A stretch of 36,575 bases of DNA from Candidatus Sumerlaeia bacterium (GTDB taxonomy: Bacteria; Sumerlaeota; Sumerlaeia; JADFCW01), in NCBI GenBank assembly GCA_026415575.1, contig JAOAGV010000037.1, positions 1-36,575 on the forward strand. Reading direction: 5' to 3'. Under the pieces are notes generated by a model. The model saw only the letters and a program-made list of their open reading frames with translations, was not told the DNA's origin and did not search any database. Made by a program: the position numbers and the translations under genes. Shown here in pieces: positions 1 to 36,575 of the stretch (positions are counted from its first letter, which is position 1; every line of letters starts with the position of its first letter).

Positions 1-19
1 AGATGTGTATAAGAGACAG
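1..19. other. Nextera transposase mosaic-end adapter remnant
   Basis: The first 19 bases read AGATGTGTATAAGAGACAG, which is exactly the Nextera/Tn5 mosaic end used in library preparation. This is untrimmed adapter and not genomic sequence. The contig end is therefore a read-end artefact, and the bases next to it should be treated with care. Confidence 0.97.
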
Positions 20-110
20 GGCTATATGGAGTTCACCGCGGGCTACATCTCGGACAGCCTGGACGATCGTCGCGACCTGACGAACGCCGCCGCGCCGACC
101 ACCGGCGTGT
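20..110. other. Contig-end segment downstream of rng, no supported gene
   Basis: This stretch lies between the adapter and the rng stop codon. The plus-strand reading has a protein-like composition (it begins GYMEFTAGYISDSLDDRRD). It has no stop before it runs deep into rng on the opposite strand, so it cannot be a normal convergent gene. It could be a short chimeric join or simply the 3' flank of rng. I do not call a gene here. Confidence 0.4.
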
Positions 111-1775
111 TTATTCGACCGGCTCGGCCTCGGCAGCTGCGATTTCTGCCGTCTCGTTCTGCGATTCCGGCGACGGGGCTGCCGGCGCAGGCGGTGGGGG
201 CGGTTCGCTGGGCCGCGGGCGGCGCCGTCGCCCGGCCACACGCGGAATCTCGCGGATTTGATATTGTTCGGGCAAAAACGTCTCGCTGCTTTGCAGAACG
301 ATTTGGATTCGATAGCGCGACCGCCAGCGATTCAGCACGTCGGCGTGCTCGGTCTCGATATACGATTTTTCGTCGGGGTGGACGGTAATCTCGAACGACG
401 GGCGCGGCGTGGTAGTCAAGCGGCTGACCAGGTCGCGCCGGATGTTGCGCCACACCTGCTCGCGCGTAAGGATTTCGCCCGACCCTCCGCAGACGGGGCA
501 GTCGGTAAAGAAATATCCCTTCAAACTATGGCGCACCCGCTTGCGGGTCATTTCGACGAGGCCGAACTCGCTGATGTTCAGCACAGTGGTTTTCGCTTTG
601 TCTTGGCGGACCAGCCGTTTGAATTCATTGATTAAGTTTTTCTGATACTGCTTGTTCTCCATATCAATGAAATCAATGACGATAAGGCCGCCGATGTCGC
701 GCAGACGCAACTGCTGGGCCACCGTTCGCGCCGCCTCGAGATTGGTGCGATAGACGGTTTTCTCCTGATCGTGTCCGCCCGTGTATTTGCCCGTATTCAC
801 ATCAATGGCGGTCATGGCTTCCATTTCGTCGAAGATCAAGTAACCGCCGCTTTTGAGCCAGACCTTCCGCCGCAGCGCCTTTTGAATCTGTTTCTCCACC
901 TCAAACTGATCGAAGATGTTTCGCAGGGGGTCCGAATGAAGCAGGACGCGATCGGCGATGGAGGGGATCATTTGCTGAACCCAGCGGCGCACCTGCCGAT
1001 ACTCGCGGCGGGAATCCACCCAGATTTCATCGGCGTTCGAGGCCACCACGTCGCGAACCACGCGGTAGAGGATGTCGTGGTCATTGTAGATCAACGACGG
1101 GGCTTTGGCCGTGCGATACTTCTGACGGATGGACTGCCAGGCGCGGTCGAGGTATCCGACGTCGCTCTTGATCTCGTCGGCGCTGCGTTCGAGGCCCGCC
1201 GTGCGGACAATGTAGGCCTTGTCGGGAGCGAGGATTTCGCGCAGGATTTTCCGCAGCCGCCGGCGTTCACGCGCGTCTTCGATCTTCCGCGACACGCCGC
1301 CTTCCTGGTCGGCAAAGGGCAACAGCACCAGATAGCGGCCCGGCAGCGAAATATGCGTCGAGACGCGCGGGCCTTTCTGGCCGATCCCTTCTTTGGTCAC
1401 CTGAACCAGAAGCGGTTCGCCGGGCTTGAGGGCTGTGGCCGGATCGAAGTGCCGGCGGCCGGTGTCCGCCCCGTGCGGCTTGGTTGCTTTCTCCGCGGCG
1501 GAACTGTCCGCGCGGCGGCGTCCGTCGCCCCGTGAGAACTCAACCGTTTCCTTCTGGATGTCGTCAAAGTGCAGAAACGCGTTCCGCTCAAGCCCGATAT
1601 CTACAAACGCCGCACGAATGCCCGGTTTGATGTCGCAGACGACGGCCTTGTATATGTTGCCGAGGATTGCGCGCTCGTCCGTCGGCTCGATCAGCAACTG
1701 GACGAGGTTTCCATCTTCGAGAACCGCAACGAGAATTTCCTTCTTCTCGACATTAACCAGATACTGCAGCTTCAT
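111..1775 (-). CDS. rng: Ribonuclease G/E family endoribonuclease
   Basis: This is an Rne/Rng-type endoribonuclease of 554 residues, which processes rRNA precursors and decays mRNA in the cytoplasm. An S1-like RNA-binding region lies at about residues 35-145, opening with the family signature KPGIRAAFVDIGLERNAFLH. A low-complexity charged insert of about 35 residues interrupts it near residues 80-115. The DNase I-like catalytic region carries the two metal-binding aspartates, in AIDVNTG (D325) and VIDFIDM (D368). The CPVCGGSG zinc-link motif follows (C426, C429). The last 40 residues are an Arg-, Pro- and Ala-rich tail. The length fits RNase G better than full-length RNase E, since the long degradosome scaffold is absent. 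The ATG start gives the usual short N-terminus. It lies downstream of the two pcm genes on the same strand. Confidence 0.95.
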   Translation of the reverse strand: MKLQYLVNVEKKEILVAVLEDGNLVQLLIEPTDERAILGNIYKAVVCDIKPGIRAAFVDIGLERNAFLHFDDIQKETVEFSRGDGRRRADSSAAEKATKPHGADTGRRHFDPATALKPGEPLLVQVTKEGIGQKGPRVSTHISLPGRYLVLLPFADQEGGVSRKIEDARERRRLRKILREILAPDKAYIVRTAGLERSADEIKSDVGYLDRAWQSIRQKYRTAKAPSLIYNDHDILYRVVRDVVASNADEIWVDSRREYRQVRRWVQQMIPSIADRVLLHSDPLRNIFDQFEVEKQIQKALRRKVWLKSGGYLIFDEMEAMTAIDVNTGKYTGGHDQEKTVYRTNLEAARTVAQQLRLRDIGGLIVIDFIDMENKQYQKNLINEFKRLVRQDKAKTTVLNISEFGLVEMTRKRVRHSLKGYFFTDCPVCGGSGEILTREQVWRNIRRDLVSRLTTTPRPSFEITVHPDEKSYIETEHADVLNRWRSRYRIQIVLQSSETFLPEQYQIREIPRVAGRRRRPRPSEPPPPPAPAAPSPESQNETAEIAAAEAEPVE

Positions 1776-1885
1776 TCGGAAACCTGTGGGAACAGGATGG
1801 GGTTAAAACGCTCGCTTCCACCTTCTCAGCCGCCCTACTTGCAGAATCACTAGGGAAAACTTTTACCGGAGCGGAGGGCGGAGAA

Positions 1886-2587
1886 TCAAGGGGGAAATTC
1901 CGCCCGACCGGTCATCGGCACAAAACGGACGGGGATAACCCGGCGCTGGTCCAGCCCGTCGCTCCGCTTTTCGATGACATACAAATCCTGTTCGTATCGG
2001 CCCAACGGCAGCACAAGGCGTTTTCCCACCTTCAATTGATCAGTCAGCGCGTTGGGAATGTGATCCGGCGCCGCCGTCAGAATAATGCCGTCGAACGGGG
2101 CTTCTTCGGGAAGACCGCCGTAGCCGTCGCCTTCGAACACATGCACGTTGCGATAGCCCAGCCGCTCCAGCGTGTCCTGCGCACGGCGTGCCAGTTCCCG
2201 GACAATCTCGATGGTAAATACTTCGCAGCCCATTTCGGCCAAAATCGCCGTTTGGTAGCCGGAGCCGGTGCCAATCTCCAGCACTCTGTCGCCCGCTCCG
2301 ACTCCGAGCAATTCCGACATCAGGGCGACGATATACGGTTGGGAGATGGTCTGGTCGTAGCCGATGGGCAGGGGAGCGTCGGCATAGGCTTCGTCGCGCG
2401 CATACTCGGGAACAAAATAATGGCGCGGCACCGCGCGCATGGCGTTGAGCACCGCCGGCGACTGCACGCCGCGGCGGGCAATTTGACGGTCCACCATCTC
2501 GTGCCGCTGCCGCTCAAACTCCCGCTCGCGGTCCATTGCGGCGACATCCGGCGACCCGTTCGATTGCCAGCGGCGGAAAAATCTCAC
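1886..2587 (-). CDS. pcm: Protein-L-isoaspartate O-methyltransferase (cytosolic copy)
   Basis: The 233-residue protein transfers a methyl group from SAM to L-isoaspartyl residues in aged proteins, which starts their repair. PCMT family signatures are plain: RAVPRHYFVPEYARDEAYAD, then PLPIGYDQTISQPYIVALM, then the SAM-binding motif I LEIGTGSGYQTAILA, and a C-terminal VIPVRFVPMTG. No signal peptide is visible, so it should be cytosolic. The start is GTG and overlaps the TGA of the upstream lipoprotein PCMT by 4 bases (GTGA), which indicates translational coupling. An N-terminal extension of about 30 charged residues precedes the PCMT fold. The neighbouring PCMT is a diverged paralogue. Confidence 0.95.
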   Translation of the reverse strand: MRFFRRWQSNGSPDVAAMDREREFERQRHEMVDRQIARRGVQSPAVLNAMRAVPRHYFVPEYARDEAYADAPLPIGYDQTISQPYIVALMSELLGVGAGDRVLEIGTGSGYQTAILAEMGCEVFTIEIVRELARRAQDTLERLGYRNVHVFEGDGYGGLPEEAPFDGIILTAAPDHIPNALTDQLKVGKRLVLPLGRYEQDLYVIEKRSDGLDQRRVIPVRFVPMTGRAEFPP

Positions 2588-3501
2588 TCTTTGCCCACTT
2601 TCTGAATCTCGCCGGTCATCGGGACAAAACGAACCGGGATCACCACTTCGCGCACCAAGCCATTGCCGGCTTTTCTCGGCCGCTGGCCGTCCGGCGCGGT
2701 CTTGGTCAGCACCACCAGCTCCTGATGATATTGCGGGCCGATCGGCAGGACCATCCGTCCGCCGACTTTGAGTTGCTCTTCGAGCGGTTGGGGAATGCGT
2801 TCCGGCGCGGCCGTTACAATGATGCTGTCGAACGGTGCTTTTTCGGGCCAGCCCCGATAGCCGTCGCCCGCGCGCACAAACACATTCTCATAGCCAAGCC
2901 GCCGCAAGTCTTTTTCGGCCCGCTTGGCCAGCGGCTCGACTATTTCAATCGTATAGACCTCGTTGACCAGCAGGGCGAGAACGGCTGCCTGATAGCCGGA
3001 CCCCGTCCCGATCTCCAGCACGCGGTCGTCGGGTTTCGGTTTCAGCAGTTCCGTCATCAAGGCCACAATGTAGGGCTGCGAAATGGTTTGCCCATAACCA
3101 ATCTCCAACGGTTCGTCGGCGTAGCTAAACCGGCGGTAGGCAGCCGGCACGAATTCGTGGCGCGGCACCCACCGCATGGCTTCCAGCACCCGCGGGTCGC
3201 GCACCGGCGGCCGGCCGTCATAGGGGGTTTTCGGACCGATCGTGCGCTCGACCATTTCGTAGCGAGCGGTCCGAAATGCCGGCTCGGCCAGCGCTTTTTG
3301 CGAGGCTTTCGGCACGCGGAGATTGAGCCCCGTGGTCGGCCCGTCCGCCTGCACCGTTGGCGACGAGGCGGTGGTGTCCGACGGCACACTGAGCGCGGTC
3401 GCCGTGCCCGATTCGGCCGCCCGCGGCGCAGAAATGTCACCTTGCCGGCACGCAAGGCATCCCGCCAGCGTCAGAGCTGCCATCCATAATCCGAGGCGCA
3501 T
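2584..3501 (-). CDS. Protein-L-isoaspartate O-methyltransferase, predicted lipoprotein
   Basis: This second PCMT has about 305 residues and is preceded by a lipoprotein signal. Starting at the ATG, the sequence MRLGLWMAALTLAGC has a lipobox LAGC ending at Cys15, followed by a disordered Ser/Thr/Ala-rich linker of about 60 residues. The PCMT core then shows RWVPRHEFVPAAYRRFSYAD, LEIGYGQTISQPYIVALM, motif I LEIGTGSGYQAAVLA and VIPVRFVPMTG. A GTG one codon upstream is an alternative start, with GGAGGG placed well for either. An extracytoplasmic SAM enzyme is puzzling because SAM is cytosolic. Either the protein acts before export, or it is anchored facing the cytosol, or the family member does something else. 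It shares a 4-base overlap with the downstream pcm. Confidence 0.88.
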   Translation of the reverse strand: MRLGLWMAALTLAGCLACRQGDISAPRAAESGTATALSVPSDTTASSPTVQADGPTTGLNLRVPKASQKALAEPAFRTARYEMVERTIGPKTPYDGRPPVRDPRVLEAMRWVPRHEFVPAAYRRFSYADEPLEIGYGQTISQPYIVALMTELLKPKPDDRVLEIGTGSGYQAAVLALLVNEVYTIEIVEPLAKRAEKDLRRLGYENVFVRAGDGYRGWPEKAPFDSIIVTAAPERIPQPLEEQLKVGGRMVLPIGPQYHQELVVLTKTAPDGQRPRKAGNGLVREVVIPVRFVPMTGEIQKVGKE

Positions 3502-3577
3502 CACAGCCTTACCCTCCGTGCTTGATATTCCACAATTTCCCCCAGGGATGTCCAGAAAAATATGAACCTTTTGCCAG

Positions 3578-3677
3578 CGTGGCCTTTGGCCAAAACTGAA
3601 GAGGTTAGAGGCAAGAGGTTAGAGCGTAGAAAATATTTTTGCAAATTGGCTGGATGTTTAGACCGATAAGTCCAAAG
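3578..3677 (+). repeat. 100-base conserved upstream element, copy 1
   Basis: This is one of three copies that align over 100 bases without gaps (the others are at 22032-22131 and 31162-31261, both on the minus strand). By hand count, 67 columns are identical in all three. It opens with a hairpin (TGGCC-TTT-GGCCA here). It continues through GAGGTTAGAGGCAAGAGGTTAG and a conserved TGCAAAT(T/C)GGCTG(G/C)ATG block. It ends 14 bases before the ATG of the lipoprotein at 3692. Every copy has the same orientation relative to the gene it precedes. Confidence 0.85.
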
Positions 3678-3691
3678 GCAGGGAGATAAAC

Positions 3692-4195
3692 ATGAACCTA
3701 TACTCTTTGCGAATCGCCGCCCTCGCGCTTGCGGCTGCACTCCTGCTTCCGTCGGCCGCCTGCCGGCGCCGTTCCACCGCCGAACGGGAGATGATGAACC
3801 GGCTGGCCGGCACATGGACATGGAAGCAGCCGAAAACCGGTCGGGCCGCCGTGATTGAACTCACCCTGACCGCGCGCGGCACCTATGAACAAAAAGACTA
3901 TCTCGAAATCGGCGGCATCCGCAAACTCCTTTGGATTCGCGCCAATCCCGTGGACTCGGTGCCCGAACCCGACACGCCCGAAGAGATCGCCAAACTGAAG
4001 CGCGAGCGCTATGAACCGTCCGTCGTCACCGGCCGCTACAAGCTGGCCCTCGACCGCACGCCCCCCGTCATCATTTTCGAGAGCGACAAGGTGACGTCCA
4101 TGGACAAAACCGTCGGCCGCACGCAAAAAGAACACCCCTTTACACTGGAATCCGACAACCGCCTGACCCTTGGCGGACGCACCTATCAACGATAG
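3692..4195 (+). CDS. Small predicted lipoprotein of unknown function
   Basis: The protein has 167 residues. Its N-terminus, MNLYSLRIAALALAAALLLPSAAC, is a lipoprotein signal with Cys24 as the lipidation site, followed directly by an Arg-rich stretch. The mature part begins with RLAGTWTWKQ, the kind of opening seen in lipocalin-like or 'LAGTW' beta-barrel domains, and goes on with alternating beta-prone strands and a final LTLGGRTYQR. I cannot assign a family with confidence. A ribosome binding site GGGAG lies about 8 bases before the ATG. Copy 1 of the 100-base element ends 14 bases upstream, so any promoter or leader function of that element would act on this gene. The methyltransferase gene follows after 33 bases. 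Confidence 0.8.
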   Translation: MNLYSLRIAALALAAALLLPSAACRRRSTAEREMMNRLAGTWTWKQPKTGRAAVIELTLTARGTYEQKDYLEIGGIRKLLWIRANPVDSVPEPDTPEEIAKLKRERYEPSVVTGRYKLALDRTPPVIIFESDKVTSMDKTVGRTQKEHPFTLESDNRLTLGGRTYQR

Positions 4196-4228
4196 CCGGA
4201 CGTCCCGCCGTCGCGCCGGCCTTCGGCA

Positions 4229-5254
4229 ATGGTAAAGCTGCACATTCGAGAATCTGCACTGGCGCGGGCGGTCGAATTTGCCCGTCGGCAGCGCGCCGGC
4301 GGCCGCCCCGTCCATCTGGCCGAGAACTACCACACCGGCAGCGGCCATGCCGACCATTTCCTCCGCAACGTTCTGCCGCGTCTGCTGCACTGCGGCCCGC
4401 TGGCCGGATGCCGGCTGCTGGACGTCGGCACGGGCATGGGATTTTTGGCCGCAATGCTGGCGGCCACCGAAGTGCGGCACGTCATCGCCACAGACAGCGA
4501 CTGGACGGCCGCCACGCCGCGGTCGGCCTTCTTGGTCGAACCATTGCAGAACATCTCCAAGCAGATGGACTTGAGCGGCGTGGTTTCGTTCCGCTCCGGC
4601 CGCCCCGAATACAACCCCGACCGGTTGGTCTTTGTGCAGGCCGACGGCGCGCGGTTGCCCTTTTGCGACGGCGCGTTCGACATAGTCTTCTCGCACGGCT
4701 GCCTCGAACATGTCGCCGACCTTGACCGACTGTTTGCGGAAATGTTTCGGGTGTTGAGGCCCGGCGGGCTGCTCTATGCGGAAAGCGAAAAATTCTGGGC
4801 ATCGCGCGACGGCTCGCACCTCTACGACATCTTCCCCGCCCCGTGGGCCCACCTTCTGGCCGACGCCGAAACCCTCTGGCAAATCTATGCGGCCGACCAC
4901 GGCGGAAAAGACATCCTCTGGCAAGGCCGGGCGGTGGACCGCGAGTTCTTTGTCGGAATGTTGACGACGGGGTTGAACCGGCGCGGCGTCGGGCCCGTCA
5001 AAAAAATCCTCGCCCGAAGCGGCTTCGATCTGGTCTTCTGGCAGCAACACATTCGACAGGAAGACCGGCAACTGCTGGCACAGCTGGGAGTGCGCCGCGC
5101 ACTGGCCGGCTGGCCGATTGAAGAGCTGCTCACGGCCCATGTGGCGTTTGGCGTGCGGAAACAGGCGGGGCGATGGAAAGGCCGGTTGCGGCTGTGGTGT
5201 CCGTGGTGGTTGCGTCGTGCCGCTCCCGAATGGCTCAAACGTCTTCTGCGCTAA
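4229..5254 (+). CDS. Class I SAM-dependent methyltransferase
   Basis: The 341-residue protein has a Methyltransf_11-type Rossmann fold at about residues 60-190. Motif I is LLDVGTGMGFLAAML. An acidic residue ends strand 2 (VIATDSD), and the post-motif block is FDIVFSHGCLEHVADLDRLF followed by MFRVLRPGGLLYAES. The substrate cannot be read from the sequence. Similar proteins modify small molecules, sugars or lipids. The C-terminal 120 residues are Arg-rich and lack a clear domain. There is no signal peptide. The gene follows the small lipoprotein by 33 bases on the same strand with no strong ribosome binding site, and it converges on the membrane protein gene across a C-rich, repeat-filled gap. 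Confidence 0.85.
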   Translation: MVKLHIRESALARAVEFARRQRAGGRPVHLAENYHTGSGHADHFLRNVLPRLLHCGPLAGCRLLDVGTGMGFLAAMLAATEVRHVIATDSDWTAATPRSAFLVEPLQNISKQMDLSGVVSFRSGRPEYNPDRLVFVQADGARLPFCDGAFDIVFSHGCLEHVADLDRLFAEMFRVLRPGGLLYAESEKFWASRDGSHLYDIFPAPWAHLLADAETLWQIYAADHGGKDILWQGRAVDREFFVGMLTTGLNRRGVGPVKKILARSGFDLVFWQQHIRQEDRQLLAQLGVRRALAGWPIEELLTAHVAFGVRKQAGRWKGRLRLWCPWWLRRAAPEWLKRLLR

Positions 5255-5305
5255 CCCACCTCCCCCCCTCCCTCCTCCCTCATCCCCCATCCCCCCATCC
5301 CTGAT
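5255..5305. other. C-rich polypyrimidine tract with G-quadruplex potential on the minus strand
   Basis: Directly after the methyltransferase stop, the plus strand is almost pure C and T with seven or more runs of three or more C. The minus strand therefore has many closely spaced G-tracts, the pattern needed for an intramolecular G-quadruplex. The tract sits between two convergent genes and leads into the TTCATCA heptamer array. Confidence 0.7.
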
Positions 5306-5311
5306 CCTTCA

Positions 5312-5367
5312 TTCATCGTTCATCATTCATCATTCATCATTCATCCTTCATCCTTCATCATTCATAA
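5312..5367. repeat. Tandem heptamer array (TTCATCA), eight units
   Basis: Eight consecutive 7-base units follow the pattern TTCATCN, with the last unit varying to TTCATAA. The array overlaps the last two codons and the stop (TGA, 5358-5360) of the membrane protein gene on the minus strand. The repeat has thus reached or formed the gene end. Heptamer arrays of this kind resemble the short tandem repeats known in cyanobacteria and other repeat-rich genomes. Confidence 0.9.
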
Positions 5368-7280
5368 ATCACATACCGATCATCGCTCTGAACGATTCTC
5401 ATCGCAAGAACCTGTTGAATGTAATAATGAATTCTATCAAACGTGGCCGACTGATACTGCGACCGGTCCACTACCAGCCATTTGGCATCCAGACGGAACC
5501 AACCTGCCCGTAGCGTCTGCAATTCTGGAACGGAGTTAATTCCCGCCTGCAAGCGTTTCATGTTCGTGAACCACCGTAAAAAAGGATTGGTCGCGGCATA
5601 CTCGAGAATATCCTCCGGCCGCCGAGAGACATACGGATTCACCATCGGCTGGTTGTGCACGGTTTGAGCATAGAGATTGAGATATTGATTATACACCATT
5701 GGGTACATCAATACCGTCGCGGGCGGTTGACTGCGCAGCCACTCCAGAGCGGGCGAAGCGGGAATGCGGCCCATGGGTTGGGGCAGATCGAGCCGCTCTG
5801 CCACCAGCAAGGCCGCACAAACTGCGAGCGCTCCTGTTGCTTTGCGTCGGGCCGCCGGCCCTTGCATACCCGCCAGCCAATCGGCCGCTTGCAGCCCGAC
5901 AAAGACCGCCATACACAGCCATGCGATAAACGCAAATCGCAGAAACACACGAATGGCCTGCAGGACAGCCACAAACTCGAAAATCATTGCCGGAAGAATG
6001 ATATGTTCGGCGGGATTAATCTTCCAGTGGACAATGCCGCCGAATTTGAGAACCGGGCCCAGCGAAAGAGCCAGAAAGACTGCGGCAATTGCCAGCCACT
6101 CGCCCCCCCGTCGTCCGCGGCGCGCCCAATACCATGCCGCCAGTGCGAACACTGCCCACGCCACATAGCCCGGAAATACGTCTGACGGGCCGGTGGTCCG
6201 CACGCCGTAAAGATAGGCGTCCGGCCAGTCGGGTCGCGCAAACAGCCGCGCAGCCCATTCACCCGGCATCAGGTAGCCGGCCAGATCTGCACCAAAGACT
6301 GCTTTCGCCACCAGCGGCGTGTCGCGCAGCCACGGCTGCTCCTGCATGGCGCGATACATGGGTATCACCACCGGCATCATGGCCAGTGCCGCCGCCCCGG
6401 CGCCCTGTGTAAGCCGCCGCACCAGACGCTGCATGGCGTCGCTTTCGCGCGAGGCCAGAAGCACCGCACACATGCCTGCAAACAAGGCGGCAAACAAAAA
6501 GGCATGAAAGACCAAATTGAACTGTCCGCCAATCAGGTAAATTGCCAACGCCACAGGCACCGCCCGCCGCACGGTTTTGTCGTGGCGGCGCACGGCGGGC
6601 GCGCGCGTTTGCCAGATTCTGGCCACAATCAGCAATGCCACCAGAATGGCCAGCTCCACTGCATGATGCCATTCGGCCAGCATGTTGAGCAGGCAGACGG
6701 CCGCCAACGCAATCGCCGCCGCAGGACGCGCCGTGGCCAACCATCGGCGGCCCGCCAGCAAAGCCAGCGGAATCCAGAACAGCGTGAACACATTCAGCTG
6801 GCTGGCCACGCGAAGATGGAGCGGAACAGTGCCGAAAACAAGCCCCGCCGCGATTGCCGCCGGCCGGCAACCGGTCATGTCCAGCACCAGCCAGCAGGCC
6901 GCCCAACCGGTCAGCGCCAAAATCACCCAAATCAGGATGTTGTATGAGGTTTCGAGCGAGAAAACCGAAAGCAACGGCAGGGCGACAAGGCAGTTTTGCA
7001 ACGAGAGTGTGGGGAAGACAAAAGCCGGCTTGCCCGGCCGGCACAACCAATCGCAGAAAGCCGGATTCTGATGCAACTCCAACAGGGCTTTTTTCACCCA
7101 CCAGAAATTCCAAAGAAAAATCGAAATGTCTGTGTTGGGCGCACCGTCTTGGGTCAATGTAATCAGGCCGTCGCCCAGCCGCCAAACCAGCGGCCATGTC
7201 TGAAGTGCGGCCAAGGCGAGGAAAAACACAAAAGCCGCAAAAAGGAACAAGCGCTGCCGGGCTAACAGAGTAGTCTGCAT
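5358..7280 (-). CDS. Polytopic membrane protein, GT-C-like glycosyltransferase candidate
   Basis: From the ATG at 7280 this is a 640-residue protein with roughly 11-13 hydrophobic segments, starting with LFLFAAFVFFLALAALQTW. The first extracytoplasmic loop carries LITLTQDGAPNTDISIFLWNFWW, with acidic residues in the position expected for a GT-C catalytic site. The motif VPLHLRVASQLNVFTLFWIPLAL resembles a pattern seen in bacterial membrane proteins annotated as mannosyltransferase-like. A soluble C-terminal domain of about 170 residues follows. The function is inferred from topology and not proven. The reading frame also extends upstream to a TTG at 7334 through Ser-Asp repeats encoded by the nonamer array. 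I prefer the ATG because the upstream part is pure repeat. Neither start has a good ribosome binding site. Confidence 0.75.
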   Translation of the reverse strand: MQTTLLARQRLFLFAAFVFFLALAALQTWPLVWRLGDGLITLTQDGAPNTDISIFLWNFWWVKKALLELHQNPAFCDWLCRPGKPAFVFPTLSLQNCLVALPLLSVFSLETSYNILIWVILALTGWAACWLVLDMTGCRPAAIAAGLVFGTVPLHLRVASQLNVFTLFWIPLALLAGRRWLATARPAAAIALAAVCLLNMLAEWHHAVELAILVALLIVARIWQTRAPAVRRHDKTVRRAVPVALAIYLIGGQFNLVFHAFLFAALFAGMCAVLLASRESDAMQRLVRRLTQGAGAAALAMMPVVIPMYRAMQEQPWLRDTPLVAKAVFGADLAGYLMPGEWAARLFARPDWPDAYLYGVRTTGPSDVFPGYVAWAVFALAAWYWARRGRRGGEWLAIAAVFLALSLGPVLKFGGIVHWKINPAEHIILPAMIFEFVAVLQAIRVFLRFAFIAWLCMAVFVGLQAADWLAGMQGPAARRKATGALAVCAALLVAERLDLPQPMGRIPASPALEWLRSQPPATVLMYPMVYNQYLNLYAQTVHNQPMVNPYVSRRPEDILEYAATNPFLRWFTNMKRLQAGINSVPELQTLRAGWFRLDAKWLVVDRSQYQSATFDRIHYYIQQVLAMRIVQSDDRYVIYE

Positions 7281-7290
7281 GGAAGATGAG

Positions 7291-7344
7291 TCGGATAAGT
7301 CAGACGAGTCGGACACCCCGGAAACGTCGGACAAATCGGACTTT
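7291..7344. repeat. Nonamer array TCNGACNNN, locus 1 (six units)
   Basis: Six 9-base units follow each other without gaps: TCGGATAAG, TCAGACGAG, TCGGACACC, CCGGAAACG, TCGGACAAA, TCGGACTTT. The array fills the space between the ATG of the membrane protein (7280) and the stop of the upstream DUF1080 gene (7352). Read on the minus strand in frame with the membrane protein it would encode Ser-Asp-X, the same phase used at the two intragenic loci (20080-20133 and 27254-27370). Confidence 0.88.
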
Positions 7345-7351
7345 TAGCACT

Positions 7352-8521
7352 TCATGACTTCGGGCCCAAGTCCACCAGCCAAATATTCCGATACATAATC
7401 GGATTGCCGTGATCTTGCAACGTGATGTTGGTCGGCTGACGAAGCGGTCCGATGTCCAGACGGTCATGGATAGGGACGCCGTTGTGCAGGACAGTCAGCC
7501 GGGCATTCGACTCGTTGGGCGGTGTTTCGACCGTCACATCATACGTTTGCCATTGCATCGGTGGCCGGCACATGTTGACCAACGGGTCCACGCGCGCGTA
7601 AATGCCGCCGCATTCTTTCGAGCGGCCAATCAGACCGTAGCTGTCGAGCACCTGAATTTCGAGGCCGTGGAAGAGAACGCCGCTGTTTCCGCGCGCCTGC
7701 TCGCGCGCCGTGGGGATGAACGGGGTGCGGAATTCGAGGTGCATCCTGAAATTCAGGAACTGCCGCTTGGTCGAGAGCGTGCCGCTGCCCGGCGTGCATT
7801 TCATCATGCCGTTCTCGATGACCCATTTGACGGGGCCGGGCACCGTGCGCGCGGCGGTTGTCTTGGCCGCGGCTTTGGCGCTGCTTTTTTCCGCCTTTTC
7901 CTGTTTGGTTTTGCCTTCGAGGATGCTCTTGACCGCCGACTTGACCGCCGCCACACGCGAGTAGCTCACCCATTCGTTGAAGTTGGTTCCGTCGAAAAGC
8001 ACCACGGCGCCGGCGGGCGGTTTGACTCCCAGCGTCGGCGACAGGCGTACCACTTTTTGCAACTCGAACGTCCCGCCCTCGCGTGCGCTCGGCGAAACAA
8101 CGCCGGTGAATTTACCGTCGCGGATTGTTCCTTCCCAGTCGGGGCCGCAATACACACTTATGTCGCCCCAGCCGAAGAACGCCACGCCGGAGCCGCTGGT
8201 GAAACCTTCCAAACTGACAACTGTCGTGGTGCGCTTGTCGAAAGCATGCATAAACGTTGCGTGGTAGCGCCCTTTGCCGAGCGCCACGACTTGGGCGGCA
8301 ATCGGAAAAGAACCTTTCTTGTTCTTTCGGATAAACTGGCCTTCCCAGTCCCCCATAAAGGGGTCGGCGGATTCCATGGCTTTCAAGGATTCGGCAACAA
8401 GTTGTTCGGTGGGCGCTTGCGCAGGCAGCGGGGCAAAGTGTCCCGCAACGTTCAGCCAAAACACAGTAACGATGGCGACTGTCAAACCGCCGATTCGACA
8501 CGAACCTGTTTTGTTTCTCAT
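7352..8521 (-). CDS. Exported DUF1080 (3-keto-disaccharide hydrolase family) protein
   Basis: From the ATG at 8521, preceded by an AGGGGAAGG ribosome binding site, the protein has 389 residues. A signal peptide ends near APLPAQA (about residue 36). Residues 50-165 form a beta-rich region of unknown type. The DUF1080 domain (PF06439, concanavalin-like fold) then opens with GAVVLFDGTNFNEW, is interrupted by a Lys/Ala-rich insert, and continues with WVIENGMMKCTPGSG, FRMHLEFRTPF, GNSGVLFHGLEIQVLDSYG and ITLQDHGNPIMYRNIWL. Members of this family cleave 3-keto-glycosides produced by Gfo/Idh/MocA-type oxidoreductases. Family membership is clear. The substrate is not visible. An upstream in-frame start (8584) lacks a binding site and would destroy the signal peptide. 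Confidence 0.9.
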   Translation of the reverse strand: MRNKTGSCRIGGLTVAIVTVFWLNVAGHFAPLPAQAPTEQLVAESLKAMESADPFMGDWEGQFIRKNKKGSFPIAAQVVALGKGRYHATFMHAFDKRTTTVVSLEGFTSGSGVAFFGWGDISVYCGPDWEGTIRDGKFTGVVSPSAREGGTFELQKVVRLSPTLGVKPPAGAVVLFDGTNFNEWVSYSRVAAVKSAVKSILEGKTKQEKAEKSSAKAAAKTTAARTVPGPVKWVIENGMMKCTPGSGTLSTKRQFLNFRMHLEFRTPFIPTAREQARGNSGVLFHGLEIQVLDSYGLIGRSKECGGIYARVDPLVNMCRPPMQWQTYDVTVETPPNESNARLTVLHNGVPIHDRLDIGPLRQPTNITLQDHGNPIMYRNIWLVDLGPKS

Positions 8522-8640
8522 AGGCCTTCCCCTCTTCTTTTGGCGAAATGTAGCTGTGTATTTCCCAACGGCAAAATCCGCCATTCCGCATCCGGCGTGT
8601 CAAGGCAAGAGTAGGGCGGGATTTCCATTCGGATGCCAAG

Positions 8641-8810
8641 GGGGTTGGGTCCCACCCCGACCGCGTGTGAGGAACGAACGCCGTGGAAGGCATCCCCCCA
8701 AATGATTGCATGGAGGGTCGGGTTCCACACCGGCCTTTCGATTTTGGATTTTTGAGTATTTTCTTTGGTTGAATACCGACGCCGTGGAGGGTCGGGTTCC
8801 ACCCCGACCG
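8641..8810. repeat. Three dispersed hairpin repeats (GGTCGGGTTCCACCCCGACC type)
   Basis: Within the gap between the GH57 stop and the DUF1080 start, related sequences occur at 8641-8665, 8711-8735 and 8784-8810. The last and best copy has a seven-base stem GGTCGGG/CCCGACC around TTCCAC. It is preceded by GTGGAG and followed by GCTTC. Copies 1 and 2 are degenerate. A partial match to the lead-in (CGCCGTGGA) is at 8680-8688. Copy 3 abuts the GH57 stop codon (8813), so it could serve as a transcription-end hairpin, but no T-run follows. Confidence 0.75.
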
Positions 8811-8812
8811 CT

Positions 8813-10417
8813 TCACCGGTCGGCGTAGGCCCGATAGTCTATGTTAGGGAAGATATTATTGCGCCATTCGAGATCGGCCACGAACTTTTCCTCGATGTGG
8901 CCGTTCATGACCATGGCGTAAAGGTTGGCGAGATTGATCAAGTGGTCGCGCGTGCGTTTGCGCGCATACTCGACCATCGTGTTGGTTTTCATGATAAACG
9001 CCCAGTCGGACGACTGCGCCAGAAGCAGTTCGCGGGCCGCCTGCTTGAGCGCGCGCAGGAGCAACCCCTCGGCCTTCGGAAACCGGTTGGCCATTTCGAT
9101 CATCCGCTCCGCCCCCTTGTGCAAATGGCGGTAAATCCAATCGTTGCTCCCCTCGAGCCAAACCTCGCAGTAGCCCTTGTGTCCCCACGACGACAGCGAG
9201 GGCGTGGCCACTTGATTGCGCGGATAGCGTTCGAGATACTCGCTGGGCGTAATGCAGACGAGGTCTTTTTGATCGTAATGGATTTTGCGGAATAGAAAAT
9301 TCAGAAAAGCAGGTCCCTCAAACCACCAGTGGCCGAACAGCTCGGCATCATAGGGGCAGACGACAATCGGCGGGCGGTCCATGAACTTGCGCAGCCACTC
9401 GGTCTGCTTCTGGCGGTTGAACATGAAGTTGCCGGCGTGACAGGCGGCCGCCTCGAGCGCATCGCGCTCGACATACGGCTGCTTTTCCGAAAGATCGAGG
9501 TCGTTGCCGGTAATTTTGTAATATTTAAGACCTGTGGCGATCCGCAGCCCGCTTTCGTGGATGTATGGGCGGATGTATTCGAATTCGAGATCATAGCCGA
9601 TGTCGCGGTAAAACTCGCGATAGCGGAAATCGCCCGGATAGCCTTCATCGGCGCTCCAGACCGATTTCGACGATTCGAGGTCACGCCCGAACGCCGCCAC
9701 GCCGGTCGGGCAGAAAAGCGGCGCATAAACCCCATAGCGCGGCCGCCGGTCGGCAAACAAGATGCCGTGTGCATCCAAAAAGAAGAACCGGATGCCCTGT
9801 TCCGCCAAAATGGCGTCGAGGCCCGGATAGTAGCCGCATTCGCCGTTCCAGATGCCCCGCGGCATCTGACCGAACGTCTCCTGATGGTATTGCACGGCAA
9901 TGGCCACCTGCGCACGGACGGCCTGCGGCTGAATCTGCAGGAGTGGGAGAAAACCGTGCGTGGCGCCGCAGGTAATAATCTCCAGTTTGCCTGTTTCGGC
10001 CAGTTGCTTGAAGGCGCCGACCACGTTCCGTTTGTGTTTGTCCACGAACAGCCGGCGGCACATCTCAAACCGGCGCAGATACATCTTTGCCGTGTCGTGA
10101 AACTCCGGCATCCAGCGCGTGCGCTCGATCTCCTTGTGCGCCAGCTCGATCAGCGACTCCAGATGCTTGGTGTAGCGCTCAACCAGCAGCGCATCTGTCA
10201 TCATGGAGACCAACGGGGGAGTCAGCGACATGGTAACCCGGAAGTCCACGCCGTCGCGCACCAACCCCTCAAACACATCGAGCAGGGGAAGATAGGTCTC
10301 CGTCATCGCCTCGAAAAACCATCTCTCTTCGAGGCAATCCTCATATTCGGGATGACGGACGTAAGGAAGATGAGCGTGGAGGACTAAACAAAGATAACCG
10401 GTCGGTTCTGCAGCCAT
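8813..10417 (-). CDS. GH57 (DUF1957-type) 1,4-alpha-glucan branching enzyme-like protein
   Basis: The 534-residue protein is a glycoside hydrolase family 57 member of the branching-enzyme type, acting on glycogen or related alpha-glucans in the cytoplasm. The N-terminal barrel opens with LVLHAHLPYVRHPEYED (family HxH at H14 and H16). The nucleophile is in IWNGECGYYPG (E193), and the acid/base aspartate is in VVCPYDAELFGHWWFEGP (D357). The C-terminal helical region, about residues 410-530, contains SSWGHKGYCEVWLEGSNDW and matches DUF1957. Length and motifs agree with the Thermococcus and Thermus enzymes, which branch amylose. A DUF4912 gene precedes it by 97 bases on the same strand, a pairing also seen in other bacteria. 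The ATG is retained although its ribosome binding site is weak. Confidence 0.92.
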   Translation of the reverse strand: MAAEPTGYLCLVLHAHLPYVRHPEYEDCLEERWFFEAMTETYLPLLDVFEGLVRDGVDFRVTMSLTPPLVSMMTDALLVERYTKHLESLIELAHKEIERTRWMPEFHDTAKMYLRRFEMCRRLFVDKHKRNVVGAFKQLAETGKLEIITCGATHGFLPLLQIQPQAVRAQVAIAVQYHQETFGQMPRGIWNGECGYYPGLDAILAEQGIRFFFLDAHGILFADRRPRYGVYAPLFCPTGVAAFGRDLESSKSVWSADEGYPGDFRYREFYRDIGYDLEFEYIRPYIHESGLRIATGLKYYKITGNDLDLSEKQPYVERDALEAAACHAGNFMFNRQKQTEWLRKFMDRPPIVVCPYDAELFGHWWFEGPAFLNFLFRKIHYDQKDLVCITPSEYLERYPRNQVATPSLSSWGHKGYCEVWLEGSNDWIYRHLHKGAERMIEMANRFPKAEGLLLRALKQAARELLLAQSSDWAFIMKTNTMVEYARKRTRDHLINLANLYAMVMNGHIEEKFVADLEWRNNIFPNIDYRAYADR

Positions 10418-10514
10418 AAGAAATCCGCAACAACCTCAGGATGATCGTCCAGCAAAAACCTGTCTCAACTCTTTCCCGTGTTCCTGTAGCGCGTCTTCTT
10501 CGTTCTGCGTTCAC

Positions 10515-11858
10515 TTACGGCCGCATGGTTCGGCGGACAATGGGAATGACTTCGCGCGTCAGCGCCGCATCGCTGCTGACGGCGCGGACTGGAATCACCT
10601 GTTCGCCGTCAGGCAATTCAAACCGCAGCGAAAACGTGCCGTCGGGCCGCACCATGACCGGCTGGCCTTGAATGGTAACGCGCGCCGAGGGATCCGTGGA
10701 CCCGCTGACAATCAATTCCGTTCGCACCGATAGAGGAAGGTCGGGAGCCACTCCTTCGGCTGCCTCTTTTTTCCCCGGCCGCTGTCCGAGGCGCAAGGCC
10801 GCCAGAGAACCCGACGGCGGGGCGCTGGCCCCTTCGCCTTGTTCGAGGCGCAAACGCAGTCGGCGCGAAATCTGACGAATTGCCGCCTCCGATCCTATTC
10901 GGCTGCTGCCGGTCAACACTACGTCGGCCGACCGCGCGAGGATTTCTTTCAATTCCTCCGACACCGACATCCACTCGGTGTCCTCGGCGGATGATTCTGC
11001 AATAGAGTTTCGCGGCGTGCGGACTGTGTTCGACCGGCAAATCTGGATGAACTCGCCTTGATCATTGAGCACCCCGATTTCCGCACACCATTCGCAGTCC
11101 GTCTTCGGGACGTTGACATACCAGCTGACCGCCCCGCCGGTAATGGGGATTTCATACCATGCCAAACTGTTGAGTCCGTTGAACTCCTCAACTCCCGTAA
11201 TATCATGCAACCGCACAACCAACCGCTCGATGAAACCTTCCGGAGCCAGCCCCAGCATCTGGCGGACGTCCTTGCCGATTTCCCAGTAGAAGAACAGCCA
11301 CTCCGGATCGCGCACCATCAAGACTAACTTCGTATCGCCGTATTCACGCGGCAACTCGCTGACACGTTCCTCTGGATAGATCGGCTCGATGATCCGATCG
11401 GGCGGGGTAACCTCGTATTTGGTCGCGCGAATGGCGATGACGGGGCTGGCGCTGACCGCCGCGGCATGAGGAGTGGCGCCGACCACAGTGCTGTGGGGAT
11501 GGACGACAACGGCTTCAGCCTCGCGCTCTGACCCGACTTTCTTTTCCACAACAGGTTCGGTAACAGGGGCGGCAGCGGCTTTTCGCGTGCCCTTTTTCGG
11601 CCCGGCGGCGACCGTCCGGGTTCGGCTTTTTGGCGGTGCGGCCTGCGAAGATGGCGCGCCCACGCTTTTCTTCGCCGCTGTTTTGCGCGATGGGGCAACA
11701 TCTTTTTTCACCGCTTTTGCGGACGCCGGCACTTTTTGTGCCTTCTTGGACGCCTCCGCGGGTGCAGCACGCTTACGGCGCGGCGACTCGTTCTCTGCGC
11801 TCTCTTTTGATTCAGTGGTGGATGGTTTTCGTGTTCTTGGCTTCTTTTCCTTGTCCAT
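10515..11858 (-). CDS. DUF4912 domain protein with histone-H1-like basic N-terminus
   Basis: From the ATG at 11858 the protein has 447 residues. The first 130 are a disordered, Lys/Ala/Pro-rich tail (MDKEKKPRTRKPSTTESKES and similar), like histone H1 or the AAKK tails of nucleoid proteins. DUF4912 follows at about residues 180-300: YGDTKLVLMVRDPEWLFFYWEIG, then LVVRLHDITGV, SWYVNVPKTDCEWCAEIGVL and RSNTVRTPR. Near the C-terminus a beta-sandwich-like segment reads TELIVSGSTDPSARVTIQGQPV and RPDGTFSLRFELPDG, which resembles a bacterial Ig-like or carbohydrate-linked module. The biochemical function is unknown. Adjacency to the GH57 gene suggests a role in glycan metabolism or storage. A longer frame to 11903 would need a TTG. 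Confidence 0.85.
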   Translation of the reverse strand: MDKEKKPRTRKPSTTESKESAENESPRRKRAAPAEASKKAQKVPASAKAVKKDVAPSRKTAAKKSVGAPSSQAAPPKSRTRTVAAGPKKGTRKAAAAPVTEPVVEKKVGSEREAEAVVVHPHSTVVGATPHAAAVSASPVIAIRATKYEVTPPDRIIEPIYPEERVSELPREYGDTKLVLMVRDPEWLFFYWEIGKDVRQMLGLAPEGFIERLVVRLHDITGVEEFNGLNSLAWYEIPITGGAVSWYVNVPKTDCEWCAEIGVLNDQGEFIQICRSNTVRTPRNSIAESSAEDTEWMSVSEELKEILARSADVVLTGSSRIGSEAAIRQISRRLRLRLEQGEGASAPPSGSLAALRLGQRPGKKEAAEGVAPDLPLSVRTELIVSGSTDPSARVTIQGQPVMVRPDGTFSLRFELPDGEQVIPVRAVSSDAALTREVIPIVRRTMRP

Positions 11859-12061
11859 GTCAAACACCCTACCCCTCTCCTCCTGTGCCTTTTTCAACGG
11901 CAAGAAAGAAAACGGGAGTTTTTGCGGCCCCTTCGCCAGTCAAACAAGGGAACAATACCCACTGCCGATTTCGCAAAACAAGTGAAAAATGCATTTGGAC
12001 ACGAGGCCGGATAACATCAATTTACAGTTGACGGGCGGGTTGGCTCAACGCTAACCAATCA

Positions 12062-12087
12062 ACCGCATTCCTGCGGTGCGGGTTTTT
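12062..12087 (+). other. Hairpin followed by T-run in the leader of the DUF1080 gene
   Basis: A perfect six-base stem, ACCGCA-TTCC-TGCGGT (12062-12077), is followed by GCGGG and TTTTT. It lies 36 bases before the ATG at 12123. It could be a weak terminator or an attenuator, but the stem is short and the T-run is separated from it, so this is tentative. Confidence 0.35.
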
Positions 12088-12122
12088 CCACCGGCAAACC
12101 AAATCCAGCGAGGTGAACAACC

Positions 12123-12881
12123 ATGGCGACGCGAACAAGCAGTTGGACCCGGCAATTGTGTGTTACAGCATTGATTCTGGCACTCGTCGCGCCCTATGCG
12201 GCGGCGGGCGAGGCCAAAACAGCCAAAAAAGGAAAAGCGGGCGGCAAAAAGGGCGCAACAACCGAATCTCCCGCCCCAGCCGCGTCCGAGGAAGGCTTTG
12301 TCAGCCTGTTCGACGGTAAGACCCTCGACGGCTGGAAGGTCAACGAAAACCCCGGCTCCTTTGTCGTCGAAAACGGGGCCATCGTGACCAAAAACGGCAC
12401 CCGCTCCCACTTGTTCTATGATGGCCCCGTTGCCAATCACAACTTCAAGAACTTCATTCTCCGCATGGACGTCATGACCACGACCGGCGCCAACAGCGGC
12501 GTGTTCTTCCACACCCAGTTTCAGGAAACCGGCTGGCCCGGCATCGGCTATGAATGCCAAGTCAACAGCACCCACAGCGATCCTATTCGTACCGGCAGCA
12601 TTTATCAGGCCAAAGACCTTGTCAACAAAGCCGGCTCTGAACACAGCAAGGACGGCAAATGGTTTGCCCTTGAGATCGCCGTCGAAGGCAAAAAGATCAC
12701 GGTCAAGGTGGACGGCAAGGTGATCAATGAATACACCGAGCCGGACAACGTGGTGCCGCCGAAGAACCGTCCCGGCCGCAAGCTGTCCAGCGGAACGATT
12801 GCCTTGCAGGCCCACCCGCCGATTCCGGGCATGCCGGGTACGGTGATGTTCAAAAATATTCGTGTGAAAGTGTTGCCGTAA
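12123..12881 (+). CDS. Exported DUF1080 (3-keto-disaccharide hydrolase family) protein
   Basis: The 252-residue protein has a signal peptide (MATRTSSWTRQLCVTALILA, cleavage near YAAAG at about residue 28) and a short Lys-rich linker. A single, complete DUF1080 domain follows: FVSLFDGKTLDGWKVNENPG, FVVENGAIVTKNG, FKNFILRMDVMTTTGANSGVFFH, WPGIGYECQVNSTHSD, GKWFALEIAVEGKKITVKVDGKVINEY, and GTIALQAHPPIPGMPGTVMFKNIRVK. This is the canonical domain order and size. Such proteins split 3-keto-glycosides generated by an oxidoreductase. The Tat-exported Gfo/Idh/MocA gene starts 105 bases downstream on the same strand, which supports a joint pathway. GAGGTG lies 8 bases before the ATG. Confidence 0.93.
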   Translation: MATRTSSWTRQLCVTALILALVAPYAAAGEAKTAKKGKAGGKKGATTESPAPAASEEGFVSLFDGKTLDGWKVNENPGSFVVENGAIVTKNGTRSHLFYDGPVANHNFKNFILRMDVMTTTGANSGVFFHTQFQETGWPGIGYECQVNSTHSDPIRTGSIYQAKDLVNKAGSEHSKDGKWFALEIAVEGKKITVKVDGKVINEYTEPDNVVPPKNRPGRKLSSGTIALQAHPPIPGMPGTVMFKNIRVKVLP

Positions 12882-12986
12882 GGTGAACAATTTGTGGGAC
12901 GTATGGGACCTGTCCGAGGGGGTGGGTCTGAGGAGTTCCATCCGTCCTATCGGCAAGTTTGCCCATTTCTTGCAAGGAGAAGTGCT

Positions 12987-14345
12987 ATGAATCGTCGTCT
13001 TTTCCTAAAAACAGCGGCTGCGGCCGGGGTTGCGCTCTCATCGGGCCGCAGTCTGGCCGCCGAAGCAGCCGCCGGCAAACGCGTCGCTCTCATCGGCTGC
13101 GGCTGGTATGGCAAAAGCGCCCTGTTCCGGCTGCTTCAGATCGCGCCGGTCGAGGTCGTCGCCCTGTGCGACGTGGACAAGAAGATGCTGGCCGAAGCCG
13201 CCGACATGGTCGCCGAGCGCCAAAAGTCGAAAAAGAAACCGCGCACCTACAGCGACTATCGCGAATTGCTCAAACAGGAAAAACCCGACATTGTCCATGT
13301 AGCCACGCCCGACCACTGGCACGCGCTGCCGATGATCGCCGCCGTGCAGGCCGGCGCCGACGTCTATGTCGAAAAGCCCATTAGCGTGGACATCGTCGAG
13401 GGGCAGGCCATGGTCGCCGCGGCCAAAAAATACAATCGCGTCGTCCAGGTCAATATGCAGCGCCGCAGCACCCCGCATTTGGTCGAGGCCCGCGACCGCG
13501 TCATCAAAGAAGGCAAACTCGGCAAGGTCGGCCTGATCGAAATCTATTGCTACTATCAGATGCGCGCGCGCGAAACTCCCCCTGACACCGATCCACCCGA
13601 ACACCTCGACTACGAAATGTGGACCGGCCCCGCTCCCATGCGCCCCTACAACGCGCTCGTCCATCCGCGCCGTTGGCGCGCCTTCATGGAATACGGCAAC
13701 GGTATTGTCGGCGACATGTGCGTGCACATGCTCGATATGGTGCGCTGGATGCTCGATCTGGGCTGGCCCAAACGCATCTCTTCCAGCGGCGGCATTTTCC
13801 TCGACAAAAAAAGCAAGGCCAACATCTCCGATACCCAGATTGCCACGTTCGAGTATGACGACCTGACCGTTGTCTGGCAGCACCGCTCGTGGGGCGACCC
13901 GCCCGTGCCGGCCGCCCAGAAATTCCCGTGGGGCGCAACTCTCTATGGCGAGAACGGAACGCTGACGGCCAACGTGATGAGCTACGAATTTGTTCCGCGC
14001 GGCAAGGGCGGCACACCGCTCAGCGGCAAGGCCCTCTATGAATACGACAAATATCCCGAAGACGAAACCGAGAAGGACCTCGAACGGCACGTCGCTTCGG
14101 CCATTCGCCGCCACTATCAGAACTTCCTCGAAAACATCGCCACGCGCGGTAATCCGGTCTCGAACATCGAGGAAGGCTACATTTCAGCTGCATGCTGCAT
14201 CTTGGCCAATATGGCCATGCAACTGGGTCGTACTCTGGCCTTCGATCCGGCAACGGGAAAGGTCGCCGGCGACGACGCAGCAAACAAACTGCTGGCCCGT
14301 CCCTATCGCGCGCCGTGGGTTCATCCGACGCCGGAGAATGTGTGA
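12987..14345 (+). CDS. Tat-exported Gfo/Idh/MocA family oxidoreductase
   Basis: From the ATG at 12987, preceded by AAGGAGA at 6 bases, the protein has 452 residues. The N-terminus MNRRLFLKTAAAAGVALSSG is a twin-arginine signal, so the folded, cofactor-loaded protein is probably exported. The NAD(P)-binding Rossmann fold has VALIGCGWYGKSALFRLL and VVALCDVDKKML. The family motif EKPISVD carries the catalytic lysine. The C-terminal alpha/beta domain includes NGIVGDMCVHMLDMVRWMLDLGWP, with the usual Asp and His. Members oxidise or reduce sugars and cyclitols. Beside a DUF1080 hydrolase, the likely job is oxidation at C3 of a glycoside before cleavage. The reading frame extends further upstream, but only the start chosen here gives a signal and a ribosome site. 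Confidence 0.93.
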   Translation: MNRRLFLKTAAAAGVALSSGRSLAAEAAAGKRVALIGCGWYGKSALFRLLQIAPVEVVALCDVDKKMLAEAADMVAERQKSKKKPRTYSDYRELLKQEKPDIVHVATPDHWHALPMIAAVQAGADVYVEKPISVDIVEGQAMVAAAKKYNRVVQVNMQRRSTPHLVEARDRVIKEGKLGKVGLIEIYCYYQMRARETPPDTDPPEHLDYEMWTGPAPMRPYNALVHPRRWRAFMEYGNGIVGDMCVHMLDMVRWMLDLGWPKRISSSGGIFLDKKSKANISDTQIATFEYDDLTVVWQHRSWGDPPVPAAQKFPWGATLYGENGTLTANVMSYEFVPRGKGGTPLSGKALYEYDKYPEDETEKDLERHVASAIRRHYQNFLENIATRGNPVSNIEEGYISAACCILANMAMQLGRTLAFDPATGKVAGDDAANKLLARPYRAPWVHPTPENV

Positions 14346-14491
14346 GGGACGGCGCCTTCTCCGGCCGAACGGCATCGAGCGCCGTTTGCGTCGCATGGCC
14401 GTAGCTGTATAGAGTTGATCTTGGGTCCCATCATTCCGTTGTGCTTTGCATCATCTCATCCGGAGAGGATGCAAGAGAGCGCAAGTGCATT

Positions 14492-15949
14492 ATGCATTGC
14501 ACACGCAGACTTTCTGCCGCCATGCTGCTCGTCTCGATGGCCCAGTGGCAGCCGTTGACGGACAGCACGCACGCGGCCGATAGAACGTCTCCCTTCCCCG
14601 TTCGTATCTCAGCCAATGGGCGGCACCTTGTGGACGCAAGTGGCAAACCCTTCTTGCTGCACGGCGACACAGCATGGAGTCTGATCGTGCAGCTTACGAA
14701 GGAAGAAACGGAGGAGTATCTGGAGAACCGCCGCCAAAAGGGATTCAACGCCATTCTCGTCAACCTCATCGAGTATTTCTATGCCGACAATCCGCCCAAG
14801 AACAAATATGGCGACGGTCCCTTCAAAACTTCGGGCGATTTTTCCAAGCCCAATGAATCTTACTTTGCGCATGCCGACCGGGTCATCCGAAGGGCGGGCG
14901 AGAAGGGCATCCTCGTCATAGTGAATCCCTGCTACACGGGTTTCGGAGCGTCAAAAACAGACGGATGGGTGGAAGAGATTGTGGCCAATGGGCCGGCGAA
15001 ATGCCGCAACTACGGGCGATACGTGGGCAATCGTTACAAGGATTATACCAACATCATCTGGCAGGCAGGCGGAGATCAGATGATCAAGCCGGGATCGCCT
15101 CTCGAGCAAAACTGGCTGGAAATCCTGCAGGGTATTAGGGAATACGCGCCAAACCACTTCTGGACCGCCCACTGGAATCGCTTCAGCATTGCCTGCGACC
15201 AGCCCGCTTTTGAGCCCTACATGGACATCGTCAATGCTTATGGCGGCAACCGCACCTATATCCAGACCCTTCGGGCCTACAACCGGCCGAATCCGAAGCC
15301 CACGTTTTTCAACGAGGCCTACTACGAAGATACCCAGCTGGTAACGGGCGCCGGCGCACCGCACCTCCTGCGTGCGCAAGCCTATTGGGCCATCCTTTCG
15401 GGGGCGGCCGGCCATCTGTTCGGGAGCGATCACATCTGGGCGTTCGGCGCGCGAACTTACGGAAAACCCAACGCTCCCCGCTATGACTGGCGCGCGGGGA
15501 TGGAATCGCGCGGAGCCTGCGAGATGATGCACGTTAAAAGCCTTTTTGAGAGGCGGGCATGGTATGACTTGGTGCCCGACCAAGACCACACGGTTGTAAC
15601 AAGCGGATATGGAACGTTTGGCAAAGACGACCGGTCGGTTGGCGGCGACTATGTAGCGGCGGCCTGCACGCGCGACGGAAGTCTCATCATGGCCTACGTG
15701 CCTTCCACCGGCACAGGAACTCGAACAATCACCGTGAACATGTCGCGCTTGAGCGGGCCGGCTTTTGCCCGCTGGTATAATCCGACAACCGGAGCTTATA
15801 GCGACATCGCCGGGTCGCCGCTGCCTAACTCCCGCTCCCGAAATTTTACAACCCCCGGCGACAACGGAACGGGAGCAAACGACTGGGTTCTCGTTCTGGA
15901 AACCACGCCGGCGGCAAGCCCCGCCACCCGTTCACAACCTGCCAAATAA
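14492..15949 (+). CDS. Exported GH140-like (DUF4038/apiosidase-like) glycoside hydrolase
   Basis: From the ATG at 14492 the protein has 485 residues. A signal peptide runs to about DSTHAAD (residue 30). The DUF4038 TIM barrel opens with the characteristic PFPVRISANGRHLVDASGKPFLLHGDTAWSL. It continues with EEYLENRRQKGFNAILVNLIE and HADRVIRRAGEKGILVIVNP, the strand-4 block YTNIIWQAGGDQ, and KPTFFNEAYYED. The Asp of GGDQ and the Glu of NEAYYE are the likely acid/base and nucleophile. A C-terminal beta domain, from about residue 395, is of the putative collagen-binding type that accompanies this barrel. GH140 includes apiosidases acting on pectic rhamnogalacturonan-II, but related proteins have other specificities. 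A frame extension upstream to 14441 is possible but would bury the signal. Confidence 0.88.
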   Translation: MHCTRRLSAAMLLVSMAQWQPLTDSTHAADRTSPFPVRISANGRHLVDASGKPFLLHGDTAWSLIVQLTKEETEEYLENRRQKGFNAILVNLIEYFYADNPPKNKYGDGPFKTSGDFSKPNESYFAHADRVIRRAGEKGILVIVNPCYTGFGASKTDGWVEEIVANGPAKCRNYGRYVGNRYKDYTNIIWQAGGDQMIKPGSPLEQNWLEILQGIREYAPNHFWTAHWNRFSIACDQPAFEPYMDIVNAYGGNRTYIQTLRAYNRPNPKPTFFNEAYYEDTQLVTGAGAPHLLRAQAYWAILSGAAGHLFGSDHIWAFGARTYGKPNAPRYDWRAGMESRGACEMMHVKSLFERRAWYDLVPDQDHTVVTSGYGTFGKDDRSVGGDYVAAACTRDGSLIMAYVPSTGTGTRTITVNMSRLSGPAFARWYNPTTGAYSDIAGSPLPNSRSRNFTTPGDNGTGANDWVLVLETTPAASPATRSQPAK

Positions 15950-16456
15950 CGTGCTGCGCACAAAACCGTCTCGACCTGCAATGGGTCCGTCGGGAAGGGT
16001 CCCATTGAACCCTGTCGCCGCCGAAACCTGCACAAAGATGGTGGCGGGTGCATCTCCCGAAATCGGGCAAGGTCGCGCGCGCGCAAGCAAGACCGCCGCG
16101 TGGATGCCGGAAAAACTCCCCCGCACAGCGCCAAGAGATTTGGAGTGCGTGCAGCCATGCTGCCGCTTTGTGGAAATCATTTGTCTTCAGTCAAAGCGTT
16201 GGCATTGAGGAAATAACCTACGCATTGCGGGTTTGAACTTGGCAAAAAACAAAGCGGCAGCAGGGCTACCGCAGTCCAAAGTAGACGCCGATTTGTGTAT
16301 AGTGACAACGGCGCGGCCTCAACGCATTTCCTTTTCACCCTTTCAGCCAGAAAAAAGGCCACAGCGTGGTCGAACGACCTTTTCCCGATTTCGGGACAAG
16401 CTCCCGATGCTGGCGTTGCTTATAAATTCGACTTGCAGAACTAATGGACGAAAGAT
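15950..16456. other. Intergenic stretch between convergent genes, no gene seen
   Basis: This 507-base gap separates the GH140-like gene from the pseudopilin gene, which converge. I see no convincing coding region. It holds two small inverted repeats: GCAGC-CAT-GCTGC at 16151-16163, and GGTCG-AA-CGACC at 16368-16379, which is followed by TTTTCCC on the plus strand and could be a weak terminator. Confidence 0.6.
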
Positions 16457-17017
16457 TTAAAACACCAAACCCCGGTCGTTGACCATCAAATCGCCGTACG
16501 ACACTGTGCCGTTGGTCGGGTCATAGATGCGATTGACGAAGTTCGGCAGGCGGCCTTCGACTTCGTCGCCCGGGCGTCCGCCCAATCCGTCGGCGATCTG
16601 ATTGGGGCCGCACGAGACCAAGTGGAAATAAATCGGCAGGAGCGTGGGGTGACGGTCGGCGCCCCAAAAGGCATAGTTGCTGCGTTCGGGCGCGCCTGCC
16701 GGCAGGTTCTGCCGCGTGCGCGAGAGATCATAGAAGGGGCTGGTCGGCACGGTTGTGATATACGGCACGGGCGAGGTCAGGCGGGTCAGCGGGCGATAGT
16801 CGTCATACCAGTTGACACCGTCGTCGGGCGGAAATGCATTGTAGTCCGTGCGATATGCTTCCATGGCGACGAGAATTTGGCGGAAATCGCTGCGGACGCG
16901 TGTGACCTTGGCGCGTGTCTGGGCTTCGAGGAAATTGGGCAGTGCGATCGCGGCCAGAATGGCAATAATGGCCACGACGATAAGCAATTCAATGAGGGTG
17001 AATCCTTTTCGCTTCAT
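16457..17017 (-). CDS. Type II secretion-like pseudopilin (prepilin N-methylation motif)
   Basis: The 186-residue protein starts MKRKGFTLIELLIVVAIIAI, a textbook type IV prepilin leader. The cleavage site follows Gly5, with Phe6 methylated and Glu10 conserved. The hydrophobic helix continues through about residue 30 (LAAIALPNFLEAQTRAKV). The globular part carries RQILVAMEAYRTDYNAFPPDDG, then a Tyr/Pro-rich section with SPVPYITTVPTSPFYD and a C-terminal NGTVSYGDLMVNDRGLVF. This is the form common in type II secretion-like pseudopilins of PVC and related phyla, which often occur as dispersed single genes, as here. It would be processed by a PilD-type peptidase not encoded in this window. GGGAG lies 8 bases before the ATG. 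Confidence 0.93.
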   Translation of the reverse strand: MKRKGFTLIELLIVVAIIAILAAIALPNFLEAQTRAKVTRVRSDFRQILVAMEAYRTDYNAFPPDDGVNWYDDYRPLTRLTSPVPYITTVPTSPFYDLSRTRQNLPAGAPERSNYAFWGADRHPTLLPIYFHLVSCGPNQIADGLGGRPGDEVEGRLPNFVNRIYDPTNGTVSYGDLMVNDRGLVF

Positions 17018-17451
17018 GGTCGTTCTCCCTGCGGCCTTTGGAGGGGATGAGTACGAATTATATACTCCCTTTTCTTTGCCGTATTAATAGTACACCCTGA
17101 CATGGGTACAGAAATCAACGGAAAAATCATTGTGGGAGAGTTTGAGGAAATGCCGGCCGGTCGGGACTCTCCGGGCGGATATCCAAGGCGATGGGGCAGC
17201 CATGGGGAAGGGCGGAAAATCCGTTGCAGAAAAGCTTGACGGCGAGAATGCCGCTTCGTTAGGTTTTAGTCCATGCAATGGGCAAGAGGGGGGAAACGCG
17301 GGTTTTCCCTCGCGCGCAAAACCAGGCCAAGATTCTCTGAATGCCGATGCCCCGGCAGAAGATATAACCGCGGATTGAGGTGGTTTATTTTCACACCATA
17401 TAGCGGCCGGCGTCCGGCCGCAGACAGATGAGAAGGAGGAGGTGAATTTTC
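17018..17451. other. Divergent intergenic region: pseudopilin promoter side and lipoprotein leader
   Basis: This 434-base region separates the divergent pseudopilin (minus) and small lipoprotein (plus) genes. A TATAAT hexamer on the minus strand (17057-17062) lies 39 bases before the pilin ATG, but no good -35 matches it. A strong hairpin GCGGCCGG-CGT-CCGGCCGC occupies 17403-17421, just upstream of the lipoprotein ribosome binding site. No coding sequence is supported in between. Confidence 0.55.
17403..17421 (+). other. GC-rich hairpin in the 5' leader of the AKPAE lipoprotein
   Basis: An eight-base perfect stem with a CGT loop, GCGGCCGG-CGT-CCGGCCGC, ends 12 bases before the AGGAGGAGGTGA ribosome binding site of the gene at 17452. 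It could stabilise the mRNA or affect initiation. Its function is not shown. Confidence 0.6.
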
Positions 17452-17745
17452 ATGTTGAAGCGACTTCTGGGATTGGTCGTGGCAGTAGCGTTTGCAGTCG
17501 GCGTAACGGCGTGCGGAGGCGGAACAACGCCAGAACCCGCCAAGCCGAAAGAGCCCAAGGCCAAAGAGGCAACCAAAGCGGCCGAACCGGCGAAACCGGC
17601 AGAAGCGGCGAAACCGGCAGAACCGGCGAAGCCCGCAGAACCGGCGAAACCCGCCGAACCGGCCAAGCCGGCTGAACCGGCGAAACCCGCCGAGCCTGCT
17701 CCGGCAGCTCCGGCCCCGGCGCCTCCGGCAGCGCCCGGCAAGTAA
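17452..17745 (+). CDS. Small lipoprotein with AKPAE repeats
   Basis: The 97-residue protein starts MLKRLLGLVVAVAFAVGVTAC, a lipoprotein signal with Cys21, followed by GGG. The rest is almost wholly low complexity: a Lys/Glu/Pro/Ala region, then about seven to eight copies of the pentapeptide AKPAE (a 15-base DNA repeat), and a Pro/Ala tail ending in APGK. It probably forms an extended, periplasm-spanning rod anchored in the outer membrane, like other Ala-Pro-Lys spacers, with no catalytic domain. The ribosome binding site (AGGAGGAGGTGA) is unusually strong. A hairpin sits in the leader, and three consecutive inverted repeats follow the stop, so high expression is plausible. The repeat number may vary between strains. 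Confidence 0.82.
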   Translation: MLKRLLGLVVAVAFAVGVTACGGGTTPEPAKPKEPKAKEATKAAEPAKPAEAAKPAEPAKPAEPAKPAEPAKPAEPAKPAEPAPAAPAPAPPAAPGK

Positions 17746-17757
17746 TCCAGTTCTTTT

Positions 17758-17779
17758 CCGGCTCACATTGTTGAGCCGG
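17758..17779 (+). other. Inverted repeat 1 downstream of the AKPAE lipoprotein
   Basis: CCGGCTCA-CATTGT-TGAGCCGG forms an eight-base perfect stem with a six-base loop, 12 bases after the lipoprotein stop. No T-run follows directly, so it may protect the mRNA 3' end and need not stop transcription. Confidence 0.7.
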
Positions 17780-17784
17780 CAAAA

Positions 17785-17802
17785 CCAGCAGGATCCTGCT
17801 GG
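17785..17802. other. Eighteen-base perfect palindrome
   Basis: CCAGCAGGATCCTGCTGG equals its own reverse complement over 18 bases. It lies between two hairpins. With no loop it is a better candidate for a dimeric protein-binding site than for an RNA hairpin, though cruciform formation or a small-loop hairpin is possible. Confidence 0.8.
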
Positions 17803-17820
17803 GAAGGTGGTACATAAGAT

Positions 17821-17862
17821 TTCGGCCGAACCATTGCACAAGCGTTCGGCCGAATTCTTTTT
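17821..17862 (+). terminator. Intrinsic terminator of the AKPAE lipoprotein transcript
   Basis: An eleven-base perfect stem, TTCGGCCGAAC / GTTCGGCCGAA (17821-17831 and 17844-17854), has a 12-base loop and is followed by TTCTTTTT. This is a strong rho-independent terminator for the plus strand, between the lipoprotein gene and the convergent GT2 gene. Confidence 0.9.
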
Positions 17863-17884
17863 GATCAGCTTGGCGTTTGCCTAT

Positions 17885-18565
17885 TTACGACACAATCCGA
17901 TACTTCACCAGCGTCCACAACGACACGAAACCATCCTTCCAATAGATCTTTTTCCCTTCTGCACGTCCCCGCGGGATATAGGTGATGGGTATTTCGACGA
18001 TCCGGTGCCCCGCCTTGATCAACTTCACAGTCAGTTCGACCGTGAAGGCAAAGTCGTTGTTGTGGATGGTCATCTTGGAAATCAGTTCTCGGCGAAACAC
18101 CTGATAGCACGTCTCGACATCCGTCAGGCGTGTGCCGTATAGAAGATTGACCGACCAATTGATGACCCGATTGCCCCAATACTGGAGAAAAGTCATGGCC
18201 GGCCGGCCTTGCAAGAAACGCGAGCCGAAGACCACGTCCGCTTCGCCGCGTTCGAGCGGGGCCAAGAGCGCCGGATAGTCGTTGGGATCGAGTTCAAGAT
18301 CGGCGTCCTGAAAGATGACAAACTCACCGCGCGCCGCCGCGATTCCCTCTTTGAGCGCACTGCCGCGGCCGTTGCGCCGCGGCTGATAGATGACGCGTGT
18401 GTCGGGCTGCTGTTCTTGTGCGCGAAGCAACTCGATCGTGCCGTCTATCGAATGGCCGTCCACGACGATGATTTCCTTGTCAATGGGAACCGCACGGACT
18501 TTCTGCAGCAGCAATTCGATCGTGCGCCGCTCGTTATACACCGGAACAATTACAGAAAGTTTCAT
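17885..18565 (-). CDS. GT2 glycosyltransferase, dolichol-phosphate mannose synthase-like
   Basis: From the ATG at 18565 the protein has 226 residues and a complete GT-A fold. It opens with KLSVIVPVYNERRTIELLL. The UDP/GDP-sugar site carries IIVVDGHSIDGT (D36, D41), a variant of the usual VDDGSTDGT. The DXD-type metal site is in FVIFQDADLELDP (D87, D89). DVVFGSRFLQG and ETCYQVFRRELI follow, and the protein ends in a DPM1-like IVEIPITYIPRGRAEGKKI. It has no membrane segment, like the soluble DPM1 class. It should transfer a hexose from a nucleotide sugar to polyprenyl phosphate at the inner face of the membrane. That would supply the two downstream-acting GT-C-like proteins encoded immediately upstream on the same strand. 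A longer frame to 18943 only overlaps the next gene. Confidence 0.92.
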   Translation of the reverse strand: MKLSVIVPVYNERRTIELLLQKVRAVPIDKEIIVVDGHSIDGTIELLRAQEQQPDTRVIYQPRRNGRGSALKEGIAAARGEFVIFQDADLELDPNDYPALLAPLERGEADVVFGSRFLQGRPAMTFLQYWGNRVINWSVNLLYGTRLTDVETCYQVFRRELISKMTIHNNDFAFTVELTVKLIKAGHRIVEIPITYIPRGRAEGKKIYWKDGFVSLWTLVKYRIVS

Positions 18566-18605
18566 CCGCAACCCCCGTCCATTCCCTCCATGCTGTCCAC
18601 TCCCG

Positions 18606-20447
18606 TCATTTCGCCTTGAGCCTGTAAATATCCGGTTCGGGAAAATATATTCGCTCCTTGACCGCCGCCACGTCCGGGTCGCGCAGAAGGGGAATTTCGA
18701 TCCGCTCGGCTTCGGCGCCGATGCGCGGGTCATACCATGTCGCAAAGACCGGCCGGCGCTGCAAGTTGGGCGCCACAATGTCGTGCGCCATTGTGCGAAA
18801 GAACTCTTCTTCCGTCGGCGTCTCGGCAAACGTGCGAAACGCCACGGGCGGATCATAGCGGCCTTCAAAGTATTTGCCGTAGCCGGGGGTCGCAAGAAAA
18901 TTGCGGCCGAAGACCACCACATCGCGCCTACGATGCTCGACAATCTGCTGATACCACAGCGGCTCGATGTCGTAATCGGCGGCGGTCAGGATTAGGGCGT
19001 TGAACGGCAGGCGTTCGAGCACGTCGCGCCCGTAGCGCTCGGCGGCCGTGTAGCCCGAATGGTCGGCCGCGGCCCGTCCGCGCAGACACATGCCCACGGG
19101 CAGCGCCATCATCAGACAGGCCAAAAGGGCCGACGAGTGGGCCAGCAGGCGCGATTCGGCCCACCGGTGCAACTGCGCCGCCGCAACGACAAGGCAAAGG
19201 ATTACGATTACATGCGCGGGGAAAAAGTAGCCTTCGATGTCATGGATGCTGTAAATCATCACTGCGACCGCATTCATCGCCACGACGATGGCCAGAGATG
19301 CCGCGAAAAGCGGCTGTCCGCGCCAGAGAATTCGCCATCCCAAAATTGCCCCGAACAGCACCAGGCAACCTAAAAGGATTGGCACTGCCGCCGGTGCTTC
19401 GTGCAACACAACCAGCTGCCCGCCCATCCATTCGAGCCACTCACGCAAACGATAACGCAAAAAGACCGGGTAGGTTTCCGAATCGAACGGTGTTCCTTGA
19501 ACGATGGGACGGTCAGGGAACAGCCATTGCGGAACTTTCAGCAAATAAAACTTGCGAAATTCACCTCCGCGCACCGACCAGAGAAACCGCTGCATATTCG
19601 ACGGATCGCCCCAGTTCAGCGGCGGATTCTGCGCGGCCCGAAGAGGCAAATACAAATAGACCGACAGTCCCGCAATTCCCGCCAGAAGTGCGGGGAGAAC
19701 CAATCGCGTCAACCGCCGCTGCAACGGCTCTCGCGCAGGAATGGCTTTCCGTTTCCGGCCGGTTGGCTCCGGCCGGGGCGGAATCAACATCCATCCACCG
19801 ACAACGGCCAGCACGGGCATGAGCAACATGCCGGCCATCGTGTGGTTGCCCATACCCAGAGCGCAGAGGAAGCAGGCGGCGATGAACCAGCGCCGGTCGC
19901 GTGTGAGGACAACCGACAGAATCAGATTCAGGACGCCCGCAACAATGGCCGCATTGAGCAGATAGACTTCGCTCAATCCAGCGTGATACCAGAACGTCTG
20001 CGAGAAGGCCGTGCACCATCCGGCGCCGGCGGCAAAGGCGGCGTGGGACATGATGGCGGGCTGTTTGGTTTTTTTCTTGTCGGTCGGGTCAGACGGGTCG
20101 GACAAGTCGGCCGGGTCAGATAGGTCGGATGTTTGGCGAGGGCGGCTGTGTCTCAGCAGCCGCCACACCAGCCATGCCACCAACGCGGCCAGTACAGAGC
20201 CGGTGGCCAGCGACATTAAGTTCATCCGAAAAGCAATGGTCCCGAGCGGAATTCTTGTGAACAGATGTCCCAGGAGGGAATACAGCGGATAGCCCGTCGG
20301 GTGCGCAACGCCAAGGACGGCGGCCACACAGGTCAATTCAATCCCGTCGCCCCAATAAATCGTCGGGCAGATCGTGGTGGAATAAACCACAACCGCCACC
20401 AGCGGAACGAAAATCATCATCAGCATACCCGTCCGCCGCTCGCTCAC
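18606..20447 (-). CDS. DUF2723 (TMEM260-like) polytopic membrane protein
   Basis: From the GTG at 20447 the protein has 613 residues. The DUF2723 signature is clear at residues 28-63: CPTIYWGDGIELTCVAAVLG followed by VAHPTGYPLYSLLGHLF. Its acidic residues (D34, E37) lie in the first extracytoplasmic loop, as in GT-C enzymes. About ten membrane segments follow, then a soluble C-terminal domain of roughly 170 residues. TMEM260-type proteins are O-mannosyltransferase-like. The likely donor is a polyprenyl-linked sugar made by the adjacent GT2. A cytoplasmic loop at about residues 106-122 is made of Ser-Asp-Pro/Leu repeats encoded by the nonamer array. The start overlaps the upstream gene's TGA by 4 bases (GTGA), with GAGG 10 bases ahead, so a start further upstream is unlikely. 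Confidence 0.88.
   Translation of the reverse strand: MSERRTGMLMMIFVPLVAVVVYSTTICPTIYWGDGIELTCVAAVLGVAHPTGYPLYSLLGHLFTRIPLGTIAFRMNLMSLATGSVLAALVAWLVWRLLRHSRPRQTSDLSDPADLSDPSDPTDKKKTKQPAIMSHAAFAAGAGWCTAFSQTFWYHAGLSEVYLLNAAIVAGVLNLILSVVLTRDRRWFIAACFLCALGMGNHTMAGMLLMPVLAVVGGWMLIPPRPEPTGRKRKAIPAREPLQRRLTRLVLPALLAGIAGLSVYLYLPLRAAQNPPLNWGDPSNMQRFLWSVRGGEFRKFYLLKVPQWLFPDRPIVQGTPFDSETYPVFLRYRLREWLEWMGGQLVVLHEAPAAVPILLGCLVLFGAILGWRILWRGQPLFAASLAIVVAMNAVAVMIYSIHDIEGYFFPAHVIVILCLVVAAAQLHRWAESRLLAHSSALLACLMMALPVGMCLRGRAAADHSGYTAAERYGRDVLERLPFNALILTAADYDIEPLWYQQIVEHRRRDVVVFGRNFLATPGYGKYFEGRYDPPVAFRTFAETPTEEEFFRTMAHDIVAPNLQRRPVFATWYDPRIGAEAERIEIPLLRDPDVAAVKERIYFPEPDIYRLKAK
20080..20133. repeat. Nonamer array TCNGACNNN, locus 2, inside the DUF2723 gene
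   Basis: Six uninterrupted 9-base units: TCGGTCGGG, TCAGACGGG, TCGGACAAG, TCGGCCGGG, TCAGATAGG, TCGGATGTT. They encode Ser-Asp-Leu/Pro repeats on the minus strand. Sequence type and phase match the arrays at 7291-7344 and 27254-27370, although the host genes are unrelated. Confidence 0.9.
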
Positions 20448-22006
20448 TGGGCCGACCTCATGCCTTCGATGCGGAAAATGACTGTACGAAACCGCTGGGG
20501 CGTGTAGCGGTAAAACCACGCCGCCGGATTTTGATGCGTATCGGGATTCTCCATGATGTCGGGAAGAAGTGGCACGAGCGAAGACTCGAACCACGCCGCT
20601 TCGCTCACGTCATAGCGTTGCCGCAGCAACTCGATCTGCCGCTCGAACCGAAGCATGGGCGCCACAAGGGTGGGAACAGGGCTTAGTCCCCCATAGCAGC
20701 TGTGCAAGCAGACATAGTCGCCCTTGACCAACCGCGCCGAATCATCCAGCCCCTCGACCTTGCGTCCCGACCAATACGACATTTTCACCGCTGGCATTTC
20801 GGGCTTGTAGAATTCGTTCGAGAAGATTCGCGCGTCCGGCGGCAGCGATGCGCAATACTGCGCCGCCTGCTTGATGTCGCCGAACGCTCCGCGTTGAAGC
20901 CAAATCACCGCCAGCGACCATCCGAGGGAATAGAAAAGAATCAAGCAAAGGGCGGCGCGAACCCACCGCAATCGGCCAACGGCGGATTGTTCCCACCTTG
21001 CCGCTGCCACTCCCCCCATCACCATCATAAATGGAATCAGAGGCAGAAGATAGCGCTCCTGATAGGCCGAAAAGACCGCCTGCATGGCGATCAGTGCCGC
21101 TGCAATGGCCAGAAAGACAAGGCCAAATACCCGCATTCCGAAGTCGCCTTTGAGCAAGGTGATCAGACCGAGCAGACAAAGCACGAACACAGGGACGGTG
21201 ATGAAGTAGGGAAAGAGCAGGACAAAGCTTTCGATCAGATTCCAGTAATTCAGCAAACTCGCCCCAAGGCCGGCTCCGGCGCGTTCTGCGATTTGTTTGG
21301 TGTGGCCGCCAAACAAGCTTGCGCGAAAGCCGATGCTCCAAATCACAACATAAAGAGCGATTGCAACAACAGCCGCAGCCGTCAGACGATTGGGGGAACT
21401 TGTCCGTTTTCTCCATCGAATTGCCAGAATTAAAACTCCTCCAAACATAACCAACGACAAAACTCCCTGAAAGCGTGTGATGCCTCCAAGCGCACCGAGA
21501 AAGCTTCCGAACACCATGGCTGCATACAGCATGTTTTCCCGTAAGCGCCGTGACTTTTCATCGCCCGCCGGCAAATCGCGCAGGCCGCAAACTCCGGCCC
21601 AATACAGCACGGCGGACGAGAAAAACAGCACTACAAACAACGCATCGCTCATGACGCGAATGCTCCAGCGCCATGCAAGGGCATTGGCCATGAGCAGCAA
21701 CGAGGCATAAACAGAGGCGCGGCGGCCGCCCAACCGGAACGCCGTCCAATACACGGGAATAACGAGCAGCGCGGATGCGGCAATGGAGATGAGTTTGCCG
21801 GCGGTCTCCGCATCGCCGACCGCGCCTTTCAGCGCCTGAATCAGCGCGGTATAAAGCGGCGGCCAGAACGTGAAGCCGTATTGGAAGGCGATGATCTGAA
21901 GAATGCCGTCGGTGTATTCGGCCGCATTGAGGTTCAGGCAGGCGAGTCGGGCGGCGAGGGCGATTGCGACAAAGAGGAGGAGAATCTTGCGATCAATCGA
22001 GGCCAT
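20444..22006 (-). CDS. Polytopic glycosyltransferase family 39/83-like membrane protein
   Basis: The 520-residue protein has about ten to twelve membrane segments. It opens with KILLLFVAIALAARLACLNL, then a first loop AAEYTDGILQIIAFQYGFTFWPPLYTALIQAL. The Glu-Tyr-Thr-Asp there is in the position of the acidic catalytic residues of ArnT and PMT-type GT-C enzymes, and WPPLYTALIQ resembles their conserved second motif. WSIRVMSDALFVVLF fits the next conserved helix. The C-terminal 130 residues are soluble. The probable role is transfer of a sugar from a lipid carrier to a surface acceptor. It starts with ATG, and copy 2 of the 100-base element lies 25 bases upstream. It heads a three-gene unit with the DUF2723 gene and the GT2 gene. 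Confidence 0.85.
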   Translation of the reverse strand: MASIDRKILLLFVAIALAARLACLNLNAAEYTDGILQIIAFQYGFTFWPPLYTALIQALKGAVGDAETAGKLISIAASALLVIPVYWTAFRLGGRRASVYASLLLMANALAWRWSIRVMSDALFVVLFFSSAVLYWAGVCGLRDLPAGDEKSRRLRENMLYAAMVFGSFLGALGGITRFQGVLSLVMFGGVLILAIRWRKRTSSPNRLTAAAVVAIALYVVIWSIGFRASLFGGHTKQIAERAGAGLGASLLNYWNLIESFVLLFPYFITVPVFVLCLLGLITLLKGDFGMRVFGLVFLAIAAALIAMQAVFSAYQERYLLPLIPFMMVMGGVAAARWEQSAVGRLRWVRAALCLILFYSLGWSLAVIWLQRGAFGDIKQAAQYCASLPPDARIFSNEFYKPEMPAVKMSYWSGRKVEGLDDSARLVKGDYVCLHSCYGGLSPVPTLVAPMLRFERQIELLRQRYDVSEAAWFESSLVPLLPDIMENPDTHQNPAAWFYRYTPQRFRTVIFRIEGMRSAQ

Positions 22007-22015
22007 TGAGTATTC

Positions 22016-22041
22016 CCGCTTGTAGTTCAGACTTTAGACTC
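22016..22041 (-). repeat. Degenerate 26-base hairpin unit beside the GT gene start
   Basis: On the minus strand this is a 14-base part, GAGTCTAAAGTCTG, plus a 12-base tail, AACTACAAGCGG. It has the same layout as the units at 22149-22252 in the opposite orientation. The stem is imperfect. It overlaps the last 10 bases of element copy 2. Confidence 0.6.
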
Positions 22042-22131
22042 TTCGGTCTATCCATGCAGCCAATTTGCATGGGTCTTTTCTAACTTCGAACTTCTTGCCT
22101 CTGACCTCTTTGGTTGCGGCCGACGGCCACG
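22032..22131 (-). repeat. 100-base conserved upstream element, copy 2
   Basis: This aligns without gaps to copies 1 and 3 over 100 bases. Its 5' hairpin is GTGGCC-GTC-GGCCGC. It ends 25 bases before the ATG of the GT39-like gene (22006) and is in that gene's orientation. It carries TCTAAA where copy 3 has TATAAA. Confidence 0.85.
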
Positions 22132-22148
22132 TTAGGATATGGGTCCGG

Positions 22149-22252
22149 CACACCGAAGCGTGAACTACAAACACCAAACTGACGTCTGGTTTATGTAGGG
22201 CACGCTGAAGCGTGAACTCCATACGGCAGACTAAAGTCTGGACTGCATACGG
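22149..22252 (+). repeat. Four tandem 26-base hairpin units
   Basis: Units start at 22149, 22175, 22201 and 22227, exactly 26 bases apart. Each has a 5-4-5 hairpin: CACAC-CGAA-GCGTG, CAAAC-TGAC-GTCTG, CACGC-TGAA-GCGTG and CAGAC-TAAA-GTCTG. Each ends with a 12-base tail such as AACTACAAACAC or AACTCCATACGG. Stems differ but mostly remain paired. The array ends 1 base before the tyrA stop codon and fills the gap up to the GT gene. Confidence 0.85.
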
Positions 22253-22253
22253 A

Positions 22254-23117
22254 TCATGGGATCAGGCGTTTGCGAAACTCGCGCGCTTTTACGAGGCGAC
22301 CGAGCACAGCGTCGCCCTGCCCGTCGCGGATTTCATCGGCCATGATCAGAAGGTCGCCGCCAAGATGTTCGAGGGCGTCGGCAAGCGCTGTGCGGTTCTC
22401 CAAACAGATGTCGCGCCAGACTTCGGGCGGGCCGGCGGCCACGCGCGTCGTATCGCGAAATCCGTTGCCCAAAATCGTTGCCAGCAGAGCGGTATCTTCG
22501 CGGCTTTCGGCGGCGGTCAACAGCACGCCGACCGCAGCCATGTGGGGCAGATGGCTGACCAATGCGACAAGCCGGTCGTGGCGTTGGGGATCGAGCCGGA
22601 CGGTGCGGCCGCCGAATGCGCGCCAAAACAATTCCACCCGTTCGATCGCACTGCGCTTGGTTTGCCGGGTTGGCGTCACCACGCAGCAGGCGTTGACAAA
22701 CAGGTCGGCCGATGCATGGGCCACGCCGCTGCGCTCGCTGCCGGCCATCGGATGCGAACCAACAAACAGCGGCCCCTGTTTGCCGAAGTGTTTCTCCGCC
22801 TCGGCCACAATGGTGGCTTTCGTGCTTCCCACATCGGTGACAATCGCGGAGGCTTTGCATAGGGTGGCCAGACGCGGCAACAGCTCCACAATGTGCGAAA
22901 CGGTCGAACAGAGCACGATCCAGTCGGCGTCGGCGCATCCGTCTTCGAGCGATGTGGTAAATTCGTCAATGGCGCCGCGCTCGACGGCCTCGGCCAGTCG
23001 TTCTTCCGACCGCCCGATGCCGATGATGCGGTCGGCCAGCCGATGGGCGCGCGCCGCCAGCCCGACCGACCCGCCGAGAAGACCAACCCCGTAGATTGCC
23101 AGTGTGCCGATATGCAA
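22254..23117 (-). CDS. tyrA: Prephenate/arogenate dehydrogenase
   Basis: The 287-residue protein oxidatively decarboxylates prephenate or arogenate in tyrosine synthesis. The NAD(P) motif GVGLLGGSVGLAAR lies near the N-terminus, followed by IGIGRSEERL. Then come DWIVLCSTVSHIVELLP, IVTDVGSTKATI with the conserved Gly-Ser, and the substrate block GSHPMAGSERSGVAHA. The helical dimerisation domain contains HDRLVALVSHLPHMAAVGVL and FRDTTRVAAGPPEVWRDI. There is no ACT or chorismate mutase domain, so it is monofunctional. The start must be TTG (23117): the frame has no ATG or GTG before an upstream stop, and GGAG sits 8 bases ahead (23126-23129). It is preceded by hisC and pheA on the same strand with small gaps. 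Confidence 0.93.
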   Translation of the reverse strand: MHIGTLAIYGVGLLGGSVGLAARAHRLADRIIGIGRSEERLAEAVERGAIDEFTTSLEDGCADADWIVLCSTVSHIVELLPRLATLCKASAIVTDVGSTKATIVAEAEKHFGKQGPLFVGSHPMAGSERSGVAHASADLFVNACCVVTPTRQTKRSAIERVELFWRAFGGRTVRLDPQRHDRLVALVSHLPHMAAVGVLLTAAESREDTALLATILGNGFRDTTRVAAGPPEVWRDICLENRTALADALEHLGGDLLIMADEIRDGQGDAVLGRLVKAREFRKRLIP

Positions 23118-23151
23118 AACCGCTGCTCCAAATGAATTGAGATTAAAAAGA

Positions 23152-24330
23152 CTACTGCACTTGGTGCGTAGCGCTCCGGCCGGCGTCGCGCAGGGCCTTC
23201 TCCAGAATTCTTACCGCCAACCGGTTTTCTCGGGCAAGGCCAATGGTGATTCGCACATAATCCTTCAACCCGAATCCGCCCATGGGCCGCACAATTACAC
23301 CGCGCTCCATCATGGCTTGGGCCACCGCCGCACCGTCACAGCCGTCGCGTCCCACGCGCACAAGCACGAAGTTGGTCTGGCTGGGGATATACTCCAAGCC
23401 CAGCCGCTCGAACTGCTCATAGAGATAGCGGCGGCCTTCTTCGTTCACGGCAATGCTTCGCTGCAAAAACTCCCCATCATCCAGCGCGGCGGCGGCGGCT
23501 TCCTGTCCTGCGCGATTGACGTTGAACGGCGGGCGCACGCGATCCACATCCTTCACGATTTCCGGTACAGCCACGCCGTAGCCGACACGCAGTCCCGCCA
23601 GACCATAAGTCTTTGAGAACGTTCGCAGCACCACCAGGTTCGGGTGCCGTGCGATATACTCGATGCCGTTGAAATAGTCCGGTGCCTGCACGTATTCGTA
23701 GTAGGCTTGATCGAGGACAATGAGTACGCGTCGCGGCACGGCTTTGAGAAACCGCTCGAATTCCTTGCGCCCAACCATTGTGCCGACAGGGTTCTCCGGA
23801 TTGGCCAGAAAGACCGCCTTGGTGCTTTTGTCCACCGCGCGTGCCATGGCCACCAGATCGTGCCGCCAGTTCTTCAGGGGGACGGTTTTGAACCGCGCCC
23901 CGACCATCTGTGCCGCCATCTGATAGCGCACAAACGAATACTGCGAGACAATCATGGTGTCGCGCGGCGAAAGATAGGTCAGTGCCAGCCAAATGATGAG
24001 TTCGTCCGAGCCGTTGCCGAACATGAGTTGTTCGGGCGCAACGGCCAAATGGCGGCTTAAGGCCTGCCGCAGATAATACACGTTGCCGTCGGGATACAGA
24101 TGCAGCTGGCGCGCATGGCGCTTGAGCGCGGCGACGGCCTTGGGCGACGGTCCGAGCGGGTTTTCGTTCGAGGCCAGCTTGATCACGCGCTTCAGCCCAT
24201 ACTCGCGCTGCACTTCTTCGATCGGCCTCCCCGGCGGATAGGGCGCGAGGGCCAGCAAGTGCGGGTTGCAACGAAGGATAGGGTTTGGGTTTTTTGCGTT
24301 TGGCTTTAGGATGGAAGAACTCGACCCCAT
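23152..24330 (-). CDS. hisC: Histidinol-phosphate/aromatic aminotransferase (fold type I)
   Basis: From the ATG at 24330 the protein has 392 residues. It is a class I/II PLP aminotransferase of the HisC type. Features are ALAPYPPGRPIEEVQ at the start of the fold, IKLASNENPLGPSPK, GNGSDELIIWL, ANPENPVG, VLDQAYYEYV, and the PLP lysine in TFSKTYGLAGLRVGYG (K240). The N-terminal 25 residues before the fold are longer than usual. HisC-like enzymes act on histidinol phosphate, and several also transaminate aromatic keto acids or prephenate. Its place between tyrA and pheA, with no other his gene nearby, favours the aromatic role. The symbol reflects the family and not a proven reaction. A longer frame to 24468 has no support. 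Confidence 0.88.
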   Translation of the reverse strand: MGSSSSILKPNAKNPNPILRCNPHLLALAPYPPGRPIEEVQREYGLKRVIKLASNENPLGPSPKAVAALKRHARQLHLYPDGNVYYLRQALSRHLAVAPEQLMFGNGSDELIIWLALTYLSPRDTMIVSQYSFVRYQMAAQMVGARFKTVPLKNWRHDLVAMARAVDKSTKAVFLANPENPVGTMVGRKEFERFLKAVPRRVLIVLDQAYYEYVQAPDYFNGIEYIARHPNLVVLRTFSKTYGLAGLRVGYGVAVPEIVKDVDRVRPPFNVNRAGQEAAAAALDDGEFLQRSIAVNEEGRRYLYEQFERLGLEYIPSQTNFVLVRVGRDGCDGAAVAQAMMERGVIVRPMGGFGLKDYVRITIGLARENRLAVRILEKALRDAGRSATHQVQ

Positions 24331-24486
24331 GATTTTTTTCGCTCCGCGTGGGTTCGGGGTGATCGCAGCTATAGTCGCCGGCATAAACCGGCTCCCAGAA
24401 TCCGTCAAAAGCACATCTGATGCGAACTTTCCGTATTGCTCTACGACGAAATTGCCGCGAATCCACAATCCAAAATCCGGCAGGTC

Positions 24487-25578
24487 TTAGCGATATTCGC
24501 TTTCCGTCCGCGGGCGCACTTCCTGCGGATAGCTGCCCAGCACGCGCACAAACACGCAGTGCGGCTCGATACGGCTGAGTGCCGCCTTTACGGGCGGATC
24601 ATTGATGTGTCCGGTGAGGTCCACAAAAAACACATACTCCCATGCCTTGCGCCGCGTCGGCCGCGACTCGATCTTGGTCAGGTTGATGCCCTCTTCCGAA
24701 AAAGGTTGGAGCAGGCTGAACAGAGCGCCCGGACGGTCTTTCACCGAGAACATCAGCGACGTTTTGTCGTTGCCTGTTGGCTGGCAGACTTTTTTCCCGA
24801 TAACCCAGAACCGTGTGGAATTCCAGTGGGAGTCTTCGATGTTGGAGGCGACGATCTTCATTTTATACATACGGGCGGCCAGTTCGCTGGCGATGGCCGC
24901 CGAGTATTTCTCGCGCGCCGCACGCTGCACGCCCTGCACGGTTGTTGCCGTCTCGATTCGCTCCGCATTAGGCAGATGGCGGGTCAGCCAGGCTGCGCAT
25001 TGGGAAAACGGCTGCGGGTGCGAATAGACGCGGCGGATTTTGTCGAGCGGGCAGCGCGCCAGCAGATTGTGCGTGATGGCCATAAGGATTTCCGAGCAAA
25101 TCCGCACGTCGTAGTCGAGAAACATGTCCAGTGTGGTATGCACCACGCCGCCGGTCGAGTTTTCAACCGGCACGACCGCATATTCCACCTCGTCTTTTTC
25201 GACGGCAAGGAAGGCATCATTGATGGTGTCGCGGGCAACGTATTCAGCTGCCGACCCGAATTCCGTCACGGCCGCAATATGTGTGAACGTGGCTTCGGGG
25301 CCGAAATAGGCGACGCGGACGGCCTTTTCCAGCGCAAGGCAATGCGACATGATTTCTGTGAACACAGCCTTGATGCCTGTTCGGGGAAACTCGCCCGTCC
25401 CGCGCTCCATGGCGCGCTGCAGAATGGTTTTCTGGCGCGCCGGATCATAATAATCCAGCCCGTGGGCCTTTTTATACTCGCCCACCTTGCGCGCCAGACT
25501 GGCCCGCCGATCCAGCAACTCGACCATCTGGCTGTCTATGGCATCAATCTGCTTTCGCAACTGTTCGAGCTTGTTCAT
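24487..25578 (-). CDS. pheA: Bifunctional chorismate mutase / prephenate dehydratase
   Basis: From the ATG at 25578 (AAAAAGG about 8 bases ahead) the protein has 363 residues. An AroQ-type chorismate mutase domain (about residues 1-85) opens with MNKLEQLRKQIDAIDSQMVELLDRRASLARKVGEYK. The prephenate dehydratase domain (about 95-270) has VRVAYFGPEATFTHIAA, VVPVENSTGGVVHTTLDMF, and the diagnostic IEDSHWNSTRFWVIG with the catalytic Thr-Arg-Phe. A C-terminal ACT domain carries FSVKDRPGALFSLLQPF and the ESRPTRR phenylalanine-binding motif, so feedback inhibition by phenylalanine is likely. It converts chorismate to phenylpyruvate. The neighbouring aminotransferase and TyrA complete the tyrosine and phenylalanine branches. 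Confidence 0.95.
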   Translation of the reverse strand: MNKLEQLRKQIDAIDSQMVELLDRRASLARKVGEYKKAHGLDYYDPARQKTILQRAMERGTGEFPRTGIKAVFTEIMSHCLALEKAVRVAYFGPEATFTHIAAVTEFGSAAEYVARDTINDAFLAVEKDEVEYAVVPVENSTGGVVHTTLDMFLDYDVRICSEILMAITHNLLARCPLDKIRRVYSHPQPFSQCAAWLTRHLPNAERIETATTVQGVQRAAREKYSAAIASELAARMYKMKIVASNIEDSHWNSTRFWVIGKKVCQPTGNDKTSLMFSVKDRPGALFSLLQPFSEEGINLTKIESRPTRRKAWEYVFFVDLTGHINDPPVKAALSRIEPHCVFVRVLGSYPQEVRPRTESEYR

Positions 25579-25609
25579 ACGCAAGACCTTTTTCCGGCCC
25601 ATCGCCAAG

Positions 25610-25858
25610 TTATGGTTTCTTTTTTGCCCGCAGTCCCAGCCAAATCCGCCCCAGACCGACGACTAACAAGAACACACCCAGAGCCGCCACAATCAGTCCG
25701 CTGGGTTGCGAAGAAATCGGTGCGCCGGCGCGCAGATGTTGGTCCATAACCCATCCGGTGCGGATTACAACCAGTCCGGCACCGACGCCCAAGACGCCCT
25801 TGAGCAGGGCAAACTTTGTCTCTCCTTCCCCGCGAGCCGGCTTTTCGTTGTTGGCCAT
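25610..25858 (-). CDS. Small two-helix membrane protein of unknown function
   Basis: From the ATG at 25858 the protein has 82 residues. A charged N-terminus (MANNEKPARGEGETK) precedes a first hydrophobic helix, FALLKGVLGVGAGLVVIRTG. A short loop and a second helix, GLIVAALGVFLLVVGLGRIW, follow, and it ends in a basic RAKKKP tail. I do not recognise a family. The gene lies 23 bases after the rluB stop and 31 bases before the pheA start on the same strand, so it is probably co-transcribed. Longer upstream frames overlap rluB and look like shadow sequence. A function cannot be given. Confidence 0.65.
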   Translation of the reverse strand: MANNEKPARGEGETKFALLKGVLGVGAGLVVIRTGWVMDQHLRAGAPISSQPSGLIVAALGVFLLVVGLGRIWLGLRAKKKP

Positions 25859-25881
25859 CCCCGTCGTCCCGCGCTTGACGG

Positions 25882-26640
25882 CTATGATGGTTGCACGAAA
25901 CGGTCGCCCTCGTCCAACGAGACAGCCCGATATAGCATTCGTACCTCGGCCTTTGTCAAGTGCCGCCAGTTGCCGGCAGCAAGGCGGCCCAGACGAATCG
26001 GCCCCATTCGCACGCGCCGCAGCGACACCACCTTGAATCCCAGCGCCTCGAACATCCGCCGGATTTGACGCTTGCGCCCTTCGCCCAAAACAATCCGCAC
26101 AACCGAACGGCGGTGGTCCTGCCCAAGGACAGCCGCACGGAGTGCTCTTGCCGGCCCGTCGTCCAGCAGCACTCCGCCCGTTAAGGCTTTGCACGTGTCT
26201 GCGCCGACTCTGCCTTCAACGCCGACCACGTACTCCTTTTCGATGTGGTAGCGCGGATGGGTCAGGCGGTGAATCAGCGGGCCGTCGTCGGTCAGCACGA
26301 CCAGCCCTTCACTGTCTTTGTCCAAGCGCCCGACCGGCTTGAGTCGGCCGGCGAGGTGGGGCGGGGCGAGGTCCACCACGCATCGTTCGGCGTGGGGGTC
26401 GCGGACGGTGCTCGTGCAGCCGCGCGGCTTGTGAACCGCGATGTAGATGCGCGTTTCCGGCGGGCGGATAATCCGGCCGTCCACCTCGATGGAATCGGCA
26501 CGCGGATCGCAGAAACAGGGAACGCGCAACACAGGCTGGCCATTCACGCGGACGCGCCCCGCGCGGATCATCTGCTCGGCAGCCCGACGCGAGGCCACGC
26601 CGCATGCCGCCAGCCATTTATGCAAAAGAAGTTTTTCCAT
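25882..26640 (-). CDS. rluB: RsuA/RluB/RluF-family pseudouridine synthase
   Basis: The 252-residue protein isomerises uridine to pseudouridine in rRNA. An S4 RNA-binding domain at residues 1-60 opens MEKLLLHKWLAACGVASRRAAEQMI and ends with a DGRII-type turn. The catalytic domain shows the family motif GRLDKDSEGLVVLTDDG with Asp107, then HRLTHPRYHIEKEYVV, and LGEGRKRQIRRMFEALG. The size and RLKPVGRLDKDSEG pattern fit the RluB/RsuA group better than RluA. The RluB assignment also draws on the scpA-scpB neighbourhood, where this family member is often found. A perfect hairpin (26662-26681) lies 22 bases before the start, and no clear ribosome binding site is present. Confidence 0.9.
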   Translation of the reverse strand: MEKLLLHKWLAACGVASRRAAEQMIRAGRVRVNGQPVLRVPCFCDPRADSIEVDGRIIRPPETRIYIAVHKPRGCTSTVRDPHAERCVVDLAPPHLAGRLKPVGRLDKDSEGLVVLTDDGPLIHRLTHPRYHIEKEYVVGVEGRVGADTCKALTGGVLLDDGPARALRAAVLGQDHRRSVVRIVLGEGRKRQIRRMFEALGFKVVSLRRVRMGPIRLGRLAAGNWRHLTKAEVRMLYRAVSLDEGDRFVQPS

Positions 26641-26661
26641 TGTAATCGTACAAGGACTGTC

Positions 26662-26681
26662 GGGTCAAAATTTTTTGACCC
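26662..26681 (-). other. Perfect 9-base-stem hairpin between scpB and rluB
   Basis: GGGTCAAAA-TT-TTTTGACCC is a perfect inverted repeat with a two-base centre. It sits one base after the scpB stop and 22 bases before the rluB start. On the minus strand no T-run follows, so it resembles an mRNA-processing or stabilising hairpin, or a weak terminator that relies on its own internal A/T. Confidence 0.8.
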
Positions 26682-26682
26682 T

Positions 26683-27438
26683 TCAGCCGGGATTGGCACT
26701 GAACCGTTCGCGGAGCGATTCGATCGAGGGCAGCTCCGCAAGACTTTTCAAACCGAAGTGTTTCAGGAAGTGTTGCGTGGTACCATACAAAAAGGGTCTT
26801 CCGGGAACGGGTTTCTGCCCCACCGTTTCGATCAATTCCATTTCGAGCAGGGCATGGACGATGCCGCTCGAATCCACGCCGCGGATTGCATCAATTTCGG
26901 CACGAATGATCGGCTGCTTGTAGGCAATAATCGCAAGGGTTTCGAGCATGGCCTTGGAAAGCCCGATGCGGCCTTTCCGTTTGCGGAACGGCGCCAGATA
27001 GTCGGCAAAGCGCGGACGCGTGGCCATTTGATAGCCGCCGGCCACCTCGACCACCTGCAATCCGCTTCCACGATCGTCATACTCGCTCTGCAACTCAACC
27101 AGAAGGGCGCGCAAATCGTTTTCCTTGAGCGGCTTGACCAGATCGCGCAGCTGCTTGAGCGTCAAAGGCTCGACGGCGGCGAACAGTAGGCATTCGAGAA
27201 CGGCCTTGGCCTCGGCGCGGCTTTTGACGCGCGGGACTTTATAGCGACGGCCTTCGGACTGGTCGGACTGGTCGGACACGTCGGATGTATCCAATTTCTC
27301 TGACTCGTCCGACTTCTCTGACTTGTCTGAGTCGTCCGACCTGTCAGACTCGTCCGACTTTTCCAACTCACTCGACTGAGCGGCTTCGTGTTCGTTTTCT
27401 TCAGATTCCGGCTTCTGGTTGCGTTTCGGGGAAGACAT
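26683..27438 (-). CDS. scpB: Segregation and condensation protein ScpB, with Ser-Asp repeat N-terminus
   Basis: From the ATG at 27438 the protein has 251 residues. It is the kleisin-binding partner of ScpA in the SMC condensin complex. The core, residues 70-235, is a tandem winged helix: AVLECLLFAAVEPLTLKQLRDLV, then LQVVEVAGGYQMATRPRFADYL and LSKAMLETLAIIAYKQPIIRAEIDAIRGVDSSGIVHALLE. It ends with the diagnostic GRPFLYGTTQHFLKHFGL. An unusual N-terminal extension holds about twelve Ser-Asp-X repeats at residues 27-63, encoded by the nonamer array. This part is acidic, disordered and not part of the ScpB fold. The start overlaps scpA by 38 bases with GGAGG ahead, so translation is coupled. Confidence 0.93.
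   Translation of the reverse strand: MSSPKRNQKPESEENEHEAAQSSELEKSDESDRSDDSDKSEKSDESEKLDTSDVSDQSDQSEGRRYKVPRVKSRAEAKAVLECLLFAAVEPLTLKQLRDLVKPLKENDLRALLVELQSEYDDRGSGLQVVEVAGGYQMATRPRFADYLAPFRKRKGRIGLSKAMLETLAIIAYKQPIIRAEIDAIRGVDSSGIVHALLEMELIETVGQKPVPGRPFLYGTTQHFLKHFGLKSLAELPSIESLRERFSANPG
27254..27370. repeat. Nonamer array TCNGACNNN, locus 3, inside scpB
   Basis: Thirteen contiguous 9-base units without a break, for example TCGGACTGG (twice), TCGGACACG, TCTGACTCG, TCCGACTTC and TCCGACCTG. The first two bases TC and the GAC are most constant, while the third base and the last three vary. On the minus strand they encode Ser-Asp-X in the N-terminal tail of ScpB. Confidence 0.9.
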
Positions 27439-28168
27439 GCTCAGACTGTTCCTCCACGGCTGTGGCAATCACATCGTCAAACAAGGTTTCCTGCTTCAGA
27501 CGAATCCGGCGCCGCCGGCAGAGTTCCAGCAGCGCCAGAAAGGTTACAATCGTCTCGATTTTGTTGATGCAGCGCGCAAACAAAGCGCTCAGGCGGAGCT
27601 GCCCACCGTGGCGAAGGCGGTGCTCGATGTCCACCATTTTGTCTTCAACGCGAAACCTCTCTTCGATGACGCGATGAAAATCCTTCGATGTGGCATAGCG
27701 CAGAACGCGGCTGAATGCCAAAAACAGCGCTTCGAGGTTTTCCATGACCTGCCCGTCGGCCTCGGGCGCAACAATCGGAATCACCTTCGTGCGATAGAAC
27801 ACCCGGCTGTGTTCTTCCGCGCGTTCGGCCAGCGTGTGCGCGGCCTCCTTGAACCGCCGGTATTCGACCAGCTGGCGGATGAGGGCACGGGTGCTGGTGA
27901 TTTCGTCCTCTTCGACTTCGGGGCCTTCCTCCATCGGCGGGGTGGGCAGCAGCGCGCGCGACTTGATGGCAATCAGCGTTGCGGCCATGACGAGGAACTC
28001 GCCTGCCAACTCGATGTTCAACTCTTCGGCCTGTTCAATATACTCGAGGTATTGCTCCGTAATCTTCGCAATTTCAATATCATAGATGTCCATCTGGTTT
28101 TCCTTGACCAGATGGAGCAGAAGGTCAAAAGGCCCCTCGAACACCGGCAGCCTGATGCGATAGGACAT
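27401..28168 (-). CDS. scpA: Segregation and condensation protein ScpA (kleisin)
   Basis: From the ATG at 28168 the protein has 255 residues. It opens with YRIRLPVFEGPFDLLLHLVKENQMDIYDI, the ScpA N-terminal SMC-binding signature. ITEQYLEYIEQAEELNIELAGEFLVMAATLIAIKSRALLP follows, then an acidic middle region that binds the ScpB dimer. A C-terminal winged helix (about residues 175-235) carries FLALLELCRRRRIRLKQETLFDDV. It bridges the SMC heads during chromosome condensation. The start follows the trpS stop by a single base, and GAGGA within the trpS end serves as its ribosome binding site. The trpS-scpA-scpB-rluB order is a widely conserved bacterial arrangement. Confidence 0.95.
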   Translation of the reverse strand: MSYRIRLPVFEGPFDLLLHLVKENQMDIYDIEIAKITEQYLEYIEQAEELNIELAGEFLVMAATLIAIKSRALLPTPPMEEGPEVEEDEITSTRALIRQLVEYRRFKEAAHTLAERAEEHSRVFYRTKVIPIVAPEADGQVMENLEALFLAFSRVLRYATSKDFHRVIEERFRVEDKMVDIEHRLRHGGQLRLSALFARCINKIETIVTFLALLELCRRRRIRLKQETLFDDVIATAVEEQSEHVFPETQPEAGI

Positions 28169-28169
28169 T

Positions 28170-29159
28170 CTATTCCTCAAACAGATGCAGGGCCTTGCGC
28201 ACGCGCTTCATGGTGGCTTCCGCCGCCTCGCGGGCCCGATGATTGCCTTCGGCCAGCACACGATCCACGATTCGAGGGTTGGCTTCCAGTTCGCGCCGCC
28301 GTCCCCGAATCGGGTCGAGGAGCGCATTCAGCCGCTCGATCAGCAATCCCTTGCAGTCCATGCAGCCGATGCTGGCCGTTCGGCAGCCCGTCTCGATCCA
28401 GTCCAACTTGTCGGTGCTGACCAGCTTCTGATAGGCATACACGCTGCAGACGTCGGGGTTGCCCGGGTCTTGCCGCCGCACGCGCGCCGGATCGGTCACC
28501 ATCAATTTTGCTTTGCGACTGACCTCGTCGGGCGGATCCGACAGGTAGATGGCGTTGCCGTAGCTTTTGCTCATTTTGCGTCCGTCAATGCCCAGAAGCC
28601 GCGGGGCCGGACTCAGAATGGGCTGCGGCTCGACCAGCACCTGTCCGTAAATGAAGTTCACGCGTCGGACCATCTCGCGGCACATCTCGAGGTGCGGGAC
28701 CTGATCCTCGCCGATGGGCACGGCGACCGCATCGTAGATGGTAATGTCGGCGGCCTGCAGAACCGGATAATTCAAGAAACCGATATTCGACAGATCGCGG
28801 TTTTGAATCTGTTCGATTTGTTCCTTGTAGGTGGGGCAGCGTTCCAGCCATGGCACCGGCGTGAACATGCCGAGAATCAGCGACAGTTCGGCGTGCTGTT
28901 TGACCGCCGACTGAACAAACATGGTGCACCGCTGTGGATCGAGGCCGACCGACAGCCAGTCAATGCCCAACTCCCGCGTGTTTTCCGGTATCTGCGACGT
29001 GTCCTGCCATTCCGACGTCAGCGCGTGCCAGTCGGCGATCATGAAGAAGCAATCATATTCATCTTGGAGCCGGACGTAGTTCTGGAGCGCACCGAAGTAA
29101 TGCCCCAGATGCAGCCGTCCGGTCGGACGCATCCCGCTCAGTATTCGTTTCTTGCCCAT
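28170..29159 (-). CDS. trpS: Tryptophanyl-tRNA synthetase
   Basis: From the ATG at 29159 (GGGAG 6 bases ahead) the protein has 329 residues. It is a class Ic aminoacyl-tRNA synthetase that charges tRNA-Trp. The HIGH-type motif appears as TGRLHLGHYFGAL (HLGH at 17-20), and KMSKS as GRKMSKSYGN (195-199). Other marks are MIADWHALT, the tryptophan-pocket block GFLNYPVLQAADITIY and VAVPIGEDQVPHLEM. The length is typical of bacterial TrpRS with no extra domain. The frame could extend two codons to a TTG, but the binding site supports the ATG. It is tightly followed by scpA. Confidence 0.97.
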   Translation of the reverse strand: MGKKRILSGMRPTGRLHLGHYFGALQNYVRLQDEYDCFFMIADWHALTSEWQDTSQIPENTRELGIDWLSVGLDPQRCTMFVQSAVKQHAELSLILGMFTPVPWLERCPTYKEQIEQIQNRDLSNIGFLNYPVLQAADITIYDAVAVPIGEDQVPHLEMCREMVRRVNFIYGQVLVEPQPILSPAPRLLGIDGRKMSKSYGNAIYLSDPPDEVSRKAKLMVTDPARVRRQDPGNPDVCSVYAYQKLVSTDKLDWIETGCRTASIGCMDCKGLLIERLNALLDPIRGRRRELEANPRIVDRVLAEGNHRAREAAEATMKRVRKALHLFEE

Positions 29160-29172
29160 GCACAACTCCCGG

Positions 29173-29829
29173 CTAAAAAATGAAGCGCAGAACCACCTTG
29201 AGACAAGCGTTGATAATCCAATGAAACACTGTTGAAAGGGGGCTAAACAGAATCAACAGCAAAATAATATAGCCGTAGGGCGCGATGGCGGCGTAGCGGT
29301 CGGCCAGAGGCGAGCGCGCTGCGATCAGAAACCGCTGCACCACATGCGAGCCGTCCAACGGCGGAATCGGGATCAAATTGAAGATGGCCAAACAGACATT
29401 GATCGTGATGAAAAACATCAGGACTACAAATAGCCATTCCATCCCCGGCGCCGAAATCAAGCCGGTCAGCACCGCCAGTTTCATCAGTACGGCCGCCAGC
29501 GCCACCAACATCAGATTTGAGCCCGGACCGGCCAGCGACACGAAAATGTCCCACTCGCTGCTGCGAAACCGCAGCGGGTTGACCGGCACGGGCTTGGCCC
29601 ACCCAATCAACGGCAGGCCCGGACCAAAAAACTGGATGATGGGAATGACCACCGTCCCAATGGGGTCCAGATGTGCCAGAGGATTGAGTGTCAGCCGTCC
29701 CTGAAGCGCCGCCGTGTCGTCGCCCGCGCGAAACGCAATGTAGGCATGGGCCACCTCATGAACGACAATCGAAAAGAGCAGCACCGGCAAGGCAAGAATG
29801 CGTTGATCAAATAGATCGCCCGGCGACAA
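29173..29829 (-). CDS. Site-2 protease family (M50) membrane metalloprotease
   Basis: The 218-residue protein has about five membrane segments. The zinc motif HEVAH (residues 24-28) lies within the first helix, ALPVLLFSIVVHEVAHAYIA, and the third ligand is in IFNLIPIPPLDGSHV (D159). It lacks a PDZ domain, so it belongs to the short S2P-like group common beside trpS and scpA and thought to act in regulated intramembrane proteolysis. AGPGSNLMLVALA marks the conserved core. The start is TTG with AAGGAG 7 bases ahead (29837-29842); no better start is available. The trpS gene follows after 13 bases. Confidence 0.92.
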   Translation of the reverse strand: MSPGDLFDQRILALPVLLFSIVVHEVAHAYIAFRAGDDTAALQGRLTLNPLAHLDPIGTVVIPIIQFFGPGLPLIGWAKPVPVNPLRFRSSEWDIFVSLAGPGSNLMLVALAAVLMKLAVLTGLISAPGMEWLFVVLMFFITINVCLAIFNLIPIPPLDGSHVVQRFLIAARSPLADRYAAIAPYGYIILLLILFSPLSTVFHWIINACLKVVLRFIF

Positions 29830-30174
29830 GACGTGGCTCCTTCGAATGGAAATGTTTGTTCACCGGCGAAACACCGCCCGGCGGCGTTCGCCGCACAATA
29901 GATTTCCCCGGCTATCGTTTTTCTCCACGCCTGTCAACTGCGCAAACGCATATCCGCCCCCGGATGATATTCTGGACAATCCGTTGAACTGCGCGCAGCC
30001 CCGCCGCCGTTTAGCCTTTATCAGCGGTGGCCAAACAAAATGTTTGCGTTGCGGGAAAGGGGAACGCGTGGCGGGTGGAAAGTCGTTGAAAAACAATATA
30101 GCGCGCCGCTGCGTGCAGTTCAAAGAGTTGCCTGTCCAGATAGTCCAGCGCGCAGTCCGAGGGCTGCGAGAAAG
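29830..30174. other. Intergenic stretch, no gene seen; one hairpin
   Basis: This 345-base gap separates the M50 gene from the end of the sugar isomerase-like gene. I see no coding region. A hairpin with seven-base arms CGGCGAA / TTCGCCG (29864-29870 and 29887-29893) and a 16-base loop lies in the leader of the M50 gene. No clear promoter was found. Confidence 0.55.
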
Positions 30175-31131
30175 TCAATAGCCCAACACCTTGCGCACGA
30201 ACTCGCGGCTCATTTTCAGGCTCTCGCGGATCGGGCGCGTGGGCGTGAAATCACGCTCGTGGGCCAGTTCAATCACCGCGTCACCCTGAAAGCCCGCCTC
30301 GCGCAGCGCTTTGGCAATCTCGACGTAGTCCATGTCGCCCTCGCCCAGCGCTTCCGACCACCGGCCGTCCTTTTTCTGGTCGCGCAAGTGTAGGAAAACA
30401 ATCTGCCGGCCGTAGCGCCGGATGAACGCCGCCGGGTCCACCTTGCCGCGCAGAAGCCAGTTTAGGTCGGGGCCGAGTTTGACGTCGGGGATGCGGGCCA
30501 GTGTGCCTTTGAGGTCGTGCATATCGTCGGCCACTTCGTAGGTGTGGTTGTGGAGATTGAGCACGACGCCGTTTTTCTCGCACAGAGCGATGATTTTGCG
30601 GAGAAGACCGGCTTGCGCATCGAGCTGTTCCTCGGTTTTTTTCTTCGGCGCCTGTCCAACGGAAACGCCAAGAGTCCGCCCGCCCAACTTGGCCAGCCGC
30701 GTTACAACCAACTCGGCATCTTCAAGCACTGCCTCGTGCTGCGCGCGGTTCCACATTGCGCCGCCGAAGGATGTTCCGATGACCGGCAGGCGGTGCTTCT
30801 GGGAAAGTTCGCCGATGCGTGCCACGGCGTCGTCGGGACGCAGCGCCGTGTGCATCAACTCGACCCCGTCCATGCCGGCGTAGTGCATGTCGGCGAAAAT
30901 CTGCGGCAGAGCGGGCGTGATGTCGTAGCCGGGCAGAGTGGCGGCATAGACCCACGGGTGGGCGCCGACGAGGACTTTGGGCGGCGCGGCCGGCACGGGT
31001 GGGGCGGCAAACGCGGCAGAGGACGTGCGCGACACTGTCCCGCCGGCGAGGCCAAGTGCGCCGGCTGCGGCGGAGCACAAAAAGCTGCGTCGGGAGTGTT
31101 TCCCGGTCAAGCCGGAGTCCGTTGCTTTCAT
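30175..31131 (-). CDS. Tat-exported sugar phosphate isomerase/epimerase-like protein (TIM barrel)
   Basis: The 318-residue protein starts with KHSRRSFLCSAAAGALGLAGG, a twin-arginine signal, then an Ala/Pro-rich linker to about residue 50. The AP-endonuclease-2-type TIM barrel follows with the divalent-metal ligands in order: the Glu in GMDGVELMHTAL, the His pair in VVLNLHNHTYEV, the Asp in VKLGPDLNWLL, the His in IVFLHLRDQ and the Glu in DAVIELAHER. This is the fold of xylose isomerase, L-rhamnose isomerase and inositol catabolism proteins (PF01261), and also of keto-sugar epimerases. The substrate is unknown. It lies beside an exported MocA oxidoreductase, as such proteins often do. GGGGGA lies 7 bases ahead of the ATG. 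Copy 3 of the 100-base element ends 30 bases upstream. Confidence 0.9.
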   Translation of the reverse strand: MKATDSGLTGKHSRRSFLCSAAAGALGLAGGTVSRTSSAAFAAPPVPAAPPKVLVGAHPWVYAATLPGYDITPALPQIFADMHYAGMDGVELMHTALRPDDAVARIGELSQKHRLPVIGTSFGGAMWNRAQHEAVLEDAELVVTRLAKLGGRTLGVSVGQAPKKKTEEQLDAQAGLLRKIIALCEKNGVVLNLHNHTYEVADDMHDLKGTLARIPDVKLGPDLNWLLRGKVDPAAFIRRYGRQIVFLHLRDQKKDGRWSEALGEGDMDYVEIAKALREAGFQGDAVIELAHERDFTPTRPIRESLKMSREFVRKVLGY

Positions 31132-31161
31132 GGGTTCCCCCTTTTCTGATAAATATCGGAG

Positions 31162-31261
31162 CTTTATATTCTTCGCTCAAAACATCCAGCCGATTTGCAA
31201 AGGTCCTTTATAACTTCCAACCTCTTGCCTGTGACCTCTTTGGTTGTAGCCAAAGGCTACG
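31162..31261 (-). repeat. 100-base conserved upstream element, copy 3
   Basis: This is the third copy, gapless against copies 1 and 2. Its hairpin is GTAGCC-TTT-GGCTAC, in which the fourth stem position has changed from G-C to A-T on both arms relative to the other copies. It ends 30 bases before the ATG of the sugar isomerase-like gene, in that gene's orientation, and carries TATAAA at 31163-31168. Confidence 0.85.
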
Positions 31262-31273
31262 TGGGCCTATCCC

Positions 31274-32548
31274 TCACTTGGGCATCGGTGAGGGTGGAAT
31301 AGGCGGCGGCGGAACAGGATTGGCCACATAGGCCAGTTCTTTCGGTCCGTATTTTTCCTGCATTTTCATGACTTGATTCCATGTTACGCGCTGGCCGGTG
31401 TAGGCCGAAGTCCGGCCCATGATGGCCATGAGCGTGCTGCGCGCAATGTTTTCGGCTTCGTTGAGATAGGGCGCTTCGCCGCGCACGGCCGCAATCAGAT
31501 CGGTATGTTCCTGAATATAGGGTTTGGTGCCGTCGGCCTCGGACTTCCACGTTTTGCCTCCGCTGTGGATGGTCCCGCTGGGGTCGCAGGTGCCCTTTGT
31601 GCCGACGACCCATTCGCCGATTTTGTTCCAGCAGTTGTCAATTTGGCGGCACATGCTGTGGACATAGACATCGTTGGGGAAGACATACTCGACGGCAAAG
31701 TTGTCGTAGCAGTCGCCGAAGGGGCGGCGCAGCTGGCTGCCCATGCCACGCGCCTCAATGGGATTGGTTCCCAGCACCCACATGATGACGTCTATGTTGT
31801 GGCAATGTTGTTCCACGATATGGTCGCCGCACGTCCACCGCCAGCGATACCAAGTGCGGATTTGGTATTCCACGTCGCTCATTTCCGGCGGTTTGGGCGG
31901 ATAGATGCGGGCGCTGCCGCCGCCGCACCACCAGATGTTGGCGGCGACGATGTCGCCGATGGCCCCGTCATGGATTCTCTTGATGGTCTCGATGTAGGTG
32001 GCTTGGTGGCGGCGCTGCGAGCCGACGGCGATGTTGAGTTTTTTGGCGCGGGCTTTTTCTCCCGTCGCGATGACTTGGCGACAGCCGGGGGCGTCCACGG
32101 CGGCGGCCTTTTCCATGAACACGTGCTTGCCCGCCTCGATCGCGGCATCGAGATGGATGGGGTGGAAGTAGATCGGACTGCAAATCAGGATGATGTCGCA
32201 GTCGGTCTTCATCATTTGCTTGTAGCCGTCCAGCCCGGTGAAGCATTGGTCGGGGGTGACGGCGAATCCGTCGGCGACCTGCTTGTTGTTCTGCAGCGCG
32301 CTACGCAATTCCTCGATGGGTTCCTCGAGCAGATCACAGAGGGCGGTGAGTTTGACATTGTCCGCAGCCTTGAGAACGTCCACGGCGGCAACGGAGCCGC
32401 GCCGGCCGCAGCCGATCAAGCCGACCTTGAGGGGATCGGCGTTGCCGGCGTGGGCAGCGTGAAGAATGTTGAAGCCGGCGAGCGCGGAAGACGCCGCCGT
32501 GGTTTTAAGGAAGCGGCGTCGGGAGACATGGTGAGACTGCGTTTTCAT
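31274..32548 (-). CDS. Tat-exported Gfo/Idh/MocA family oxidoreductase
   Basis: From the ATG at 32548 (GGAGGT 6 bases ahead) the protein has 424 residues. MKTQSHHVSRRRFLKTTAAS is a twin-arginine signal. The Rossmann motif is LKVGLIGCGRRGSVAAVDVL, followed by LTALCDLLEEPI. The family EKP motif is altered to MEKAAAVD, which keeps the lysine. A histidine-rich block, WTCGDHIVEQHCHNIDVIMWVLG, matches the C-terminal catalytic section. The protein ends in a Pro-rich tail (NPVPPPPIPPSPMPK). This is the well-known exported MocA type of PVC bacteria. Its diverged paralogue is at 12987. Together with the isomerase-like gene downstream it may process an exported sugar. Confidence 0.92.
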   Translation of the reverse strand: MKTQSHHVSRRRFLKTTAASSALAGFNILHAAHAGNADPLKVGLIGCGRRGSVAAVDVLKAADNVKLTALCDLLEEPIEELRSALQNNKQVADGFAVTPDQCFTGLDGYKQMMKTDCDIILICSPIYFHPIHLDAAIEAGKHVFMEKAAAVDAPGCRQVIATGEKARAKKLNIAVGSQRRHQATYIETIKRIHDGAIGDIVAANIWWCGGGSARIYPPKPPEMSDVEYQIRTWYRWRWTCGDHIVEQHCHNIDVIMWVLGTNPIEARGMGSQLRRPFGDCYDNFAVEYVFPNDVYVHSMCRQIDNCWNKIGEWVVGTKGTCDPSGTIHSGGKTWKSEADGTKPYIQEHTDLIAAVRGEAPYLNEAENIARSTLMAIMGRTSAYTGQRVTWNQVMKMQEKYGPKELAYVANPVPPPPIPPSPMPK

Positions 32549-32854
32549 TTTTTGACCTCCATTGTGTAGTTGAAATCGCAAGTGACAAAGATTGAGATTT
32601 TTTGTGCCTTCGCTTGCTTTGCACACCAAAACAGCAAGGGCAACACACTCAGAAATGGTCAAGAAGAATTCTAAGAAGCCGCTTGAACCGATGGCTGTTG
32701 GGTATAACCTCACGCAAAGAGACAAAGCCGGCAAAGGGCGGTATTTGAGGCTCAAAGTGCCGGTCGTTCATTTGTGGCCCTTGCGACCGGGAGTCAATAG
32801 CAAACGAAAGTGTGAGCCATGTGCTTATGGTTAGACTACCAGCGGAGCGGGAAA
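32549..32854. other. Divergent intergenic region, no gene seen
   Basis: This 306-base region separates the MocA gene (minus) from the aminotransferase gene (plus) and should hold both promoters. I found no promoter I would defend. A frame of about 80 codons from 32592 begins with TTG and has no ribosome binding site or family match, so I do not call it. Confidence 0.55.
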
Positions 32855-33973
32855 ATGGCGGACGGTTTTGAAAACGAATTCCCAATCCTGAATGACGTGA
32901 TCTTTCTCAACCATGCAGGCGTTTCGCCGCTGCCGGCGCGTGCGGCGCGCGCCATGCGCCAAGCCATTGACGATCTCGAACATCACGGCCCGTTGCGCCA
33001 GCGCGAGGCGGTCAAGCGCATGGAATGGCTGCGCGGGGCGGCGGCGCAAATGCTGCATTGCACCGCCGACGAGATTGCCTTTGTCAAGAACACCACCGAG
33101 GGCCTGAGCCTCGTGGCTGAGGGACTGGACTGGCGCGAGGGCGACAACATTGTTACTGCTGCGCACGAATTCCCCGCCAACATCTACCCGTGGCGAAGTC
33201 TGGCGCGGCGCGGTGTCGAGCTGCGAATTGTGGCCGAGCGAAACTACCGTTTCGAGGTTGCCGATTTTGCCGCCGCAATGGACTCGCGCACACGTCTGGT
33301 CACGGTCTCCGCCGTGCAGTTTTCCACCGGCTTTCGCATGCCGCTCGAAGCGCTGGGCGAGCTCTGCCGCGAGCGCGGTGTGCTTCTGTGTGTGGATGCC
33401 ATTCAGGCGTTGGGCGCAGCGGCCCTCGATGTGCAGCGGTGCAACATCGCCTTTCTTTCGGCCGACGGCCACAAGTGGCTGCTGGGGCCGGAAGGCTTTG
33501 GCGTGTTTTACTGCCGCCGCGACTGCATCGAACGCCTACCCAACTGTATCCTCGGCTGGCTGGGCGTTCCTGAGCCGTCCAACTATGACCGCGCCGATCA
33601 GCCGTGGGTGCCGACGGCGCGGCGATTTGAAGAAGGTTCGCACAACCTTGTCGGTGCGGTCGGATTGGCCGGATCGGTCGAGTTGCTCTTGGAAATTGGT
33701 CTCGAGCAGGTCGAGCGGCGCATTCTGGATTTGACGCGGTTGCTGTTGGAAGGATTGGAGCGCCGCGGGTGCGAGATTTTTACGCCGCGGGAGGACGCTT
33801 TGCGTTTGGGCATTGTGGCGTTTCGCCATCCTGCGGTAGCAAGCGATGTTCTGTTCAGGCGGCTTTTGGAACGAAAGATTGTCGGGGCACACCGGCGCGG
33901 ATGGATTCGATTCTCGCCGCATTTTTACAACCGCAAAGAGCAGATCGAGGCAGCGCTGGCGGCACTGGACTGA
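32855..33973 (+). CDS. Class V aminotransferase (SufS/isopenicillin-N-epimerase-like)
   Basis: From the ATG at 32855 (GGAGCGGG ahead) the protein has 372 residues. It is a fold-type I PLP enzyme of class V. FPILNDVIFLNHAGVSPLPARAARAM is the N-terminal block. EIAFVKNTTEGLSLVAEGL binds the PLP phosphate, HEFPANIYPW follows, VLLCVDAIQALGA carries the PLP aspartate (D181), and SADGHKWLLGPEG the Schiff-base lysine (K207). HYN-type endings are replaced by FSPHFYNRKEQIEAALAAL. It lacks the catalytic-loop cysteine region typical of active cysteine desulfurases, so it looks closer to the isopenicillin N epimerase-like group, whose substrates are mostly unknown. It stands alone and converges on HU. Confidence 0.9.
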   Translation: MADGFENEFPILNDVIFLNHAGVSPLPARAARAMRQAIDDLEHHGPLRQREAVKRMEWLRGAAAQMLHCTADEIAFVKNTTEGLSLVAEGLDWREGDNIVTAAHEFPANIYPWRSLARRGVELRIVAERNYRFEVADFAAAMDSRTRLVTVSAVQFSTGFRMPLEALGELCRERGVLLCVDAIQALGAAALDVQRCNIAFLSADGHKWLLGPEGFGVFYCRRDCIERLPNCILGWLGVPEPSNYDRADQPWVPTARRFEEGSHNLVGAVGLAGSVELLLEIGLEQVERRILDLTRLLLEGLERRGCEIFTPREDALRLGIVAFRHPAVASDVLFRRLLERKIVGAHRRGWIRFSPHFYNRKEQIEAALAALD

Positions 33974-34001
33974 CGGGATAGTCCACGGCCGCGCGAGGTG
34001 C

Positions 34002-34071
34002 AAAAAAAGACTCGGGCACCTTCGGCGGGTGTCGGTGTCGGTCGGTGATGTCTGCCGCCGAAGAGTGCCCG
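34002..34071 (-). terminator. Intrinsic terminator of the HU gene
   Basis: On the minus strand a stem of about 16 pairs with one bulge (arms at 34055-34071 and 34013-34028, CGGGCAC and CTTCGGCGG in the arms) closes a loop of about 26 bases. It is followed after AGTC by seven T (34002-34008). It begins 33 bases after the HU stop. This is a strong rho-independent terminator. Confidence 0.88.
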
Positions 34072-34104
34072 AAAGATCCTGCTGCAACCTGTGCGACGGG
34101 GTTC

Positions 34105-34389
34105 CTACTTGAGAACCGCGTCTTTGCACGCTTTGGCAATCCGGAATTTCAAGACGGTTTTGGCGGGGATTTTGATCGCCTCGCCCGTCTGCGGATTGCG
34201 GCCCATGCGTGCTTTGCGCTTGACGACCACAAGTTTGCCGAGGCCCGGAATCGTGAAGGCCCTCTTGGCTTCCTTGTACGCCGTGGCAACCAAGGCTTCC
34301 AGCATTTTGCCGGCCTGCACCTTGGTCACGCCTGCCGCGCCTGCCAACACGCCTACCAGCTGCGACTTCGTCATACTGCCCTTAGCCAT
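34105..34389 (-). CDS. hup: HU-family DNA-binding protein
   Basis: The 94-residue protein is a HU/IHF-type nucleoid protein, which binds and bends DNA as a dimer. MTKSQLVGVLAGAAGVTKVQAGKMLEALVATAYKEAKR forms the helical half, FTIPGLGKLVVVKRKARMGRNPQTGEAIKIPA the beta arm with the conserved Arg-Asn-Pro tip (N65, P66), and KTVLKFRIAKACKDAVL the C-terminal helix. The length is typical. AGGAGG lies 7 bases before the ATG. It ends with a strong terminator. It may use a stand-alone promoter upstream (34509-34537). It could pair with a paralogue elsewhere, since HU can be a homo- or heterodimer. Confidence 0.96.
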   Translation of the reverse strand: MAKGSMTKSQLVGVLAGAAGVTKVQAGKMLEALVATAYKEAKRAFTIPGLGKLVVVKRKARMGRNPQTGEAIKIPAKTVLKFRIAKACKDAVLK

Positions 34390-34778
34390 CTGTCCATCCT
34401 CCTGCGCTTGAAATTTGTTCGGTCATCCCGGTTGGCTTTGATTTTGGCCGTCCGGCCATACTACATGCGGTGACGCGAGTCCCAATCAATCCTTTCAGGA
34501 CATTCTTGTTCCTACGCGCGCGTTTTGCGCGCGTCAATGACGATTTTTGAAAAAAATGCGAGTTTTTTGCGGGGGACAAAAAGCCTTTTTGCCCTTCTAT
34601 GGGGAAAGAGAATAGACGCCGACTCGCCTGACTTTATTTCCGCTGATTGGGTGTTTTTTCCTTTCTGCATCTTCCATTCTTTGGCTTCTGTTGTCGGCCA
34701 GATTGCAGAGGGCTTTCTCGAACTACCGGCCTCTCGGTTCGGAGTTCTAATTGCTTGTAGCTGCCGGCCACAATAAGA
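34390..34778. other. Upstream region of HU, no gene seen
   Basis: This 389-base region separates HU from tRNA-Leu. It holds a candidate HU promoter with an inverted repeat (34509-34537) and no coding sequence. The reading frame that runs from here into the tRNA is a tRNA shadow. Confidence 0.6.
34509..34537 (-). promoter_or_regulatory. Candidate HU promoter with an internal inverted repeat
   Basis: On the minus strand TTGACG (34532-34537) and TAGGAA (34509-34514) are 17 bases apart. The -10 is poor. The spacer is filled by ACGCGCGC and GCGCGCGT arms (34514-34521 and 34527-34534), an inverted repeat that could be an operator or a hairpin. Confidence 0.35.
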
Positions 34779-34864
34779 TGGTGCCGGGAGGGGGACTTGA
34801 ACCCCCACGGCTGTTAACCACATGGCCCTCAACCATGCGCGTCTGCCAATTCCGCCATCCCGGC
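34779..34864 (-). tRNA. tRNA-Leu(GAG)
   Basis: The 86-base gene on the minus strand has an acceptor stem GCCGGGA/TCCCGGC, an encoded CCA end, and a T-arm GGGGG-TTCAAGT-CCCCC. The anticodon stem-loop is CATGG-TTGAGGG-CCATG, so the anticodon is GAG (leucine, CUC/CUU codons). The long variable arm is that of a class II tRNA. A possible promoter with TACTAT (34903-34908) lies 39 bases upstream. Its -35 match is weak (TTGCAT, 34924-34929). Confidence 0.95.
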
Positions 34865-35220
34865 ACATAGGCCCCGCGGGGCACGTCAAAACAGATTATG
34901 GAATAGTACAGGTGTGGAGCGACATGCAAGAAAAATCTGGTTTGGAATTGCACGTTGTCCACGATGAAGCACGGACAAGGCGCACGCAAAGGTTGCCTGC
35001 AGCCAATCGGGTTTGAATCCCCGCTGCGTTTGGTTATAGGCAATAAGCCAAACATTTAAATATGCCTGCAACAAGCCGCCCAACCATATTTGCACTTGAT
35101 TTCCTGACGAACAAAATCACCAATAACAATCGGGCTGACACAATAGGTTTTAGGCCCGCATGTATGCTAAATCACTAAGCCCAAGCCCATCGCTATTCCT
35201 ATCAAGGAGGGCCTCACGAT
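34865..35220. other. Intergenic stretch, no gene seen
   Basis: This 356-base region separates tRNA-Leu (minus) and the ferredoxin gene (plus). Just upstream of the tRNA is a perfect palindrome GCCCCGCGGGGC (34871-34882). No coding sequence or firm promoter was found. Confidence 0.55.
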
Positions 35221-35448
35221 ATGGCCGACAAGACGCGGAAGACGCCGGGCAATGTTCCGGGCCGCTATTACGTGGATGAGGAGTGCATCCTTTGCGGAGA
35301 TTGTGAAAACCGTGCGCCGGAGAATTTCGCCATGGGCGAAACCTATGCCTATGTCAAAAAACAGCCGGCAACCCCCGACGAAGAAGAAAAGTGTCAGGAA
35401 GCCATGGACAGCTGCCCCGTCACTTGCATCGGCAATGACGGCGAATAA
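35221..35448 (+). CDS. Single-cluster ferredoxin
   Basis: The 75-residue protein is a small soluble electron carrier. CILCGDC gives three cysteines (C22, C25, C28) in a CX2CX2C pattern, and SCPVTC near the C-terminus supplies two more (C65, C69), with a further Cys at 58. This fits the single-cluster [4Fe-4S] or [3Fe-4S] ferredoxins of the Fer4_13 type, which usually bind three residues from the first motif plus one from the CPxxCI block. The acidic central part (TPDEEEKCQEAMDS) matches the family. AAGGAGG lies 12 bases before the ATG. It stands alone, so its redox partner cannot be inferred. Confidence 0.93.
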   Translation: MADKTRKTPGNVPGRYYVDEECILCGDCENRAPENFAMGETYAYVKKQPATPDEEEKCQEAMDSCPVTCIGNDGE

Positions 35449-35704
35449 ACCCGCAGCGCGACAAACCAACGCTGGATAAGCGGTTCCTGATAAGACGCTT
35501 GGTCGTTTTCCAGTCAGTTGTCTTTTCCGCGACATCCCAACCGGCAGCCGGCAATGTGGCTCAGCGGTGAAGACAGGGCGCGTTGACGCCAGTCGGTCTG
35601 CATACGACGGTGGAGGGCAAGGTTCGCGCATGTGGTGGAACCATCGAGCAACGCCCCGCAAATTCCCTCTGGCAAGTCGGCGCGAAGTTTTTTTGAGTTT
35701 CAGG
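35449..35704. other. Intergenic stretch after the ferredoxin gene, no gene seen
   Basis: No coding region is visible here. A sequence at 35611-35643 (GGTGGAGGGCAAGGTTC and onwards) recalls the dispersed hairpin repeats at 8641-8810, but the match is poor. Confidence 0.5.
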
Positions 35705-35733
35705 TTGATTTTTTGCCGCTGGTGATCTATAAA
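35705..35733 (+). promoter_or_regulatory. Sigma-70-type promoter of the glycine-rich protein gene
   Basis: TTGATT (35705-35710) and TATAAA (35728-35733) are exactly 17 bases apart, a good match to a housekeeping promoter. They lie about 90 bases before the ATG at 35824 in the right orientation. Confidence 0.6.
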
Positions 35734-35823
35734 TACAATTGGTTGCTTCGGAGATTTTTTTTGAAGCGAAGAGATTATATCAGGTTTGGGTCCCTAATAA
35801 CCGCGCTGGGAGGACGCCGTTCA

Positions 35824-36575
35824 ATGCACCGCACTCACCATACCCCTGCCTTATGCTTATTGGTCTTAGTGTTGTGGATCGGCGGAGCGGCCTATACCGC
35901 CGAGTATCCGCCGGCCGACCACGGCGGCTACGATTTCTACCTTGCGCCGGGCGACGTGGTCTGGGGGCTTCATACCAATATCCGCCGGTTCTGGATTCCG
36001 CCGAACACGGAAGTTACTGTGCGGGGGTATGTGCAAAGCAGCGGTCAGGGCTTGACCACGCCCAATCTGCAAGACGTCCCGGACGTAGGAATTGGCTCGA
36101 ACGATCTCCTGAGTCAAACAACGGATGTCGGGTCGGGTATGCTCGAAATCCATGCCGATGAGATTCTGATCGAAGGCACGCTCAACGCCCGCGGCAAAGG
36201 CTATTGGGGCGGGGCCGGCGGTGGTGCCGGCGGCGGGGCTTCAGTCTATGGATTCACAGGGTCGCTCATGCCCGGTCATGGCGGACTGGGCGGGTCGGGA
36301 ATGGGGATGGCCGCCGGCGGCAATAATGGTGCAGACGGCCAAGGCGCATTCGCCAACGGAGCAGCAGGCGGTGATGGCGGAAGCGGCGGCAGCGGTGCCG
36401 GTCCGGCCGGCGGCCGTGCCGGCATTCCCGGACGTGGTGCGTTTTCCAGCCCCGGGACGTCGGGCGGCGCTGGTAGCCCGGGCGGTTATTTCCTGCCCGG
36501 TATCAACGGCGATGAAAGCACCGATATGGATGTGCGACTGGGCAGCGGTGGCGGCGGTGGCGGCGGTGGGGCTGG
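35824..36575 (+). CDS. Glycine-rich exported protein, 3' truncated by the contig end
   Basis: The frame is open from the ATG at 35824 to the last base (250 complete codons) and has no stop. The N-terminus MHRTHHTPALCLLVLVLWIGGAAYTAEYPP is a signal peptide (cleavage near AYTA). Residues 35-125 form a beta-rich region, with YDFYLAPGDVVWGLHTNIRR, IPPNTEVTVRGYVQSSGQGL and SGMLEIHADEILIEGTLNARG. A Gly-rich region follows, GKGYWGGAGGGAGGGAS and so on, ending in nine consecutive Gly. This layout (a beta-strand 'rule of signs' segment with a Gly-rich filler) occurs in large surface proteins of uncultured bacteria. GGGAGG lies 10 bases before the ATG. A TTG at 35761 in the same frame is an alternative start. 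Confidence 0.75.
   Translation, partial: MHRTHHTPALCLLVLVLWIGGAAYTAEYPPADHGGYDFYLAPGDVVWGLHTNIRRFWIPPNTEVTVRGYVQSSGQGLTTPNLQDVPDVGIGSNDLLSQTTDVGSGMLEIHADEILIEGTLNARGKGYWGGAGGGAGGGASVYGFTGSLMPGHGGLGGSGMGMAAGGNNGADGQGAFANGAAGGDGGSGGSGAGPAGGRAGIPGRGAFSSPGTSGGAGSPGGYFLPGINGDESTDMDVRLGSGGGGGGGGA

Follow-up and report, generated by a model that had tools for sequence, protein, structure and literature searches.

Three copies of a 100-base element stand just upstream of three different genes, each in the orientation of the gene that follows, in the stretch of DNA analysed here (the window; 36,575 nucleotides, contig 186 of a 255-contig, 4.67-Mb Candidatus Sumerlaeota MAG), which raises the question whether they constitute a common regulatory sequence or copies of a repeat that has moved about the genome. 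The initial annotation preferred a common leader, promoter or regulatory RNA for membrane-bound or exported products, kept a mobile intergenic repeat as the alternative, and suggested a model search of the genome, a tabulation of distance and orientation relative to the next gene and a test for covariation. On redoing the alignment, the copies at 3578-3677 (+), 22032-22131 (-) and 31162-31261 (-) were found to match over 100 columns without gaps, 67 of them invariant, and the stated spacings to the ATG codons at 3692, 22006 and 31131 (14, 25 and 30 bases) are correct for the ORFs named there; for the third copy, the coding-potential caller used here favours a start later than ATG 31131. Among the three products, a Pfam match was obtained for the third only (xylose-isomerase-like TIM barrel, PF01261); 'lipoprotein' and 'GT39-like' had no family match at E<=0.001. 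Together with a conserved CTAA, the copies extend to the limits given in Table 1, and the resulting unit of about 103-105 bp is referred to as element A.

Table 1. Copies of element A, their neighbouring genes and the loci of paired copies
Feature	Coordinates	Strand	Basis or remark
Element A copy 1 (solo)	3574-3678	+	ungapped alignment; model E=4.5e-26
Neighbour of copy 1, PCMT gene	2584-3501	-	own gene calls
Neighbour of copy 1, 167-aa ORF	3692-4195	+	own gene calls
Element A copy 2 (solo)	22031-22135	-	alignment; model E=3.6e-28
Neighbour of copy 2, prephenate dehydrogenase	22254-23117	-	
Neighbour of copy 2, ORF	20444-22006	-	
Element A copy 3 (solo)	31161-31264	-	alignment; model E=1.2e-25
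Neighbour of copy 3, Gfo/Idh/MocA gene	31274-32548	-	
Neighbour of copy 3, TIM-barrel gene	30175-31131	-	
Fourth, decayed copy of element A	34695-34775	-	E=2e-5; directly 3' of a tRNA gene on the same strand
tRNA gene beside the fourth copy	34782-34864	-	
Spacers of paired A copies holding modules B and C	L061-L166		

The window also holds other repeated sequences. Repeat D (units such as GGCACACCGAAGCGTGAACTACAAAC) adjoins copy 2 at 22147-22241, and the same-genus genome carries a longer repeat-D tandem at the matching place, plus many D copies elsewhere. Repeats of the TCGGACNNG kind with a nine-base period occur at 7287-7325, 20071-20136, 27250-27297 and 33647-33680, nine-base units of AAACCGGCA/GAACCGGCG type form a run at 17539-17699, and a tandem CATTCATCATTCAT-like repeat occupies 5296-5383, around the 5254-5358 gap. 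Two adjoining genes at 1886-3501, the second of which encodes protein-L-isoaspartate methyltransferase, resemble each other over 167 nt (71% identity) in stretches that lie 737 bp apart.

Chance similarity of the window copies is excluded by the genome-wide search, which makes them part of a large family: a DNA search and a sequence model built from 34 copies detected at least 154 copies of A in the genome (E<=0.01, best 4e-31), and a 25-base core pattern allowing up to three mismatches gave 60 matches as compared to 0 for the reversed control. The copies diverge from the consensus, CTAA-CGTGGCCTTTGGCCACAACCAAAGAGGTCAGAGGCAAGAGGTTAGAAGTTAGAAAAGATCTTCGCAAATTGGCTGGATGTTTAGACCGAAGAGTCTAA, by a median of 15% (7-28%), mostly through transitions; a few diagnostic columns define subfamilies, and the copies are without coding capacity, most reading frames on either strand being interrupted by stops. 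Placement was surveyed in the genome pieces around each A copy (589 kb), using genes from our own coding-potential model trained on these pieces, whose starts are approximate, and 113 of the 114 A clusters turned out to be intergenic. Dispersed, diverged, non-coding and mostly intergenic, the copies have the properties of a small interspersed intergenic repeat. Among 41 genomes searched, relatives of A were detected only in the same-genus genome (14, all weak), and several of these represent a form of about 70 bp that lacks the middle purine block. An exact-pattern scan of named genomes, with A's own records left out, gave no match, an Rfam search with A matched no family, and no relevant paper on a repeat family of A's kind was found in the Sumerlaeota literature. 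As far as we could find in that literature, the family is new, and it is of a kind already known.

The left junction of A is CTAA, exact in 51/114, with each position conserved in 74-84% and most of the others one step away, and the right junction is NAA; conservation drops sharply beyond both ends. No terminal inverted repeats were found in A on comparing the left end CTAACGTGGCC by eye with the reversed right end CTTTAGACTCTTC, and hence A does not have the form of a DDE-type MITE. Besides solo copies of the element, there are head-to-tail arrays and pairs of direct repeats that enclose one of two other modules. In the head-to-tail arrays of C201 and C193, one CTAA is common to adjoining units, and close A neighbours are co-oriented in 37 of 39 cases. 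Paired copies are typically 250-312 bp apart with module B or module C between them (A-B-A, A-C-A). Module B consists of two inverted GCGGCAGCCATGCTGCCGC hairpins (about 162 bp), and 212 of its half-sites (GCGGCAGCATGGCTGCCGC) are present in the genome; module C is of GGTCGGGGTGGAACCCGACC type (about 180-207 bp), and also GGAGGGATGCGTTCCACCGCATCC. Composite arrays with other recurrent modules are thus formed by A, as in BIME-like mosaics. We also considered A as the 'LTR' of a composite element and rejected this, as identity within pairs (0.77) is hardly above that of random pairs (0.75) and does not support a recent LTR-like insertion.

With respect to genes, the 114 clusters include 41 that are tandem co-directional, 11 tandem opposed, 22 convergent and 16 divergent, the rest being at contig or locus ends. 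The suggested tabulation shows a non-random orientation in same-strand gaps, where co-directional and opposed A stand at 41:11 (p=3.6e-5), or 31:7 with well-supported neighbours, so the orientation half of the original argument extends to the whole genome. The placement half does not, for there is no fixed distance to starts: the next co-oriented start lies 1 to >1000 bp away, within 35 bp in 11/66 cases and beyond 100 bp in 39/66, and the three window copies are therefore at an extreme of a wide spread. Of 66 starts that face the right end of A, 20 are within 71 bp of it, as compared to 0 of 29 that face the left end (p=2.8e-4), a threshold picked after looking at the data, with p=0.016 at 50 bp and 0.004 at 100 bp. 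Antisense A is missing directly upstream of genes. Stops show no such asymmetry around the ends of A; many copies follow immediately after a stop codon or, in one place, a tRNA, and an end of A forms the stop codon of the neighbouring gene 13 times, the left end in 7 of these cases and the right end in 6. The common class of exported or membrane products, as proposed from the window, disappears at genome scale, where exported-like products follow A in 17/59 cases (29%) against a background of 71/199 (36%; p=0.35).

These figures bear on whether A acts as a regulatory RNA (a 5' leader, a riboswitch-like element or another type) that controls exported or membrane proteins as a regulon. The preference for sense A upstream of same-strand genes, with sense copies only within 71 bp of starts, is in agreement with such a role; however, RNAalifold predicted zero base pairs on 34 A copies. 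Two hairpins visible by eye scored 0.128 over 146 copies as against 0.124 in shuffles, 113 of 500 shuffles being as high, and although 82% of the hairpin cells are paired, the suggested covariation test gave double changes and covariation that match the shuffles, so that these are not conserved subterminal hairpins. Covarying structure, an Rfam match and downstream enrichment of exported-like products, by which a cis-regulatory RNA might be recognised, are all lacking in A, start distances range widely and A is missing at orthologous loci (see below), and a regulatory RNA is accordingly very improbable. That A serves as a promoter or transcription-start element ahead of genes is scarcely credible either; its exclusively sense orientation near starts would suit this role, but a scan confined to sigma-70-like promoters found none in the three window copies, 22 clusters are located between convergent genes, many copies are directly behind stops or a tRNA, and the distance to starts varies. 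Copy number, mosaics, lack of structure and absence at orthologous sites all disfavour the main reading of the initial annotation, whereas its alternative, a mobile intergenic repeat, gains from the same genome-wide view of at least 154 copies, mosaic and tandem arrangements and orthologous absence.

We consider it very probable that A is an intergenic repeat of about 100 bp that is non-autonomous and either mobile or once was, belonging to one Sumerlaeota genus, with a preference for CTAA and a mosaic organisation. Presence and absence at orthologous sites are documented with one clean empty site, C22:39419, where A lies directly behind a stop codon and about 103 bp are absent in the same-genus genome G001 with both flanks aligned. 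It is also absent in the same-genus genome at C186:22031 (window copy 2) and C206:24059, where the surroundings are altered. The decayed copy adjacent to a tRNA gene (Table 1) is common to both same-genus genomes and decayed in both, and synteny was seen to break at several A loci.

Judging from the junctions, A would insert immediately 3' of a CTAA tetranucleotide, bringing its own 3' CTAA; against this, the CTAA may have been inherited with A and need not be a target. In coding sequence CTAA and TTAG together are eight times less frequent than between genes (0.47/kb vs 3.95/kb), and because CTAA is rare in coding sequence and provides a stop codon on each strand, insertions would be steered to gene ends without lengthening proteins. 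This preference alone would steer many insertions out of genes, and for the near-total intergenic location selection is needed too. The mover of A is putative, and by analogy its closest precedent would be an HUH/Y1-type enzyme that works on single strands and in trans; A has the fixed short left junction of IS200/IS605-derived elements, in the form of CTAA and the common CTAA in arrays. The sole RAYT-like gene of the genome (79.3 bits, cut-off 80) has REP pairs of GGACCGCCGGCGGCCCGC type on its flanks (gene and pairs at L104:2258-3007 and L104:2178-2304); A interrupts one pair, and the paralogous pair is intact; as its own REP differs from A, this gene was rejected as the cognate RAYT. The single IS200-like Y1 transposase (150 aa), which together with long CAGCCCTTGAACGGAGCTGCC-type repeat arrays before it is found at L113:3100-4264, lies 500 bp from an A copy, but other repeats intervene and the proximity was judged coincidental. 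The consensus ends of integron attC sites are RYYYAAC and GTTRRRY; the left end of A resembles the former, but its right end is without the latter, and attC was set aside. The points that we counted against mobility are that no transposase is convincingly tied to A, that terminal inverted repeats are absent and that just one clean empty site was seen.

The strand asymmetry fits tolerance or selection better than a regulon. We would tentatively suggest, at somewhat short of an even chance, that the bias arises after insertion, in that an antisense strand rich in pyrimidines and C, when transcribed between promoter and gene, lowers expression. The 44-base core of A contains 13 C, 5 G and 9 YC steps in antisense and 5 C, 13 G and 2 YC in sense; by composition, the antisense strand is C-rich, G-poor and YC-rich as would be expected of a Rho-utilisation site, and the genome encodes a rho gene. 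Antisense A may act, for example, as such a site, with the purine-rich sense strand being tolerated in leaders and operons. However, a Rho barrier should make the bias stronger where gaps are short, and no such trend is seen across gap-length classes (11:2, 9:3, 11:2, 10:4), which counts against it. Replication strand as the cause of A orientation finds no support in 22 leading to 19 lagging copies, by a GC3-skew test that is weak on pieces of about 6 kb, and the orientation of CTAA itself, at 99:95 in same-strand gaps, was rejected as the cause.

Other origins of the bias have to be weighed against loss of antisense copies. Positive selection would be at work if A were a domesticated ex-mobile repeat whose purine-rich sense RNA is useful in operons, for example through spacing, mRNA stability or antitermination. 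A sense-strand function of A is possible, the bias is present in gaps of all lengths and copy 3 lies between plausible operon partners, Gfo/Idh/MocA and TIM-barrel isomerase; but A copies vary freely, show no covariation and are not conserved between species, and domestication seems quite improbable. Alternatively, A may be mobile with a bias that comes not from selection but from the insertion mechanism itself, which would favour the non-template strand where transcription leaves it single-stranded. A single-strand target is suggested by the stop-codon-adjacent sites together with CTAA specificity, and gap length does not alter the bias; nevertheless, in convergent gaps A is not nearer to the co-oriented gene, and the total absence of antisense A near starts is better explained by loss, making such a mechanism unlikely as the source.

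Known repeat systems provide several partial parallels to A as a mobile or formerly mobile repeat. REPs are palindromes of 20-40 bp with a GTAG or CGTC tag, ORFs next to GTAG REPs often take their stop codon from the ends of these repeats (PMC3733652), and the BIMEs and REPs of enterobacteria and pseudomonads occur in many intergenic copies, in mosaics and in gaps between same-strand or convergent genes (PMC2817692, PMC3733652). With more than 100 intergenic copies, mosaics with other modules, a preference for same-strand or convergent gaps and ends that give neighbours their stop codons, A is similar; unlike REPs, it is about 100 bp long and non-palindromic, does not maintain its hairpins and lacks the tag and palindrome of REPs and REPINs, and its pairs have the same orientation whereas the REPs of BIMEs alternate. 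BOX, RUP and SPRITE of Streptococcus pneumoniae have been interpreted as parasitic elements with slow transposition (PMC3049150). They resemble A in being modular, small, multi-copy and species-restricted; however, BOX has ISSpn2-like ends and strong secondary structure, neither of which is seen in A, and all three are over-represented between convergent genes, while the bias of A concerns its orientation between same-strand genes. Unlike the non-palindromic A, ERIC has the form of a long imperfect palindrome, and the sequence relation of the two was compared via Rfam only. ERIC sequences are described, as quoted in PMC3049150, as intergenic, inserted into operons and having orientation-dependent transcript effects, and A likewise is intergenic, occurs in operons and shows an orientation bias. 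IS200/IS605 elements possess a fixed short left-junction sequence, no terminal inverted repeats and hairpin potential near the ends (PMC6006769). All of these are found in A, which differs in having no A-flanked transposase, no conserved hairpins and no detected lagging-strand bias (22:19). PATE-like non-autonomous elements, with a fixed left junction, no terminal inverted repeats and hairpin potential near the ends, are comparable to A in the same respects.

A bolder proposal would have A represent a novel class of mobile intergenic element, one that has no inverted repeats, inserts 3' of CTAA, uses a stop-bearing site as a safe harbour on both strands, depends on a putative new enzyme and forms a one-way transcription barrier in leaders, and this we regard as rather doubtful. 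As a mobile or formerly mobile repeat, A explains the same element ahead of three genes without a regulon. The family also carries a warning, as such repeats occur at contig ends and can pass for riboswitches. Element A, a family of mosaic repeats present in high copy number in a phylum that is uncultured, provides a natural data set on strand selection of passenger repeats with respect to transcription.
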